The position numbers and the translations under genes were made by a program. From Fulvivirga marina (GTDB lineage: Bacteria; Bacteroidota; Bacteroidia; Cytophagales; Cyclobacteriaceae): a DNA stretch of 64,000 nt. The DNA is taken from contig NZ_JAEUGD010000066.1 of assembly GCF_016775155.1 (NCBI RefSeq), positions 470,833 to 534,832 on the forward strand, in the 5' to 3' direction. Below, one piece after another: positions 1 to 64,000 of this stretch. Under the pieces are notes generated by a model. It saw only the letters and a list, made by a program, of their open reading frames with translations, did not search any database and had not been told where the DNA came from. Position 1 is the first letter of the stretch. Every line of letters begins with the position of its first letter.

Positions 1-3000
1 CCATGCCTGAAGGAGTAAATCCACATGTGCTACCCGGTAATTCGAATCCAGCCCTTGCGCATCCAGGCTTCCCTGCCCCTCTTCGGACGGCATTTGATTT
101 CCCGGGTTTACCTGAAGAGAAAAACTTGCATCAAAAAGTGAAGACCCACTTTTAAACGGCTTTATTTGAAGGTCCTCAAGCAAAAGTTCAAATGGATATT
201 CCTGATGATCAATAGCTTCAAGTGTGGTTGTATTTACTTTCTTCAACACATCCAACATTGACTCTTCATCATTCATTTTCAATCTCAGGGGTAGCATATT
301 GATATAGCAACCTATTTGATCTTCCAAATCAATATGACTCCTTCCGGCAACAGGAGAACCTACTATAATATCATTCTTACCGGTATATCTGTATAACAGC
401 ACATAGTATGCGGTAAGCAAGGTTACAAAATGACTTACCTGATGTCTGTTCACAAAGTCATCCAGAGATTCCTGAAGCTCTTCATCAATAAACTCTCTTA
501 CCGAGTCTCCCTTACGCCCCGATTCGGCAGAACGGGGAATATCAATAGGTAAATTCAGTTCGGGGATATTCCCACCTTCCATCTTTCTATGCCAATATTC
601 TTTTAGAGAATCCTTCCCCTCTTCTTCCAGTAGCTTATTCTGCCATTCTGCAAAATCTTTATATTGAATTCTCAATGGCTTTAATGGATCTGGCTCTCCT
701 TTGCAAAAGGCATTATACAGAGTCAATAACTCCTTCAGAATAATTGCAATAGATTCACTATCGGAGATTATATGATGAGTAAGTGCATAGAAAAGATACC
801 TTTCACCTTTGTTTAATTTAAAGAGCTTAGCCTTTAAAAGAGGTCCTTTCTCCAGGTCAATTGGCTGGCTAATTTCTTTAAATGCAATCTCTCTGGCTTT
901 TTGCTCAGCCTCCTTTTCATCACTCAGGTCTACATGAACAATTTTGAAACCATACGCTTCGGGGGTGTGTACCTTTTGTTTCAGTACATTGTCTATAACC
1001 TCGAAGGTGGTACGTAAAATCTCATGACGCGCTATCAATGCATCTATGGCTTTCTCAAATGCTGGTACATCCAATGCTTCAAACAAATAGACACTGGGTA
1101 CATTGTAGCCTACATAACCTCCCCCTGCGTGCTCTACCATCCAGAAACGCTTCTGTGAATAGGACGTGTCATAAAAGGCTTTAGACTCAGCAACCGGAAT
1201 TCGTCTTGAGGTATTTCCTGCTATATTTTCTATCGATTTGGCCAACAGTGATATGGTCGGGTGTGAAAAGATAGAATTGATCTGAACCTCCGTACTTATC
1301 GTTGCATGTATCCTATGTAGCATCTTTATAGCTGTAATGGAGTGCCCTCCAAGCTCAAAGAAGTTATCGTGAATACCTATTTGCATCGACGGAAATAAAG
1401 TCTCCCATATAGACACCAGGGCTTTTTCAAGTTCGCTTTGAGGAGCAACATAGTCTTTGTGCTGTACTTCTAATTGCAACGGGTCAGGGAGCTCCGTTTC
1501 ATCGAGTTTTCCATTAGCGGTTAACGGCAGCCTGTCAATGTTTACAAAATAGGATGGAATCATATACTCAGGCAGCTTTTGCTTGAGATATGTTTTTAAA
1601 TCCTGTGTTTCAACGTGCTCGTCACAAATGATGTAACCAGTCAGGTAATCGCCGGTCTGCTCGTTTTTGCGGAATGTAACCACGGCCTGACTGATGTTGG
1701 GGTGGGTAACAATAACATTGATGATCTCATCAAGCTCGATCCTGAAACCTCTTAGTTTTACCTGATTATCATTCCTGCCTATGAAAATAATATTGCCGTC
1801 TTCCTGCCATTTTCCCAGATCGCCTGATTTATAGAGTTTCTCATTGCCAAAAGGGTTATTAATAAACTTTTCCTCTGTTAGTTCGGGCCGTTTGAAGTAA
1901 CCCTGGCTAAGTCCATCACCTCCCAGATAGATCTCCCCAACAACCCCTACCGGAACTGGCTGCAGGCGCTCATCTAGTATGTAGACCGTGCTATTGGCAA
2001 TTGGCCTGCCGATGATACTGGTGGCTGTTTGCTTTTCTTTTATCTGGTAGTAAGTTGAAAATGTAGTGTTTTCAGTAGGACCATATCCATTAATAATTTG
2101 CACCGATGGAAAGGTCTCCAGCACCTGATTAATGTGGTGGTGAGAAAGCTTCTCTCCTCCTACCACCAGATAATTAAGCTTTTCAAAAGTATCCACTGCC
2201 GTATTCACCAGATGGTTGAACCATGATGAGGTGAACCACATGTGTGTGATTTGTCTCTGATGAATATATTCTCTAAGCTTTTCAGTATTCATCAACTCAT
2301 CCTGAGAGAGGAGATGAAGCTCTCCTCCATTCAACAGCATACCCCATATTTCGAAAGTGGTGGCATCAAAAGCTACTGCCCCGGTCATCAATAGCCTGGA
2401 ACTATCATCCAGGGCCACGAAGTTGGTGTTTTTGACCAGTCTGATAACGTTGCGCTGGGTAACAATTACTCCTTTTGGCTGCCCCGTTGTACCTGAAGTA
2501 TACATGATGTAAGCCGGATCAGTTGCTGACGAGTTTATCTGCAACCCCTCATTAGGACCTTCAAAAGTATCTTCCTGAATATCGATGCTTACCAGCGTAC
2601 CCTCATAATCTTCCAGTTCAAAAATGAAATCTGATACGGTGATTAAAGCTTTCGAATCCAAATCATCCAAGAGCAGGTTGATACGATCTGTAGGAAGCAA
2701 CGGGTCAACAGGGACGTATGCTGCACCAGATTTCAGTATTCCTAAAACTGAAACGATATACAGGTCTGATCGCTCTAGTAATGTTACTACTCGGTCACCT
2801 TTACCCACATTACATGTTTTTTGTAAGTGATACGCCAGCTTGTCAGCCCTTTCATTAAGCTCTTGATATGTGAGGGTGCTCTGCCCAAAAACCAATGCCG
2901 TTTTTTGGGGTGTCTTTTTAACCTGTTCTTCAAATAATGAAGCAATGGTTTCATCTCTGGGGTAATCTACGACAGTATCGTTAAAGCCTGAAAGTATGCT

Positions 3001-3738
3001 TTCCTCTTCTGGCTTTGTTAGCAAGGATATATCTCCGATAAGCCCCCCGACATCTGCCACCATGCCTTCCAGAATATGTACCAGATGCGATGTAAACCTG
3101 GTCACAAAACTTTTATCGAAACGGACAGCGTTATATCTTATTAACAAGTTAAACCCTTCCCCCTCTCTTCTAAACTCAACCAGCAAATCCATTTTCGACG
3201 TATGAGATGAAGCCGCATTGACACCAGGATAATATAATCCTACCTGAAAAAGCAACGATGTGTTGATCGCAGTAGTTTCTGTCAGATGCCTGAGTAAATC
3301 CTGAAAACCGAAGGCCTGATGTTGAAAAACCTCATTGATCTCCTCGTGGGTTTCTTTTAATAGCATTCTAACGCTATCGTTAAAGTTAGGAGCAAGCGTC
3401 AGGTATACCAAACCATCTGCTACCTCACCATCAGGTTGCTCTCCTTTAAAGGGTGGAGTTGCTAAATAAACCTGCTCTGTATTCGTAGTATATTTCCTGA
3501 CCAATACCGCCAAGGCAGCAGAAATCAGCAGGTATATATTGATATCTTTCGATTTACTTACAGCTAACAGGTCTTTTCCCAACTGATCTGACAGCACGTA
3601 ATCATACCGATTTTGCTCTTCGGCTTTCTCAACAGTATTGTCATTTTCAATGGAAGTCAGAGCATAGTCGGAAATTTGGTGCAATTTCTTTGACCAGTAT
3701 TCCTTGTTAAGCTTATCTGTTATTTTCTTATCAGTCAT
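1..3738 (-). CDS. NRPS: half-C-A(Val)-T-C..., 3' end outside window
   Basis: The start Met (MTDKKITDKLNKEYW) follows the gene 8 stop by 33 bp, and 1246 codons are open to the left edge. Residues 1-235 are again only the C-terminal lobe of a C domain (YYPGV and FGFQDLLRHL segments, no His motif). A (~250-780) has A3 motif TSGTTGQPKG at ~415 and code DAFWVGGTFK, predicting Val; A10 reads NGKLDE. T (FFELGGHSITAI) is at ~795. The C domain begins SYSQKRFW, followed by an odd glycine-rich HAGGGYVGYN, and its active-site motif is HHIISDSES: the His pair and Asp are kept, but Gly and Trp are lost. The window ends inside this C domain. Further modules and chain release probably lie to the left. Confidence 0.93.
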   Translation of the reverse strand, partial: MTDKKITDKLNKEYWSKKLHQISDYALTSIENDNTVEKAEEQNRYDYVLSDQLGKDLLAVSKSKDINIYLLISAALAVLVRKYTTNTEQVYLATPPFKGEQPDGEVADGLVYLTLAPNFNDSVRMLLKETHEEINEVFQHQAFGFQDLLRHLTETTAINTSLLFQVGLYYPGVNAASSHTSKMDLLVEFRREGEGFNLLIRYNAVRFDKSFVTRFTSHLVHILEGMVADVGGLIGDISLLTKPEEESILSGFNDTVVDYPRDETIASLFEEQVKKTPQKTALVFGQSTLTYQELNERADKLAYHLQKTCNVGKGDRVVTLLERSDLYIVSVLGILKSGAAYVPVDPLLPTDRINLLLDDLDSKALITVSDFIFELEDYEGTLVSIDIQEDTFEGPNEGLQINSSATDPAYIMYTSGTTGQPKGVIVTQRNVIRLVKNTNFVALDDSSRLLMTGAVAFDATTFEIWGMLLNGGELHLLSQDELMNTEKLREYIHQRQITHMWFTSSWFNHLVNTAVDTFEKLNYLVVGGEKLSHHHINQVLETFPSVQIINGYGPTENTTFSTYYQIKEKQTATSIIGRPIANSTVYILDERLQPVPVGVVGEIYLGGDGLSQGYFKRPELTEEKFINNPFGNEKLYKSGDLGKWQEDGNIIFIGRNDNQVKLRGFRIELDEIINVIVTHPNISQAVVTFRKNEQTGDYLTGYIICDEHVETQDLKTYLKQKLPEYMIPSYFVNIDRLPLTANGKLDETELPDPLQLEVQHKDYVAPQSELEKALVSIWETLFPSMQIGIHDNFFELGGHSITAIKMLHRIHATISTEVQINSIFSHPTISLLAKSIENIAGNTSRRIPVAESKAFYDTSYSQKRFWMVEHAGGGYVGYNVPSVYLFEALDVPAFEKAIDALIARHEILRTTFEVIDNVLKQKVHTPEAYGFKIVHVDLSDEKEAEQKAREIAFKEISQPIDLEKGPLLKAKLFKLNKGERYLFYALTHHIISDSESIAIILKELLTLYNAFCKGEPDPLKPLRIQYKDFAEWQNKLLEEEGKDSLKEYWHRKMEGGNIPELNLPIDIPRSAESGRKGDSVREFIDEELQESLDDFVNRHQVSHFVTLLTAYYVLLYRYTGKNDIIVGSPVAGRSHIDLEDQIGCYINMLPLRLKMNDEESMLDVLKKVNTTTLEAIDHQEYPFELLLEDLQIKPFKSGSSLFDASFSLQVNPGNQMPSEEGQGSLDAQGLDSNYRVAHVDLLLQAW
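3030..3738 (-). other. N-terminal half condensation domain (gene 9)
   Basis: Same architecture as the gene 8 N-terminus: KEYWSKKL opening, LLISAALAVLVRKY helix, YLATPPFKGEQ strand, FGFQDLLRHL and LLFQVGLYY, and no HHxxxDG. Two consecutive genes with this rare start suggest duplication and a conserved role. Confidence 0.75.
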
Positions 3739-3771
3739 ATTACATTCTTCAGGTACTCAAAGTACACTGCA

Positions 3772-6700
3772 TTAAAAATCGAACTCTTTGGATAGAAGGG
3801 CCTTCTTGTTTTCAGCTTCTTCGACAGTTTGAAAACTAAGTTGATCAATTTCCTTTTCGGGGTTATCCAGGATATCTTCCAGAAACCTGGAAAAGCGATC
3901 TCGCAAAATGATGATCGTTTCTTCCTGAAACAGATCGGTGTTGTACTTGATCACTCCCTTCAGATCATCACCGGCTAGTACAAGGTCAAATATCATATCA
4001 AAGGAGCAGGTTGTTATCTGTTGTTTATAGCCCTCGATATTCACATCATCCTCCTCTTTCTGCTCATCCGCCTGAGCTGAATCAGAGCTTAGTATCTGTA
4101 CCATCACATCGAATAGCATTGATCTCGATGGGTCTTTCCTTACATTCAGGTCTTCCATGACCAAATCGAGCGGATACATCTGATGGCTTAGCGCCTCCAC
4201 AGTAACCTTCCGTACACCGGCCAATAACTCTTCAAATGTGCTATTATCAACCGGTTGGTTGATACGGATAGGCAGTGTGTTGATGTACAGGCCTATCTGT
4301 CCTGCCAGATCCTTATGGTCGCGCCCCACCACGGGAGCCCCGATAATTACATCCTGCTGCCCGGACCAGCGATAAAGCAACCCATATATTACTGTAAGTA
4401 ATGTATTGAACGTGGTAGAGTCATTTTTCCTATTGAGTTGCTTGAGTTTTTGGCCTATCTCTTTCGGAAAGGTTACATAAACCGCCGCCCCATTGGTGGT
4501 CTTAATGCCTGGCCTGGGGTTATCCAATGGCAATTGCAATTGAGGCAGGTCTCCACCTAGCAGGTCTCTCCAATATTGCTTATGTCTGTCACGATTTTCA
4601 CCAAGCAGTTGCTGGCGTTGCCAGGCTGCATAGTCTTTATATTGTATGCGCAAAGGTTCCAGCGAAGTGGTTTCTCCTCGGCTGATAGCCATGTAAAAGG
4701 CCTGCATTTCATTGAAAAAGACGTTGGATGACCAGTAATCAGAAATGATATGATGCATCGTCAAAAAGAGTACTGAATTCTTTTCATCGAGCAATGCCAG
4801 CGAAGCTTTTAGCAGCGGCCCTTCCCCCAGATTAAAGGTCATCCCTGCCTCATCAGCAGAGAGCTTCTGGAGAACTTTCTCCTGATCTTCGACTTCTCTC
4901 AGATCTACAATATGAATTTTAAAATCAACATCATCCGGATCCTGTATGCGCTGCCTGGGTTCATCGCCTACACTCACAAATGTAGTTCTCAAAACCTCAT
5001 GCCTCTGAATCATTTTAACAAACGCCTTTTCGAGTGTATCCAGATCAATATTTTCCAGTGTAAATGCTCTGGGGATAGTGTACGCCTTGTGCTCTTCCTC
5101 AAACTGATCTAAGATCCAAAGTCTGCGCTGACCATGAGAAAGCTCATAATACTCTTGCTTGCCCAGAGCAGGTATCTCCTCAAATTTCATTCGACCACGG
5201 CCTTGGACAATCTGAGCCAGTTCTCTGATTGTAGGCTGTTTGAATATATCTCCAATTTCGAGCTGGGCTTCAAGTTCCTGGTGAACCTCCATCAATACTT
5301 GCGTGGCTTTTAAAGAGTGTCCTCCCAATTCAAAAAAGTTGTCGTGAACACCAATCTTGCTTTGGTTGAGTACTTTCTGCCAGATATCTACCATCTTCTC
5401 TTCAATCTCACCCTGAGGGGCCTCGTATTTTCCGCTCACTCGATGCTCCATTTTTTCCGGATCAGGCAATGCGCGTCTGTCTATCTTGCCATTAACGGTT
5501 AAAGGAATTCGGTCCAGTGCAATGAAGTAGGTGGGTATCATATAATCAGGTATGTGCCGTTTCAAATACTCCTTTAATGCCACTTCATCTACAGGTTTCT
5601 GGCTTACCAGATAGGCCACAAGGTATCCATCCCCTACTTCCTTTTTTACATGTATTATGGATGCCTCCTGTATTTCAGGAAGTTGATTTAACGCATTGGC
5701 TATTTCGTTCAGTTCTATTCTGAACCCTCTTAGCTTTATCTGATTGTCATTTCGCCCAATAAATTCGATGCTTCCATCAGGCAGCCATTTCCCTCTGTCA
5801 CCAGATTTATAAATGTAGCCGCTGCCCTGGAATGTGTTTGGGACAAAGCGCTCTTCGGTCAGTTGGGGTTTGTTGAGATAGCCCATAGCCACGCCATCTC
5901 CACCCAGACATATCTCCCCTTCAACACCTACCGGCACAGGTTTTCCATGCTTATTTAAGATGTAAGCCGTGCTATTGCTAATAGGCTTTCCGATAGGAAA
6001 TGGCCGAGAAGAGACTTCATCAATTGCATAGTAAGTTGAAAAGGTCGTGTTCTCTGTAGGGCCATATACATGTCGAATCTTCAGGCTGTCGGAAAGCGTC
6101 CTTACTTTGTTAAAGTATTTTGGGGAAGACTTTTCTCCTCCTACTACCAGGTATTTTAACTGGCTAAAAATGTCAGGTTCAGTAGTAACCAGTTGGTTAA
6201 ACCAGGAAGTGGTAAACCACATGTGGGTTATAGTCAGCTCATGGACTTTTGTTTTTAAAACCCTGGCATCCATGAGGTCATTTTTAGAAAGTATATGCAG
6301 AACAGCTCCGTTTAACAACGTTCCCCAGATTTCGTAGGTTGTGGCATCAAAGGCCACGGAACCTGTCATGATCATACTTGAACTTTCATCCAGTTCAACA
6401 TAGTTGCTGTTAATGACCAGCCTCACTACATTGCGATGCGATACGGTTACTCCTTTGGGATTACCGGTTGTTCCCGAGGTGTACATCACATAGGCCATAT
6501 GATCCGCATTAAGGTCATGGGCTACACCGTCGACATTTTCATCAAATGAATCTTCCTGAATATCAATACTCACTAATTCTCCATCGTATTCATCAAATTC
6601 GAAAATGTGCTCAGAAACAGTGATCACCGCTTTTGGCTTCAGATCCTGTAAGATGTATTTTATTCTCTCTTCCGGCGCATTAGGATCTATGGGTGCATAG

Positions 6701-7692
6701 GCCGCACCGGCTTTCAGGATACCCAGCAGGGAAACAATATAGTGGTCGGAGCGGTCAAGAAAGATGGCTACTTTATCTCCGGTACCCAGCCCGGCATTTT
6801 CTTTTAAATAATATGCAAGTTTATTGGCTCTGCGATTTAACTCTCCGTAGGTAACTTCCACTCCGTCATATGTGAGTGCCAGCTTATTTTCATTTACGGC
6901 TACTTGCTCTTCAAATAACGCTACTATTGACTTAGCATCCGGATAGGCCGTTTGGGTATTGTTGAATCCATTAAGAATCTGGTCTCTTTCCTCACCGGTA
7001 AGCAAGCTTAGATCTGCTGCACTGGTATCATAATCTGACAACCCCTGCTCTAGCAACCGAACAAAATGTAGAGCTAGTTGACTAATGAAAAAATCATCAA
7101 ACTTACTTTTGTCATAGTTAATGATAATTGGCTCTTCAGCATCCAAATCGAGTGTGAACCTCAGTGAAACCTGGTCAAACTCAGTGGATTCGAACAAGCC
7201 ACCCATCGTAAACCCAACCTGATACAGTCCCTCATAAGGAATCCCGTTTCTTTCAAAATGACTTTTAAGTTCCTGAAAGTCAAATTGCTGATAGTTAAGG
7301 GCCTGAACCACTTCTTTCCTCACCTTGATCAACACATCCTTTACAGAATCTTTATCCTCGATGTTTATCATGAAAAAGTTAAGCGCATCGTGACCCGATC
7401 CATGCTGTTCACTTTTGAATCGTGGTGAGGTTACAACGATCTCATTTCTTTCATAATACTTATTTAAGAGTATGCAGTAAAAACTCAACCAGGTAACAAA
7501 CTCAGTAACCTCATTACCGCCTGCCAGATGCTTTACTTTCTCAATAATTTCTGGTGAGATCCCCTGCTTTGTTCTCACAAAATCCCCTCCTTCATTGCCT
7601 TCAATTGTTGCTTCTCCGAAAGGATATGCCTCTACCTTCAGGGCTTTCTCAATCCAATACTCTTTTATTAACCGTTCTTTAATTGTATTCAT
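3772..7692 (-). CDS. NRPS: half-C-A-T-C
   Basis: A 1306-residue single-module protein. The first ~235 residues resemble only the C-terminal lobe of a condensation domain (starting at KEYWIEKAL, with YQQFDFQEL and LYQVGF segments); no HHxxxDG motif or N-terminal lobe exists. Only 13 bp separate it from the gene 7 stop, so there is no room for a lost lobe. A (~255-780) has A3 motif TSGTTGNPKG and code DAYWVGVTFK, close to Val codes and probably a branched aliphatic residue. T (GGHSLKATQ) is at ~795. The terminal C has HHIISDYWS, with Tyr replacing the usual Gly. It ends KEFDF, a tail similar to gene 7's YDFNF, and like gene 7 it precedes a protein with a half-C start. Peptide-bond formation onto its A-loaded residue must be done by the C domain ending gene 7. 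Confidence 0.94.
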   Translation of the reverse strand: MNTIKERLIKEYWIEKALKVEAYPFGEATIEGNEGGDFVRTKQGISPEIIEKVKHLAGGNEVTEFVTWLSFYCILLNKYYERNEIVVTSPRFKSEQHGSGHDALNFFMINIEDKDSVKDVLIKVRKEVVQALNYQQFDFQELKSHFERNGIPYEGLYQVGFTMGGLFESTEFDQVSLRFTLDLDAEEPIIINYDKSKFDDFFISQLALHFVRLLEQGLSDYDTSAADLSLLTGEERDQILNGFNNTQTAYPDAKSIVALFEEQVAVNENKLALTYDGVEVTYGELNRRANKLAYYLKENAGLGTGDKVAIFLDRSDHYIVSLLGILKAGAAYAPIDPNAPEERIKYILQDLKPKAVITVSEHIFEFDEYDGELVSIDIQEDSFDENVDGVAHDLNADHMAYVMYTSGTTGNPKGVTVSHRNVVRLVINSNYVELDESSSMIMTGSVAFDATTYEIWGTLLNGAVLHILSKNDLMDARVLKTKVHELTITHMWFTTSWFNQLVTTEPDIFSQLKYLVVGGEKSSPKYFNKVRTLSDSLKIRHVYGPTENTTFSTYYAIDEVSSRPFPIGKPISNSTAYILNKHGKPVPVGVEGEICLGGDGVAMGYLNKPQLTEERFVPNTFQGSGYIYKSGDRGKWLPDGSIEFIGRNDNQIKLRGFRIELNEIANALNQLPEIQEASIIHVKKEVGDGYLVAYLVSQKPVDEVALKEYLKRHIPDYMIPTYFIALDRIPLTVNGKIDRRALPDPEKMEHRVSGKYEAPQGEIEEKMVDIWQKVLNQSKIGVHDNFFELGGHSLKATQVLMEVHQELEAQLEIGDIFKQPTIRELAQIVQGRGRMKFEEIPALGKQEYYELSHGQRRLWILDQFEEEHKAYTIPRAFTLENIDLDTLEKAFVKMIQRHEVLRTTFVSVGDEPRQRIQDPDDVDFKIHIVDLREVEDQEKVLQKLSADEAGMTFNLGEGPLLKASLALLDEKNSVLFLTMHHIISDYWSSNVFFNEMQAFYMAISRGETTSLEPLRIQYKDYAAWQRQQLLGENRDRHKQYWRDLLGGDLPQLQLPLDNPRPGIKTTNGAAVYVTFPKEIGQKLKQLNRKNDSTTFNTLLTVIYGLLYRWSGQQDVIIGAPVVGRDHKDLAGQIGLYINTLPIRINQPVDNSTFEELLAGVRKVTVEALSHQMYPLDLVMEDLNVRKDPSRSMLFDVMVQILSSDSAQADEQKEEDDVNIEGYKQQITTCSFDMIFDLVLAGDDLKGVIKYNTDLFQEETIIILRDRFSRFLEDILDNPEKEIDQLSFQTVEEAENKKALLSKEFDF
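7005..7692 (-). other. N-terminal half condensation domain (gene 8)
   Basis: It aligns by eye with the latter half of C domains: YW...L opening, a helix around VTWLSFYCILLNKY, a VTSPRFKSEQ strand in place of VGxPxxGR, the FDFQELKSH region and LYQVGF. The catalytic lobe is absent. It may act as a docking or scaffolding element for the C domain ending gene 7. Confidence 0.75.
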
Positions 7693-7705
7693 AATGCGTG
7701 CTCAA

Positions 7706-10700
7706 TTAAAAGTTGAAATCATATGAAGCTGATTCCTCTTTTAGTGTTTTTTCTTCCTCCAGGGCCAGATCCAGATCCGCTATGGACTGGTCAGGCGTTG
7801 CCACGGCCTGCTCAACGAATTTTTTCATTCTTTCGGTCAGCAGTTGTATGCCAGATTCTTCGAAGAGATCAAGGGAATATTCTACATTCAGGTATAGTTG
7901 CTTTTCCGTCATTTTAAAGGTAAACCGCAAGTCAAGTTCACTTTTGTCAAAGTCAATAGGATAATCCATCACTTCAATACCCTCGAAGGTTTCTGTTATT
8001 TCATTTTCCGATTTGAAATTGAGAAACACGAGAGCTACATCGAAGACAGGTGCCCGACTGGTATCCCGTTTTACGCCTAAATCTTCGGCTATCTTTTCAA
8101 AAGGATACATCTGATGATCAAAAACTGACAATACATTGCCCCTAACCTTACCCAGCAAGGAGTTAAAGGTTTCATCATTGGCTATTTCAGTTCGTATAGG
8201 CAGCAGGTTCACATAGAAACCTATCTGATTTTCAAGGTCTTTATGATGACGACCTCCTGTAGATGTACCTACGACAAAGTCTGACTGTCTGGTACACCTG
8301 TTGAGGTACCCATTGAGCAGTGTCAGAAGGGTCATAAACATACTCGCCTGACGCTGAGCTGTCAGTTCCTGCAATTGCTCCACCAGACTGCTATCAAAAG
8401 CAGTATAGATATTACTGCCTCTATAGGTTTTCACTGCCGGTCTTGGGAAGTCTGTAGGAAGTTCCAATACCGGTACTCCATCTTTAAACTGCTCTTTCCA
8501 AAATGCCATATGACTGGCCAGGCTATCGCCCTGTAGCTGCTCATTTTGCCATGCTGCGAAATCCTTATACTGAATTCTAAGCTCCGGTAATCTGACCTCC
8601 TGACCTTTGAGTAAATGATTATAAGTGCTGATCAATTCTGTAGCAAGAATTCCCATTGACCAGCCATCAGATACAATGTGGTGCATGTTGTAGAAAAACA
8701 GGTGTTCGTCATCCTTCAGCTTTATCAGCTTGGTTACAAACAGTGGTGCTTTTGATAGGTTAAAGGGTTTGGAGGCTTCCACATTAACCTGTTCCCGCGC
8801 TTTTTCAAAACCGTCTGCATGCTGTGAGAAGTCCAATACCTCCACTCCAAATGGCAAGGCACCCTTTTCGCGGATTTTTTGTTTTGCCACTCCTTTAACC
8901 ATCTCAAAAGAGGTTCTGAACACTTCGTGTCTGTCTACCAGGAACCTAAGCGCATTTTCAAACACTTCCAGATTCAGTGTTCCCTTTAAGATATAGGCAT
9001 TAGGTATATTGAAATTATTCTTTCCTTCATGGGTTTGCTCTGCAAGCCACAACCGCCGCTGGTAATGCGAAAGGTCATAGTAATCTTGTTGTGGTACAGC
9101 CGCTATTTCCCTGAAACTGCTTTGCTGCTCCATGGTCAGTAGCGTTTCGGCCAGTTGCGCCACAGTGGGTTTACTAAATATATGGCTAAGTCCGATGGTA
9201 ATTCCAAAGTGTTCATGGATGCGCTGTGCTACCTGGATGCCATTAAGTGAGTGCCCTCCGATGTTAAAGAAGTCATCGTAAATACCAATATCACTTCTTT
9301 CAAGTACTTCACTCCAGATACCTATCAACTTCTCTTCCACTGTATTTCTAGGAAGCTCAACAGCTTTTTCTCCAGTAAGCTTTTGCTGACAAATGCGTTC
9401 TACTTCGGTTTTATCAACTTTTCCATTAGCTGTTAATGGTAATTTCGATAACAAAATATACTCAGCAGGACACATATAGTCTGGCAGTTTTTTACCTGCG
9501 AGCACTCTAAGTTCATCTTTGATTAATTTCTGATCCAGGAACTGCGTGTGGCCTTGGAAAAACTGCTCATCAGGTATGGTTTCCTGACTGGCATCAACCT
9601 CAGGTTTTATACCATAGATGTTGTAGATATTCGTTTCCTTCAGGAATTCATCCTGATCCACAATGGTATCAAACCCTCGCTCCTTCAGCTGCTCTACCAC
9701 TTTTGACTTCATGCCATTGTTATCATGTACTTCGATCACAATCTGCTTTATCTTTTGCCAGCAGTCCGCATCAATGCCTTCCAGCACATCCCACTCACTT
9801 TTCTCCACATCGATTTTGAGCAAGTCTATTTTCTCGATGTTATTCTCCTTCACCACATCAGCCAGCCTTCTTAGCTTACAGGTGGCCTTCTGGCTATAAA
9901 CACGCTCTTTGAGAAGTTCTTCAATCTTATCCTCAGAAACCTCTTCTCCTCTTTGCTTGATTTGACTGATCACGTATTGTCTTACGTTTTCATGCTCTTC
10001 TGCCATGTTTCCATACCTGCCCGACATCACCGTATTGTTGGGATAGTAGTCAAACTCAACGGTCATCTCTTTATTAGAAAGCCCAATATTCAACGGTGTG
10101 ATATTCGTTTTGTAGAGAGCCGCATTTTCTGCCAGACTCGCATAAACAGCAGGCAATGGTTCGAATGAAAACACTTTGGTATCCGGGAAATACAACGAGG
10201 AGAACAATGAAAACAAACCAATGTTGGCTCCCACATCAAATATGGTATCTCCGGGCTTTATTTGAATATTGTGTTTTAAATAAGTTCGATCTTCAAAAAT
10301 CTCAAAGTAAATGAGGTCAGTCTCACTTTTATTCTGATGATGAACCAGCATACCATTGGGAAGCATTTCCAAATGCTTATCTCCGGTTTCTGCTGACAGC
10401 AATTGCTGCAAGGCTGGTGCTTTCTCCGCATCAGGAACAGCAATTGCTGTCAGGAACTCATTCCCTGAGCCTTGATGGGTCAGGTGAATGTGAACATCGT
10501 TGATAGCAGAATGCTGACAAAGTGTATTTGAGATCTCGCCAGGTTCTATCCTGTTTCCTCTAACCTTTATCTGGTCATCTTTACGCCCCAGGTAGAGTAA
10601 TTCTCCACTTTCCAGCCACTGTCCTATGTCTCCGGTTCTATATATCGTATCATACTCAGTTATGAATGGATTGGCCATGAAAACCTTCTGGGTTAGCTCA

Positions 10701-13700
10701 GGTTGATTCACATAACCTTTAGACACACCGGCTCCTGCAATGCAAATTTCGCCGGTTATACCCATAGGCAGCATATTGCTTTGCTCGTCCAGCACATATA
10801 GATGCGTATTGGCAATGGGCTTTCCGATGGTAATAGGAGCTGCGTCATCTTCTATTAGTTTTATAGCACTACCAATTGTAGTCTCTGTAGGCCCATATTC
10901 ATTATAGATCTTAATATCAGCGTTCAGGGCTCTTAATGTATTGATAGCAGCATGTGTAAGTGCTTCGCCACCTAGTATAACAGCATCTACATTAGTTTTC
11001 TCTATCCCCAAATGCGCCAATACTGCAACGTGTGACGGGGTCAGTTTTACTGCATTAACTGAGGAAGAGGCTGAAAATATTTCCCTTAAAACACTGTCTA
11101 CCTGATTATTTTCATCAAACACTACCAGTTTATCGCCTCTGAGTAAAGTCGAGAATATGGACGTGAAAGTTAGATCAAAACCTACCGGGGTGAAAAACGG
11201 CATCACATGACCTTGTTGGTTTTGGAAGTAATACGCATTAGCCCATAGCAAATAGTTCGATAGGTTCCTGTATCGAACTTCAACGCCTTTGGGAGATCCG
11301 GTAGAGCCGGATGTAAAGATGATATAGGCTACGTCGTCTGCATTGCTCTGCTTTGGAAGCTTGCCTGCAACATCTGCTAATTGGTCAAGCTGAATATCAA
11401 GGGCAAAAACGTGGCCCTCAAAGTAGCTCACCTCTGAAAGTTGATCCATTTCTGTAAGCAACACCTTAGCATCGATCTCTTCCAGTATATATTGTTTTCT
11501 TTCGTCAGGGATTGCCGTATCTACAGGCACAAGGGTAGCTCCGGCCTTCCAGATAGCCAACATAGCCACCACCATGTGATGGTTCCTTGTTGACATTAAT
11601 GCTACGTTTTGCCCTGCCTGTAAAGCGTAATTTTCGACGAGATATGAAGCCAACCTATCCGCCTGATCATTTAGCTCCTTATAGGTCAACGTATCCGTAC
11701 CAAATTCGACGGCAATTAAGCTTTCGCATTCCTTGGCTTTTGATTCAAATAATTCTATAAAGGTCTTAAAATCAGTATGCTCAGGAACCTGATTAAATTC
11801 TTCTATCTGCTTCTTCTTATCATCTGCTGTTGCCAATTCAAGTGAATTGAGCTGCAGTTCCGGACTTTCACATACCTTGTCCAGCAACATTTGGAAGTGA
11901 TCGGTCATGCGCTGTATCCGCTTCTTTGTGAAGAGGTCAGTATTGTATTCCACCACCATATGGAGATTTTCAGCATCTGGGTGGAAAATGATAGTCAGGT
12001 CATATTTGGTATATAAAAACGATCTGTCCATCGCAGCTATAGGAAGCTCGCCTCCTCCTTCATTACCCGTTTGAGATGCTTCCAGTGCAAGGTTTTGCAA
12101 TGCGATGATCACATCAAACAACGGAGAGCGTGAGGCATTTCTTTCGAGATTCAAATCATCAATCAGCCTGTCGAAAGGATAAACCTGATGCTCGTAAGCT
12201 TCAAGGGTAGTTGCTTTCACCTTATCAAGCATAGCAATGAAGCTGTCATCTCCATTAAAGTGTGTTCTTAACGGCAATGTATCAAGATAGTAGCCAATCT
12301 GACCTTCCAGGTCTTTGTGCTTTCTGCCTGCCTCCACCGTACCAATGGTGATATCACTGATATTCGTGTATTTGTAAAGCAGGGTTTTTACCAGTGCCTC
12401 AAGGGTCATGAAAAGGCTGACCTGGTATTTATTACTCAATTGATTGATTCTGGACACTTTATCTTTATCAAATACCACCTGAACTCTGTCTCCATTGAAG
12501 GTCTTTACAGCCGGTCTGGAGAAATCAGTAGGCAGGTTAAGCACCGGGGCCTTTTCACTAAATCTGGTAAGCCAATACGCTCTATGGCTTTCAAGGTTTT
12601 CGCCTGACAGCTGATCGTTTTGCCACTCCGAGAAGTCTTTATATTGAACTTTTAGCGGTGAAAGCTGATGTCCGACGCCCTTAGCATAAGCATCGTAAAC
12701 CATCAGAAGCTCTTTTAAGAAGACTTGCATAGACCACCCATCAGAAATGATGTGATGCATGGTCAATAGAATACCAAATTTACCATCGGCCAACTGGATG
12801 AGTGTAAACCTCAGCAAAGGTCCTTTTTCAAGATCAAAGGGTATGTTAGCCTCTTCTTCCGCCATTTTTCTGGCTTGTAATTCCGCATCGGGCTGATTCT
12901 TCAGGTCAACAAAGGTGATATTGAATTGGAAATCCTTGCTCGGGATTATTTTTTGTCGTGGCTCGTTATCCACTTCAACAAAAACTGTTCGCAGGCTTTC
13001 ATGTCTTTCTATTAACGTACGGAATACTTTCTCCAATACTTCCTTGTCCAGAGCGGTCTCCAGGAAGTAGGCTCCTGCAATGTTATAAGCCGTTTTGGCT
13101 GTTTCGAACTGGTTGATCACCCACAATCTTTTCTGCGCATGTGATAAGGCATAAGTATCTCTTACCTGTGCAGCAGGAATATGCTGGAACTCCTCCTGAG
13201 CTGCGTTAAAGATCAGCGGTGCCAGTTCTTCAATGGTGGGGTTCGCAAATATATCGCCCAGATCGAGGCTTACATTACACTGGTTTTGGATGCTCCATAT
13301 TACTTTGGTTGCTTTCAGGGAATGTCCTCCGATCTCAAAGAAGTTATCCTTGACACTGATACCTTTATTCCCTAGTATTTCCTCCCAAATGTTCAGCAGT
13401 ATTCTCTCGGTTTCATTTCGTGGCAGGATTACTTTTTTACCGGGATTCAATTCGATCCCTTCCAGGTATGGCAGCGCTTTCCTGTTGGCCTTCCCGTTGG
13501 TGTTCAACGGGATTTTGTCAATGATCTTTATTGTGGCCGGCACCATGTAGGATGGTAAATTGGCGCTACAATATTGATTGATCTCTTTAAGCAGTGACTT
13601 GGGATTGGAAAAAGCGATCTTTGCTCTCTTCTTCACATTATCTTCTTCTGATGCTTCTTCGTTGGCCTTGCGGGCATACACATTATAAATATTGGAGTTG

Positions 13701-16700
13701 GCCAGGGCATCGTCCTGAAGGCTGTTAACCTTAAAACCTGCTTTTTCCAGGCGCTGGGTAATTTGCTCCAACCGGCCATCGATATTCTGTACCTCTACTA
13801 CCAGTTGTTTAATGATATTCCAATGCTTATCCTCTATTCCATTCAGAATATCCAACTCGCTTCGTTCTGCATCTATTTTAAGCAGATCGATCTTGTCAAC
13901 TTTGTTTTCTTCAATGAAGTCAGAAAGCCTTTTAAGATCGCAGGTCACCTCCTGGCTTTGCAAGGTCTGTTTCAACACGTCCTCCATTTGCTCAGCGGAT
14001 AGCTGATCTACAGACTTTTGATTCTGTGAGGCCAAAAATTCCCCAACCATTTCCTTGTCACGACCCTGCTGACCATATCTACCGGAGATCACGGTGTTTT
14101 GAGGGTAGTAAGCAAAGGTTATTTGCTCCTGCTTATCAGAAAAACCAAAGTTGTATGCCTCAATATCAAAAGGATACAGGCTTGCATTGGCCTTAAGGCA
14201 CTCATAGATCGGAGGTACCGGTTCAAAAGCATATACCTTGGCTGAACGGGCATGAAAACCTACATAAGAAGCAAACATACCTATGTTAGCCCCAATGTCA
14301 AATATTACGTCTCCATCATCGATAGTGATACCATGCTGGGCATAAATGTGGTGCTCATATATTTCATGGTAAGTATGGAGTGTCTCAGACTGATTTTTAT
14401 GGAATAGCATCACTCCGTTAGGCAGATCAAAGAGCTGCTTCAAAAACTCCGGATTGTTGGTTTTGTAGTCCAACAGTTGCTTTACGGTATGGTTATCCTC
14501 TTCTAAAGTTATCGCTGCCTGCAGGCTGCTGTCTTCGCCGCCTTCCTGGTCAGATAAGTATACGCAGGCTTCTCTCACCGCCGGGTGGGCACCAATGGAG
14601 TTTTCTATCTCTCCCAGTTCTATTCTGTATCCTCTGAGCTTGACCTGATTGTCTATTCTTCCGAAAAATTCGATGGTACCATTTTCGAGCCAGCGTCCTT
14701 TGTCTCCCGTCTTGTAAAACCTTTCTCCAGGAAAGGCCGGGAGTTCAACAAAGCGCTCATGGGTAAGTGCTTCATTATTGAGATATCCGTTACAGACACC
14801 CGTTCCTCCTACTAACAGTTCTCCTATTACCCCCGGAGGAACAAATTCTCCATCCTGATTGCAAATGTACACTGTGGTTTCAGGGATGGCTTTACCTACA
14901 GGACTCCCTTTAGAGGGATTGTCAATATCTGTTGCAGTAAGCCTATGGTAAGTCACATGCACGGTGGTTTCGGTGATTCCATACATGTTGATCATGGCCA
15001 CCTGCTCTAGCGGATAGGTCTTTACCCAATCTTTCAGACGTGCAGGCTCCAGACGGTCTCCTCCAAAAATGATGTAACGAAGGTCTGTTAGTTGGTCTTC
15101 AGTTCTCATATTTAAAATATGCTCTGAGAGGTATCGAAATGCCAGAGGTGTTTGATTGAGCACCGTAACTGCATTTTCCTTAATGTATCGCGCAAATTGG
15201 GAGATATCTTTTACCAGCGTTCTTGCTGGAACGAGCAGCTTGCCCCCATAGAGTAATGCTCCGAAAATTTCCCATACGGAAAAGTCGAAGTTATAGGCAT
15301 GTGCCATCACCCAAACATCTTCCGATCCAAAGTCAAAAGGATGGCGATCGTTTTTCATTAACCGCACCACATTCTCATGCGTTATGATACACCCTTTAGG
15401 AGCACCGGTAGACCCTGAAGTGTAAATAATATAGGCTACACTTGCTGGTGTGGCAGGTGATTCGAATGCCTGGCTACCATACAGTTGTAATGCTCTCCTG
15501 TCGAATTGACTCTTACTGCGTGTATCTAAAACAGGTTGAGTAAAAGGCTTTTTGATTCCCAGTATAACATCATAGCGATAAAGCGTCAACTCATTTTGTA
15601 TGGTTCCTGTTTTCTCTGATATCTTAACTGAATCAATGCCATTGATGTTGAAGGGTAGGTCCTGAAAGAATTGCTTCGAAAGAAAAAGCTCATTAGACCA
15701 GTCACTTTTAATTTTAAATGTCTTATCGGCATGCTCTTTTTTAAACTGGGTAAGGCTATCCAGAAATGCTTCTTTCAAATCCTGATCCTGCACATCACCT
15801 ACAAAAATTATCCCCTGATCATTAAGTAGTGAAACTGCTTTACCCAGGACATCGAGTAGGTAATTGTGCCCGTTAAAACACTGAATTACACTATTGAGAA
15901 TAACAATATCAAAATCTTTTTCGGCAATGGTATCCACCTCATGTGCCGGTAGTGTGCTAAGCTGAATGTTATCAAAGCCTCGTCGGCTTACTTCTTCTCG
16001 GGTTTTGGCTAATATACTGTCAGAAAGATCTGTACCGTAGTAAGACTTAACCAAAGGAGCAATCCTGAACATACTGATCCCTGAAGAACATCCGATCTCC
16101 AGTACGCGGGTATTCTCGTTCAAATAAGGCTCTAGCTTTTCAAAAATATTATCAGCGTACTCGTCCATTTCCTCACGGCTCAGGTCTTCTCCGGTATAGC
16201 TGGAAAACCAGGCTCCTCCTGATATATCATCATGGGCATTATCTCCTACATAATCCCATAAGTCCTTACGTCCCAATTCATTCGCGGCTTCCTTTTCTGC
16301 CAAATATTCGTCGCTATCAATGCAAAGCAGGTTATTAAGCTGTGAACACTCCCACTGCAACCTGTTCATGGTTCTGACATACTTTTTCTGAGAGATCAGC
16401 AATGGACTTTTCGTATCAGTCAAAAGAAATCTGATTCGCTCAAACGGATTCTCAGGATCTATGGGCAGATAGGCATTACCGGATTTCAATATTCCCAAAA
16501 TGCTGATCACGGCCTCTATGGAGTTATCCAGAAGCAGGCCTATAATGGCATCACCTTTAATACCTCTTGATTGAATAAATGAAGCTATGGCATTGACCTG
16601 ACCGGATAGTTCTCCATAGGTCAGAGACCTTGTCTCGTCTTCCAACGCCACCTTATCACGACAGGATACCACCTGCTCTTCAAACAGGTCTACAATTGTC

Positions 16701-16801
16701 TTGTCCTTTGAATAACCCGCTTTGGTTTGATTAAAGGAAATTTGCAGTTCCTTGTTTCCCTGCCCTGCATCCGTCAAACGGATATTTGATAACTTAACCA
16801 T
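7706..16801 (-). CDS. NRPS: A(Thr, +MT +FkbM)-T / C-A(Asn, +FkbM)-T-C
   Basis: A 3031-residue protein with three built-in methyltransferases. A1 is interrupted twice: a class I enzyme (VLEIGCSSG ~230) between A2 and A3, and an FkbM-family enzyme (FDIGANIGMF ~830, FEPVP, DLLKIDAERSE) between A8 (KLRGYRIELGE ~710) and A9 (LPSYMVP ~1080). Its code is DFWNIGMVHK, Thr. T1 is at ~1155 and C (HHIISDGWS) at ~1350. A2 (A3 motif TSGSTGSPKG ~1830; code DLTKIGEIGK, Asn) has one FkbM insert (FDVGANIGLF ~2190) between A8 and A9 (LPDYMCP ~2440). T2 is at ~2515 and a terminal C with HHIVSDGWS at ~2710. The protein ends YDFNF. The N-terminus (KLSNIRL) resembles that of gene 6 (KISSFKL), and both start directly in an A domain. 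Expected residues are doubly methylated Thr and methylated Asn. Confidence 0.95.
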   Translation of the reverse strand: MVKLSNIRLTDAGQGNKELQISFNQTKAGYSKDKTIVDLFEEQVVSCRDKVALEDETRSLTYGELSGQVNAIASFIQSRGIKGDAIIGLLLDNSIEAVISILGILKSGNAYLPIDPENPFERIRFLLTDTKSPLLISQKKYVRTMNRLQWECSQLNNLLCIDSDEYLAEKEAANELGRKDLWDYVGDNAHDDISGGAWFSSYTGEDLSREEMDEYADNIFEKLEPYLNENTRVLEIGCSSGISMFRIAPLVKSYYGTDLSDSILAKTREEVSRRGFDNIQLSTLPAHEVDTIAEKDFDIVILNSVIQCFNGHNYLLDVLGKAVSLLNDQGIIFVGDVQDQDLKEAFLDSLTQFKKEHADKTFKIKSDWSNELFLSKQFFQDLPFNINGIDSVKISEKTGTIQNELTLYRYDVILGIKKPFTQPVLDTRSKSQFDRRALQLYGSQAFESPATPASVAYIIYTSGSTGAPKGCIITHENVVRLMKNDRHPFDFGSEDVWVMAHAYNFDFSVWEIFGALLYGGKLLVPARTLVKDISQFARYIKENAVTVLNQTPLAFRYLSEHILNMRTEDQLTDLRYIIFGGDRLEPARLKDWVKTYPLEQVAMINMYGITETTVHVTYHRLTATDIDNPSKGSPVGKAIPETTVYICNQDGEFVPPGVIGELLVGGTGVCNGYLNNEALTHERFVELPAFPGERFYKTGDKGRWLENGTIEFFGRIDNQVKLRGYRIELGEIENSIGAHPAVREACVYLSDQEGGEDSSLQAAITLEEDNHTVKQLLDYKTNNPEFLKQLFDLPNGVMLFHKNQSETLHTYHEIYEHHIYAQHGITIDDGDVIFDIGANIGMFASYVGFHARSAKVYAFEPVPPIYECLKANASLYPFDIEAYNFGFSDKQEQITFAYYPQNTVISGRYGQQGRDKEMVGEFLASQNQKSVDQLSAEQMEDVLKQTLQSQEVTCDLKRLSDFIEENKVDKIDLLKIDAERSELDILNGIEDKHWNIIKQLVVEVQNIDGRLEQITQRLEKAGFKVNSLQDDALANSNIYNVYARKANEEASEEDNVKKRAKIAFSNPKSLLKEINQYCSANLPSYMVPATIKIIDKIPLNTNGKANRKALPYLEGIELNPGKKVILPRNETERILLNIWEEILGNKGISVKDNFFEIGGHSLKATKVIWSIQNQCNVSLDLGDIFANPTIEELAPLIFNAAQEEFQHIPAAQVRDTYALSHAQKRLWVINQFETAKTAYNIAGAYFLETALDKEVLEKVFRTLIERHESLRTVFVEVDNEPRQKIIPSKDFQFNITFVDLKNQPDAELQARKMAEEEANIPFDLEKGPLLRFTLIQLADGKFGILLTMHHIISDGWSMQVFLKELLMVYDAYAKGVGHQLSPLKVQYKDFSEWQNDQLSGENLESHRAYWLTRFSEKAPVLNLPTDFSRPAVKTFNGDRVQVVFDKDKVSRINQLSNKYQVSLFMTLEALVKTLLYKYTNISDITIGTVEAGRKHKDLEGQIGYYLDTLPLRTHFNGDDSFIAMLDKVKATTLEAYEHQVYPFDRLIDDLNLERNASRSPLFDVIIALQNLALEASQTGNEGGGELPIAAMDRSFLYTKYDLTIIFHPDAENLHMVVEYNTDLFTKKRIQRMTDHFQMLLDKVCESPELQLNSLELATADDKKKQIEEFNQVPEHTDFKTFIELFESKAKECESLIAVEFGTDTLTYKELNDQADRLASYLVENYALQAGQNVALMSTRNHHMVVAMLAIWKAGATLVPVDTAIPDERKQYILEEIDAKVLLTEMDQLSEVSYFEGHVFALDIQLDQLADVAGKLPKQSNADDVAYIIFTSGSTGSPKGVEVRYRNLSNYLLWANAYYFQNQQGHVMPFFTPVGFDLTFTSIFSTLLRGDKLVVFDENNQVDSVLREIFSASSSVNAVKLTPSHVAVLAHLGIEKTNVDAVILGGEALTHAAINTLRALNADIKIYNEYGPTETTIGSAIKLIEDDAAPITIGKPIANTHLYVLDEQSNMLPMGITGEICIAGAGVSKGYVNQPELTQKVFMANPFITEYDTIYRTGDIGQWLESGELLYLGRKDDQIKVRGNRIEPGEISNTLCQHSAINDVHIHLTHQGSGNEFLTAIAVPDAEKAPALQQLLSAETGDKHLEMLPNGMLVHHQNKSETDLIYFEIFEDRTYLKHNIQIKPGDTIFDVGANIGLFSLFSSLYFPDTKVFSFEPLPAVYASLAENAALYKTNITPLNIGLSNKEMTVEFDYYPNNTVMSGRYGNMAEEHENVRQYVISQIKQRGEEVSEDKIEELLKERVYSQKATCKLRRLADVVKENNIEKIDLLKIDVEKSEWDVLEGIDADCWQKIKQIVIEVHDNNGMKSKVVEQLKERGFDTIVDQDEFLKETNIYNIYGIKPEVDASQETIPDEQFFQGHTQFLDQKLIKDELRVLAGKKLPDYMCPAEYILLSKLPLTANGKVDKTEVERICQQKLTGEKAVELPRNTVEEKLIGIWSEVLERSDIGIYDDFFNIGGHSLNGIQVAQRIHEHFGITIGLSHIFSKPTVAQLAETLLTMEQQSSFREIAAVPQQDYYDLSHYQRRLWLAEQTHEGKNNFNIPNAYILKGTLNLEVFENALRFLVDRHEVFRTSFEMVKGVAKQKIREKGALPFGVEVLDFSQHADGFEKAREQVNVEASKPFNLSKAPLFVTKLIKLKDDEHLFFYNMHHIVSDGWSMGILATELISTYNHLLKGQEVRLPELRIQYKDFAAWQNEQLQGDSLASHMAFWKEQFKDGVPVLELPTDFPRPAVKTYRGSNIYTAFDSSLVEQLQELTAQRQASMFMTLLTLLNGYLNRCTRQSDFVVGTSTGGRHHKDLENQIGFYVNLLPIRTEIANDETFNSLLGKVRGNVLSVFDHQMYPFEKIAEDLGVKRDTSRAPVFDVALVFLNFKSENEITETFEGIEVMDYPIDFDKSELDLRFTFKMTEKQLYLNVEYSLDLFEESGIQLLTERMKKFVEQAVATPDQSIADLDLALEEEKTLKEESASYDFNF
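9604..10375 (-). other. FkbM-family methyltransferase inserted at A8-A9 of the Asn A domain (gene 7)
   Basis: It runs from LPNGMLVHHQNKSET to IYNIYGIK, with FDVGANIGLF, SFEPLPAVYASLAEN and IDLLKIDVEKSEWDVL. It is clearly a paralogue of the FkbM insert in the Thr A domain of the same protein, in the same A8-A9 slot. The Asn code of the host domain makes backbone or side-chain amide N-methylation of Asn the main candidates. Confidence 0.88.
13668..14430 (-). other. FkbM-family methyltransferase inserted at A8-A9 of the Thr A domain (gene 7)
   Basis: It runs from LPNGVMLFHKN to IYNVYARK. FkbM-family features are FDIGANIGMF (SAM loop), AFEPVPPIYECLKAN and IDLLKIDAERSELDIL. It lies between KLRGYRIELGEIE (A8) and LPSYMVP (A9). 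Family members are often O-methyltransferases, so O-methylation of Thr is possible, but N-methylation is not excluded. Confidence 0.88.
15512..16345 (-). other. Class I SAM methyltransferase inserted at A2-A3 of the Thr A domain (gene 7)
   Basis: The insertion is bounded by LQWEC on the left and SQFD on the right before TSGSTGAPKG. It has VLEIGCSSGISMF, YYGTDLS and VILNSVIQCFNGHNYL. It belongs to the same family as the inserts of genes 3, 5 and 6, but here the A domain holds a second methyltransferase further on. Confidence 0.88.
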
Positions 16802-16874
16802 ATATTATATTCATTTTTTAATTACACCAAAGTGATTGGTTTGGTGCTTAATTTCTGATATCTCAAAATCGTTC
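16802..16874 (-). other. 73-bp intergenic region with a small inverted repeat
   Basis: This is the longest gap in the window. It holds a perfect 7-bp inverted repeat, CACCAAA (16825-16831) and TTTGGTG (16840-16846), with an 8-nt loop. No U-tract follows in the sense direction, so it is not a standard terminator. The A-rich stretch just before the gene 7 start fits Bacteroidota translation initiation. Its role is unknown. Confidence 0.35.
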
Positions 16875-19800
16875 TCATATAGTTGCCTCATGGGCTCCAT
16901 GTAATTCTTTTTCAGGTTGTTCCTCCAATACAGCCTGAGTGATTTGCTCAAAGTAGCTGAGGTATTTTTTAATAGTTTCCCTTTTAAATTGATCTGAATT
17001 GTATTCTAACTTGAGAGAGATCCCTTCTGCGCTATCGACAACAAAAAGTGTGAGATCAAACCTGGATACGTTAAAATCCTGCTGAACTCCCTTAAGCTTT
17101 TCTGAGATTTCCTCTGACTTATCTTCTTTACCCGGCTCTTCAGCAGAACCCGGAGTGTTGATATCCACAAAATTTTGAAAGCCATAAAACACATTAAAAA
17201 TGGGTTGTTTATGATCCGCCCCTTTAGGACCTACCTTTTCAACCAGTAGGTCAAAGGGGTAATTTTGATGATCAAAGGCCTCAATCGAATTTTGAGTAAC
17301 CTGCTGTAATAATTCCTCAAAACTGGCATCTTCTTCAATTTTGGTGAGGATTACCAACGGATTTACAAAGAACCCTATCAGACCTTCCAGGTCTACATGA
17401 TTCCGGCTGGCCGATGCTGTACCTACCAATAATTCGTTTTGGCCGCTGATATTTTGCAACAGCACGTTGAGAATAGTAAATACGGTATTGGAAAGCGTCG
17501 TACTGTTTTTAAAGGCCAGTCTTTGAAGTCCTTCCCTTAGGTTTGCATTCAACACCAGGCTTTCAACTGCTCCATTAAAATTGTTGAGCTCTTCGGAGCC
17601 AAAATCATAAGGTAACTGGATCTTATCCGGTAAGTCTGAAAGCTTTGTCATCCAATATGCCTCATCATTCTTCAGGCTGATGTTGTTCTGCCAGTGCACA
17701 TAATCTTTGTATTGAATCTTAAGCGGCTGTAGCGGGTTGGCCCTGCCGTTGGCAAATGCCATATATAGTGAAATAGCTTCCTCGAAAAATATCCTTAGCG
17801 ACCACCCATCTGCGATGATATGATGCAGCGTATATAAAAGCATACTTCTCTCCTCTCCCAACTGCAATAAGCTAACACGGATCAGTGGCCCGTTGGTCAG
17901 GTCAAATGGCTTACGGGATTCTTCCTGTGCCAACACTGCTGCTTTTTCATCCGGGTTTTCTTCTCCTCTCAGATCGGTGTAAGCAACTGAGAATCCCAGC
18001 GATTCATAAGAATGGATCTTTTGTCTTGGCTCTCCATTTACTTCTATAAAGGTGGTTCTCAAAGTTTCATGGCGCTCAATAAGTGCCTTAAAAGTCCTGT
18101 CCAGGGCATCCTTATCTACCTCCTCTTCAAGCACATAAGCACCCGGCATATTATAAGCAAACTGATTGGTCTGTAACTTATTCAGTATCCAAAGGCGCCG
18201 CTGTGCATATGAAATCTCATAGCTATCAGCTTCGGCAACTGGCTCTATCTGCTGGTAGTTTGCGCGGCCAGCCTGTGCTATGCAGGCACTCACACTCTCT
18301 ATGGTAGGGTTAAGGAATACATCGCTCAACCTGATGTCGGCATTCATCTCTTTTCTGATACGTGAAACGAATTGCGTGGCTTTGAGCGAGTGTCCTCCCA
18401 GTTCAAAGAAGTTATCATGGATACCCATGGATGTTTTCCCCAGGATATTTGTCCAGATCTCTAAAACTTTAGACTGTAGTGCATTCCTTGGAGGTACATA
18501 ATCTTTTTGAGATGAACCGTTCACTCCTACAGGATCAGGAAGTGCCTTATGGTCAACTTTTCCGTTGCTGGTCAATGGCACCTCATCGAGCGGTATGAAG
18601 TAAGCGGGGATCATATACTCTGGCAGGTATCTGTTCAAATAGCTTCTCCACTCGCCCGGCTGCCATGTTTTAGTGGTAATGAAGTAAGCAACCATTTGTG
18701 CCTCCTGATCGCCATCTTTTTTCACTGTTACTATGGCTTGATCTACATCCGGATGTTGAAGCAATACATGTTCGATTTCCTTGAGTTCGATTCTGTGTCC
18801 ACGGACTTTGACCTGGTTGTCTAACCTGCCCATGAAGCCTATATCGCCAGAGGGAAGCCACCTGGCCTGGTCGCCTGTACGGTAGAGCCTTTCATGATCT
18901 CCGTTCAGGGTTTTGACCGTGATGAATTTTTCGGCGGTCAGGTCCAGACGATTCATATATTCGTGTGCCAGTCCTGCTCCTGAAATGCATAGCTCACCTG
19001 GAATGTTAATACCTGTTGGTAATTGGTGTGCATCCAATATGTGGATTCCGGTATTCGCAATAGGTCTGCCAATGGTGAGCAAATCGTCGTTATGCTTTAT
19101 ATACTTGTACGTTGACCAAATGGTAGTTTCTGTTGGCCCATACATATTAAAGAGTGCTCCGCTCCTTTCCAGAAGCTTTTGCCCTAAATCAACAGACAAA
19201 GCCTCCCCTCCACATAATAGTTTCAGGGTTTTGCTCCCCTGCCATCCGGCGTCTACCTGGGCTTTCCACATCGTAGGTGTCGCCTGCATTATATCCGGGT
19301 TGTACTTTTCTATGGCCTCCTTAACCAGAATAGGGTCTTTAATCGTATCATCATCTGCCAGTATCACTGTAGCTCCGGTTACCAATGGCAGGAACAGTTC
19401 CAATACAGATATATCAAAGCAATAGGTGGTTGTTGCCAACATCCTGTCATCAGCAGTAATGTCTGTGATCTGCTTCATGCTAGTGAGGAAATTCACTACT
19501 GACCTGTGGTTGACAAGCACTCCCTTGGGTTTGCCGGTGGAGCCTGAAGTATATAAACAATAGATGGCCGAATCTGCTGTGCCCTTAGCTGGCAGGCTGG
19601 ATGGGCAAGCATCTATCCCTTCCTCCACATCTTTCAGGTTAATCACCTCCATCATGGTATTTACTTGTAGTTCAGCGTTGGTGATCAGTGCTTTCATACC
19701 GCTGTCCTGGCAGATATAATCGATCCGCTCCAAGGGGTAATCCTTATCTACAGGCACATAGGCAGCGCCTGCTTTGAGAATACCAAGCAAAGTAATGAGC

Positions 19801-22800
19801 ATATTTTCAGACCGATCGATCAACACCCCTACCAAATCGCCGGATTGTACGTCGGCGGTTTCTATGAGGTAGTTAGCTAACTTATTGGATCTTTCATGCA
19901 GGTTGAGATAGGTCAACTGCTGCTTTGATGTAATTAAGGCAGTTTTCTCACCGTTCAATAGCACCTGCTCTTCAAACAGGGCATGCAGGGGTTTGTCTTC
20001 AGGGTAAGTGGATTCGCTGAAGCTACTGAAGTCCCTAAGCTGTTCTTTTTCATGCTCAGGTATATAATCCAAATTATCCAAGGTAGCTTGTGGGCTATCC
20101 AAAACACTCAGGGCCAGTTGCCCTAAGTGATTGAGCATACGCTCTATGGTCTCTTTCTTAAACAGGTCAACATTATACTCCGCACTTATCGATACGCTTT
20201 CTCCATTATCTTTAAATACGAGTGATAAATCAAATTTACTAACGTTGAAAGTGGGTGCGTAATTAACCGTTTTTACACCATTCAAATCAAACTGTCCTGC
20301 GGGGCCAATGTCGATATTTTGCATGGTCACCATCACATCAAAAAGTGGAGACCTGCTCACATCTCTGACCAATTCCAGCTCTTCTATTAACCTGTCGAAA
20401 GGATAGATCTGGTATTTCTGTGCATTTAAAAGTTGCTTGTTAACCTCCTTAAGCAGCTGACCAAAGTCCTCATTGCCCCGGAACATAGACCTGACACCCA
20501 GTGTATTAAAGTAAAGTCCTACCTGGTTCTCAAGGTCCCGATGATTACGGCCTGTAGATGGTGTACCTACAATGATGTCTTCCTGACCGGTATATCGGTA
20601 GAAAAGTGCTTTGGTGAGCGAAAGTAAGGTAGCAAACAAACTGACCTGTTGCTCCTGACTGTATGTCTTCAGCTTTTTGGCGATGTCCTTATCCAACTCC
20701 AAACTGGTATGGTCCCCTTTGAAGGTTTGCACCCTTGGTCTCTGAAAATCAGTGGGTAAATCCAAAAGTGGTAATTCACCTTTGAACTGGTTGTGCCAGT
20801 ACTGCTGGTAGACTTTAAGGCTTTCTCCTCTCAATTGTTGGTTTTGCCAGTGGGCGTAATCCTTATATTGGATATGAAGTGGTGCCAACGGACTTTCTGC
20901 TCCTTCAATACGGGCATTGTATAATTCTGTCATTTCCCTGATCAGGACGATCAGCGACCACCCATCGGAAATGATGTGGTGCATATTGAACACAAAAAGG
21001 TGCTTCCCTTCCTCCAGCTGAACCAGTTTGGCCCTTAATAGCGGCCCCTTCTCAAGATCAAATGGAGCTATCGCCTCTTCCTCAGCAATTTCACTAGCTT
21101 TCTCGTCACTTTGAGCTTCATGACTCAAGTCTATGAACTCTACATCAAAACCGCATTCGGAAAACTCATGCACCTGTTGCATCAGGTCTCCTTCTATCAT
21201 GGTAAAAGTGGTTCTAAGGATCTCATGGCGCTGAACAACCTCGGCTAGTACCTGCTTAAATACTTCCAGGTTCAGCCCTTGAAATATCATGGCCGCCGGG
21301 CTATTATAGATGGAGCGCTGCTCTTCAAATTGGTTGAGTATCCACATGCGCTTCTGAGCGTGAGATACTTCATAATATGCCGCCGCAGGAACAGGCTCAA
21401 TGGCACTTGCCTTTTGCTCTCCATTTATGGGGAGATAAGCCATTGATCTCGCCAGATCAAGTGTTTTGCGACTTAGGAAGTCTTCTTTGTAGGTGTCCTT
21501 CCACCTATCAGCAATGGTGCTATCGATGCCCTGATGTGTAGCAAATTTCACGTCACCGATCATCTTCGAATCTTCAGATATACCATCCAGCATTTTTGAT
21601 TTTTTGCCGGCGTATATTTCAAGCATTTCTTTTTCGTAAGGTATTTCAAGAAAGTCACATACTGACATCAATGTTGACTCCGGCTCTCGTACCAGGTCTT
21701 CGTATTGGACCACAAACTTTCTCGAAGCAGGCACATTTTCCAGATGTGCCTGGATGTTCTGATAACTGACCAACCAGGTTAGCTCTGCTAATTCACGTAA
21801 AGTGAATGGGTGTTCATAACGGAATATCTGATCCATTTTGGTATTCTCAAAAGAGTTGATCATACCATAAGGGTGCCTTTGCAGTACGAGGTATTTTGGT
21901 GACTCGAAGTAAGTCTCCATCCGTGTTAAAGCCTCTGGGTCAATGGTATAGTTGGGTGATTTGTCCACCAGCATACGATCGCCTGAAAGCTTTTGTAAAA
22001 GGGCATAAAACTCCTTCACTGGCATTTTTTTACTTTCCAGATCACGCATGATATCTCTGGCAAGATCGGCATCGCATTCATTAAGCTCCATTAATGCCCT
22101 GATTGTACCTTCCAGGAAGAAACTATATGGCCCTTCAAGTTTGTCTTTCCTTTCCTCCAGGGTATTGAAGCTCATCAATTCCAGTTCCGGTGGAGCAAAT
22201 AACATGGGATGGCCACTGAGCATAGCTCTGAACAATGTTGACCCTGACCGTGGTGGTGATAATATAAATACTGCCGGCTTGTTTTTAGGCTCATCAAGAG
22301 CAACAGGCTCAGGAGAAACTATCAGGTTTCTGAATTCTGCCTCTTTTTGATCATCAATGGATGAGCCTCCCTGGTTTTGATAATTCAATAAACTGGTGGC
22401 CAGTTCCTTGATAGAAGGTGATTCAAAAAGGAGTGTGATATGAATGATATCACCTGTTAACTCCTGTATTTTATTACAAATACGAATGGCCTTGATAGAG
22501 TCTCCTCCCAATTCAAAGAAATCGTCAAGAATGCCTACCTGATTGATGCCCAATACATCCTGCCATATCTTCACCAAAGAGGTTTCCATCGCAGTGGTCG
22601 GAGCCTGATAATTCTTCGACTCTACAAAGGAATGTGGCAAGGGAAGTGCCTTGGCATTGATTTTTCCGTTGGTAGATAAAGGAAACTTGTCCATACCAGT
22701 CAGGTATGAAGGCACCATATACTCGGGCAGGTTACTGGTCAAAAATCTTCTCAGTTCATCATTGTCCAGATCGCCATTGGCTATATAATAGCCGACGATA

Positions 22801-25800
22801 TAGCGCTGCTGATCCTTATTTTCAGGTGCCATCACATGTGCATCTTTCACTGCCGGATGCTTCAGCATGGTCCTTTGTATCTCTCCCAGTTCTATGCGGT
22901 AACCTCGTATTTTTACCTGGTTATCTATACGACCAAAAAACTCCAATGTGCCGTTTTCAAGCCATCTGGCTGTATCACCGGTCCGGTACAGTCTTTCATT
23001 TGATATTGAAGGATTGATTATAAACCTCTCAGCAGTCAGCTTAACATTGTTAAAGTATCCGTTGCATACCCCTGTTCCTCCAACGAACATCTCCCCAACA
23101 ACACCTGTAGGAAGCAGGTTACCATCCTTATCGCATACATATACTGTAGTTTCAGGAAGCGGAACACCGATAGGGCTACCTTTTGAAGGTGTAAGGATAT
23201 CTTCCTCGGTCAGCTTGCCATAGGTCACATGCACCGTGGTTTCTGTAATACCGTACATGTTGATCAGTGCTACTTTATCCAGCGGATATGATGCTATCCA
23301 TGGCTTGAAAGTGGCAGGCTCCAGGCGGTCGCCGCCAAAAATGACACACTTCAAATGCGACAGGTAGCTCTCCTCTTCATGTTTCAGAAGGTATTCGGAA
23401 AGATATTTAAAGGCCAATGGCGTCTGATTGAGCACTGTGACCTTGTTTTCCTTAATGAACCGTGCAAAGTGGGCCATGTCTTTACGCGTGGTATTCGTTG
23501 GCACCATCAGCTTACTTCCATTGAGCAAGGATCCGAAAATTTCCCATACTGAAAAATCGAAGTTATAGGCATGGGCCAGTACCCAAACATCAGCCGATGA
23601 AAAACTAAATGGGTGACGGTCATTTCTGATCAATCGTACCACATTTTCATGTGTGATCATACAACCCTTTGGCGTACCGGTTGACCCGGAAGTATAGATA
23701 ATGTAAGCCAGGGTTTGGGGCTTGGCTGAAGACTTTACTACCGCATTTGCATGGTTTGCAATATCTCTAAGATCAAATTGCGATCTATCTGATTGCTCTG
23801 ATCTCACTTCATCAGAAAGCTCTTCGCTGTCTATATATAATACGGCACCAAGTTCCTCACAATCTCCATCTTGCAGCTTGTTTACTGTTTCGAAATATTT
23901 CTTCTGGGTGATCAACAGTGGGGCATCGGTATCATTCAATAATAATTTGACTCTATCATAAGGGTTTTTAGAGTCAATAGGCAGGTAAGTACATCCAGCT
24001 CTCAATACTCCGAATATGCTGACTACGGCCTCTATGGAGTTATCTAAAAGCAATCCGATAATTGCCTTTTTCCCCACGTTTTGGGATTTTATAAACGATG
24101 CAATAGCACTGGCCTGCTGTGATAACTCCTGGTATGTCAACGAGCGCTCTTCATCCTGCACGGCCACATGGTCTGGCACCAGATTCACTTGTTCATCAAA
24201 CAGGTCTATTAAGGTTTTATCCTGAGGGTAGCCTGCCTGGGTATTGTTGAACGACTTCTGTATTCTTTTGTTATCCTCTATTGAAGGTACGTCGGTTCCC
24301 TCCTCTTTTGCTGTCTGGTTATCAGACAATTGGTCTGACTCATGATTTAAAGCTATTAAAGCAGTATCAGGATTGTTAAGCACATGGTGAAACAGGCATA
24401 GCAAATGCTCTTTAAGTCGCAGCACTGTTTCCTCTTTGAAAAGGTTGGAGTTGTACCTTACATGTACTTGCAGGTGACCTTCGTTTCTTCTGATCAACCT
24501 CATCAGGAGGTCGAATTTACTTCCTATGTTAAAATCTATTTCGGAATCTGTTGCTGTGGTATCGTCGAGTGCTTCTGATGTATTTTCAGCCCCGACTGAC
24601 AGGTTATTGATATCTGCAGTTACCACCACATCAAAAAGCGGGTTCCTGCTCATATCTCTTTTGAGATGCAGATCACTTACGATTTGATCATAAGGATAAA
24701 CCTGATGGTCATAAGTTTCCAGCAGTTCTGCTTTAGTCTGAGATAAGTAGTCCTTAAAGCTCATATCAGGGTCTACTTCGCCTCTGATTGCTATCATATT
24801 GACAAAAAAGCCAATCAGATTATCCAGGTCACGGTGTACCCTTCCGCTAACCGGCGAACCAACGGTCATGTCTGTTTGCCCTGTATATTTATAGAGCAGC
24901 ACCCTGACTACCGACAGGAAGCCCATAAACAGGGTAACCTGATGCTTGTTGCAAAGCGCCTCAAACCGGGATGCCATATCTTCTGTCAACTCAAAATCGA
25001 TCAGCCCTCCATCGAAAGACTGGACTGATGGTCTTTCAAAGTCAGTAGGCAGCTCCAAAGGTGCCGGCAGGTGTTGCAATTTACCCAGCCAAAATTGCTT
25101 ATGTTCTTCCAGTATGGCTCCGCTCAACTGCACCTTCTGCCAATGAGCATAGTCCCTGTATTGAATTGGCAATTCAGGCAATGGATTTTCTTTATCCTGA
25201 ACAAAGGCTTCGTACAACGACAGTACTTCTTTTACCATTAGCCCCATGGACCATCCATCTGATACGATATGATGCACTGTGTAGATGAATGCACACTCAT
25301 TGTCTGTCAACTGAAGAAGTTTGACTCTAAAGAGTGGACCTTTTTCAAGATTAAAAGGAGTCTGAGCCTCTTTCTGAGCTATTTGCTCCAATTGATCTGT
25401 TTCAATCGCCTGGTCTCTGAGGTCCTCATAGACCATTTTGAAAGGGAAGTCTTCCAGGTTATGGACTTTTTGCATCGGCTCATCGTCCACGGTTATGAAA
25501 GTTGTCCTCAGCACTTCATGCCGCTCTATAAGCGTAAGCAGAGCTTTGTTCAGGGCGTCTTTATCAATATTCTTGAGTATTGACATGCCGGGCATGTTGT
25601 ACACGATCTGATCAGGGTTAATCCGGTCAAGTACCCATAGCCTTCTCTGTGCATAGGATGCCTCATAATATGGACGGTCTCCCAATCTCTCAATTTTAAC
25701 TTGCTGTGCACGATCACCTCCGGCAATGATCTCGCTCAATCCTTTAATGGTTGGATTCAGGAACAGTTCCTTGATGCTTACCTTAACACCAAGCTCCTCT

Positions 25801-28385
25801 TCAACTTTTGCTGTTACCTGAGTGGCTTTAAGGCTGTGACCTCCTATTTCAAAGAAGTTATCATGTATGCCTACCTGAGGGATATCCAGTACCTTTTTCC
25901 AAATCTCTGCTACCGCTTTTTCAGTATCATTAGTAGGTAGGTCAACACCTTCTTTAAGGTAGTCTGTTACCTTGGGTAATAATTTGCGGTTGAGTTTACC
26001 ATTATCTGTAAGGGGTAGTGCCTCCAATGGTATAAAATGCTGGGGAACCATGTAGCCTGGCAAAGACAATGAAAGCTCTGCCTTAATATCCTCTATAGTA
26101 TGTTCCTCATGATGGACTACATAAGCTACCAGCCGCTTATGCTTAAACTCATCCTCCTCAACAATGATGGCTGATTCTTTTACTCCGGTTATTTTTCCAA
26201 GCTGATTTTCAATTTCCTTCAGTTCGATACGATAGCCCCTGACCTTCACCTGTTCGTCTACCCTGCCGATAAACTGAATATTTCCATCAGGTAATAGCCT
26301 CGCTCTGTCTCCTGTGCGATAAAGTTTTTCTCCCTTTTTGAAAGGGTGAGGTACAAATTTCTCAGCGGTAAGTTCAGGATCATTAAGATATCCTTTGGCG
26401 AGTCCGTCACCGGAAACGCACAACTCTCCTGGTATACCCGGTGGCAGTATCTGGTTGTAGTCAGTTTCTTTAACTATATAGCATTGAGAATTGGCTATAG
26501 GCTTACCTATAGGGATATTACTCAGGCTTTCATCAGTTCCATCGATGAGGAAGGTCGTAGAGAATGTGGTATTTTCTGTTGGCCCATAGCCATTAATCAG
26601 GGCAAGGTCAGGCCATGCTTTTCTCACTTTACTGATATGGGGGGCAGAAAGTGCTTCACCTCCGACCAGTAAGGTTTTTAATGGAGCAAAAACTTCAGTA
26701 CCTCCATCCACAAGGTTATTGAATAAGGAAGCTGTTAGCCAGCAGGTGTTTACATTATATTTTTTTAGATATACGCCAAATTCTACATGCGTTAATAAGG
26801 CTTCTTTATCGATGAGGTGAAGAGAGGCACCATTCAACAGTGCACCCCATATTTCGAAAGTAGATGCATCAAATGACAACGGTGCCGTTTGTGCTATTCT
26901 GTTCTCGGGAGTGATGTTGATGTAGTTGGTATTTCTAACCAGCCTGTTAATGCTTTTGTGCCTGATCAGTACACCCTTGGGTACACCTGTTGTGCCCGAA
27001 GTATAGGTGATATAAGCAGTATTATCTGCACTTTGATCTCTTTTAACGGCACCTTTGCTCAATGCTGAAAAGTGCTTTTGCGAATACTGTCGCTTATTGC
27101 GAACAGGCAGTGACCTGCCTTCAGAGCTGGCAGTCCTATCGATATGCAGCATGGTATCAAACCTAAACTGCGTTAATTCGCTTTCCACGGTGGCGATCTT
27201 TTCAGAGTGCTCCACGCGATCGATCGCAGCAAAATCGTGCTGAAGGTCGTTGAAGAAATTTCTGGAGATAAAAAGCTCATTAGACCAATCCAGTTTAGTG
27301 GTATACTTGCCCGGATTTTGTGCTTTGAAGTCTTTCAGGGATTGGATAAGCTCATCTTTACTATCCTGATCCATAATGTCTCCAATAAAAATAAGCCCTT
27401 TATCACTCACCAACTCCATAGCGCTTTCAAGCACTTTGTAGAGGTAGTTGTGTCCGTTAAAACACTGGATCACACTGTTGATGATGATGACATCAAAATC
27501 TCTCTCTTTTAGTGAGCTGATTTCATCAGCAGACATAGTTTGCAGAAAGATGTTGTCCAGTCCGCGCTTTTCGCTTTCTGCTTTGGTTTTCTTTAATATT
27601 TCTTCGGAGTGATCTACACCGTAATAGCTTTTCACTAATGGCGCCAGACGAAACATACTGATCCCTGAGGAGCAGCCTATTTCCAGCACTTTATGTTCTT
27701 TCTTCAGCAGTGGTTTGAGTTTATGCAGTATATTATCTCCATACTCATCCATCACTTTTCTACTGAGATCTTCGCCTGTATAGCTGTTTACCCAGCCTCC
27801 ACCTTGAATGTCATCCGCAGCTTTTTGCCCTATGTAATCCCAGAGTTCTGCTTTGCCCAGTTCATTGACTTCATCGTCTTCTTTTAACAAGTCATCCGTA
27901 TCCAGACAGAGGTACGACTCTAATGATGGACACTCCCACTGAAGTTTGTTGAGCAGTTTGAGGTATTTCTTCTCTGAAATAACCCACTTCGCCCCGGTAT
28001 CTTCTATGATATACTTAAGCCTTTGAAAGGGAAAGTCCGGATGAAAAGACACATAGGTGCCTCCTGCTTTGAGGATACCCAGCAAGGCTACCAACATATG
28101 ATCGGAAGGCTGAAGCAAAACGGCAACAGGCTCTTCAATAGCAATATTATGAGCTACAAGGAAATTAGCGACCTGATTTGAACGCTCATCAAGCTCCTTG
28201 TAGGTAAATGAGAAGTCACCGTATTGAAAGGCTGTTTTATCGGCATATGTCCCGGCAATCTCTTCAAATAGCTGGCTTACCGTCTTATCATCAGGATAAT
28301 CGGTAGCCGTTTGGTTTAATGCTTCAAATGCGGCAGGTAGTTTAGCCGCGCCTTTTTCGACAAGCTTAAAGCTAGAAATTTTCAT
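16875..28385 (-). CDS. NRPS: A(Val, +MT)-T / C-A(Thr)-T-sulfotransferase / C-A(Gly)-T-C
   Basis: The largest protein in the window, 3836 residues. A1 has a methyltransferase between A2 and A3 (VLEIGCSSG ~235) and code DAFWLGGTFK (Val). T1 is at ~845, then C (HHIVSDGWS) ~1040. A2 has A3 motif TSGSTGTPKG ~1565 and the exact Thr code DFWNIGMVHK; between A2 and A3 it keeps short pieces resembling methyltransferase flanks. T2 (GGDSIKAI) at ~1955 is of the GGDS form. A sulfotransferase follows at ~2030-2315 (SPPRSGSTLF, DKSPNYTID, RHPYGMINSF). Then C (HHIISDGWS) ~2470, A3 with code DILQLGMIWK (Gly), T3 ~3325 and a terminal C (HHIIADGWS ~3520). The terminal C serves gene 7's A domain. It adds MeVal, a sulfated or dehydrated Thr, and Gly. 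Confidence 0.95.
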   Translation of the reverse strand: MKISSFKLVEKGAAKLPAAFEALNQTATDYPDDKTVSQLFEEIAGTYADKTAFQYGDFSFTYKELDERSNQVANFLVAHNIAIEEPVAVLLQPSDHMLVALLGILKAGGTYVSFHPDFPFQRLKYIIEDTGAKWVISEKKYLKLLNKLQWECPSLESYLCLDTDDLLKEDDEVNELGKAELWDYIGQKAADDIQGGGWVNSYTGEDLSRKVMDEYGDNILHKLKPLLKKEHKVLEIGCSSGISMFRLAPLVKSYYGVDHSEEILKKTKAESEKRGLDNIFLQTMSADEISSLKERDFDVIIINSVIQCFNGHNYLYKVLESAMELVSDKGLIFIGDIMDQDSKDELIQSLKDFKAQNPGKYTTKLDWSNELFISRNFFNDLQHDFAAIDRVEHSEKIATVESELTQFRFDTMLHIDRTASSEGRSLPVRNKRQYSQKHFSALSKGAVKRDQSADNTAYITYTSGTTGVPKGVLIRHKSINRLVRNTNYINITPENRIAQTAPLSFDASTFEIWGALLNGASLHLIDKEALLTHVEFGVYLKKYNVNTCWLTASLFNNLVDGGTEVFAPLKTLLVGGEALSAPHISKVRKAWPDLALINGYGPTENTTFSTTFLIDGTDESLSNIPIGKPIANSQCYIVKETDYNQILPPGIPGELCVSGDGLAKGYLNDPELTAEKFVPHPFKKGEKLYRTGDRARLLPDGNIQFIGRVDEQVKVRGYRIELKEIENQLGKITGVKESAIIVEEDEFKHKRLVAYVVHHEEHTIEDIKAELSLSLPGYMVPQHFIPLEALPLTDNGKLNRKLLPKVTDYLKEGVDLPTNDTEKAVAEIWKKVLDIPQVGIHDNFFEIGGHSLKATQVTAKVEEELGVKVSIKELFLNPTIKGLSEIIAGGDRAQQVKIERLGDRPYYEASYAQRRLWVLDRINPDQIVYNMPGMSILKNIDKDALNKALLTLIERHEVLRTTFITVDDEPMQKVHNLEDFPFKMVYEDLRDQAIETDQLEQIAQKEAQTPFNLEKGPLFRVKLLQLTDNECAFIYTVHHIVSDGWSMGLMVKEVLSLYEAFVQDKENPLPELPIQYRDYAHWQKVQLSGAILEEHKQFWLGKLQHLPAPLELPTDFERPSVQSFDGGLIDFELTEDMASRFEALCNKHQVTLFMGFLSVVRVLLYKYTGQTDMTVGSPVSGRVHRDLDNLIGFFVNMIAIRGEVDPDMSFKDYLSQTKAELLETYDHQVYPYDQIVSDLHLKRDMSRNPLFDVVVTADINNLSVGAENTSEALDDTTATDSEIDFNIGSKFDLLMRLIRRNEGHLQVHVRYNSNLFKEETVLRLKEHLLCLFHHVLNNPDTALIALNHESDQLSDNQTAKEEGTDVPSIEDNKRIQKSFNNTQAGYPQDKTLIDLFDEQVNLVPDHVAVQDEERSLTYQELSQQASAIASFIKSQNVGKKAIIGLLLDNSIEAVVSIFGVLRAGCTYLPIDSKNPYDRVKLLLNDTDAPLLITQKKYFETVNKLQDGDCEELGAVLYIDSEELSDEVRSEQSDRSQFDLRDIANHANAVVKSSAKPQTLAYIIYTSGSTGTPKGCMITHENVVRLIRNDRHPFSFSSADVWVLAHAYNFDFSVWEIFGSLLNGSKLMVPTNTTRKDMAHFARFIKENKVTVLNQTPLAFKYLSEYLLKHEEESYLSHLKCVIFGGDRLEPATFKPWIASYPLDKVALINMYGITETTVHVTYGKLTEEDILTPSKGSPIGVPLPETTVYVCDKDGNLLPTGVVGEMFVGGTGVCNGYFNNVKLTAERFIINPSISNERLYRTGDTARWLENGTLEFFGRIDNQVKIRGYRIELGEIQRTMLKHPAVKDAHVMAPENKDQQRYIVGYYIANGDLDNDELRRFLTSNLPEYMVPSYLTGMDKFPLSTNGKINAKALPLPHSFVESKNYQAPTTAMETSLVKIWQDVLGINQVGILDDFFELGGDSIKAIRICNKIQELTGDIIHITLLFESPSIKELATSLLNYQNQGGSSIDDQKEAEFRNLIVSPEPVALDEPKNKPAVFILSPPRSGSTLFRAMLSGHPMLFAPPELELMSFNTLEERKDKLEGPYSFFLEGTIRALMELNECDADLARDIMRDLESKKMPVKEFYALLQKLSGDRMLVDKSPNYTIDPEALTRMETYFESPKYLVLQRHPYGMINSFENTKMDQIFRYEHPFTLRELAELTWLVSYQNIQAHLENVPASRKFVVQYEDLVREPESTLMSVCDFLEIPYEKEMLEIYAGKKSKMLDGISEDSKMIGDVKFATHQGIDSTIADRWKDTYKEDFLSRKTLDLARSMAYLPINGEQKASAIEPVPAAAYYEVSHAQKRMWILNQFEEQRSIYNSPAAMIFQGLNLEVFKQVLAEVVQRHEILRTTFTMIEGDLMQQVHEFSECGFDVEFIDLSHEAQSDEKASEIAEEEAIAPFDLEKGPLLRAKLVQLEEGKHLFVFNMHHIISDGWSLIVLIREMTELYNARIEGAESPLAPLHIQYKDYAHWQNQQLRGESLKVYQQYWHNQFKGELPLLDLPTDFQRPRVQTFKGDHTSLELDKDIAKKLKTYSQEQQVSLFATLLSLTKALFYRYTGQEDIIVGTPSTGRNHRDLENQVGLYFNTLGVRSMFRGNEDFGQLLKEVNKQLLNAQKYQIYPFDRLIEELELVRDVSRSPLFDVMVTMQNIDIGPAGQFDLNGVKTVNYAPTFNVSKFDLSLVFKDNGESVSISAEYNVDLFKKETIERMLNHLGQLALSVLDSPQATLDNLDYIPEHEKEQLRDFSSFSESTYPEDKPLHALFEEQVLLNGEKTALITSKQQLTYLNLHERSNKLANYLIETADVQSGDLVGVLIDRSENMLITLLGILKAGAAYVPVDKDYPLERIDYICQDSGMKALITNAELQVNTMMEVINLKDVEEGIDACPSSLPAKGTADSAIYCLYTSGSTGKPKGVLVNHRSVVNFLTSMKQITDITADDRMLATTTYCFDISVLELFLPLVTGATVILADDDTIKDPILVKEAIEKYNPDIMQATPTMWKAQVDAGWQGSKTLKLLCGGEALSVDLGQKLLERSGALFNMYGPTETTIWSTYKYIKHNDDLLTIGRPIANTGIHILDAHQLPTGINIPGELCISGAGLAHEYMNRLDLTAEKFITVKTLNGDHERLYRTGDQARWLPSGDIGFMGRLDNQVKVRGHRIELKEIEHVLLQHPDVDQAIVTVKKDGDQEAQMVAYFITTKTWQPGEWRSYLNRYLPEYMIPAYFIPLDEVPLTSNGKVDHKALPDPVGVNGSSQKDYVPPRNALQSKVLEIWTNILGKTSMGIHDNFFELGGHSLKATQFVSRIRKEMNADIRLSDVFLNPTIESVSACIAQAGRANYQQIEPVAEADSYEISYAQRRLWILNKLQTNQFAYNMPGAYVLEEEVDKDALDRTFKALIERHETLRTTFIEVNGEPRQKIHSYESLGFSVAYTDLRGEENPDEKAAVLAQEESRKPFDLTNGPLIRVSLLQLGEERSMLLYTLHHIIADGWSLRIFFEEAISLYMAFANGRANPLQPLKIQYKDYVHWQNNISLKNDEAYWMTKLSDLPDKIQLPYDFGSEELNNFNGAVESLVLNANLREGLQRLAFKNSTTLSNTVFTILNVLLQNISGQNELLVGTASASRNHVDLEGLIGFFVNPLVILTKIEEDASFEELLQQVTQNSIEAFDHQNYPFDLLVEKVGPKGADHKQPIFNVFYGFQNFVDINTPGSAEEPGKEDKSEEISEKLKGVQQDFNVSRFDLTLFVVDSAEGISLKLEYNSDQFKRETIKKYLSYFEQITQAVLEEQPEKELHGAHEATI
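21428..22290 (-). other. Sulfotransferase domain integrated after the Thr carrier (gene 6)
   Basis: About 285 residues sit between T2 and the next C domain in the same frame. The PAPS 5'-phosphosulfate loop is SPPRSGSTLF, followed by LFAPPELELMSF, a DKSPNYTID segment and the probable 3'-phosphate site RHPYGMINSF. These features match PAPS-dependent sulfotransferases, including those embedded in PKS modules such as CurM. The upstream A domain carries a perfect Thr code, so the Thr hydroxyl is the obvious acceptor. The result could be O-sulfo-Thr or, by elimination, dehydrobutyrine. Confidence 0.88.
23720..23900 (-). other. Probable methyltransferase-loss scar in the gene 6 Thr A domain
   Basis: Between A2 and A3 this A domain reads KYFETVNKLQ...LYIDSEE, then RSQFDLRDIAN before A3. 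The gene 7 Thr A domain reads KYVRTMNRLQ...LCIDSDE, the methyltransferase, then KSQFDRRALQ. The uninterrupted domain thus appears to keep both flanks but not the enzyme between them. Confidence 0.6.
27100..27930 (-). other. Class I SAM methyltransferase inserted at A2-A3 of the Val A domain (gene 6)
   Basis: The insertion lies between LQWECP and the sequence before TSGTTGVPKG. It has VLEIGCSSGISMF, YYGVDHS and IIINSVIQCFNGHNYL. Similarity to the gene 3 insertion, in an A domain with the identical Val code, points to a duplicated A-MT unit. Confidence 0.88.
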
Positions 28386-28387
28386 AA

Positions 28388-31300
28388 TTAAATATTCTCA
28401 GTAACCTGACTTGCGTGTTGTAAAAATCCTTTGAAATAGCCCATCCACTCTTCTATGGTAGCAGCTTTAAACAGGGATGAGTTGTACTCAAATGCCAACT
28501 GCAACCCATTCTCATATTCGTAGACAAAAAGCGTCAGGTCAAACTTGGAAGTTTCAAAGTCCTGCTCTAGTCCCTTGGCCTTGATAGTCTGATCGGATTT
28601 TTCTGTTTCTTCAAAGTCTATAAAGAGGTCTGTAAAGTTTTGAAAACCGTATAGTACGTTAAAAAGTGGCTGTACATTACCTGCTCTCTCCGGGTTTAGC
28701 TTCTCCACGATGAGATCAAACGGGTAGTTTTGATGGTCAAATGCAGAGGTCATACTTTCCGAACTTTTCTTCAGTATATCTTCAAAGGCTGCGTCTTCTT
28801 CCATCTGGTTACGAATGGCCAATATGTTTACAAAGAAGCCTGCCAGGTTTTCAAGATCCGGGTGGTTTCTATTGGCTATGGCCACTCCCACTACCAGGTC
28901 CTGCTGACCCGAAATATTGTACAGCAATATATTGAAGATGGTAAAGACGACGGTTGAAAGTGAAGTATTATGTTCCAGGGCCAGTTCTTTAAGTTGAGTG
29001 GTCAACTCAAGGTCCAGGAAGGTTATTACATTCTTACCATCAAATGTGTTTTCATTCGTTTTTTCGAAGTCATAGGGTAATGCGATACAGCCATTTACAC
29101 CTGCCAGCTTGTTGAGCCAGTATTGCTCTTCTTTCTCATTGATGATGTTGTTTTGCCAATAGACAAAGTCTTTATACTGAATTCGCAATTCCGGCAGTGG
29201 ATTGGGCTTACCATTTTTGTAAGCTTCATATACTTTATCAAGCTCACCGGTTAGCACCTGCATAGACCAACCATCGCATATGATGTGGTGCATCGTAAAT
29301 GCAAACAGCCACTTATCATCTGTAAGTTTTATCAGCATGGCACGCATCAAGGGACCTTTGGCCAGGTCAAAGACCTGCTCTCCTTGCTCATGGGCTAATT
29401 TTGCAGCCTTCTCTTCCCCTTCGGCCTCCTGGCTTAGGTCAATATGGCTAAGTTTAAAATCAAGATCTTTCAACTCATGGATCTTTTGATAAGGCACTCC
29501 TCCCTGGTTGATAAAGGTGGTTCTCAAGGCTTCATGTCTCTCTACAATAGTATTGAGTGCTCTTTCAAATATTTCCGGGTCGATTCCCTCCAGGTAAAAT
29601 GCGCTGCTGGAGTTGTATGACTTTTGCTGTTCCTCAAATTCATTAAGAATCCAAAGTCTCTTCTGAGCGTGAGAAATGACATAGTGTTCCTGTGGTTCTA
29701 CCGGCTCGATGCGCTGATACCCTTCTCTTCCCTGTTGGGAAATTTTATCGGCTATCTCCCTGATCGTTGGGCTGGCGAATACTTCAGACAATTCTATCTT
29801 GATTTTCATTTCCCGGTAAATCTTGGAAACCAGCTGGGTGGCTTTCAAAGAGTGACCGCCAATCTTAAAGAAGTTATCGTCAATACCCACCAGGTTTCTA
29901 CCCAATATACCTGACCATATTTCTACCAGTTTTTCTTCAGTCTCATTTCTCGGAGCTATATAATTCTCAGTGACTTTATGCTTTAACTCCTCTGGCATAG
30001 GCAATGCTTTACGATCCACTTTGCCATTGGCGGTAAGAGGAAGTTTTTCAAGCCTTACGAAGTAATCAGGAACCATATATTTTGGCAGATCAATAGTGAT
30101 CAGATCCTGAAATTCCTCATCGGTAATATTTTCCAGCAGTTGTACGTAGGCGCATAGTTGTTTGCCCACACCCTCTGGTTCGAGCACTGATACTACCGCT
30201 GCTGTTACTTGAGGAATGCTGAGGATCGTCTTTTCAATTTCTTCCAGTTCTATACGATACCCTCTGATTTTTACCTGGTTATCTACACGGCCTACAAATT
30301 CAATATTACCATCTTCTCGTAGCCTGGCCAGGTCTCCTGTTTTGTATAACAGGCTATCTTCTTTTACCGGATGGCTCACAAATTTTTCAGCAGTCAATTC
30401 CGGGGCATTCAGATAGCCATGCGCCACTCCGTCACCTGCTACACCCAGTTCGCCGACTATACCTACTGGCAGAGGCTCTGAATTTTCGTTGATGATGTAA
30501 GCCTCAGAGTTCGACATGGGCTTGCCAATAGGCATAATACCTTCATCTCCTGTAGCCTGATAAGTGGTAGAAATTACGGAGTTTTCAGTAGGTCCGTAAG
30601 CATTAATAATCTGAAGCTCGGGACAAACTGCCATAACCTTTCTAACCTGTACAGCATTGAGTGCTTCACCTCCTATGATCAAAGTCTTAAGAGTCTTAAA
30701 CATAGCGGGGTTCAAATTAGCAAACTCATGAAAGACAGGTGTAATCAACACCATCATGCTAATGTTATGTTTTAACAAATACTGTTGGAAATGGTCAATA
30801 TCCAGCAGCTTGTCTTTATCAGTTATAGACAGGGTCGCTCCATTGAGCAGTGCTCCAAATATTTCCAGCGTTGATGGGTCAAATGATATGTTAACATTCT
30901 GTGCCCAGCAATCTTCAGACTGCACTGACATGTAATCGGTATCTTTTACCAGTCTGACTATACCGCGATGTGGAATGGTCACTCCCTTAGGGTTACCGGT
31001 TGAACCTGAGGTGTAGATGATATTGGATATCTGTGTTGGGTCGAGATCTGTCTGTAGCGGTGCTTCACTGCAAGATCTTAAAGCAGTAGCATCGTACTGG
31101 AATTTCTCTCTCTCAAAAGCTGGCTTATCGGTTTTGCCTTTGTTGATGTGCAATACGCTGTCGTAGTGAAATGCTGTCATTTCATTATCTACAGAAGCTA
31201 TTTTGTCGGAATGGTCGATACGACTGATCTCCTCAAAATCAGCCTGGAGATCATTCAGAAAACCTCTGGCAACAAACAGTTCATTCGAAAAGTCAATTTT

Positions 31301-33700
31301 TGTTTTAAAATTCCTGGTCTCCTTTTTATAGGCTTTCATGGCTTCTACCAATGATTCCTTTTTGTCATGATCATACAGGTCTCCCAGGAAAATGATACCT
31401 TCTTCACTCATCATGGAGATGAGGTCTTTGATGATTTTTCTCAGGTAATTGTAGCCACTAAAACACTGAACTACACTATTGATGATTATAATATCGAAAT
31501 CGCGCACATCGATATCAAGCACATTCTCAGCTTCAAGGCAGAATAGTTTGATATTTTCAATTCCCTTGGTATCACATACTTGCTTGTTGGAATCAATGAT
31601 GGCCTGAGACAGGTCTGTACCGTAATATTCAGCCACATGGAGGGCCACTCGAAACATGGTGATACCAGAAGCACAGCCTATTTCCAATACTTTTTTGGTC
31701 TTGTCCAGGTATGGTAGCAGCTTTTGCAGGGCATTCTCTCCATATTCATCCATTTCCTCACGGGTAAACTTTTCGCCCTTGTAGCTATCTACCCAGCCAC
31801 CGCCTGAGATATCATCATCTGCCGAATTTCCAATGTACTCCCAAAGCTCTTTGTCCATTAATGCCCCTCTTGATTCGTTTTCGTTATGGACATCCTCGCT
31901 ATCCAGGCAGATAAATGTTTTCAGGTCTTTGCATTCCCATTGCAACTGGTTCAACTCGCGGATGAAGGCTGACTCTGACATCAACAGTTTTGATCCGGTA
32001 TCACGCAACATATACTGCATACGTTCCTGTGGATACTCTGTATTGATGGGCAGGTAGTTAGCCCCCGCCTTCAATATACCCAGTATGGCAGCTATCAGGT
32101 TAACAGAGGGGTGCATTAAAATGGCTACGGTATCTCCTGCCTGAATTTCCTGCTGCTGTACAAAGTGCCCCATGCGGTTTGATAACTTATCCAGTTGTTC
32201 ATAAGTCAATGACTGGTTGTTATGCACCAACGCTATTTTCTCAGGATTGGCAGAAACGTTTTCCTCAAATAACTGCGCTATGTTTTTATCCCGGGGATAT
32301 GCAGTCTGATTTTGATTGTAATTAAGGTAAAACGCTTTAAGGTCGCTGTCGGATAAGGAGAAGTTAATCTCGTTTATTCTTATTTCCTCTTTTAAGATCA
32401 CTTGTTCAGCCACTGATATCACCTGATCGATCAGGGTTTTGACAAAGTGTGGCGCATAGGCGTTGGCATTAAATTCGACCTGAACACCCAACCGACTCAC
32501 GGGGAGTATCTTAATGGTTAAATCATAATTGGTCTGTTCAAATGTACTTGTGCCCTGAACCTCTAAAAGGTCATCTTGCCCCTCTTCTGCCTGACCAGAT
32601 CCAAGGTCTATCTCAGCGGCCTGTGCAAAGTTTTGAAACCCATACATGTGATCCATCAGGTTTCCTTTGAGTGGGGTCAGTTCCTGGATATCAGCTATAG
32701 GGTGGTGTGCATGCCTTTGGCTTTCGCCCATATCGCTGTGCAGCTTTTGAGCCAGTTCATGGAAAGGTGATGTAGCATCAAATTTCACCCTTACCGGGTT
32801 GGCATTTATAAATAAGCCGATCATTTGCTCTATGCCTTCAATTTCCGGAGGACGGCTCGAAACTACGGTACCAAATACCACATCATTCTGACCGGTATAT
32901 TTTGACAGTACTATTCCCCAGATGCCCCGGAAAACAGCATTGAGCGTTACCTGATATTTTTCAGCAAACAGTTGAAGCTTTTTATAGCTCTTATCCTCAA
33001 AATATCCGTATAGTTCCTGTCTATCATATGATTTCCCTTCCGATGTGACGGACCTGGGTATACTTGCCAGCTGATCATAGCCCTGTATGTAGCCTTTCCA
33101 GTATTCTCTGGAGCCATTTCTATCCTGTTTTTCAAGCCATTCGATATATCTTCTATAAGGAGTTACGGAAGGCAATCTGTGCGGCCTGTTTTCCAGCTTG
33201 CTTTTATAAAGCTCAAAAAACTCCTGGATGAGTATGCCCATGCACCAGCCATCTACAATGATATGATGATGGCTCCAGATCAATTCATATTCTTCATCAT
33301 CCAGTTGCAATATGGCAACCCTCATCAAGAGGTCCTTTTCCAGATTAAATGAGTTCTCCTTATCTCGTTTTTTATATTCTTCAACATGGGTGAGCTTCTC
33401 TTCAGATGTTGCTTTTCCACGCAGGTCTTCAAAATGAAAATCTGCTGTCACCTCTTTTAGGACTACCTGCAACATTACATCCGCCTTATCATTAAAGAAC
33501 TGGGTACGAAGCACGTCGTGCCGGTCAAACAATTGCTGAACACTCTCTTCTACCAGTTTTATATCCAGCGCCCCTTTAAAACGGTAGGAAAGCTGTTCAA
33601 AATAGGATTTGGAATCCTGATTTTGTAAATAATGATAAAACATCCCTTCCTGCAACGGTGACAGTGTGTAGATATCCTGAATATTTTCGTAATTCTGCAT
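28388..33700 (-). CDS. NRPS: C(D-C-L)-A(+MT)-T-C
   Basis: A 1770-residue protein. It starts with a COM-acceptor-like stretch (IQDIYTLSPLQEG) and a D-C-L type C domain with HHHIIVDGWC at ~148, matching the epimerase at the end of gene 4. The A domain (~460-1200) carries a methyltransferase between A2 and A3 (VLEIGCASG at ~675). Its code reads DPLVIGAVIK, which I cannot assign; the pocket looks hydrophobic or aromatic. T (GGHSLKATQ) lies at ~1275. A second C domain (HHIICDGWS ~1475) closes the protein and belongs to the LPYDF/FQNF subtype shared with genes 2 and 6. That C must work with the A domain of gene 6, so the module is split between two polypeptides. Only 2 bp separate the stop from the gene 6 start. 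The 26-bp gap upstream shows no signal. Confidence 0.95.
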   Translation of the reverse strand: MQNYENIQDIYTLSPLQEGMFYHYLQNQDSKSYFEQLSYRFKGALDIKLVEESVQQLFDRHDVLRTQFFNDKADVMLQVVLKEVTADFHFEDLRGKATSEEKLTHVEEYKKRDKENSFNLEKDLLMRVAILQLDDEEYELIWSHHHIIVDGWCMGILIQEFFELYKSKLENRPHRLPSVTPYRRYIEWLEKQDRNGSREYWKGYIQGYDQLASIPRSVTSEGKSYDRQELYGYFEDKSYKKLQLFAEKYQVTLNAVFRGIWGIVLSKYTGQNDVVFGTVVSSRPPEIEGIEQMIGLFINANPVRVKFDATSPFHELAQKLHSDMGESQRHAHHPIADIQELTPLKGNLMDHMYGFQNFAQAAEIDLGSGQAEEGQDDLLEVQGTSTFEQTNYDLTIKILPVSRLGVQVEFNANAYAPHFVKTLIDQVISVAEQVILKEEIRINEINFSLSDSDLKAFYLNYNQNQTAYPRDKNIAQLFEENVSANPEKIALVHNNQSLTYEQLDKLSNRMGHFVQQQEIQAGDTVAILMHPSVNLIAAILGILKAGANYLPINTEYPQERMQYMLRDTGSKLLMSESAFIRELNQLQWECKDLKTFICLDSEDVHNENESRGALMDKELWEYIGNSADDDISGGGWVDSYKGEKFTREEMDEYGENALQKLLPYLDKTKKVLEIGCASGITMFRVALHVAEYYGTDLSQAIIDSNKQVCDTKGIENIKLFCLEAENVLDIDVRDFDIIIINSVVQCFSGYNYLRKIIKDLISMMSEEGIIFLGDLYDHDKKESLVEAMKAYKKETRNFKTKIDFSNELFVARGFLNDLQADFEEISRIDHSDKIASVDNEMTAFHYDSVLHINKGKTDKPAFEREKFQYDATALRSCSEAPLQTDLDPTQISNIIYTSGSTGNPKGVTIPHRGIVRLVKDTDYMSVQSEDCWAQNVNISFDPSTLEIFGALLNGATLSITDKDKLLDIDHFQQYLLKHNISMMVLITPVFHEFANLNPAMFKTLKTLIIGGEALNAVQVRKVMAVCPELQIINAYGPTENSVISTTYQATGDEGIMPIGKPMSNSEAYIINENSEPLPVGIVGELGVAGDGVAHGYLNAPELTAEKFVSHPVKEDSLLYKTGDLARLREDGNIEFVGRVDNQVKIRGYRIELEEIEKTILSIPQVTAAVVSVLEPEGVGKQLCAYVQLLENITDEEFQDLITIDLPKYMVPDYFVRLEKLPLTANGKVDRKALPMPEELKHKVTENYIAPRNETEEKLVEIWSGILGRNLVGIDDNFFKIGGHSLKATQLVSKIYREMKIKIELSEVFASPTIREIADKISQQGREGYQRIEPVEPQEHYVISHAQKRLWILNEFEEQQKSYNSSSAFYLEGIDPEIFERALNTIVERHEALRTTFINQGGVPYQKIHELKDLDFKLSHIDLSQEAEGEEKAAKLAHEQGEQVFDLAKGPLMRAMLIKLTDDKWLFAFTMHHIICDGWSMQVLTGELDKVYEAYKNGKPNPLPELRIQYKDFVYWQNNIINEKEEQYWLNKLAGVNGCIALPYDFEKTNENTFDGKNVITFLDLELTTQLKELALEHNTSLSTVVFTIFNILLYNISGQQDLVVGVAIANRNHPDLENLAGFFVNILAIRNQMEEDAAFEDILKKSSESMTSAFDHQNYPFDLIVEKLNPERAGNVQPLFNVLYGFQNFTDLFIDFEETEKSDQTIKAKGLEQDFETSKFDLTLFVYEYENGLQLAFEYNSSLFKAATIEEWMGYFKGFLQHASQVTENI
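31110..31930 (-). other. Class I SAM methyltransferase inserted at A2-A3 (gene 5)
   Basis: The insertion lies between the LQWEC flank and the sequence before TSGSTGNPKG. It has VLEIGCASGITMF, the YYGTDLS acidic loop and IIIINSVVQCFSGYNYL. It is the most divergent of the four related insertions and the only one whose A domain follows a C domain on the same chain. Confidence 0.87.
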
Positions 33701-33790
33701 AAAATACTATAGTGTATGCTATTAGATTAGTTAAAGAAGTTTTCCAGTTGTTCCATGGAAATGTTTTTATACCCCAGATCACTAGGGGTT
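33640..33790 (-). other. COM-like donor/acceptor pair at the gene 4 / gene 5 junction
   Basis: The gene 4 tail after the epimerase (SDLGYKNISMEQLENFF) resembles COM donors, and the gene 5 start (IQDIYTLSPLQEGM) resembles COM acceptors. Gene 3 has the same pair fused in one chain (ADFTYKKLSLEMLDKL then VEDIYPLSPLQEG), which supports reading this junction as a split of an E-C linker. Confidence 0.7.
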
Positions 33791-36700
33791 ATATCTGTTG
33801 ATTTTTTCTCTGTACAGAGAGCAATAATTTCTGTCAGTGCCTCCTGATAGTGCTTCATGAACAGGTTCATCGTTTCTGGCTTAAACTGTCTGGCTCCATA
33901 AATCACCGCCATGTCAAGCTCACCATCAGTAATAGCGCCTGTAACTTCCAAGACATAGTCCCTTTCATTTTCGGGGCTTTGCGTGGCTCCATAAGATTCA
34001 GAGGCAATACCAAAAGACCAGTTGTCTACTGCGGCATCCATCTGCCCCAAATAGTTAAAGCTCATTTGCGGCTTGATATCCCATTGATTTTCGGGAGCCT
34101 CCTCCGGAGCAAGATACCTGGCCAGGCCATACCCCAGTCCTTTATTGGGAATGTGGCGCATTTGCTCTTTTATATTTTTAATATAGCGAGACAGGTCGTT
34201 TGCATCATTTACCTCAAGCACAACCGGGTAAATGTTGGTAAACCATCCGATGGTTCTATTAATATTGATATCGGAAAACAACTCTTCCCTCCCGTGGCTT
34301 TCCATAGCTACGGCAACCTGAGAAAGTCCAAAATGCCTGTAAACAGCCAGGGAAAGTGCTGCCAACAAGATGTCGTTGATCTCGGTATTAAACGCCTTTC
34401 CTACCTTGGTTGTCAGGTTTTCAGTTTCTTCTTTGCTGAGTCTGAAATTTTCACGCTGCTCATCTTTGTTCATATTGGTCTCATCAGAGAAGTCCAGGGT
34501 GATATGGGATAGCGGTTTTGAGGCCAGTGTTTTCCAGTAATTTCTCTCTTCGGGTAAAAGACCGTTTTTTGCATGGTCTGCCATCCTTTCGCACCACTTC
34601 TTAAATGAGTCATCCTTTGGTGGTAGCATCAGTTTTGAACCTTCCTGGTGTTGTCTGTACAGCAATTCGAGGTCTCCCAGCAGGATAAACCACGATACAA
34701 CATCCATGACCAGATGATGAATGGCCATCAACAGCCTGTCTCCATCTGGCATATGAAACAAACCCAGCTTGAGCAAAGGACCCTTTGCCAGATCAATGCT
34801 TGCCTGCAGCTCTTCAGCAATAGCGGTCAACTCACTTTGTGGCGACTGACTGTTCTGCAAATCGTGCTCTTCTATATGCAATGGGTAACTCAAAGCATGA
34901 TTATACTGTACAATCTTATTATTCCTGGTTTTAAAGCTCATTCGCAAAGCATCATGGTGCGCTATAAGCTTCTTAAAAATGGTGCTGATCACCTGCTTAT
35001 CCATGCGCTGCTCAGAGGTGATCATCAATGCCTGGTTGTAATGGTTCGAGTGTTTTTTAGCTTTCTCAAAAAACTGCGTTTGTACTGGAGAAAGTGGTAC
35101 TCTGCCCTTTACCGTAGACTGATCGGCAAAGCCTTCCTTGACGCTAACAACGCGCGATAACTCTCTGATGGTAGGAAACTGAAAGATATCCTGTGTACTT
35201 ATTTTGTATTTCAGTTCATGCAGCTTGGCTACCACCTGAATAGATTTAATCGAATCCCCACCTATGGAGAAGAAGTTTTCGTCGATGGTGATCTTTTTCC
35301 TTCCTAAAACTGATTTCCATACAGCGGCCAGGCATTCCTGAAGCTCGTTTTCATAAACCTCGCTTTGAGGTTCTTCTATGCTTTCCGCAGGGGCAGGTAA
35401 TTTCCTGGTATCCAACTTTCCGTTGGGGGTAAATGGAAACGACTCCATAGGAATGAAATAGGCAGGAACCATATAGGCTGGCACCTTATTTCTTAAAAAG
35501 TCTATAAAATCTATCTCCTGCTCAGATTTTGGTATATAATAGGCTGCCAGGTACTTCTCTCCCTGCGTGTCTTCTTTGACTACCACCAGAGCTTCTTTCA
35601 CACCATCGTGACTCAAAAGCACATTGGAGATCTCTCCCAACTCTATCCGGAATCCTTTTATCTTTACCTGATCATCTTCTCTTCCTGCCAGTTGAATATT
35701 TCCATCCGGTAGCCATTTTGCAATATCCCCGGTTCTGTAAAGCTTCTCATAGCCTGGTTCTGCAAATGGATTGTCAATAAATTTCTCCCTGGTCAGGTCG
35801 GGTCTGTTCAAGTATCCTCTGGCTACTCCTACTCCTGATATGTAAAGCCCTCCGTTTACACCTACGGGCAATGGCTTTTTGTTTTCATCAAGAATATAAA
35901 GCCTGATGTTAGCAATGGGTTTACCGATGGGAACGATGCTGTCTGTACTTACCGTATCGTATGCACTCACATCCACTGATGCTTCTGTAGGCCCATACAG
36001 GTTGTGAAGTGGAATATCAAATATCTTGTAGAATTTGGCGACCATTTCAGGCAGCAATGCTTCTCCACTGGCAATGACTCTTTTAAGGGAGCTGAGTTTC
36101 ACTTCATCTGATCCTCCGATTGACTCCAGCCAGATCTTCAGCATAGTGGGCACAAAGTGCAAAGTGGTGATTTTGTGCTTATGAATGAGGTCTGCAATTT
36201 GCTCCGGGTCGTAGATAGTTTCTCTTTTACACAACACTAATCGCGCTCCATAGCAAAGTGTCATGAAGATCTCCCATACGGAAACATCAAATACATATGG
36301 TGTTTTCTGGAAGATTACATCGTTAGTATTGAAGCCACAGTACTTCCACATCCAATCGATTCTATTGACTACACCGGCATGCTCAATCAAGGTACCCTTT
36401 GGCCGTCCTGTAGAACCTGAAGTGTAGATGGCATAAGCCAGCCTGTTTGGGGCACAGGTGAGATTCGGGTTCTCCGTGTTAGCACCGGAAATCGCTGCAT
36501 GGTCTTCAGCAAAACTGATTACATTAGAAAGTGTCAGTTGTTTGTCTGCCAGCACTTTCCTTTCATCTACCACTATAGCTTTTGCCTGAGTATCCTGGAT
36601 AATGAATTCTAAGCGCTCTGCAGGGTATTCCGGATCAATAGGTACATAAACGGCTCCCGCTTTCAAAATACCCAACAGGGCAATCATCATGTTCTCTGAT

Positions 36701-39700
36701 CGCTCCAGTACTACGGCCACCAGGTCCTCTTCTTCTACCTGGAAGCGCTCCAGGAGATGGTGGGCAAATTGATTTGCCGCTGAGTTTAATTCACTATAGG
36801 TTAACTGTTTGTCTTCAAAAATCACCGCTATATCGTTCGGAGATTTATCTACCTGGTTTTCAAAGATCTGATGTAGAGTAAGCCTTTCCGGGTATGGTTG
36901 ACTGGTAGTATTAAACCCTTTCAAAACAAGCTCCTCCTCTGAAGAATTCATGAAAGGAATATCTTCCAGGGCCAATGACGAATCTTCCACCACTGCAGTA
37001 AGCAGGTTAGTGTAGTGGTTAACCATTCTTTCTATGGTAGTGGACTTAAAGAGATCGGTATTATACTCTACTTCAATCACTAATCCCTCATGGCTCTCTC
37101 TGAAATTAAACGACAGGTCAAATTTTGTATATTTAAAATCGACGTCATAGTTCTCCATCAACAGCACATCGTCATATTCTTCATGGCTCAATATGCCTTT
37201 TTCGTTCTGTAGCTGTACCATGACATCAAACAAAGTCGAATGGCTCAGATCCTTGTCCAATTCCAGCTGATCTACTAATTCATCGAATGGGTAAATTTGA
37301 TGCTTAAAAGCATTTCTTGTAATCGACTGGACTCCATCCAGCAAATCATTAAATGACGTGTTCTTATCAAAATCAAGCCTTAAGGCGAGGGTGTTTACAA
37401 AGCATCCCAGCTGATTCTCCAGCTCCAGGTGATTTCTTCCTGCAACGGGCGTACCAATGATAATATCCTGCTGACCTGAATAATACTTAAGTAAACCATA
37501 TACTGAGGAAAGTAACAGTGTAAATAATGTAGTATTATGGGCCTGACTCAGTTCTTTGAGTTTATCGCTGAAAGGCGCTGCAATTACCTCCGTAAAAAGC
37601 TTTCCTTCAAAGGTTTTGATTGGCGGCCTCAGGTAGTCGGTAGGCAAATCGAGTACCGGTATAGGTTGTTTAAACACATCGAGCCAGTAGTTTTTTGCTT
37701 CAAATTCCTGGCTGCTCAGTTGCTTCCTTTGCCAGTCTGCATAATCTTTATACTGGATTCGAAGCGGTGGCAAGTCCGGTGTCATCTGGTTAAGCATAGC
37801 CTGATAAACCTGAGCTATTTCATTTACCAACACTTGCATGGACCACCCGTCGGAGATGATGTGGTGGATGACAAAAAACAGGCAACAACGCTCTGGCGAA
37901 AGGCCAACCAATTTTGCTCTGAAAACAGGCCCGTTTTCTAAGTCAAAGCGGGTGTAGGCAAATTCTTCTAACAGTTGATCTAACTCATTTTTCTGAGATT
38001 CTCCCTCTGGAAGTTCAGTATATGCCAGGTCAAAATTGACATGATCAGCTATTTTCTGTTTGGGTTCTCCGTCCACCACCACGAAAGTGGTGCGTAATAT
38101 CTCATGTCTTTGAATAACAAACCGGATGGCTTGCTCAAAAACGGAACGATCAAACCCTCCCTTGAAAATACAGGCACCGGGAAGGTTATAAGGGGTTTGG
38201 GCATCTCCCAGAGTATGTAAAATCCATAAACGTCTTTGGGCATACGACACTTCATAGAGGTCTTGTTTTTCCAGTGCAGGTATAGTGTCATGCACCTCAC
38301 CAGCCAGTGATCCTACAAATGCTGCCAATCGCTCTATAGTGGAATGGTCAAATATATTTTCCAACTCTATAGGCGCTCCCAGCTCTTGTCTGATCCTGAC
38401 TACCATCTGTGTAGCTCTCAGCGAGTCCCCTCCAAGCTGGAAAAATTCATCCTCTGCTCCCACTACGTCAAGATTCAGGACTTCCTTCCAAATGTTGGCC
38501 AGCTTAGTCTCCGCTGGTCCGGCAGGTTGCCATGCCTTCTTTTGGGTTGTGCCATGAACAGCAAAAGGATCAGGAAGTGCCTTAGTGTCCAGCTTACCGT
38601 TATTGTTAATGGGTAGTTCCTCGATCTGCATCAGGAAATTAGGCACCATATATGTTGGAAGAAGATCTCTCAGGTGCTTTGCTATTTCAGATGAGTCCTG
38701 ATCATTTTTGCTTAAATAATAAGCCACTAATTGCTTATCCTGATTTTCATCAGTCTTAGCGATTACAACTGCCTCATCAATGGTTTCATATTTCAGTATG
38801 GCCTGCCTTATTTCTTCAAGCTCTATGCGGTTACCACGGATCTTGACCTGATGGTCTTTTCTTCCACTAAATAAGAGCTCTCCTAAAGGGGACCATCTGG
38901 CATAATCACCGGTTTTATACAGCCTTTCCCCTGGCTTGAAAGGATTAGGTAAAAAGCTATTCTCAGAAAGTGATGGGTTATTCAGATATCCTTTGGCCAG
39001 GCAGTCCCCTCCTATATACATTTCTCCTTCTACGCCAACCGGCACGCGGTTCATAGTACTATCCAGTATGTATATTGAGGTGTTGACAATTTGCCTTCCG
39101 ATGGATAGTATATCCTGATCATCCGACATCAGTTTTACCGTACAACCAATGGTGGTCTCGGTTGGACCATATTCATTATATATTTTAATATCGCTATTGA
39201 GCTGTTTCAGAAAATCGTAGTGAGATTGCCTTACTTCTTCACCTCCCAATATGACATGAGAGACTTTCGTTTTCGTCAATTGCAGTCCGCCCAGTAAGCT
39301 AACATGTGATGGTGTCATTTTCACCGCCTGCACACGGCTATTTTCCGGATCGAACATTTCCCTCAGCAGCACTCCAACTTCTTTTTCCGGTGAAATAACT
39401 ACGGCATCACCACGAGTTAGGGTGCTAAAAATGCTGGTAAATGTCAGGTCAAATGAAACTGATGTAAACAGAGGGAAGTTGAACCCGCTTTTGCCTTCAA
39501 AATAATAGTTATTGGCCCATTTTAAATAGTTGGTCAAACTCTTATGGGCAACAGCCACTCCCTTCGGTGTACCTGTAGAGCCTGAGGTATAAATTACATA
39601 AGCCAGGTCGTCATGATGATATATTAACTCAGGTAAAGTATTCTTAAAAGTGTCCAATTCTATATCCAGAGCCATGATTTCTCCCTTGAAATCTTCTGGC

Positions 39701-41622
39701 AAATCAAACATAAAGTCGGAATGGGTAATTACCAGATCAACCTGCGCATCAGCAAGGTAGAAAGCAGTTCTTGTAAGTGGCTGGTTTGTTGACAATGGAA
39801 GCACTACTGCATTTGCCTTCAATATCCCCCACATACCAATCAATAATAGTTCAGAGGGGTCCATTAAAAGTGCGACAACAGGCTTCTTACCCTCCTCGTA
39901 CTGTTCAATCAGGCGCGCTGCCAATTGGTCAGATTTCTCGTCCAGTTCTTTGTAGGTAAGCTTTACATTTCCAAATAGCACGGCATCCGCATCGGGTGTT
40001 TTCCGTACCTGAGCCTTAAAGCTGTCTACAACCGTTTCTTCTCCAATTAATGCACGCTCACCACATTCAAAAGCTTGTAGCTTTTGTATTTCTCCTGATG
40101 AAAAATAATCAAGACTTTGCACAGAAATACTACTGTCTTCAATTACCGTTTTTAGCAATTGTTGAAAATGAGTGGAGATCATTTGAGCTTTATCCTCTTT
40201 GAATAAGGCTGTTTTATATTCAAGGTAGAATGTCAGCCTTTGTCCGCTTTTGATAAAACGGAAAGAAAGATCAAACTTGCTGATAGTATTTTGTCCGTTA
40301 ACCGGTTGAATGATCAGGTCTTCGTCAGGGTTAGTTTGCGCCCCTTCGTCCATATCTACAAACTCAACCAGAACATCGAATAATGGAGACCTGCCTGCAT
40401 CAGGGTTTAACTGTAAAGTTTCAACAAGTTTATCAAATGGATAAAGCTCATGCTTAAACGCCTGTAGGGTATTGCGGTTGACCTGATTGAGCAATGTTTC
40501 AAAGCTATCTTCACCATTTACTGTGGAGCGTAGCGCCAGCGTATTGATATAATAACCTATCTGGCTTTCCAGGTCGTAATTTGTTCTTCCTGAGGTGGTG
40601 GTGCCCACCACAATCTCAGACTGTCCGGTATACCTGTACAATAGTGACTTCACTGCTGCTACCAAAAGAATAAACGAACTGGCTTTATGCGCTTTGGCAA
40701 ATTTCTCTATTCGCCCAGTCAGTTCCTCATCAAAAGTTATGTCAACAGACCTGCCTTCAAAGGTCTTACCCTGGGGTCTGGTGTAATCCAAAGGTAGATC
40801 TAGCACTGTACTCTTGCCTTTGAACTGATTGAGCCAATAGGCCTCCGTCTCTTTCAGGTAGTCACCCTTCAGCAGACTGAGTTGCCATGCAGCGTAATCT
40901 TTATACTGAATGTTCAGTGGGGGCAGCGAATAGTTATTATCAGACCGCAATGCTGAATAGTTGGTCAGCACTTCATTGAAAATAACGTTCATCGACCAGG
41001 CATCAGAAATGATATGATGCATGTTGATGATGATATAGTGCTTGTTTTCTCCAAGACGAACGAATTTCAACCTCCACAATGGGCCTGTCGCCAGATCAAA
41101 CAGGGCATCGGAATCATCTTTAATGATCTGATCCAACTTCCCGGTCGCATCATTTTCATTGACCAGGTCAAAAGTTTCCAGATTAATCTCCGGCTTTTCA
41201 CTAATGCGCTGTTTAGGTTCTCCCTCTATGGTAATAAAAGTAGTTCGCAGAATTTCATGTCTGGATGCAAGCTGATAAACGGCTCTTTCAAACAGGGCTA
41301 TATCCAGCTCTCCTTCTACAGAAAACACTCCTGAAATATTGTAGGATGTCTTGGCACTCTTATAATGGTTAACCAGCCAAAGCTGTTTTTGAGCATGCGA
41401 CACCTCATACCAGTCTGCTTCGGCTACTGGTACGATAGCTGGTAACTTCGGCTGCGAGGCATTGCCCAGCAAATCAAGAATTGCCTGCTTGTTTTCCTGC
41501 AAAGCCTGTTTTATATCAGGTGTCAGAGCGCCAACAGGTGCTTTGACCTTGAGTTGACCATCTACCAACCGTAACGTAATGTTACTGGCTTTTAGCTTCT
41601 CTAAAAGTTCACCAACCCTCAT
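33727..41622 (-). CDS. NRPS: docking-C-A(Asn)-T / C-A(Ser)-T-E
   Basis: A 2631-residue bimodular protein. Residues 1-52 form a TubC-like docking domain (LLEKLKASNITLRLV, then KVKAPVGAL). Then come C (HHIISDAWS ~205, Gly replaced by Ala), A1 with A3 motif TSGSTGTPKG ~680 and code DLTKIGEIGK (Asn), T1 (GGDSLRATQ) ~1060, C (HHIISDGWS) ~1255, A2 with A3 motif ~1735 and code DVWHISLVDK (Ser), T2 (GGDSIKSIQ) ~2120, and an epimerase at ~2180-2600. The epimerase motif reads HHLVMDVVSW, with Val where Gly is usual, and ESHGRE where EGHGRE is usual. The C-terminus (SDLGYKNISMEQLENFF) resembles a COM donor helix and should dock on gene 5. The start codon overlaps the gene 3 stop as ATGA. It adds Asn and D-Ser. 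Confidence 0.95.
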   Translation of the reverse strand: MRVGELLEKLKASNITLRLVDGQLKVKAPVGALTPDIKQALQENKQAILDLLGNASQPKLPAIVPVAEADWYEVSHAQKQLWLVNHYKSAKTSYNISGVFSVEGELDIALFERAVYQLASRHEILRTTFITIEGEPKQRISEKPEINLETFDLVNENDATGKLDQIIKDDSDALFDLATGPLWRLKFVRLGENKHYIIINMHHIISDAWSMNVIFNEVLTNYSALRSDNNYSLPPLNIQYKDYAAWQLSLLKGDYLKETEAYWLNQFKGKSTVLDLPLDYTRPQGKTFEGRSVDITFDEELTGRIEKFAKAHKASSFILLVAAVKSLLYRYTGQSEIVVGTTTSGRTNYDLESQIGYYINTLALRSTVNGEDSFETLLNQVNRNTLQAFKHELYPFDKLVETLQLNPDAGRSPLFDVLVEFVDMDEGAQTNPDEDLIIQPVNGQNTISKFDLSFRFIKSGQRLTFYLEYKTALFKEDKAQMISTHFQQLLKTVIEDSSISVQSLDYFSSGEIQKLQAFECGERALIGEETVVDSFKAQVRKTPDADAVLFGNVKLTYKELDEKSDQLAARLIEQYEEGKKPVVALLMDPSELLLIGMWGILKANAVVLPLSTNQPLTRTAFYLADAQVDLVITHSDFMFDLPEDFKGEIMALDIELDTFKNTLPELIYHHDDLAYVIYTSGSTGTPKGVAVAHKSLTNYLKWANNYYFEGKSGFNFPLFTSVSFDLTFTSIFSTLTRGDAVVISPEKEVGVLLREMFDPENSRVQAVKMTPSHVSLLGGLQLTKTKVSHVILGGEEVRQSHYDFLKQLNSDIKIYNEYGPTETTIGCTVKLMSDDQDILSIGRQIVNTSIYILDSTMNRVPVGVEGEMYIGGDCLAKGYLNNPSLSENSFLPNPFKPGERLYKTGDYARWSPLGELLFSGRKDHQVKIRGNRIELEEIRQAILKYETIDEAVVIAKTDENQDKQLVAYYLSKNDQDSSEIAKHLRDLLPTYMVPNFLMQIEELPINNNGKLDTKALPDPFAVHGTTQKKAWQPAGPAETKLANIWKEVLNLDVVGAEDEFFQLGGDSLRATQMVVRIRQELGAPIELENIFDHSTIERLAAFVGSLAGEVHDTIPALEKQDLYEVSYAQRRLWILHTLGDAQTPYNLPGACIFKGGFDRSVFEQAIRFVIQRHEILRTTFVVVDGEPKQKIADHVNFDLAYTELPEGESQKNELDQLLEEFAYTRFDLENGPVFRAKLVGLSPERCCLFFVIHHIISDGWSMQVLVNEIAQVYQAMLNQMTPDLPPLRIQYKDYADWQRKQLSSQEFEAKNYWLDVFKQPIPVLDLPTDYLRPPIKTFEGKLFTEVIAAPFSDKLKELSQAHNTTLFTLLLSSVYGLLKYYSGQQDIIIGTPVAGRNHLELENQLGCFVNTLALRLDFDKNTSFNDLLDGVQSITRNAFKHQIYPFDELVDQLELDKDLSHSTLFDVMVQLQNEKGILSHEEYDDVLLMENYDVDFKYTKFDLSFNFRESHEGLVIEVEYNTDLFKSTTIERMVNHYTNLLTAVVEDSSLALEDIPFMNSSEEELVLKGFNTTSQPYPERLTLHQIFENQVDKSPNDIAVIFEDKQLTYSELNSAANQFAHHLLERFQVEEEDLVAVVLERSENMMIALLGILKAGAVYVPIDPEYPAERLEFIIQDTQAKAIVVDERKVLADKQLTLSNVISFAEDHAAISGANTENPNLTCAPNRLAYAIYTSGSTGRPKGTLIEHAGVVNRIDWMWKYCGFNTNDVIFQKTPYVFDVSVWEIFMTLCYGARLVLCKRETIYDPEQIADLIHKHKITTLHFVPTMLKIWLESIGGSDEVKLSSLKRVIASGEALLPEMVAKFYKIFDIPLHNLYGPTEASVDVSAYDTVSTDSIVPIGKPIANIRLYILDENKKPLPVGVNGGLYISGVGVARGYLNRPDLTREKFIDNPFAEPGYEKLYRTGDIAKWLPDGNIQLAGREDDQVKIKGFRIELGEISNVLLSHDGVKEALVVVKEDTQGEKYLAAYYIPKSEQEIDFIDFLRNKVPAYMVPAYFIPMESFPFTPNGKLDTRKLPAPAESIEEPQSEVYENELQECLAAVWKSVLGRKKITIDENFFSIGGDSIKSIQVVAKLHELKYKISTQDIFQFPTIRELSRVVSVKEGFADQSTVKGRVPLSPVQTQFFEKAKKHSNHYNQALMITSEQRMDKQVISTIFKKLIAHHDALRMSFKTRNNKIVQYNHALSYPLHIEEHDLQNSQSPQSELTAIAEELQASIDLAKGPLLKLGLFHMPDGDRLLMAIHHLVMDVVSWFILLGDLELLYRQHQEGSKLMLPPKDDSFKKWCERMADHAKNGLLPEERNYWKTLASKPLSHITLDFSDETNMNKDEQRENFRLSKEETENLTTKVGKAFNTEINDILLAALSLAVYRHFGLSQVAVAMESHGREELFSDININRTIGWFTNIYPVVLEVNDANDLSRYIKNIKEQMRHIPNKGLGYGLARYLAPEEAPENQWDIKPQMSFNYLGQMDAAVDNWSFGIASESYGATQSPENERDYVLEVTGAITDGELDMAVIYGARQFKPETMNLFMKHYQEALTEIIALCTEKKSTDITPSDLGYKNISMEQLENFFN
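33740..35105 (-). other. Epimerization domain (gene 4, Ser module)
   Basis: It starts VPLSPVQTQFF and has FNYLGQMD. The active-site motif is HHLVMDVVSW, keeping both His, Asp, Ser and Trp but with Val at the Gly position, and ESHGRE in place of EGHGRE. It is likely functional because the next C domain is of the D-C-L class. It would yield D-Ser. Confidence 0.88.
41467..41622 (-). other. TubC-like N-terminal docking domain
   Basis: Residues 1-52 of gene 4 match the TubC_N pattern (VGELLEKLKASNITLRLV, LKVKAPVGALTP, then a Gln/Lys-rich helix). The likely partner is the acidic EELTL tail of gene 3, just as gene 1 pairs with gene 2. Confidence 0.78.
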
Positions 41623-44600
41623 AATGTTAATTCTTCGTATTGTGTTTCTTCTGAATCATTGCCGAGTTGCTGAGAATCATCAAGTAATTCCATGGCTCCT
41701 ATAATCTCAGCTATCTTTTCTATTGTGGGGTGTTCATAGACTGATTCTAATTCTATTTTCACACCGAATGCCTGTTGAATACGCGATAAAGCTCTTATGG
41801 CTTTAAGTGAATGTCCTCCGAGTTCAAAGAAGTTATCGGTAACACTTACTTTCTCCAGATTGAGCAGTTCAGACCAGATCTCAACCAACTGACTTTCAAC
41901 AGCATTTCTGGGCGCAACGTATTCTGCTTTTTCAGTAGCATTGCCATGAGATACGGCAGGTAATGCTTTAAAATTAACTTTACCGCTAATGGTCAATGGT
42001 ATTTCATTAATTTGGATAAAGTAAGCCGGTATCATGTAGTTAGGAAGTTTCTGAGCGAGATGAGCCTTTACAGATGCCTGATCCACTTTTGAAGTTGCCA
42101 TGATATAGGCAATCAAACCATCGTTATTCCCCTGATCTTTATGCACTCTGACAATGGCATGGGTCACTTCCTTCATGGTAAGGAGCTGTTGCTCTATTTC
42201 TCCAAGCTCTATTCTATACCCTCTGATTTTTACCTGATTATCAATTCTTCCAAAGAATTCAAGGGTGCCATCATGTAGCCATCTTCCGGCGTCACCCGTT
42301 TTGTACAGGCGCTTGCCTTTTTCAAATGGACTTTCAATGAAACGCTCTTTTGTAAGCTTTTCATTATTCAGATATCCCTGACTAACCCCTGTACCTCCCA
42401 TATATAACTCACCTACTACACCGTGGGGTAATAACCTGCCTTTATTGTCCAATACATGCAAAGTACATTCAGGTAATAAACTACCAATAGGACTGCCTTT
42501 GGTATTAGAGTACTCTCGAATATCTTCCATGGTGATCTCATGGTAGCTGGAAACTACTGTAGTTTCCGTAATACCATACATGTTAATGAGCTTAATCTTT
42601 TCCGGTGGATAAACCTCTGTCCAGGATTTTAGTTTAATGGTATCCAATCGGTCCCCAGACAAAATAATGAACCTCAGGTGCTCATCCAGTCCGGTTAATG
42701 TTTTGAGTTTATCGGAAAGGTATTCAAATGCCAACGGGGTTTGGTTGAGTATTGTAACCCTGTGCTCCTGAATCAGGTTTGCCAGATTTGCAACATCCTT
42801 GACTTCCGCCCTTGTGGGGACAATCAACTTGGCACCGTAAAGCAATGCACCGTACATTTCCCATACAGAAAAATCAAAAATATAGGCATGTGCCAATATC
42901 CAGACATCTGCAGATGACAGATCAAAGCGATGGCGGTCATTTTTAATGAGTCTGAGCACATTTCTATGGGTGATCATACAGCCTTTCGGCAGACCTGTTG
43001 ACCCTGAAGTATAGAGTACATAGGCCAGATCTTCCGCTCCTCCGGTTGATGTGAGGTTGTCCGTTGGGCTTGCAGCAAGACCTTTTGGCTTATCGTTGAC
43101 GTTGATAACTTCTATGTTTTCCAACTCCAGTTTAGCAACATGCTCGCTATCATCAGTGATAATAACCCTGGCATTGGAGTCCTTTAGCATGTATTGTACA
43201 CGATCAGCCGGGTATTCCACATCAATGGGCAGGTATGCCGCTCCCGATTTGAGTATACCCAACAGGGTTTCCACCATCAATACGGATGGTGACATTATTA
43301 CTGCTACAATGCAATTGGTACTGCCCTCCACAAATGGCGTTAAGTAATGTGCCAGTTGGTTGGCATTTGCGTTTAGCGCTGCATAGGTAAACTGCTCATT
43401 TTTATGCACTAATGCCGTGGCATCTGGTGACAGCGCTGCTTGCTGTTCAAACGTGCCATGCAACGTCATATTGCGGTCATACTCAGCATGCGTGTCATTA
43501 AAGGCCGTCAATACAGCTTCACGCTCATCTGAGCTGAGTAATTCTATTTGCCCGATATTCATCTGCGGATTGGCAGATACTTCCCCGGCGATCTGTCTGA
43601 TATGGCCTGAAATACTTTCTATGAAGGCTTGATCATATAAGTTTTGATTGTAATCAATGGTGAATTTAATGGAAGACCCCGGGTTGATGATCACATTAAA
43701 GTTGTAATTGGTTTGCCCTATGGCATCAACATCCGAAATATCCATCCCAACCTCTGAAGAGTTTTCTTCCAGTCCTTGTTTAACCTGAGCTTCGAGAGGA
43801 TAATTTTCATATGCCAAAATATGGTCAAACAGCTGCTCCTTCAATGGAGAGTTGGACTGGATATCTGCCAAATGAAAAAACTGATAGGCTTCGCTTTCTA
43901 CAGCTGCCTGTTGCATTTTAGCTATCAGTGTATCAAAGCTTTCATTTTCTTCATAATCAACCCGGACCGGCAAGGTGTTGATCAATAAGCCTACAATCCT
44001 TTCTATACCAGGGATTTCAGCAGGGCGCCCTGACACTACGGAACCAAACACGACATCCTCCCTTTGGTTATACCTGCCGAGCATTATCCCCCATATGGCC
44101 TGAATTACAGTATTCAGGGTCACATTGTAGTGGGTGCATATTTGATTCAGCTTTTCTGTTACCTCCTCGCTAATCTCAAATCTGAACTGGCCTTGCTTAT
44201 ATTCCTGTCTGTTAACTATGCGGCTTTGAGGAATAAAGGCTGCTTCTTCATACTGATCAAGATATTGTCCCCAGTAATCTGCAGCTGTCTTTCTATCCTG
44301 CTTATCCAGCCACTGAATGTAGCGCTTATAAGGAACTGATGGCAATAGTGAATGTGGCTGATTTTGAACGTAACTCCTGTATATTTCATAAAACTCCTGA
44401 ATGAGTACTCCAAGGCACCAGCCATCCATCAATATATGGTGATAACTCCAAATGAAGATATACTCATTTTCTTCCAGTTTGATGAGTGATAAACGCATCA
44501 ACTCGTCTTTTGCAAGATCAAGTTTCTGCTTCTTATCATTTTCTTTATAACCTCTAATTGCTTTTTCTTTCTCTCCCTGATCTGCCAATTGACTGAGGTC

Positions 44601-47600
44601 TTCATGCTTAAAGGTAATACCACGGTCTGCCAGAACAAGCTGTAACGGAAGTGCCACGCCTTCATGCACAAAGCCTGTACGCAAAATATCATGCCGTTTT
44701 GAAAGCTCGGTTATTGCTCTCCTAACTACTGATTCATCCAGTGTACCTTTAACCGAATATGATATTTGCTCAAAGTAGGCCTGAGAGTCTCTATCATACA
44801 GGGAATGGAACAGAAGTCCCTCCTGCAATGGAGAAAGCGGGTAAATATCCTCAACGGCATACTGATCATTTAGTTTGTCGAGCATTTCCAGCGAAAGCTT
44901 CTTATAAGTAAAGTCAGCCGGAGTATGTACAGACTGCGTTTGGGCTGTACAATAATCTATTAATGCTTCCAGCGATTGCTTGTAACTGTCTACCAGCTTT
45001 TCAATGGTTTCCTTTTTGTATTGCTTATCGCTAAAAGAGATAGCCATGCTTAACTGCTGTTCGGCGATCATGCCTGATACATCCAGGTCGTGCTTACGCT
45101 GTTGTTCCGGGCTTTGCAACGCACCTGTTTCTTCATCGGTAACCTCGAAGGCGAGGTTCTCAACATCCGAATCGAATTGGCCCAGGTAATTAAAAATGAT
45201 CTGAGCTTGAACCGCATCCAATCCTTTTTGATCCTTTTTAGGGGTTAGGTATTTTCCTATACCATAGCCGATTCCCTTGTTAGGAATTTGATGCAGGTGC
45301 TCCTTGATCGTTTTGATCTGTAAGGCAGTATCATCAGCATACTCCATATTAAGAAGTACCGGATAAGAACTTGTAAACCACCCCACGGTTCTGCTGATAT
45401 CTACATTATCCAGTATATCTTCTCTTCCGTGCCCTTCCAGGTCTACCCATAATTTATTCAGTCCAAAGGTCTTGCTCATTGCCATGCCCAGGGCTGTCAA
45501 CAGTATGTCGTTGATCTCTGTGTAAAAAGCCTGATTAACCTTGGTGAGTAAAAGTTGGGTTTGCTCCTTACTTAGGTTAAAACGCAGACTGGTAATGTGC
45601 TCATGGAAGCATGTTCCATCTTCAAAGTCTCTTGGAACGGCCTGATATTCTTCCTGAGTTAACTTAGTCCAGTAATCAATATCCTTTAGCGCTTTCGCTG
45701 AATGGGCATAATCCGAAAGTTGTTGCGCCCAATGTTTAAATGAAGTGGTCTTGGCCGGAAGGTTAAATGGCTTCCCTTCCTGATGTTGCTCATAGAGACG
45801 CTGCATATCTTCAAACAGAATCCTCCATGAAATACCATCAACCACCAAATGATGGATCACAATTAAAAGCCGGTCGCAGTCTTTAAACTGAAACAGCCCT
45901 AAGGTCATCAGGGGTCCTTCTTCAAGGTTGAACCCTGCCTGTAACTGCCCCGCAATCTCCTTGAGCTCTGTCAACGCTTCAGTTTCTTCCTTATCGCTCA
46001 AATCGTACTTCTTAATGGAAAGCGGCAGACTTAAGTCGTTGTTATAAGCAGTTACCTGATCACCTGATTGCTTAAAAGTGATCCTTAAAGCATCATGGTG
46101 CTCTTGTATTTTAGAAAAGATAGCCTGTAGTGTCTCAACGTTTATATGCTCCTTGAAGCGGAACATTACTGCCTGGTTAAAATGAGATGGCTCTTGGGTA
46201 ACCGTTTGAAAGAAATCAGCCTGAATAGGCGTAAGCGGCAGATCACCTGAAACAACCCCTTGCTCCGTCTCCTGTACAGCCTGCTGTGCAGTTGCTGCCA
46301 ACTCAGCCACTGTAGGGTTGGAGTAAATACTCTTCATGTCTATTTTATAGCCTTGCTCATAAGCTCTGGCCACTATCTGCAACGCTTTAATAGAATCCCC
46401 TCCTATTGCAAAGAAGTTGTCATATATACCAATTTCTTCTCTACTCAATAATGTTTGCCAGATCTGAAGTAAATCCTGCTCCTTTTTATTTCTAGGTCTT
46501 ATTTTCTTCTTTTCGGTCCCCAGTAGCTGCATACCCTCTGATCCATTAAATGGAGAGGGTAACTGTTTAATATCTGTTTTCCCGCTTGCTGTGAGAGGGA
46601 ACTCTGTAAGTCTTACAAAATAGGCAGGTATCATATAGTTGGCCACATATAGGCTTAGATGATGCCTGATTTCTTCCAGTGTTAAGGGTTCTCCGATAAA
46701 GTAAGCTACCAGATTATTGATCCCTTCCTTATCTTTCAGCACCACAACTCTGGCTTTTTCAATACCCTCGCAGATCAATAGAGCGCTTTCAATTTCTCCC
46801 GGCTCTATTCTGTATCCTCTCACTTTTACCTGTCTGTCTATTCTACCGGCAAACTCAATATTGCCATTGGGCAACCACTTGCCGACATCTCCACTGCGAT
46901 ACATCTTTTTGTCCTCTTCCGTAAATGGGTCATTGACAAAGCTGGCCGCGGTAAGCTTAGCGTTATTGAGATACCCCCTGGCCACTCCGGTACCGGCTAT
47001 GCAAATCTCTCCTCTTACCCCATTAGGCACCAGGCGCGCATACTGATCGAGTATATAAACATTGTTATTGGAGATAGGTGTACCTATCGGCATGGTATCC
47101 AGTTCCCTGAGCGTTTCCTCATTGACAAGATAGGCCGTATTGGTATCCGTACCTTCTGTAGGACCATACAGGTTCATGATCCTGCTCTGGCAGTGGGTTG
47201 AATCCATCCACTCCTGTAGCACGGCAACATCAGCCGACTCACCTCCCAAGGCAACGCACTTCAGGCTGGCTAGTGCCTTATAATTATCTTTTTTAGCCGA
47301 CTGCAAAACAGGCTCAAAAGCACTTGGCACACAATTGATATGGGTAACTCCTTCTCTATCTATGATGCGGGCTATTTCCGCAGGATCTTTAACGGAATCA
47401 TCCAGTAAGGTCAATCGGGCACCCGCCATTAACGGAGCAAGGATGTTCTTGATAGAGGCATCAAAACTTAGCGGAACCAGTAATAAAATATTGTCGTCGC
47501 TTCCTATCTCAAGATGCTGAACATACCAATTACAGAGGTTGATAAGGGCTTTGTGGGTTATCTCCACGCCTTTCCTCTTGCCCGTAGAACCGGAGGTAAA

Positions 47601-50600
47601 TATGATATAGGCAACATCCCCGGGAAGATTCTCCGGGATTATTTGCGGCTTGGTATCGGAAGAATATTCAACTTGGTCAAGTATCAGTGCGGGTATTCCT
47701 TTATTTTCCAACTTATCGTGGAATGATGCCTCTGAAAGGATAACCTTGGGTTTGGTGTCCTCGAGCATCTGCTCCCACTGATGTTCGCCGCTGTTACCGT
47801 CGAGTGGCATATAGACTGCCCGTAGTTTAATAATGGCAAGAAAGGCTACAATGGTATTGATGTTTTTATTGGCTACTACGCCTACCCTGTCTCCGGCATT
47901 TACCTGGAAGTAGTCTTTTAAATGATGAGCCAGCTGATCTGCCTGAACTGCCAGATCTTTGTATCGTACAGTTTGCTCTTGGTGAACTATAGCCGTGCTT
48001 TCAGGATTTGTTGCAACCTGATCTACAAACTGGCTAATGAATGAGCTTTTAAGCAGGCTTTGATCGCTCTCTCCTTCTGAAAGTCTCAATATGGTTTGTT
48101 GCTCGGCATCTGAAAGATAATCAAGTCTGTAGAGCTCGGTAGTAGGTTCGGCAAGTGCTGCGCTCAATAAAGCAATGTAGTGTTCAAATAAGTTCTTTAT
48201 TCTGGTCTCGGTAAACAAGTCCAGGTCAAAGGTGATGTTTACTTTGAACTGATCATCCTGCTCAGAGAAATTGAATACAAGATCAAATTTATTAGAGGCC
48301 ACCCCGGGAGCATAATTTCCAATTTGAATGCCTCCCATGTCAGGCAGGTTTTTATCGATATTAATATCGATGTTTTGCAACACCACCATAACATCAAATA
48401 AAGGGTGTCGGCTAAGGTCCTTCTCCAAATCGAGGTCATCCACCAGATTATCAAATGGATAAACCTGATGTTCATAGGCATTCAGCGTGTTTTCCCTAAC
48501 CCTGTTCAGCAGTTGCATGAAGTTCTCTTCTCCTGAAAACTTTGTGCGTATGGGTAATGTGTTTAGATAAAGCCCGATCTGGTCTCTCAGGTCTTCATGC
48601 TCACGTCCAGCTATCGGGAAGCCAATGACAATGTCTTCCTGAGCTGTATAGCGATAAAACAAGTTTTTGATGGAAGCTACCAGTTGCATGAAAAGAGTTG
48701 TACCTGTCTGCTTTCCGAACTCTGTTAACCTGGCTTTGAGCTTTTTATCAATAATAAAGTCCAAGCTACCTGCTTTAAAGCCTTTTTCGAAAGGACGAGG
48801 GTAGCAGGTGGGCAAGTCAAGCACCGGAACTTCATCTTTAAATTGTTCCCACCAAAATTTCTGGTGTGATTTCAGATGATCTCCGCTTAGCTGTTCATTT
48901 TGCCACGCCGAATAATCCTTGTATTGGATTCGGAGGGGTTCCATCGAATTGTCTTTTCCCTGCTCGTACAGTTCATAGAGTCTGGCGATATCTCCCACAA
49001 GTACTTTCAATGACCAGCCATCCGAAATGATGTGGTGCATGGAGAATATGATGATATATTGATCATTTTCAACCTGAACCAGCCTGGCTCTGAACAATGG
49101 TCCTGCCTCAAGATCAAATGGTGTGGAAGCTTCTTTATTGATCAATTTACGTGCTTCTTCTTCAGCATTATCGCCCTGATCAACAACTGACTGAACTCCA
49201 AGCTTGAAGTTAAATGCTTCGGGGGCATGAATTTTCTGATACAAAACACCTTCCTTCATTACAAATGTAGTACGCAGTGCTTCGTGCCTTTCAATTACAC
49301 TTCTTAGGGCTTCCTCCAATATGCTTATATCAAGGTCACCTTTCAATATAAAAGCTGCTCCTGTATGATAAGCCAGTGAATTCTTTTCAAGTTGATCAAG
49401 TATCCACATACGTTTTTGCCCATGCGAAACAGCATATAGCGCTTTAGGCTCCAGAGCTTCTATATGTTTGAATGCCACATTTTCGCGCTCATCTATAATA
49501 TGGGCAAGCTCCATAATAGTGGGATAAGTAAATACTTCCCGGATGCTCAGGTCAACGTCCATTTCTTTTTGGACCTGAGATATAAGCTGTGTTGCTTTTA
49601 GGGAATGACCTCCTATGTCAAAGAAGTTTTCATTGACACCTACTTTTTGAAGTCCTAAAATGGATTGCCAGATCTTTGACAACTGCTTTTCAGTCTCATT
49701 TCTGGGGGTGATGTACCCTGACAGTTCCGTAGGCTTATCGGGATCAGGAAGTAAACGTCTGTTTATTTTTCCGTTGGAAGTAAGCGGAAAGCTGTCTATA
49801 ATGAGAATGTGCTGTGGTACCATGTAGTCAGGAAGGAATAATGCCAGGTCCTTCTTCAACTGCTTGGCGTTGAGTTTACTTTTTGCTACCAGATAGGCAC
49901 ATATTTCTTTTTCTCCTGCTTTATTGGCCCTCAAGGTGATCAGTACCTGCTTCAGCCCGGTGATGGATTTGACCCTTGCGGCTATTTCGTCCAGTTCAAC
50001 TCTGTAACCTCTGACTTTTATTTGCTCATCATCCCTTCCTATAAACCTAATATTACCATCGGGCAACCATTTGGCCTTGTCTCCGGTACGGTATAGTTTC
50101 TCTCCCTTTCTAAACGGGTGGTCAATAAATTTCTCATGGGTCAACTCAGGGTTGTTAAGGTACCCTCTGGAGAGTCCATCTCCTGATACATACAACTCTC
50201 CGGTTATACCTACGGCAACTGGTTCTAATTTTTTATTGAGTATATAGCATTGTGAGTTGGCTATTGGCTTACCTATTGGAATTGACTTTTCATATGGCTT
50301 GTCTATTTTAAAGCACGCTGAAAAGGTGGTATTTTCCGATGGCCCATAACCATTGATCAATGTAATCTCAGGGTAAGCTTCCATGACCGCATTGATATGG
50401 ACCGGTGATAAGGCATCTCCTCCAACCAGAATGGTCTTGAGATCTGAGACCACATCGACGGAGTAATCTATAATTTCATTAAAAAGGAATGAGGTAAACC
50501 AGGCTATGGTAACATTATTGTTCTTTAAGCGATGCTCTAAGCCTTTCGGATCAAGCAGTGTTTCTTTTTCAATCAGGTTTAGCTTCGCTCCGTTCAGCAA

Positions 50601-52184
50601 TGGTCCCCATATTTCAAAGGTTGATGCATCAAACGAAACTGGTGCCGTTTTAGCCACCACATCATCGGTTGTGATCTCAATAAAGTTGGTGTTTTTCACC
50701 AGGCGCACTATGCTACGATGCTCAATGATCGACCCTTTGGGAATACCGGTAGTTCCTGAAGTATAGGTGATATATGCTATATTGCGCGAGTTGCCTATGG
50801 GTTCCAGCTGCTCCGAAGAATGTTGATCCAGGGATCGCCTGTCTAATAAGTATTTATGGCGAGTTTCGACGGCCTCCTCTTTATTTATTGTCTTGTCTAC
50901 AGATACCATGGTATCATAGCGGAACTGGCTCAATTCGCTCTCCATGGTATATATCTTCTCTGTATGCTCAACCTGGGTAATACAGTTGTAGTCGAATTTC
51001 AGGTCTTCGAAAAATCCCCGGGCAATGAACAGTTCATTAGACCAGTCGATCTTCGTGGTGTATCCTTTCCCCACATTACTCCTTTTAAAAGAAAGTAGTG
51101 AATCGATCAGCTCATTTTTAGAATCCTGATCCATGATATCACCAAAAAACAAAATTCCTTTGTCATTCAGTAAATGAATGGCTTTGCCGATCACATCTCG
51201 CAAGTAGTTATGCCCGTTGAAACACTGGATCACACTATTGATAATAATTACATCAAAGCCTTTCTCCTCAACCTTATCTACCTGATGTGCAGGCAGGCAT
51301 TGGAGCTGTACATTAGTCAATCCTCTTTTATCCCTTTCTATCTCCGTTTTTTTGAGTATCTCGCTCGAAAGGTCGATGCCATAATACATCTGCACTAGTG
51401 GCGCTAAACGGAAAAGGCTTATCCCTGACGAACATCCTATTTCCAGTACGCGGCTCTCCTTATTAAGCAGGGGCTTCAGTTTATGAAGGATGTTATCACC
51501 ATACTCATCCATGACCAGCCTATCCAGATCTTCTCCAGTGTAACTGTTTGTCCAGCCTCCACCCTGAATATCATCCTGAGCATCTTCACCAACAAAATCC
51601 CACAGGTCCTTCTTCATCAATTCATTTTCCGGTTCTACTTCACGGTAAACGTCATGGCTATCGATACATAGAACAGTCTTTAAAGAAGAGCAGTCCCACT
51701 GAAGTTTGTTGATAGACTTTATATAGCTTTTTGATGAAACGAGTATCTGACAGGCCGCATCGTCTATGATCGTCTTTTTCCTTTCATAGGGAAAGTCAGG
51801 AAAAATGGATACATAAGCTGCCCCTGCCTTAAGTATACCGAGCAATACTATAACAGTATCAATGCTATCATCAAGAAGTACGGCTACTCGATCTTCGATC
51901 TGTACCCCCTGATCAAGTAAAAACCTAGCCATTTGATTAGCCTCTTCAGCCAACTCACGGTAAGTTTTTTGCCCTGCGAAAGGATTAGCAAAATAGTCGA
52001 TCTCCTGTCCACCATGCTCAATGGCCACATGATCGGGGTATTGCGCTGCAATCTGATCAAATAATTCATGAACCGTTAAGTCCGGATAAGGCTGAGCAGT
52101 ATTGTTAAACTCTTCAACTACTTTGGCCAGGATATCTGCCTTTTTACTGTCCTTTATTTTTCTGAAGTCTGTTTTTGAAGACAT
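41619..52184 (-). CDS. NRPS: A(Val, +MT)-T / C-A-T-E / C-A-T
   Basis: Three modules in 3521 residues; the first lacks its own C domain, which gene 2 supplies. A1 (~25-800) contains a SAM methyltransferase (VLEIGCSSG at ~245) between core motifs A2 and A3; its code DAFWLGGTFK predicts Val. T1 is at ~855 and a C domain with HHIISDGWS at ~1050. A2 (A3 motif TSGSTGKRKG, with R instead of the usual P) has an unrecognised code, DAKNAGLDTK. T2 (GGDSIKALQ) at ~1925 precedes an epimerase with HHLVVDGISW at ~2115 and EGHGRE, giving a D-residue. The next C (HHILMDGWC, ~2585) is the D-C-L type starting IYPLSPLQEG. A3 has code DFWNISMVVK, close to Thr but not identical. T3 is at ~3450. An ~11-residue insertion (DYFANPFAG) precedes the first TYREL motif. 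The tail ends EELTL and the stop overlaps the next start by 4 bp. Confidence 0.95.
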   Translation of the reverse strand: MSSKTDFRKIKDSKKADILAKVVEEFNNTAQPYPDLTVHELFDQIAAQYPDHVAIEHGGQEIDYFANPFAGQKTYRELAEEANQMARFLLDQGVQIEDRVAVLLDDSIDTVIVLLGILKAGAAYVSIFPDFPYERKKTIIDDAACQILVSSKSYIKSINKLQWDCSSLKTVLCIDSHDVYREVEPENELMKKDLWDFVGEDAQDDIQGGGWTNSYTGEDLDRLVMDEYGDNILHKLKPLLNKESRVLEIGCSSGISLFRLAPLVQMYYGIDLSSEILKKTEIERDKRGLTNVQLQCLPAHQVDKVEEKGFDVIIINSVIQCFNGHNYLRDVIGKAIHLLNDKGILFFGDIMDQDSKNELIDSLLSFKRSNVGKGYTTKIDWSNELFIARGFFEDLKFDYNCITQVEHTEKIYTMESELSQFRYDTMVSVDKTINKEEAVETRHKYLLDRRSLDQHSSEQLEPIGNSRNIAYITYTSGTTGIPKGSIIEHRSIVRLVKNTNFIEITTDDVVAKTAPVSFDASTFEIWGPLLNGAKLNLIEKETLLDPKGLEHRLKNNNVTIAWFTSFLFNEIIDYSVDVVSDLKTILVGGDALSPVHINAVMEAYPEITLINGYGPSENTTFSACFKIDKPYEKSIPIGKPIANSQCYILNKKLEPVAVGITGELYVSGDGLSRGYLNNPELTHEKFIDHPFRKGEKLYRTGDKAKWLPDGNIRFIGRDDEQIKVRGYRVELDEIAARVKSITGLKQVLITLRANKAGEKEICAYLVAKSKLNAKQLKKDLALFLPDYMVPQHILIIDSFPLTSNGKINRRLLPDPDKPTELSGYITPRNETEKQLSKIWQSILGLQKVGVNENFFDIGGHSLKATQLISQVQKEMDVDLSIREVFTYPTIMELAHIIDERENVAFKHIEALEPKALYAVSHGQKRMWILDQLEKNSLAYHTGAAFILKGDLDISILEEALRSVIERHEALRTTFVMKEGVLYQKIHAPEAFNFKLGVQSVVDQGDNAEEEARKLINKEASTPFDLEAGPLFRARLVQVENDQYIIIFSMHHIISDGWSLKVLVGDIARLYELYEQGKDNSMEPLRIQYKDYSAWQNEQLSGDHLKSHQKFWWEQFKDEVPVLDLPTCYPRPFEKGFKAGSLDFIIDKKLKARLTEFGKQTGTTLFMQLVASIKNLFYRYTAQEDIVIGFPIAGREHEDLRDQIGLYLNTLPIRTKFSGEENFMQLLNRVRENTLNAYEHQVYPFDNLVDDLDLEKDLSRHPLFDVMVVLQNIDINIDKNLPDMGGIQIGNYAPGVASNKFDLVFNFSEQDDQFKVNITFDLDLFTETRIKNLFEHYIALLSAALAEPTTELYRLDYLSDAEQQTILRLSEGESDQSLLKSSFISQFVDQVATNPESTAIVHQEQTVRYKDLAVQADQLAHHLKDYFQVNAGDRVGVVANKNINTIVAFLAIIKLRAVYMPLDGNSGEHQWEQMLEDTKPKVILSEASFHDKLENKGIPALILDQVEYSSDTKPQIIPENLPGDVAYIIFTSGSTGKRKGVEITHKALINLCNWYVQHLEIGSDDNILLLVPLSFDASIKNILAPLMAGARLTLLDDSVKDPAEIARIIDREGVTHINCVPSAFEPVLQSAKKDNYKALASLKCVALGGESADVAVLQEWMDSTHCQSRIMNLYGPTEGTDTNTAYLVNEETLRELDTMPIGTPISNNNVYILDQYARLVPNGVRGEICIAGTGVARGYLNNAKLTAASFVNDPFTEEDKKMYRSGDVGKWLPNGNIEFAGRIDRQVKVRGYRIEPGEIESALLICEGIEKARVVVLKDKEGINNLVAYFIGEPLTLEEIRHHLSLYVANYMIPAYFVRLTEFPLTASGKTDIKQLPSPFNGSEGMQLLGTEKKKIRPRNKKEQDLLQIWQTLLSREEIGIYDNFFAIGGDSIKALQIVARAYEQGYKIDMKSIYSNPTVAELAATAQQAVQETEQGVVSGDLPLTPIQADFFQTVTQEPSHFNQAVMFRFKEHINVETLQAIFSKIQEHHDALRITFKQSGDQVTAYNNDLSLPLSIKKYDLSDKEETEALTELKEIAGQLQAGFNLEEGPLMTLGLFQFKDCDRLLIVIHHLVVDGISWRILFEDMQRLYEQHQEGKPFNLPAKTTSFKHWAQQLSDYAHSAKALKDIDYWTKLTQEEYQAVPRDFEDGTCFHEHITSLRFNLSKEQTQLLLTKVNQAFYTEINDILLTALGMAMSKTFGLNKLWVDLEGHGREDILDNVDISRTVGWFTSSYPVLLNMEYADDTALQIKTIKEHLHQIPNKGIGYGIGKYLTPKKDQKGLDAVQAQIIFNYLGQFDSDVENLAFEVTDEETGALQSPEQQRKHDLDVSGMIAEQQLSMAISFSDKQYKKETIEKLVDSYKQSLEALIDYCTAQTQSVHTPADFTYKKLSLEMLDKLNDQYAVEDIYPLSPLQEGLLFHSLYDRDSQAYFEQISYSVKGTLDESVVRRAITELSKRHDILRTGFVHEGVALPLQLVLADRGITFKHEDLSQLADQGEKEKAIRGYKENDKKQKLDLAKDELMRLSLIKLEENEYIFIWSYHHILMDGWCLGVLIQEFYEIYRSYVQNQPHSLLPSVPYKRYIQWLDKQDRKTAADYWGQYLDQYEEAAFIPQSRIVNRQEYKQGQFRFEISEEVTEKLNQICTHYNVTLNTVIQAIWGIMLGRYNQREDVVFGSVVSGRPAEIPGIERIVGLLINTLPVRVDYEENESFDTLIAKMQQAAVESEAYQFFHLADIQSNSPLKEQLFDHILAYENYPLEAQVKQGLEENSSEVGMDISDVDAIGQTNYNFNVIINPGSSIKFTIDYNQNLYDQAFIESISGHIRQIAGEVSANPQMNIGQIELLSSDEREAVLTAFNDTHAEYDRNMTLHGTFEQQAALSPDATALVHKNEQFTYAALNANANQLAHYLTPFVEGSTNCIVAVIMSPSVLMVETLLGILKSGAAYLPIDVEYPADRVQYMLKDSNARVIITDDSEHVAKLELENIEVINVNDKPKGLAASPTDNLTSTGGAEDLAYVLYTSGSTGLPKGCMITHRNVLRLIKNDRHRFDLSSADVWILAHAYIFDFSVWEMYGALLYGAKLIVPTRAEVKDVANLANLIQEHRVTILNQTPLAFEYLSDKLKTLTGLDEHLRFIILSGDRLDTIKLKSWTEVYPPEKIKLINMYGITETTVVSSYHEITMEDIREYSNTKGSPIGSLLPECTLHVLDNKGRLLPHGVVGELYMGGTGVSQGYLNNEKLTKERFIESPFEKGKRLYKTGDAGRWLHDGTLEFFGRIDNQVKIRGYRIELGEIEQQLLTMKEVTHAIVRVHKDQGNNDGLIAYIMATSKVDQASVKAHLAQKLPNYMIPAYFIQINEIPLTISGKVNFKALPAVSHGNATEKAEYVAPRNAVESQLVEIWSELLNLEKVSVTDNFFELGGHSLKAIRALSRIQQAFGVKIELESVYEHPTIEKIAEIIGAMELLDDSQQLGNDSEETQYEELTL
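44890..46250 (-). other. Epimerization domain (gene 3, module after A2)
   Basis: It begins LPLTPIQADFF and carries HHLVVDGISW, EGHGRE and FNYLGQFD, all hallmarks of NRPS epimerases. The preceding carrier has the GGDS form typical before E domains and the following C is of the D-C-L type. It gives a D-residue at the position with code DAKNAGLDTK. Confidence 0.92.
50860..51690 (-). other. Class I SAM methyltransferase inserted at A2-A3 of the Val A domain (gene 3)
   Basis: About 275 residues separate the LQWDC flank from the sequence before A3 (TSGTTGIPKG). SAM motif I is VLEIGCSSGISLF, followed by a GIDLS acidic loop and VIIINSVIQCFNGHNYL. It closely resembles the methyltransferase in gene 6 A1, which also sits in a Val-type A domain. 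N-methylation of Val is the likely outcome, but sites at A2-A3 are also known to host side-chain methyltransferases. Confidence 0.88.
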
Positions 52185-52196
52185 GAATGTGCTTAC

Positions 52197-53741
52197 TTAA
52201 TTGTTATCTAATTGAGCTGCGGTAATAAAAGCATCCTCATAAATCTCGAAAAGGCTTTCGATCGTTTCCTGCTCAAACAGGTCCGCGTTATATTCTAACT
52301 CGAGTAATATCGTTTCTCCCTGATCTACTACCCTATTGGTCAGATCAAAATAGGCTTTATTCACTGCCTGGTGCGTAGCTTCGGTTGCCAAAGCGTGATC
52401 ATCAATGATATCGGTTAAACTCAATACATTTTTCTTATTACGATCAAGGTTGAGATTAACATCATTGAAGCTCTGGTAAGAGTACATCACATTAAAAAGA
52501 GGTTGCTTTTTAGAAACTCTTTCAGGGTTTAATTTCTCCACGAGCAAATCAAAGGGGTAATCCTGATGCTCGTGTGCCTCGATCAAATTAGCTGAAACGT
52601 GATCGAATATTTCCTTAAAGTCCATTTCATCAGTAATGGTGCTTTTTATAACCAGTGTATTGATAAAGAAACCGATAAGTTTTTCAAGTTCCAGATGATT
52701 TCTGTTAGCTACTGCCATACCTACCAGCAGGTCTTCCTGGTCGCTGATCTCATGAAGGAAAACATTGAAAACTGTAAATACAAGATGAGACAAGGAGCGA
52801 TTGGCCTGTGATGCAATCTTTTTCAACTGAGCTGTGGTTTCCTCATCTATGGTGTGGAAGATACTTTTGCCATGATAGCTCTCTTCTTCCATATCGTAGT
52901 CATAGGGTAATTCAATAAAATTAAGATCACCTGCAAGTTTATCTAACCAGTACTTTTCCTCACTCGCCAGGCGTTTCTCCTTCTGCCAGTACACAAAATC
53001 CTTGTATTGGATTTTCAAAGGTTCGAAGGGGTTATCTTCTTTTTTGGAGTAGGCATCATAAAGTGTAACCAGTTCATTTTGAAGGACCATATTAGACCAG
53101 CCATCGGCAATGATGTGATGCAGTGTAAATAAAAGCAGGTATTCCTCTTCTCTCACCTTGATCAATTTCACTCTGATCAATGGTCCTTTTTCCAGATCAA
53201 AAGGTGTATTGTTTTCTTCCTCCGACAATGCTTCTGCACGATCATCAGCATCGTCAGTGTTGCTCAGATCAATATACTCAACCAAAGGTCCGGGTAGCGA
53301 CGGCAGCACTTTTTGCATGGGTGTTCCGTCGATATTCAGAAATATCGTTCTGAGCACTTCGTGTCTCTCGGCCAAAGTATCCCAGGCCTTTGAAAAAGCC
53401 TCTATGTCCAGGTGGCCTTTGATGGTATGTGCATTGGGCACAAAGTTCAATGCCCTTTCTTCCTTCTCGAACTGATCAATGATCCACAACCTTTTTTGGG
53501 CGTGAGATACTTCATAGTATGGCAGTGAGGGTGCTTTTCTAATATTATGAGCTTCCTTTACTGTTCCGTAATAAGTTTCATTAAGATATTTGACCAGCTC
53601 TTCTTTACGCTCGCTTATTTTCTTCTTAAGCTCATCGGATATTTTACCATGGGGAGCAAATATCTTTAGTTTGTTGTTCTCACCAACTCTAATTTTGAGG
53701 TTAGCATTTTTTAGCTCTAAAATCAACTCAAGTACACTCAT
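52197..53741 (-). CDS. Stand-alone condensation protein with N-terminal TubC-like docking domain
   Basis: A 514-residue protein with only two parts. Residues 1-53 look like a TubC-type docking domain (alternating LELILELKNANLKIRV and IFAPHGKIS). Residues ~70-500 are a full condensation domain with SHAQKRLW at the start and HHIIADGWS near residue 210. It has no A or T domain. It presumably receives the peptide from gene 1, whose acidic C-terminus would bind the docking domain, and joins it to the Val loaded by the A domain that opens the next protein. The start overlaps the upstream stop by 4 bp, suggesting translational coupling. Its C domain resembles the C-terminal C domains of genes 5 and 6 (shared LPYDY/LPYDF and QSF/QNF-type motifs), each of which also precedes a protein that begins with A. 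Confidence 0.92.
   Translation of the reverse strand: MSVLELILELKNANLKIRVGENNKLKIFAPHGKISDELKKKISERKEELVKYLNETYYGTVKEAHNIRKAPSLPYYEVSHAQKRLWIIDQFEKEERALNFVPNAHTIKGHLDIEAFSKAWDTLAERHEVLRTIFLNIDGTPMQKVLPSLPGPLVEYIDLSNTDDADDRAEALSEEENNTPFDLEKGPLIRVKLIKVREEEYLLLFTLHHIIADGWSNMVLQNELVTLYDAYSKKEDNPFEPLKIQYKDFVYWQKEKRLASEEKYWLDKLAGDLNFIELPYDYDMEEESYHGKSIFHTIDEETTAQLKKIASQANRSLSHLVFTVFNVFLHEISDQEDLLVGMAVANRNHLELEKLIGFFINTLVIKSTITDEMDFKEIFDHVSANLIEAHEHQDYPFDLLVEKLNPERVSKKQPLFNVMYSYQSFNDVNLNLDRNKKNVLSLTDIIDDHALATEATHQAVNKAYFDLTNRVVDQGETILLELEYNADLFEQETIESLFEIYEDAFITAAQLDNN
53583..53741 (-). other. TubC-like N-terminal docking domain
   Basis: The first ~53 residues have the two-helix/beta-hairpin pattern of TubC_N docking domains, with VLELILELKNANLKIRV, then KLKIFAPHGKIS and a closing helix. 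The expected partner is the acidic EEVEL tail of the upstream protein. Confidence 0.75.
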
Positions 53742-56700
53742 AACTCCACCTCCTCATAATGTGATTCAAGTTCTGTTTCCTGGTCATCCTGTATCCAACG
53801 CATAGCCTCGATCTCCTGAGCCAACGCTGCAACAGTAGGCATTCGGAATATGATACTCAGGCTAAGTTTCATGTCCAGCTTATCACTTATCCGGGTAGTT
53901 GCCTGAATAGCTTTCAATGAATGGCCTCCGATATGAAAAAAGTTATCGTATATACCTACGCTATCCAACCCAAGGACCTCTTTCCATATCTCGACCAGCT
54001 CTGTCTGGATCTCTGTAACCGGTTCGGCTTTCTCCGATGCATCCTCACCGATATGGTCAAGGTAGTGCAGGGCTTTGTAGTCAACTTTACCGTTGCTGGT
54101 CAAAGGTATTTCTTCCAGGTGAACGTAAAATGACGGCACCATATAGGCAGGCAATTTACTGCTCAGGTAAGTCCTGTAACGATCGGGGTCAAACGTTGTA
54201 TCCGGTTCGATCCTGATAAAAGCTGCCAGATGACTGTCTTGTTGATTATCCTTATTCACACTAACCACCGCCTGTTCGACTTCTTTTAATTGCAACAAGG
54301 CTTGTTCGATCTCCCCTGGCTCTATTCGGTGTCCTCTTATTTTAAGTTGTGTATCTACACGACCTATAAAACTTATTTCACCCGTTGCAGTCCAGTGCGC
54401 AATATCACCGGTATGATAGAGTAATTCTTCTTTGTTCTTAGGGTTGCGAATGAATTTCTCCGCAGTAAGCGCGGGTTGATTCAGGTAACCTGCCGCCAAA
54501 CCATCTCCACCAATGTACAGTTCCCCATTAACGCCTACGGGCGTTGCATTCAGGTTTTGATCAAAAATATAAGCACTGACATTATCTATCGGCTTACCGA
54601 TTGTAATGGGTTCATCCTGGGCCAGCCTTTTCACGGTACAGCCAACAGTTGTTTCTGTAGGACCGTATTCATTATACACCTTCATACCGGGATTAAGCTC
54701 CAACAGGATATTTACCTGGCTCGAAGTCAGGGCCTCACCTCCTACAATGGCACATTTGATTTGAGTCTCCTGAATGCCTAACCCTTCCATCAATTCTATG
54801 TGCGACGGCGTGAGTTTAATTGCGCCTATCCTGTCATCAGCGCATGCTTCCATAAGGATATCAGCGATGTTAGCTTCTTTATAAATGACCAAACTGTCGC
54901 CTCTCAGCAAGGTAGAGAACATGCTCGTAAGGGTCAGGTCAAAGGATACAGGGGTGATCAATGGGAAGTTATACCCAGACTGATCATCAAAATAATATCT
55001 GTTAGCCCATTGAATATAATTGACTATACTTTGATGTTGAATAGTAATACCTTTTGGCCTGCCTGTAGACCCTGAAGTATAGATGCAATACGCCAGATCA
55101 CTTGCGCTGCTTGTATTGGTAGTAACTCCTGCATAGCTGCTGATCGTTTCCATTTCTTCATCGATATAGACTACGTTAGTATTCAATGAAGCTGTGGACT
55201 GGCCAAAGTCTTTACTGGTTATGAGTAAAGGCATTTTGCTGTCATTACAAATATCAATGATCCGCTGTTCCGGGTTCTGAGGATCAATAGGCAGATAGGC
55301 TGCCCCTGCTTTTAATATACCCAGTATGGCGACCAGCAAATTCTCAGAACGATTGAGAAGAATACCCACCAGCTGATTGGCCTGGATCTGATGATGCTGA
55401 TTCAGGTATTCGGCAAACCTGTTGGCCTTTTCGTTCAGGCTTTCATAGGTCATTTCAAGCCCCTCAAAGATCAGCGCTGTTTTCTCAGGGTTAGCCTTCA
55501 CTCGCTCTTCAAAAAGTTGCTGCAGTGTCTTCGATCCATCATAATCAACACTTACGCATTGACTAAACTGCTCAAGTTGTTCGCTTTCAGCCGGTGTAAT
55601 ATAGTTCAGCTCATTAAGTGCTGTGTGACTGTCATCCAAAATGGATTGCAACAGTAGATTATAATGCTGTAATAATCTGGTAATGCTCTCTGCTCTGAAC
55701 AGGTTGGTATTGTATTCAGCACCAACTATTATGCGGTCGTTAGTATCTACAAAAGTGAACGACAAATCAAATTTGCTGATCTCAAAATCCGGTTCTACCT
55801 GCTCGGCACTGACTCCTTCCAAATTGATCGATACCTCTGAGCTATCGTCCACATGCATGTCCAGCATGACATTAAAAAGCGGGCTTCTGCTGGTATCCCG
55901 ATCCAGATCCAGTTCCTCTACTAACTTATCAAAGGGGTAGAGCTGGTGCTTCTGAGAATCTAATACATTTTTCTTTACGGCCTCCAGCAACTGCTCAAAA
56001 GTATATCCGCTCTCAAACTGTGTGCGTATAGCAAGTGTATTCACGTAGAAGCCCACCTGACTTTCCAGGTCTGCATGGTTTCTTCCGGCAATAGGTGTTC
56101 CTACAATGATATCGCTATCACCCGTATATCTGTGGCATAAAGCCTTAAAGGCGGAAAGCAGGATGATGAACAGGCTGGCGTTGCTATTTTTGCTCAACTT
56201 TCTTAGGCCCTCGCTTATCTCTGCCTCCAAAACATGCTTTACATGACTACCATCATAGGTCTGTTGTGCTGGCCTTGCAAAATCCGTGGGTAGTTCCAAC
56301 ACGGGTAGCTCTCCCTCAAACTGCTGATGCCAGTATTGTCTGTCTGACTCCATCCCGGTGTCCACAAATTGCTGATTCTGCCATGCCGCATAATCCTTGT
56401 ACTGTATGGGCAACGCCGGCATATCATGCGGCTGCCCTGATACCCTGGCATTATAGAAAATGGCTATCTCGTTAATGAGTAAGGCCAATGACCAAGCGTC
56501 TGCAATAATATGATGAACAGTAATGGTCAAGTAGAAGCATTCTTCCTCTGCTTGAAATAGCCGGGCTTTGAAGAGCGGTCCTTTTTCCAAATCAAAGACT
56601 GTGGTAAGGTCTTCTCTGACTAAATCATTGAGTTCTTTTTCTGGGTTTTCAGCATCTTTAAGGTCTGAGATATCCAGCTTAAAGTTGAATGACTCTACCT

Positions 56701-59700
56701 CATGAACTTTTTGCATGGGTTGCTCATCCACCAATACAAAAGTTGTTCTCAGTATTTCATGCCTTTGCAATATATCATTAAAGGCTTCGGCAAGTGCTTC
56801 GCCTTCAAGCTTACCCTTGAATTTATAGGTTACCGGAAGATTGTATGCCGTGGCATTTTCTTCAAACTGGCTAAGTATCCATAGCCTTTTTTGGGCATGG
56901 GACACTTCATAATATTCCTGAGGCTCAACCTGGCTAATTTTAGAAAAATCTGTAGCCGATAAGTTATCCACTATATTAGCCAGTTCTCTAACGGTAGGGT
57001 AAGTGAATATATCTACTACCTCTATGTTAACATTAAGCTTTTCTATAATTCTGGAAATGAGCTGAGTAGCCTTCAGAGAGTGCCCGCCCAATTCAAAAAA
57101 GTTATCTTCTATACCTATTTCCTTACGTCCAAGCACCTCTTCCCAAATGTCAACCAGTTTTTTCTGGGTTTCACTTTCAGGAGCTACATACTCACTCTCT
57201 GCCCCATATTGATTGCTTAATTCAAGAAGCTTCCTGGCATCAACTTTTCCATTAGTTGTCAATGGGATCTCGGCAACATGGATCAACTGACCAGGTACCA
57301 TGTAATAAGGTAGCCTTGCTGACAAGAATGTCTTTATCTGATCTACTTTCAATGCATTTTCTGCGGAATAAAAGCCTATCAATTGATTGTCTGAACCTTC
57401 TTGCTTAACCAGTACCCCTACACTATTAATCTCCGGGTAGGTGGACAGGGCTTTTTCAATTTCACCAAGTTCAATCCGGTGTCCCCTTACTTTGACCTGC
57501 TGGTCGGAACGCCCGAATATTCGAAGTTCTTTATCGAATGACCAGCTACCTTCATCTCCTGTCTTGTAAAGCCGCTCTGCTTCATCAAAAGGGTTTTTGA
57601 TAAATTTCTCATCTGTCTGTTTGGCATCATTCAGGTAACCTCTGGCCAAGCCTGCCCCAGCGGCATATATCTCTCCCTTGATGCCATTAGGCACCAGCTG
57701 CATGTTTTTATCCAGCACCAGTATTTTAGTGTTGGCGATAGGCTTGCCTATAGGAATACTTACCTTCTTCTTATCCTTGTCATTTACCTTATGTGTGGTA
57801 ATACAAACTGCACACTCTGTAGGGCCATAAGCATTGAGCATTGTGCTGTACTCGCTGCTATATATAATTTTTGATGGATCCGGGGCTTCTCCTCCTATAA
57901 TGAAGGCTCTTAATTTTTTAAGTCTTTCCAGATCAAGTGCATGATAAAAGGAAGCGGTAAATACGCCAATGGTAACCTCCTTTTGATCCATATAATCCAG
58001 AAGTATCGTGTGTTCATTGATCATTTTCCCGGTAGGTAGCACTATGGCTGCTCCTGCTAACAAAGCCATAAACGATTCGCAAACCGATACATCAAAAGAT
58101 ATGGAAGCGAACTGTAAGACCCTGTCTTTGGGAGTAATACTTAGCTGATCTATATGGTCCAACACAATGTTGACAATACTTCTATGTTCGATCAAAACAC
58201 CTTTGGGCACTCCACTGGAGCCTGATGTATAAATTACATAGGCGAGGTCGGTAGATGCCGCACCGATATTTTCGAGGTTGGTGGTTGGCGTGTCCAGCAT
58301 GGCCAACTGGATATCCAACGCCACCAATTCTCCCTGGTAGCCTTCCAGCTCCAGCATGTTTTCAGAATCTATGAGTAACACCTCTACCCCTGCTTGTGAA
58401 AGTAACAGCTCTTTTCTTGCTGCTGGTAGTGATGGGTCTATCGGCAAGAATGCTGCTCCTGATTTCAAAATACCCAACATCCCTATGGAGACATATTCTG
58501 ACCGCTCCAACATCAGGCCAATAACCTGATCTTTCTTTACATCATAGCTCTGCCTCAGAAAGTGGGCAAGCTGGTTAGCACTTTGGTTCAGTTCATCATA
58601 GGTCAGTGTTTTCTCTGTACTTACTACGGCTACCTGATCAGGCATTTTTTGTACCTGCGCTTCAAATAGCTGATAAAGGGTCTTATCAGTCGGGTAATCA
58701 ATATTTTTATATTCCTGACCGTTAAGAAGCACGGTTTTCTCTTCTTCAGACAAGTAGTCTAAACGGGCAATGGAAGTATTTTCATTGTGGACCACTGCAT
58801 TGAGTACGCCTTCAAAATGGGCTGCCATCTGCTCTATACGCTCTGTTGCAAACAACTTCTTGTTGTAGTCAAAGCTAAGCGCCAAACCATCTTTAACTTT
58901 TGAGAAGATAATCCTCAGATCCACCATATTTGATCTGAATCCGGTATTGAACAGGTCTGTAGTGACACCGGACATTTTAACTTCCTCCCCCCCACTCAAC
59001 TCAACATTTTCAGTCAGTACTACATCAAAAAGCGGATGGCGACTGCGGTCTACCTGCATGTTAAGATCATCAACCAGCCTGTCGAAAGGGTAGTTTTGAT
59101 GCTCATAGGCATTCAGTGTAAGGTTCTTCACTTTCTTAAGAAGTGAAGTAAAGGTTTCGTCTGATTCCAGCTGTATCCGTAAGGACAGGTTATTTAAAAA
59201 GAAGCCGACAATTCCTTCCAGATCTTTATGAGGTCTGCCCAGGATCGGTGAGCCTACCACTATATCTTTTTGCCCGGTATAGCGATTAAGTAGGATGTAA
59301 AGCACGGCCAGCAAATTCATATACAAACTCGTGCCCTGTCGGATATTGAACTTGTTTAATTGATCTACAATAGCCTGAGGAATAACAACGGTATGCATAT
59401 CACCGTCAAAAGACCGGACAGCCGGACGAGGATAGTCTGTCGGTAAATCGAGCTTCGGTATATCTCCTTTAAACTGATCTAACCAGTATGTTCTCGTCTC
59501 CAGTATGTTTTCATCACTCAGTTGCTCATTTTGCCAACTGGCAAAATCCTTATACTGAATTTTCAATTCGGGTAGCGGATCTGCCTGACCGTTGAGGAAG
59601 GCATTATACAAGCCGGCAAGTTCATTGACTATCAATCGCATGGACCATCCGTCTGATATAATGTGGTGAACAGTAAAAACAAGGATATGCTTACTGTCTC

Positions 59701-62700
59701 CTGTCCTGAACAGCTTGGTCCTCAATAATTTCCCTTTTTCCAAATCAAAGGGTATAGACGATTCCTGGTCAACCTGTTGCTGTAATTCCTCTTCCGAGAT
59801 GTTATATGCATCTTGGTAGGCAATCTTAAAAGCATGGTCCTGAAAAGGAATGATTTTCTGTCTGGGCTCTCCATTAACAACAACAAAGGCCGTCCTGAAG
59901 CTTTCATGCCGCTCCACCAGCTTGTACAGGGCTTTTTCAAAAACCTGTTCATCAAGCCCTTCAAGAGCGAATGCGAGTGGCATGTTATAGGTATTGCTAT
60001 TCTTTTCAAGCTGGTTCAGTACCCACAACCTTTTTTGGGCATGCGTCAGTTCATAATGGTCACTCTCTGCTACTGCGGATATGGCTTCAAAAGCATTGAC
60101 CGTACCTGACTCCAGTTTTTCTTCAACGAATGTCGCAAGATCCTTTATTGTTGCAAATTCGAAAAGATTCTCAATTTCCAGCTCTACATTAAACTCTTCA
60201 TGAACCCTGTTGATCACCTGCATGCCATTGAGCGAGTGTCCTCCTATTTCAAAGAAGTCTTCCTCTATGGTAAAATTGTCTTCATTTAAAACAGCTCTCC
60301 AGATGTTCTTAATTTTTGCCTGAACCGGAGTGAGTGATTCATCTATATTGGTGTTTTTACTGCTGATGGTCTCTGCCTCAGCAGCTACTGATTCGATTTC
60401 CTGAACCTGGAAGAATGGGTTAATCCTGAAAAGCTTCAGGTTAACATTTCCAATGAGTACATTAGAAGTATCTAACTCCAGTGCGAGGTTCAATGCCTCT
60501 ATCCCATCCTTATTGCTGATAGGTTTGACCGGCTGATCCCCAACGGGTAATGCACCATTTTTCAATGACATTCCGGTCTCATACCAACCGGGCCAGTTTA
60601 TGGAAATGAATTTTCGGTTTTTCCTTCCTTCATAGGCTGCATAGGCATCTAAAAAGGCATTGGCTACAGCATAATCAGCGCTGTTTTTCTGGGCAACTAC
60701 TGCATTTAAAGATGAAAAGGCTATGAAGAAATCTGGCTGAAACGGCTCACATAGCTGATCCAGGTTGATGGTACCCTGTATCTTGGGTGAAATGGTAGAT
60801 TTAAAATCTTCTACCTTTTTATCTTTTAATGGCTCCCAATTACCAGGAACACCCGCGGCATGTATAATGCCATCGATTCTCTCTACAGCACCAGATAATG
60901 TTTCAAATACTTTCTGTAACTGCTCAAAGTCACTTATGTCTACGGCATGATAGCTGACTGATGTTCCAAGTTTTTCCAGAGACTGGATATTTCTTAGTAT
61001 TTCAAGGGCCTTCTCATCAGCAGGGTTGTGCTCCTTCCCACTGGAAAGTATAGTACGGCCCAACAGAATCAGTTTACTGGCTTTATATTGTGAGGCCAGC
61101 ATTTTAGATACTTCAAATCCTATTCCTCTTGCGCCACCAGTGATCAGGTAAGTGCCTTTATTTTTCCAGGAAACATGATGTGATTCTCGTACTTCAGGCA
61201 GATTTCTTAACTTCTGTACGTATCTTACTGCATTGCGATAAGTTACAAACCTGATACCGTTACCTGCCCCAATTTCATTAAGGATGCAGAATGTATTATT
61301 TTCCAGTTGGTCTTCTGATATTTTCTCAAAATCAATGTGATGAGCATCTATCATGGGATACTCGGCCATCACACCTTTCAAAATAGCTGCTGCAATACTC
61401 TGAGTTGGCAATACACTCTCATTGGCTTTCAGGCTATAGGCGCCGGAAGTAATTATCGACAGCAGGAAGTTATTTTTAAAGTACTGACTAAAAGCCTTCA
61501 AAAGGAAGAAGCTAGAATACACTCCATTTTGAAGCTGATATTCTATGGTTTCGTCAGTAAGTGGTGTCTGTGCTTTATAGTAAGTAAAATCAAATATACC
61601 GTCCAGGTCTTCGTAGTCTTCACGAACAGACTTATAAAGAAGTTCATAGTCCGTTTCCTGACTAGGGTCAATGGTATATTCGTTTTGCGCCAGTTTCTGG
61701 AATTTGCTCCCTGCACTAACTTGAATACAAGTGTTGTTGGTAGATAACTGGCGGTTCAATGCATCTCCAAAACCCAGGCTGTCCATCATAAGCAGGAACG
61801 TTTGTCCCTTGTATTGTACAGGGTTTTCCGGGAGCTTGTTTTCTACCCATTCCAGTTGATAGAACCAATCCTGTATATCAGCCGGCTTGCTTTGCTGAGG
61901 GAGCGCTGGTTTCACCCAACAGCTCACCTTATCAAATGGATAGGTAGGCACTTCAACTTTCTGATAACTGTTGTTTGGATATGCCTCTGTCCAGTTTACG
62001 TTCACACCTTCTTGATAAAGGGCTGCAACTTTCTTATAAAATGACAGCTTTTTCGTGCTTTCAATCAGCCTGTGTACTGTAATCTGCGGTATATTTTCCT
62101 GCCATTGGTATAGTTTATCCGACAAGATCCCTTCGCTTCCGACCTCTAGGAAAACAACCTGTTGTGAGTTAACCATTGACTTCACGGCTTGCAGGTATTT
62201 GTTTTCATCTAAAGGATGTGCCGACAGGTCATTGCTCAAAATAATTTTGATCGCATCATCGACAGACAGCCCGTCAACAATCACCTGCTTGGTCACTTTT
62301 CCTATTCCGGTACCTATTATGGTATTAGCGGATATCCCGGTAGCCTTTAGCAAATGAAATAGTCCGTATTGATATGCAAACAACTGCAAGTCTTTCGAAT
62401 CAGCATATTGAAAAATCTTCTTGTTCAGTTCTTCAAGGCTGTTTTTGAAAACGGTATGTTGGTCTGACAACCGCTCAATCGTACTTTTCTCTACTTGGGA
62501 GTTAGAAAATAAGAGTACCAGATTTTTAATAGTTACCTTGCTGGTTGCAATATCACTTTTTGCATTTTGGTTCTCAAATTCAGCCAATTGATCTATTAAA
62601 TGCTTTTTATCAGCAGCTGCAAATGCCAGCCTGTAGGCATGATCATCCCTTCCGCTATTAAGGGTGGCAACGGTATCGTGCAAAGTGTCTTCGGACGTTG

Positions 62701-64000
62701 CCAGGTGCTTTTTAATTCTGGTTAAATATTCAAGACAGGCAGTTGGTGTCTTTGCCGAAATCTTCAGGATGTTTGCAGGATTAGCTATATTTTCCTGCTT
62801 ACTTTTTAGTTGAGGGCTTTGCTCCAGCACGAGGTGTGCATTGGTACCGCTCAGTCCAAAAGAGCTTACTCCACACCTTAGGGGGCTGCCTTCTGATTTC
62901 CAGTCTTTTAATTCCTTGTTTACATAGGCTGCCGAACTGTCAAAGTTTAAGTAAGGGTTTGGCTTGTTAAAATGTAAGGATGGAAATAGTTCACCATGCT
63001 TTAATGAAAGTATACATTTGATCACCCCAGCCATACCGGCGGCGTTGTTGAGGTGGCCAATATTTGTCTTCACTGAACTTACCGCGCAAAACTGCTTCTT
63101 ACTGGTATATGCTTTGAACGCATCGCTAATTCCCTGGAATTCTATAGGGTCACCTAATTTTGTACCTGTACCATGAGCTTCTATATAGGCTACTGACTCA
63201 GGTGCGACTGAGGCATTTTTCCAGGCCTTTATGAGTACCTCCGATTGTGCCACCGGGCTAGGTGCGGTTAAGCCGGTTGACCTTTTTCCATCATGATTGA
63301 TCGCTCCTCCTCTGATCACGGCATGGATGGTATCTCCATCTTCCAATGCCTTGTCCAACCGTTTCATAAAGAGCATGCCTCCTCCTTCTCCTCCTCCGGT
63401 GCCATTAGCATCAGCATCAAAAGTTTTACTTCTGCCATCTGGTGAAAGAATCCCTACCTGGCTAATGTTATTGCCCAATTCGGGGAATGAGATAATAACA
63501 AAAACACCTCCGGCCAATGCACTTGAAATATCTCCGCTAATCAGTTTCTGACAGGCCTCATGCACCGCTACTAATGATGATGAGCATGTAGTATCGATCA
63601 TCATAGCCGGGCCTGTTAAATTCAAATAATAGGATATACGGCCGGCTGTAATGGCACTCAGGTTTCCGGTCATAGCCACGGCATCAAAATCCTCGATCAG
63701 TGAGCCATAGTCTGAAGAGGGTCTGCTGCCCAGAAATACTCCGGTGTCGGCCCCTTCCATGCTCTTGAGGCTATACCCTGCATGCTCTATCGCCTGGCAG
63801 GCCAGCTCCAGTGACAGGCGCTGTTCCGGATCCATCAGGTCCGCCTCCTTCTTGGAAAGATCAAAGAATTTATGATCAAAAAGGTCTACCCTGTCCATGT
63901 GGGCTGTAACCAGATAATGACCATGAGGATTGATATGTGAATGTATCATCCGGCTTTGGCTAAGCTCTCTGACACTGTCACGTCCCGACTTTAAATTTTG
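53738..64000 (-). CDS. Hybrid PKS-NRPS: KS-AT0-KR-T / C-A-T / C-A(Asn)-T, 5' end outside window
   Basis: This multienzyme adds one ketide unit, reduces it to a beta-hydroxyacyl, then adds two amino acids. The frame stays open to the right edge, with typical KS N-terminal sequence (NLKSGRDSV) there, so the internal Met at 63949 is not the start. Counting residues from the edge: KS 1-390 (Cys in DTTCSSS ~138, EAHGTGT ~275, NIGH ~313); AT remnant ~490-690; KR with GGARGIG ~950, Ser in FSSLN and Tyr in ADYAVAN; T (GGHSL) ~1250; C (HHIISDGW) ~1445; A ~1650-2200; T ~2305; C (HHIIADAW) ~2500; A ~2700-3250; T ~3355. The first A code reads DVCVIGAVCK (unassigned, hydrophobic pocket) and the second DLTKIGEVGK (Asn). 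The acidic tail ending EEVEL probably docks to the next protein, whose start codon overlaps this stop as ATGA. The starter unit must come from upstream. Confidence 0.95.
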   Translation of the reverse strand, partial: QNLKSGRDSVRELSQSRMIHSHINPHGHYLVTAHMDRVDLFDHKFFDLSKKEADLMDPEQRLSLELACQAIEHAGYSLKSMEGADTGVFLGSRPSSDYGSLIEDFDAVAMTGNLSAITAGRISYYLNLTGPAMMIDTTCSSSLVAVHEACQKLISGDISSALAGGVFVIISFPELGNNISQVGILSPDGRSKTFDADANGTGGGEGGGMLFMKRLDKALEDGDTIHAVIRGGAINHDGKRSTGLTAPSPVAQSEVLIKAWKNASVAPESVAYIEAHGTGTKLGDPIEFQGISDAFKAYTSKKQFCAVSSVKTNIGHLNNAAGMAGVIKCILSLKHGELFPSLHFNKPNPYLNFDSSAAYVNKELKDWKSEGSPLRCGVSSFGLSGTNAHLVLEQSPQLKSKQENIANPANILKISAKTPTACLEYLTRIKKHLATSEDTLHDTVATLNSGRDDHAYRLAFAAADKKHLIDQLAEFENQNAKSDIATSKVTIKNLVLLFSNSQVEKSTIERLSDQHTVFKNSLEELNKKIFQYADSKDLQLFAYQYGLFHLLKATGISANTIIGTGIGKVTKQVIVDGLSVDDAIKIILSNDLSAHPLDENKYLQAVKSMVNSQQVVFLEVGSEGILSDKLYQWQENIPQITVHRLIESTKKLSFYKKVAALYQEGVNVNWTEAYPNNSYQKVEVPTYPFDKVSCWVKPALPQQSKPADIQDWFYQLEWVENKLPENPVQYKGQTFLLMMDSLGFGDALNRQLSTNNTCIQVSAGSKFQKLAQNEYTIDPSQETDYELLYKSVREDYEDLDGIFDFTYYKAQTPLTDETIEYQLQNGVYSSFFLLKAFSQYFKNNFLLSIITSGAYSLKANESVLPTQSIAAAILKGVMAEYPMIDAHHIDFEKISEDQLENNTFCILNEIGAGNGIRFVTYRNAVRYVQKLRNLPEVRESHHVSWKNKGTYLITGGARGIGFEVSKMLASQYKASKLILLGRTILSSGKEHNPADEKALEILRNIQSLEKLGTSVSYHAVDISDFEQLQKVFETLSGAVERIDGIIHAAGVPGNWEPLKDKKVEDFKSTISPKIQGTINLDQLCEPFQPDFFIAFSSLNAVVAQKNSADYAVANAFLDAYAAYEGRKNRKFISINWPGWYETGMSLKNGALPVGDQPVKPISNKDGIEALNLALELDTSNVLIGNVNLKLFRINPFFQVQEIESVAAEAETISSKNTNIDESLTPVQAKIKNIWRAVLNEDNFTIEEDFFEIGGHSLNGMQVINRVHEEFNVELEIENLFEFATIKDLATFVEEKLESGTVNAFEAISAVAESDHYELTHAQKRLWVLNQLEKNSNTYNMPLAFALEGLDEQVFEKALYKLVERHESFRTAFVVVNGEPRQKIIPFQDHAFKIAYQDAYNISEEELQQQVDQESSIPFDLEKGKLLRTKLFRTGDSKHILVFTVHHIISDGWSMRLIVNELAGLYNAFLNGQADPLPELKIQYKDFASWQNEQLSDENILETRTYWLDQFKGDIPKLDLPTDYPRPAVRSFDGDMHTVVIPQAIVDQLNKFNIRQGTSLYMNLLAVLYILLNRYTGQKDIVVGSPILGRPHKDLEGIVGFFLNNLSLRIQLESDETFTSLLKKVKNLTLNAYEHQNYPFDRLVDDLNMQVDRSRHPLFDVVLTENVELSGGEEVKMSGVTTDLFNTGFRSNMVDLRIIFSKVKDGLALSFDYNKKLFATERIEQMAAHFEGVLNAVVHNENTSIARLDYLSEEEKTVLLNGQEYKNIDYPTDKTLYQLFEAQVQKMPDQVAVVSTEKTLTYDELNQSANQLAHFLRQSYDVKKDQVIGLMLERSEYVSIGMLGILKSGAAFLPIDPSLPAARKELLLSQAGVEVLLIDSENMLELEGYQGELVALDIQLAMLDTPTTNLENIGAASTDLAYVIYTSGSSGVPKGVLIEHRSIVNIVLDHIDQLSITPKDRVLQFASISFDVSVCESFMALLAGAAIVLPTGKMINEHTILLDYMDQKEVTIGVFTASFYHALDLERLKKLRAFIIGGEAPDPSKIIYSSEYSTMLNAYGPTECAVCITTHKVNDKDKKKVSIPIGKPIANTKILVLDKNMQLVPNGIKGEIYAAGAGLARGYLNDAKQTDEKFIKNPFDEAERLYKTGDEGSWSFDKELRIFGRSDQQVKVRGHRIELGEIEKALSTYPEINSVGVLVKQEGSDNQLIGFYSAENALKVDQIKTFLSARLPYYMVPGQLIHVAEIPLTTNGKVDARKLLELSNQYGAESEYVAPESETQKKLVDIWEEVLGRKEIGIEDNFFELGGHSLKATQLISRIIEKLNVNIEVVDIFTYPTVRELANIVDNLSATDFSKISQVEPQEYYEVSHAQKRLWILSQFEENATAYNLPVTYKFKGKLEGEALAEAFNDILQRHEILRTTFVLVDEQPMQKVHEVESFNFKLDISDLKDAENPEKELNDLVREDLTTVFDLEKGPLFKARLFQAEEECFYLTITVHHIIADAWSLALLINEIAIFYNARVSGQPHDMPALPIQYKDYAAWQNQQFVDTGMESDRQYWHQQFEGELPVLELPTDFARPAQQTYDGSHVKHVLEAEISEGLRKLSKNSNASLFIILLSAFKALCHRYTGDSDIIVGTPIAGRNHADLESQVGFYVNTLAIRTQFESGYTFEQLLEAVKKNVLDSQKHQLYPFDKLVEELDLDRDTSRSPLFNVMLDMHVDDSSEVSINLEGVSAEQVEPDFEISKFDLSFTFVDTNDRIIVGAEYNTNLFRAESITRLLQHYNLLLQSILDDSHTALNELNYITPAESEQLEQFSQCVSVDYDGSKTLQQLFEERVKANPEKTALIFEGLEMTYESLNEKANRFAEYLNQHHQIQANQLVGILLNRSENLLVAILGILKAGAAYLPIDPQNPEQRIIDICNDSKMPLLITSKDFGQSTASLNTNVVYIDEEMETISSYAGVTTNTSSASDLAYCIYTSGSTGRPKGITIQHQSIVNYIQWANRYYFDDQSGYNFPLITPVSFDLTLTSMFSTLLRGDSLVIYKEANIADILMEACADDRIGAIKLTPSHIELMEGLGIQETQIKCAIVGGEALTSSQVNILLELNPGMKVYNEYGPTETTVGCTVKRLAQDEPITIGKPIDNVSAYIFDQNLNATPVGVNGELYIGGDGLAAGYLNQPALTAEKFIRNPKNKEELLYHTGDIAHWTATGEISFIGRVDTQLKIRGHRIEPGEIEQALLQLKEVEQAVVSVNKDNQQDSHLAAFIRIEPDTTFDPDRYRTYLSSKLPAYMVPSFYVHLEEIPLTSNGKVDYKALHYLDHIGEDASEKAEPVTEIQTELVEIWKEVLGLDSVGIYDNFFHIGGHSLKAIQATTRISDKLDMKLSLSIIFRMPTVAALAQEIEAMRWIQDDQETELESHYEEVEL
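60560..61900 (-). other. Ketoreductase domain with structural N-terminal half
   Basis: NADPH-dependent reduction of the beta-keto intermediate to a beta-hydroxyacyl. The Rossmann glycine motif is GGARGIG, and the Ser-Tyr-Asn catalytic set is seen in FSSLN and ADYAVAN. The preceding ~300 residues are the degenerate structural half usual for modular KRs. The LDD motif of B-type KRs is absent (the sequence reads GVPGNW there), so stereochemistry is left open. No DH or ER domain is present. Confidence 0.85.
61925..62540 (-). other. Shrunken, degenerate acyltransferase-like domain (AT0)
   Basis: Between KS and KR lies a segment with AT-like landmarks: a start like the AT N-terminus (NLVLLFSNS), the helix before the nucleophile elbow (LFAYQYGLFHLLKATGI), a tail like the AT end (FLEVGSEGIL) and the post-AT linker YPFDKVSCW. 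The nucleophile motif GHSxG is replaced by GTGIG. The segment between this and the FLEVG strand is far shorter than in a normal AT, so the small subdomain and catalytic His are missing. It cannot load extender units itself. A separate AT, not in the window, would be needed. Confidence 0.75.
62824..64000 (-). other. Ketosynthase domain (N-terminal residues cut by window edge)
   Basis: Catalyses decarboxylative condensation to elongate an acyl chain. The active-site Cys (DTTCSSS) and both catalytic His motifs (EAHGTGT and NIGHLNNAAG) are present, as is the C-terminal FGLSGTNAH signature, so it should be active. Only the first few dozen residues are missing from the window. Confidence 0.93.

Follow-up and report, generated by a model that had tools for sequence, protein, structure and literature searches.

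Introduction

Adenylation (A) domains interrupted by a single methyltransferase have been described with the insert at either of two sites, those at a2-a3 including TioN and MarQ, which methylate sulfur, and TtcC of thalassospiramide, which N-methylates (Table 2 of PMC11355689), while further single interruptions, among them the methylation site of TioS, are listed at a8-a9 (PMC11355689). Such singly interrupted A domains serve as parts for engineering, and versions with two interrupted sites have been constructed artificially; the engineered domain of Lundy 2019 combines an N-methyltransferase at a8-a9 with a side-chain S-methyltransferase at a2-a3 (PMC11355689). Single natural A domains with two methyltransferases also exist. 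ColG of the columbamides has the arrangement A-Ms-Mb-A at a8-a9 and is reported to O- and N-methylate carrier-bound Ser (PMC11355689), and LynB3, found with LynB5 in lyngbyapeptin B biosynthesis, is a further natural two-methyltransferase A domain (PMC10127204). A preliminary description of the DNA studied here had stated that single interruptions occur at either site, as the literature confirms (PMC11355689), and that a trifunctional A domain was a product of engineering and not a common natural form. The engineered domain is indeed on record, but there are natural forms too, the N,O-dimethylating ColG and LynB3, both with their two inserts at one site (PMC11355689, PMC10127204). In addition, an in-silico survey by Lundy in 2020 (RSC Chem Biol) reportedly defined a family 7 of natural di-interrupted A domains with inserts at a2-a3 and a6-a7.

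Our literature search, which most subscription papers lay outside, found no natural A domain doubly interrupted at a2-a3 and a8-a9 and no A domain interrupted by an FkbM-family methyltransferase. Here we describe an A domain of Fulvivirga marina with a class I methyltransferase at a2-a3 and an FkbM-family methyltransferase at a8-a9, and evaluate what it may make and how it may have arisen.

Results

Anatomy of the doubly interrupted A domain

The window, by which we mean the whole stretch of 64,000 nucleotides analysed (contig positions 470833-534832 of a 6.78-Mb genome), contains the NRPS protein P0001, whose first module is ordered A-T-C in the domain map. Its features and the adjoining C domain are as follows.

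7706-16801, minus strand: NRPS protein P0001, A(MT1+FkbM)-T-C-A(FkbM)-T-C, an open frame of 3031 aa
13472-16690 (about), minus strand: doubly interrupted A domain, first domain of P0001, core motifs a1-a10 readable, code DFWNIGMVHK
16367-16690, minus strand: A-core part 1 (a1-a2), aa 38-145, from the domain map
15527-16309, minus strand: insert 1 (a2-a3), class I methyltransferase MT1, aa 165-425, from Pfam and the domain map; proposed backbone N-methyltransferase
14507-15484, minus strand: A-core part 2 (a3-a8), aa 440-765, carrying the code residues, from the domain map
13727-14404, minus strand: insert 2 (a8-a9), FkbM-family methyltransferase, aa 800-1025, from profiles and the domain map; proposed side-chain O-methyltransferase
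13472-13699, minus strand: C-terminal A subdomain (a9-a10), nearest to the subdomains of other FkbM-interrupted A domains, from the map and tree
13214-13429, minus strand: carrier (T) domain of the module, motif FFEIGGHSL, from the motif and domain map
11822-13168, minus strand: condensation (C) domain of P0001, which would hand methylated Thr onward, from the domain map
9665-10342, minus strand: FkbM insert (a8-a9) of the second P0001 A domain, code DLTKIGEIGK (Asn-like), from the map and code
16875-18236, minus strand: condensation domain at the C-terminal end of the 3836-aa protein that precedes P0001, likely the upstream C domain for the module, from the domain map

The first A domain of P0001 is an interrupted (A-M-A) domain in which motifs a1 to a10 can all be read from the translation and are split by two inserts, the second flanked by a8 (GRIDNQVKLRGYRIELGEIE) and a9 (LPSYMVP). 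The preliminary description had placed this domain at 13540-16760, which agrees with our map (13472-16690) to within the edges, and its account of retained core motifs, of a class I methyltransferase at a2-a3 and of an FkbM methyltransferase at a8-a9 is upheld. The Pfam search that it had proposed as a check returned methyltransferase families for both inserts: Methyltransf_12 (E 1.3e-13) and Methyltransf_31 (E 8.3e-13) at aa 228-351, within MT1, and PF05050 in two stretches of P0001. The FkbM copy of the doubly interrupted domain scored 65.5 bits against PF05050 (cut-off 22.7) and 106.7 bits against TIGR01444 (cut-off 37.7). The specificity code was computed as DFWNIGMVHK, the same ten residues as previously given, which we take to be a Thr code. 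The FkbM insert in the second A domain of P0001 had not been noted before.

Loss of conserved residues would have told against the inserts, and none was seen. With a threshold of at least 95% conservation, 57 other copies define 30 columns for MT1 and 38 other copies define 18 for FkbM; the doubly interrupted domain agrees in 30 of 30 and 18 of 18. We rejected decay of one insert on this basis. Two other readings of the anatomy were also discarded, namely misread back-to-back inserts, as the two sites lie ~375 residues apart (aa 425 to 800), and an FkbM insert at a6-a7 like that reported for family 7, as the FkbM domain comes after a8.

An AlphaFold2 model of the domain, from a 49-row alignment, had a mean pLDDT of 84.1 and a pTM of 0.75. 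Structure prediction, also suggested previously as a check, gave a good result for MT1 (ten-residue blocks of 82-97, one at 75) and was less sure for the FkbM part, whose blocks ranged from pLDDT 34 to 93. In a Foldseek search with the complete model, 5WMM ranked first, at a low to modest TM-score (0.41 by query, 0.51 by target). Folding of the FkbM part by itself from a two-row alignment gave a poor model (pLDDT 64.6), with which Foldseek found no PDB match at E <= 0.001.

Gene cluster setting

In a 180-kb map of the contig around the window, the gene cluster extends from ~430 to 564 kb, has its NRPS genes on the minus strand and starts with an AMP-ligase/PKS/aminotransferase protein. The a3-a8 model matched 31 times in the cluster, one match being the starter ligase. 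MT1 occurs in four cluster A domains (code DAFWLGGTFK twice, DPLVIGAVIK and the doubly interrupted domain), as does FkbM (DAKNAGVDTK, DAKNAGVDSK, DLTKIGEIGK and the doubly interrupted domain), and both inserts are found together only in the first A domain of P0001. The three sister MT1 domains, which are additions to the preliminary description, all lie in the window.

27120-27893, minus strand: sister MT1 insert (a2-a3), host code DAFWLGGTFK (Val), from the map and code
31118-31891, minus strand: sister MT1 insert (a2-a3), host code DPLVIGAVIK, from the map and code
50874-51653, minus strand: sister MT1 insert (a2-a3), host code DAFWLGGTFK (Val), from the map and code

The downstream part of the cluster, outside the window, encodes two CmlA-type diiron beta-hydroxylases (contig 465255-466862 and 430720-432318), and a Trp-halogenase-like protein is found further along. 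Several other features were observed. A sulfotransferase domain (PF13469, E 5.9e-30; window 21384-22388, minus strand) follows a Thr A-T pair of the preceding NRPS protein and might serve in sulfation of Thr or in priming of elimination. Another class I methyltransferase is located at a8-a9 of a cluster A domain with the code DALTIGAVLK (contig 445911-446912, outside the window), and a second NRPS locus of the genome (contig 857215 and 861634) has MT1-like domains at a8-a9. We found no product of the cluster in the literature search.

MT1 and its relatives

By sequence, the best solved relative of MT1 is 5WMM (E 5.6e-22; next match 2.6e-5), and MT1 is thereby homologous to a proven Mb (backbone N-methylating) M domain. 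We take 5WMM (AMA4) to be TioS. The similarity is one of the methylation domain: 5WMM has a single such domain at a8-a9, unlike the P0001 domain with MT1 at a2-a3 and FkbM at a8-a9, and the model, for which it ranked first in Foldseek, fits it poorly over the whole chain, as the above TM-scores indicate. MT1 is thus not at a8-a9, the usual Mb position, but a2-a3 is also its site in the 57 other MT1 hosts that we tallied, with four weaker MT1-like domains at a8-a9.

A scan of bacterial genome contigs with two short peptide patterns identified 52 MT1 loci. From 49 of these, 52 MT1 host A domains could be placed, the loci left out being L024 and L066 (an MT1 piece but no a3-a8 part that could be read alongside it) and L067 (MT1 below threshold). 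In all but one of the 52 host domains (51), MT1 was preceded by the a1-a2 part and followed by the a3-a8 part; the upstream side of the other, L065, is cut off. Nothing was inserted after a8 in any of the 49 MT1 host domains with a readable end.

FkbM and its relatives

FkbM matches were sought in several genome sets, and the resulting counts are lower bounds, since only part of the candidates was scored in many genomes (e.g. 6 of 20), and come from overlapping sets. Matches were found in three of 392 genomes of the window's phylum (the window's own included), in one of 195 genomes of one family (the centre genome itself) and, for the phyla of three further centres, in eight of 297 (centre included), two of 398 and none of 249 genomes, the last search having been run without a positive control. 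Fourteen of 42 genomes or records behind earlier loci also had a match, as did 50 records of a plasmid collection (10 of the 30 listed were analysed), which were the sole route by which cyanobacteria were reached. The FkbM insert had no match among PDB sequences at E <= 0.01.

PMC9259500 lists 29 FkbM proteins of known pathways with O-methyltransferase activity, experimental for four and proposed for 25, and also describes EreM, an FkbM backbone N-methyltransferase, so that an FkbM protein is not always an O-methyltransferase.

In two loci from distant taxa, a luciferase-like monooxygenase precedes the a5 part of the same A domain that has FkbM at a8-a9: L087, the plasmid protein P0002 of Nostoc sp. 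C052, and L079, from one genome of the window's phylum. These domains represent another two-site architecture, and the combination fits a hydroxylation followed by an O-methylation.

Host codes of interrupted A domains

HMMs built from this cluster's own domains were applied to the analysed loci, giving a tally of 181 A domains. MT1 only (a2-a3) was found in 57 and FkbM only (a8-a9) in 31, four had the MT1-like domain at a8-a9 (L071, L075, L076, L083) and 88 had neither; the sole MT1 plus FkbM double was the first A domain of P0001. The a2-a3 region was readable and free of MT1 in 29 of the 31 FkbM-only hosts, the exceptions, L079 and L119, being cut. Isolated chance occurrence of either insert can be set aside, as 49 loci of other genomes have A domains with MT1 relatives and a further 31 A domains contain FkbM.

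The substrates that we assign to the host codes differed between the two inserts. For MT1-only hosts they were Val (12), Leu (6), Ile (5), Phe (1), Thr (6), Asn (6) and Dab or Dab-like (4), with 17 unassigned; for FkbM-only hosts they were Thr (7), Ser (5), Asp (5) and Asn (2), with 12 unassigned, Thr thus being the commonest assigned code (7/31). Codes for Val, Leu, Ile or Phe were present in 24 of 57 MT1-only versus none of 31 FkbM-only hosts (Fisher p 6.6e-6) and codes for Ser or Thr in 12 of 31 FkbM-only versus six of 57 MT1-only hosts (p 0.0044), for host rows that are related, were found via the inserts and include some near duplicates (6 of the 88 are from this cluster).

MT1 cannot be methylating a side-chain heteroatom on its Val and Leu hosts. 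Because of these and the other hosts without a side-chain acceptor (Ile, Phe), and of the relationship to 5WMM, we assigned MT1 the proposed role of backbone N-methyltransferase. Since Thr and Asn codes each account for six MT1 hosts as well, only the aliphatic part of the distribution carries this argument. FkbM is absent from the assigned Val, Leu, Ile and Phe hosts and therefore probably methylates a side-chain heteroatom; it was assigned the proposed role of side-chain O-methyltransferase. For FkbM hosts with Asp/Asn or DAKNAGVD(T/S)K codes, which have no obvious hydroxyl, hydroxylation must be assumed. The CmlA-type beta-hydroxylases of the cluster could supply a hydroxyl on such non-Ser/Thr hosts, and their presence alongside FkbM suggests beta-methoxy residues.

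Among the codes themselves, DAKNAGLDTK, DAKNAGVDTK and DAKNAGVDSK (window 41619-52184 and L009) form one group with DLKNVGSDVK and DLKNYGTDIK, seen elsewhere; the codes of this group have no assigned substrate.

Affinities of the domain segments

Trees were calculated for the individual segments of the domain; these segments are short, and support is low at several nodes (0.3-0.65). The neighbors of the a1-a2 part and of MT1 are A domains from other genomes that carry MT1 (L017, L016 and L023, mostly Thr, and L020, Asn), and the a1-a2 part also groups with a Thr A domain without inserts that stands two modules upstream within the window. The nearest relatives of the a3-a8 part are that uninterrupted Thr domain and a further Thr-like domain of the cluster, likewise uninterrupted, followed by L017, L023 and L016. 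The FkbM segment groups with the other three FkbM domains of the cluster and L100, a set of five with support of 0.99. For the a9-a10 subdomain the partners are L100 and two of the three cluster FkbM modules (0.74-0.83), in a clade of 15 (support 0.91) of which the eight members shown are all FkbM hosts. This pattern suggests that the domain is a chimera whose affinity switches near a8.

The closest A-core relative retains a possible trace of an insert of its own:

23751-23882, minus strand: a2-a3 linker of the uninterrupted Thr A domain, MT1-type flank motif kept, from the tree and motif

The flank motif was found in 32 of 55 MT1 hosts versus two of 112 other domains, these two being the uninterrupted Thr sister and L024, an MT1 host broken by a stop. 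Because the motif is kept in its a2-a3 linker, the sister may have lost an MT1, the motif being a possible scar.

Two further loci, L110 and L111, from the Chitinophaga genomes behind L057 and L018, have an FkbM domain, close to those of the cluster, directly after a C domain and without a preceding A-core. On visual inspection the sequences on either side of it resemble fragments of a C-terminal A subdomain, such as could remain from a cassette that has moved, and ~950 residues between FkbM and the next T domain have no explanation.

Discussion

The first A domain of P0001 is a naturally doubly interrupted A domain. We consider it likely that it is a trifunctional Thr A domain that serves to form N,O-dimethyl-Thr and that it arose by recombination near a8. 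The preliminary description had already suggested N,O-dimethyl-Thr or a similar doubly methylated residue, and the relatives and hosts of the two inserts now strengthen that proposal. Because the host codes separate the two inserts, we connect MT1 with N-methylation and FkbM with side-chain O-methylation, and from these two activities together we infer N,O-dimethyl-Thr as the product of the module. In the proposed pathway, the A domain would make Thr-AMP and load Thr onto its own T domain, the T-bound Thr would be methylated by MT1 on its alpha-nitrogen and by FkbM on its side-chain oxygen, and the C domain of P0001 would then condense the N,O-dimethyl-Thr residue. As to its origin, recombination near a8 most likely joined an MT1-carrying Thr A-core to a cassette of FkbM and C-terminal subdomain like those in other modules of the cluster. 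The a3-a8 tree counts against this scenario, as the two nearest relatives in it are uninterrupted Thr-type domains of the cluster.

The recombinant appearance of the junction is also what could favor a different explanation, in which one insert only acts on the Thr of the module. The other, whether FkbM or MT1, would either work in trans on a neighboring residue, such as the Asn that the following module takes, or be a silent passenger of recombination, the product being N-methyl- or O-methyl-Thr only. The FkbM cassette could have come along with the subdomain, and the next A domain of P0001 has another FkbM. However, the latter means that the next module already has an FkbM of its own, all 18 FkbM and 30 MT1 conserved columns are kept, and Thr is the commonest assigned code of FkbM-only hosts (7/31), which leads us to regard this explanation as unlikely.

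It appears more doubtful still that the roles are reversed, or that both inserts act on nitrogen, with FkbM a backbone N-methyltransferase like EreM and MT1 a side-chain methyltransferase like TioN and MarQ. There are precedents for each half of this proposal, as EreM is an FkbM protein (PMC9259500) and the a2-a3 inserts of TioN and MarQ are S-methyltransferases (PMC11355689). The same source, however, lists TtcC with an N-methylating a2-a3 insert, the closest solved relative of MT1 is the 5WMM methylation domain, and hosts without a side-chain acceptor (Val, Leu, Ile, Phe) account for 24 of 57 for MT1 and 0 of 31 for FkbM. Finally, an A domain that is inactive or does not take Thr, in a decaying module skipped by the line, is highly improbable, for although a sister module of the cluster may have lost its MT1, the a1-a10 motifs, full Thr code, T motif and 3031-aa open frame are all intact.

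The N,O-dimethylating, trifunctional reading of the P0001 domain can be compared with the known systems. Like ColG and LynB3/LynB5, it is a natural single A domain with two methyltransferases, but ColG-type domains have back-to-back inserts in one site and the P0001 domain has two sites, and the O-methyltransferase of LynB3 is similar to arginine methyltransferases and not to FkbM (PMC10127204). With TtcC, TioN and MarQ, compared here by description only, it shares a methyltransferase at a2-a3, N-methylating in TtcC; those domains have single interruptions, and TioN and MarQ methylate sulfur. The engineered domain of Lundy 2019 has inserts at the same two sites but is man-made, and its N- and side-chain assignment is the reverse of the one that we propose. 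Family 7 reportedly also comprises natural domains with methyltransferases at two separate sites, one being a2-a3; the second insert is reported at a6-a7, unlike FkbM, which here comes after a8. Multifunctional interrupted A domains are consequently a known kind, but in the literature searched we could not find a description of the a2-a3 plus a8-a9 FkbM site pair with the reversed assignment. We lean towards the fuller claim of a natural a2-a3/a8-a9 trifunctional domain with an assignment opposite to the engineered one, in which a single recombination step near a8 swapped in the FkbM and C-terminal-subdomain cassette.

The residue itself is one found in nature, N,O-dimethyl-Thr being part of the Gq inhibitor FR900359 (PMC7794379). 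Puwainaphycin was considered as a precedent for O-methyl-Thr and rejected, as the part of the source that was available mentions no methyltransferase for the PuwH Thr module.

A natural two-site example shows which methyltransferase families occupy which site, and points to the region near a8 as a natural place to cut when a cassette of FkbM and subdomain is to be transferred. If our reading is true, this cassette would be a portable unit that adds O-methylation to a working A-core. The example also provides a testable rule for reading products from interrupted A domains, by which an MT1-type domain at a2-a3 would signify an N-methyl group and FkbM at a8-a9 an O-methyl group.
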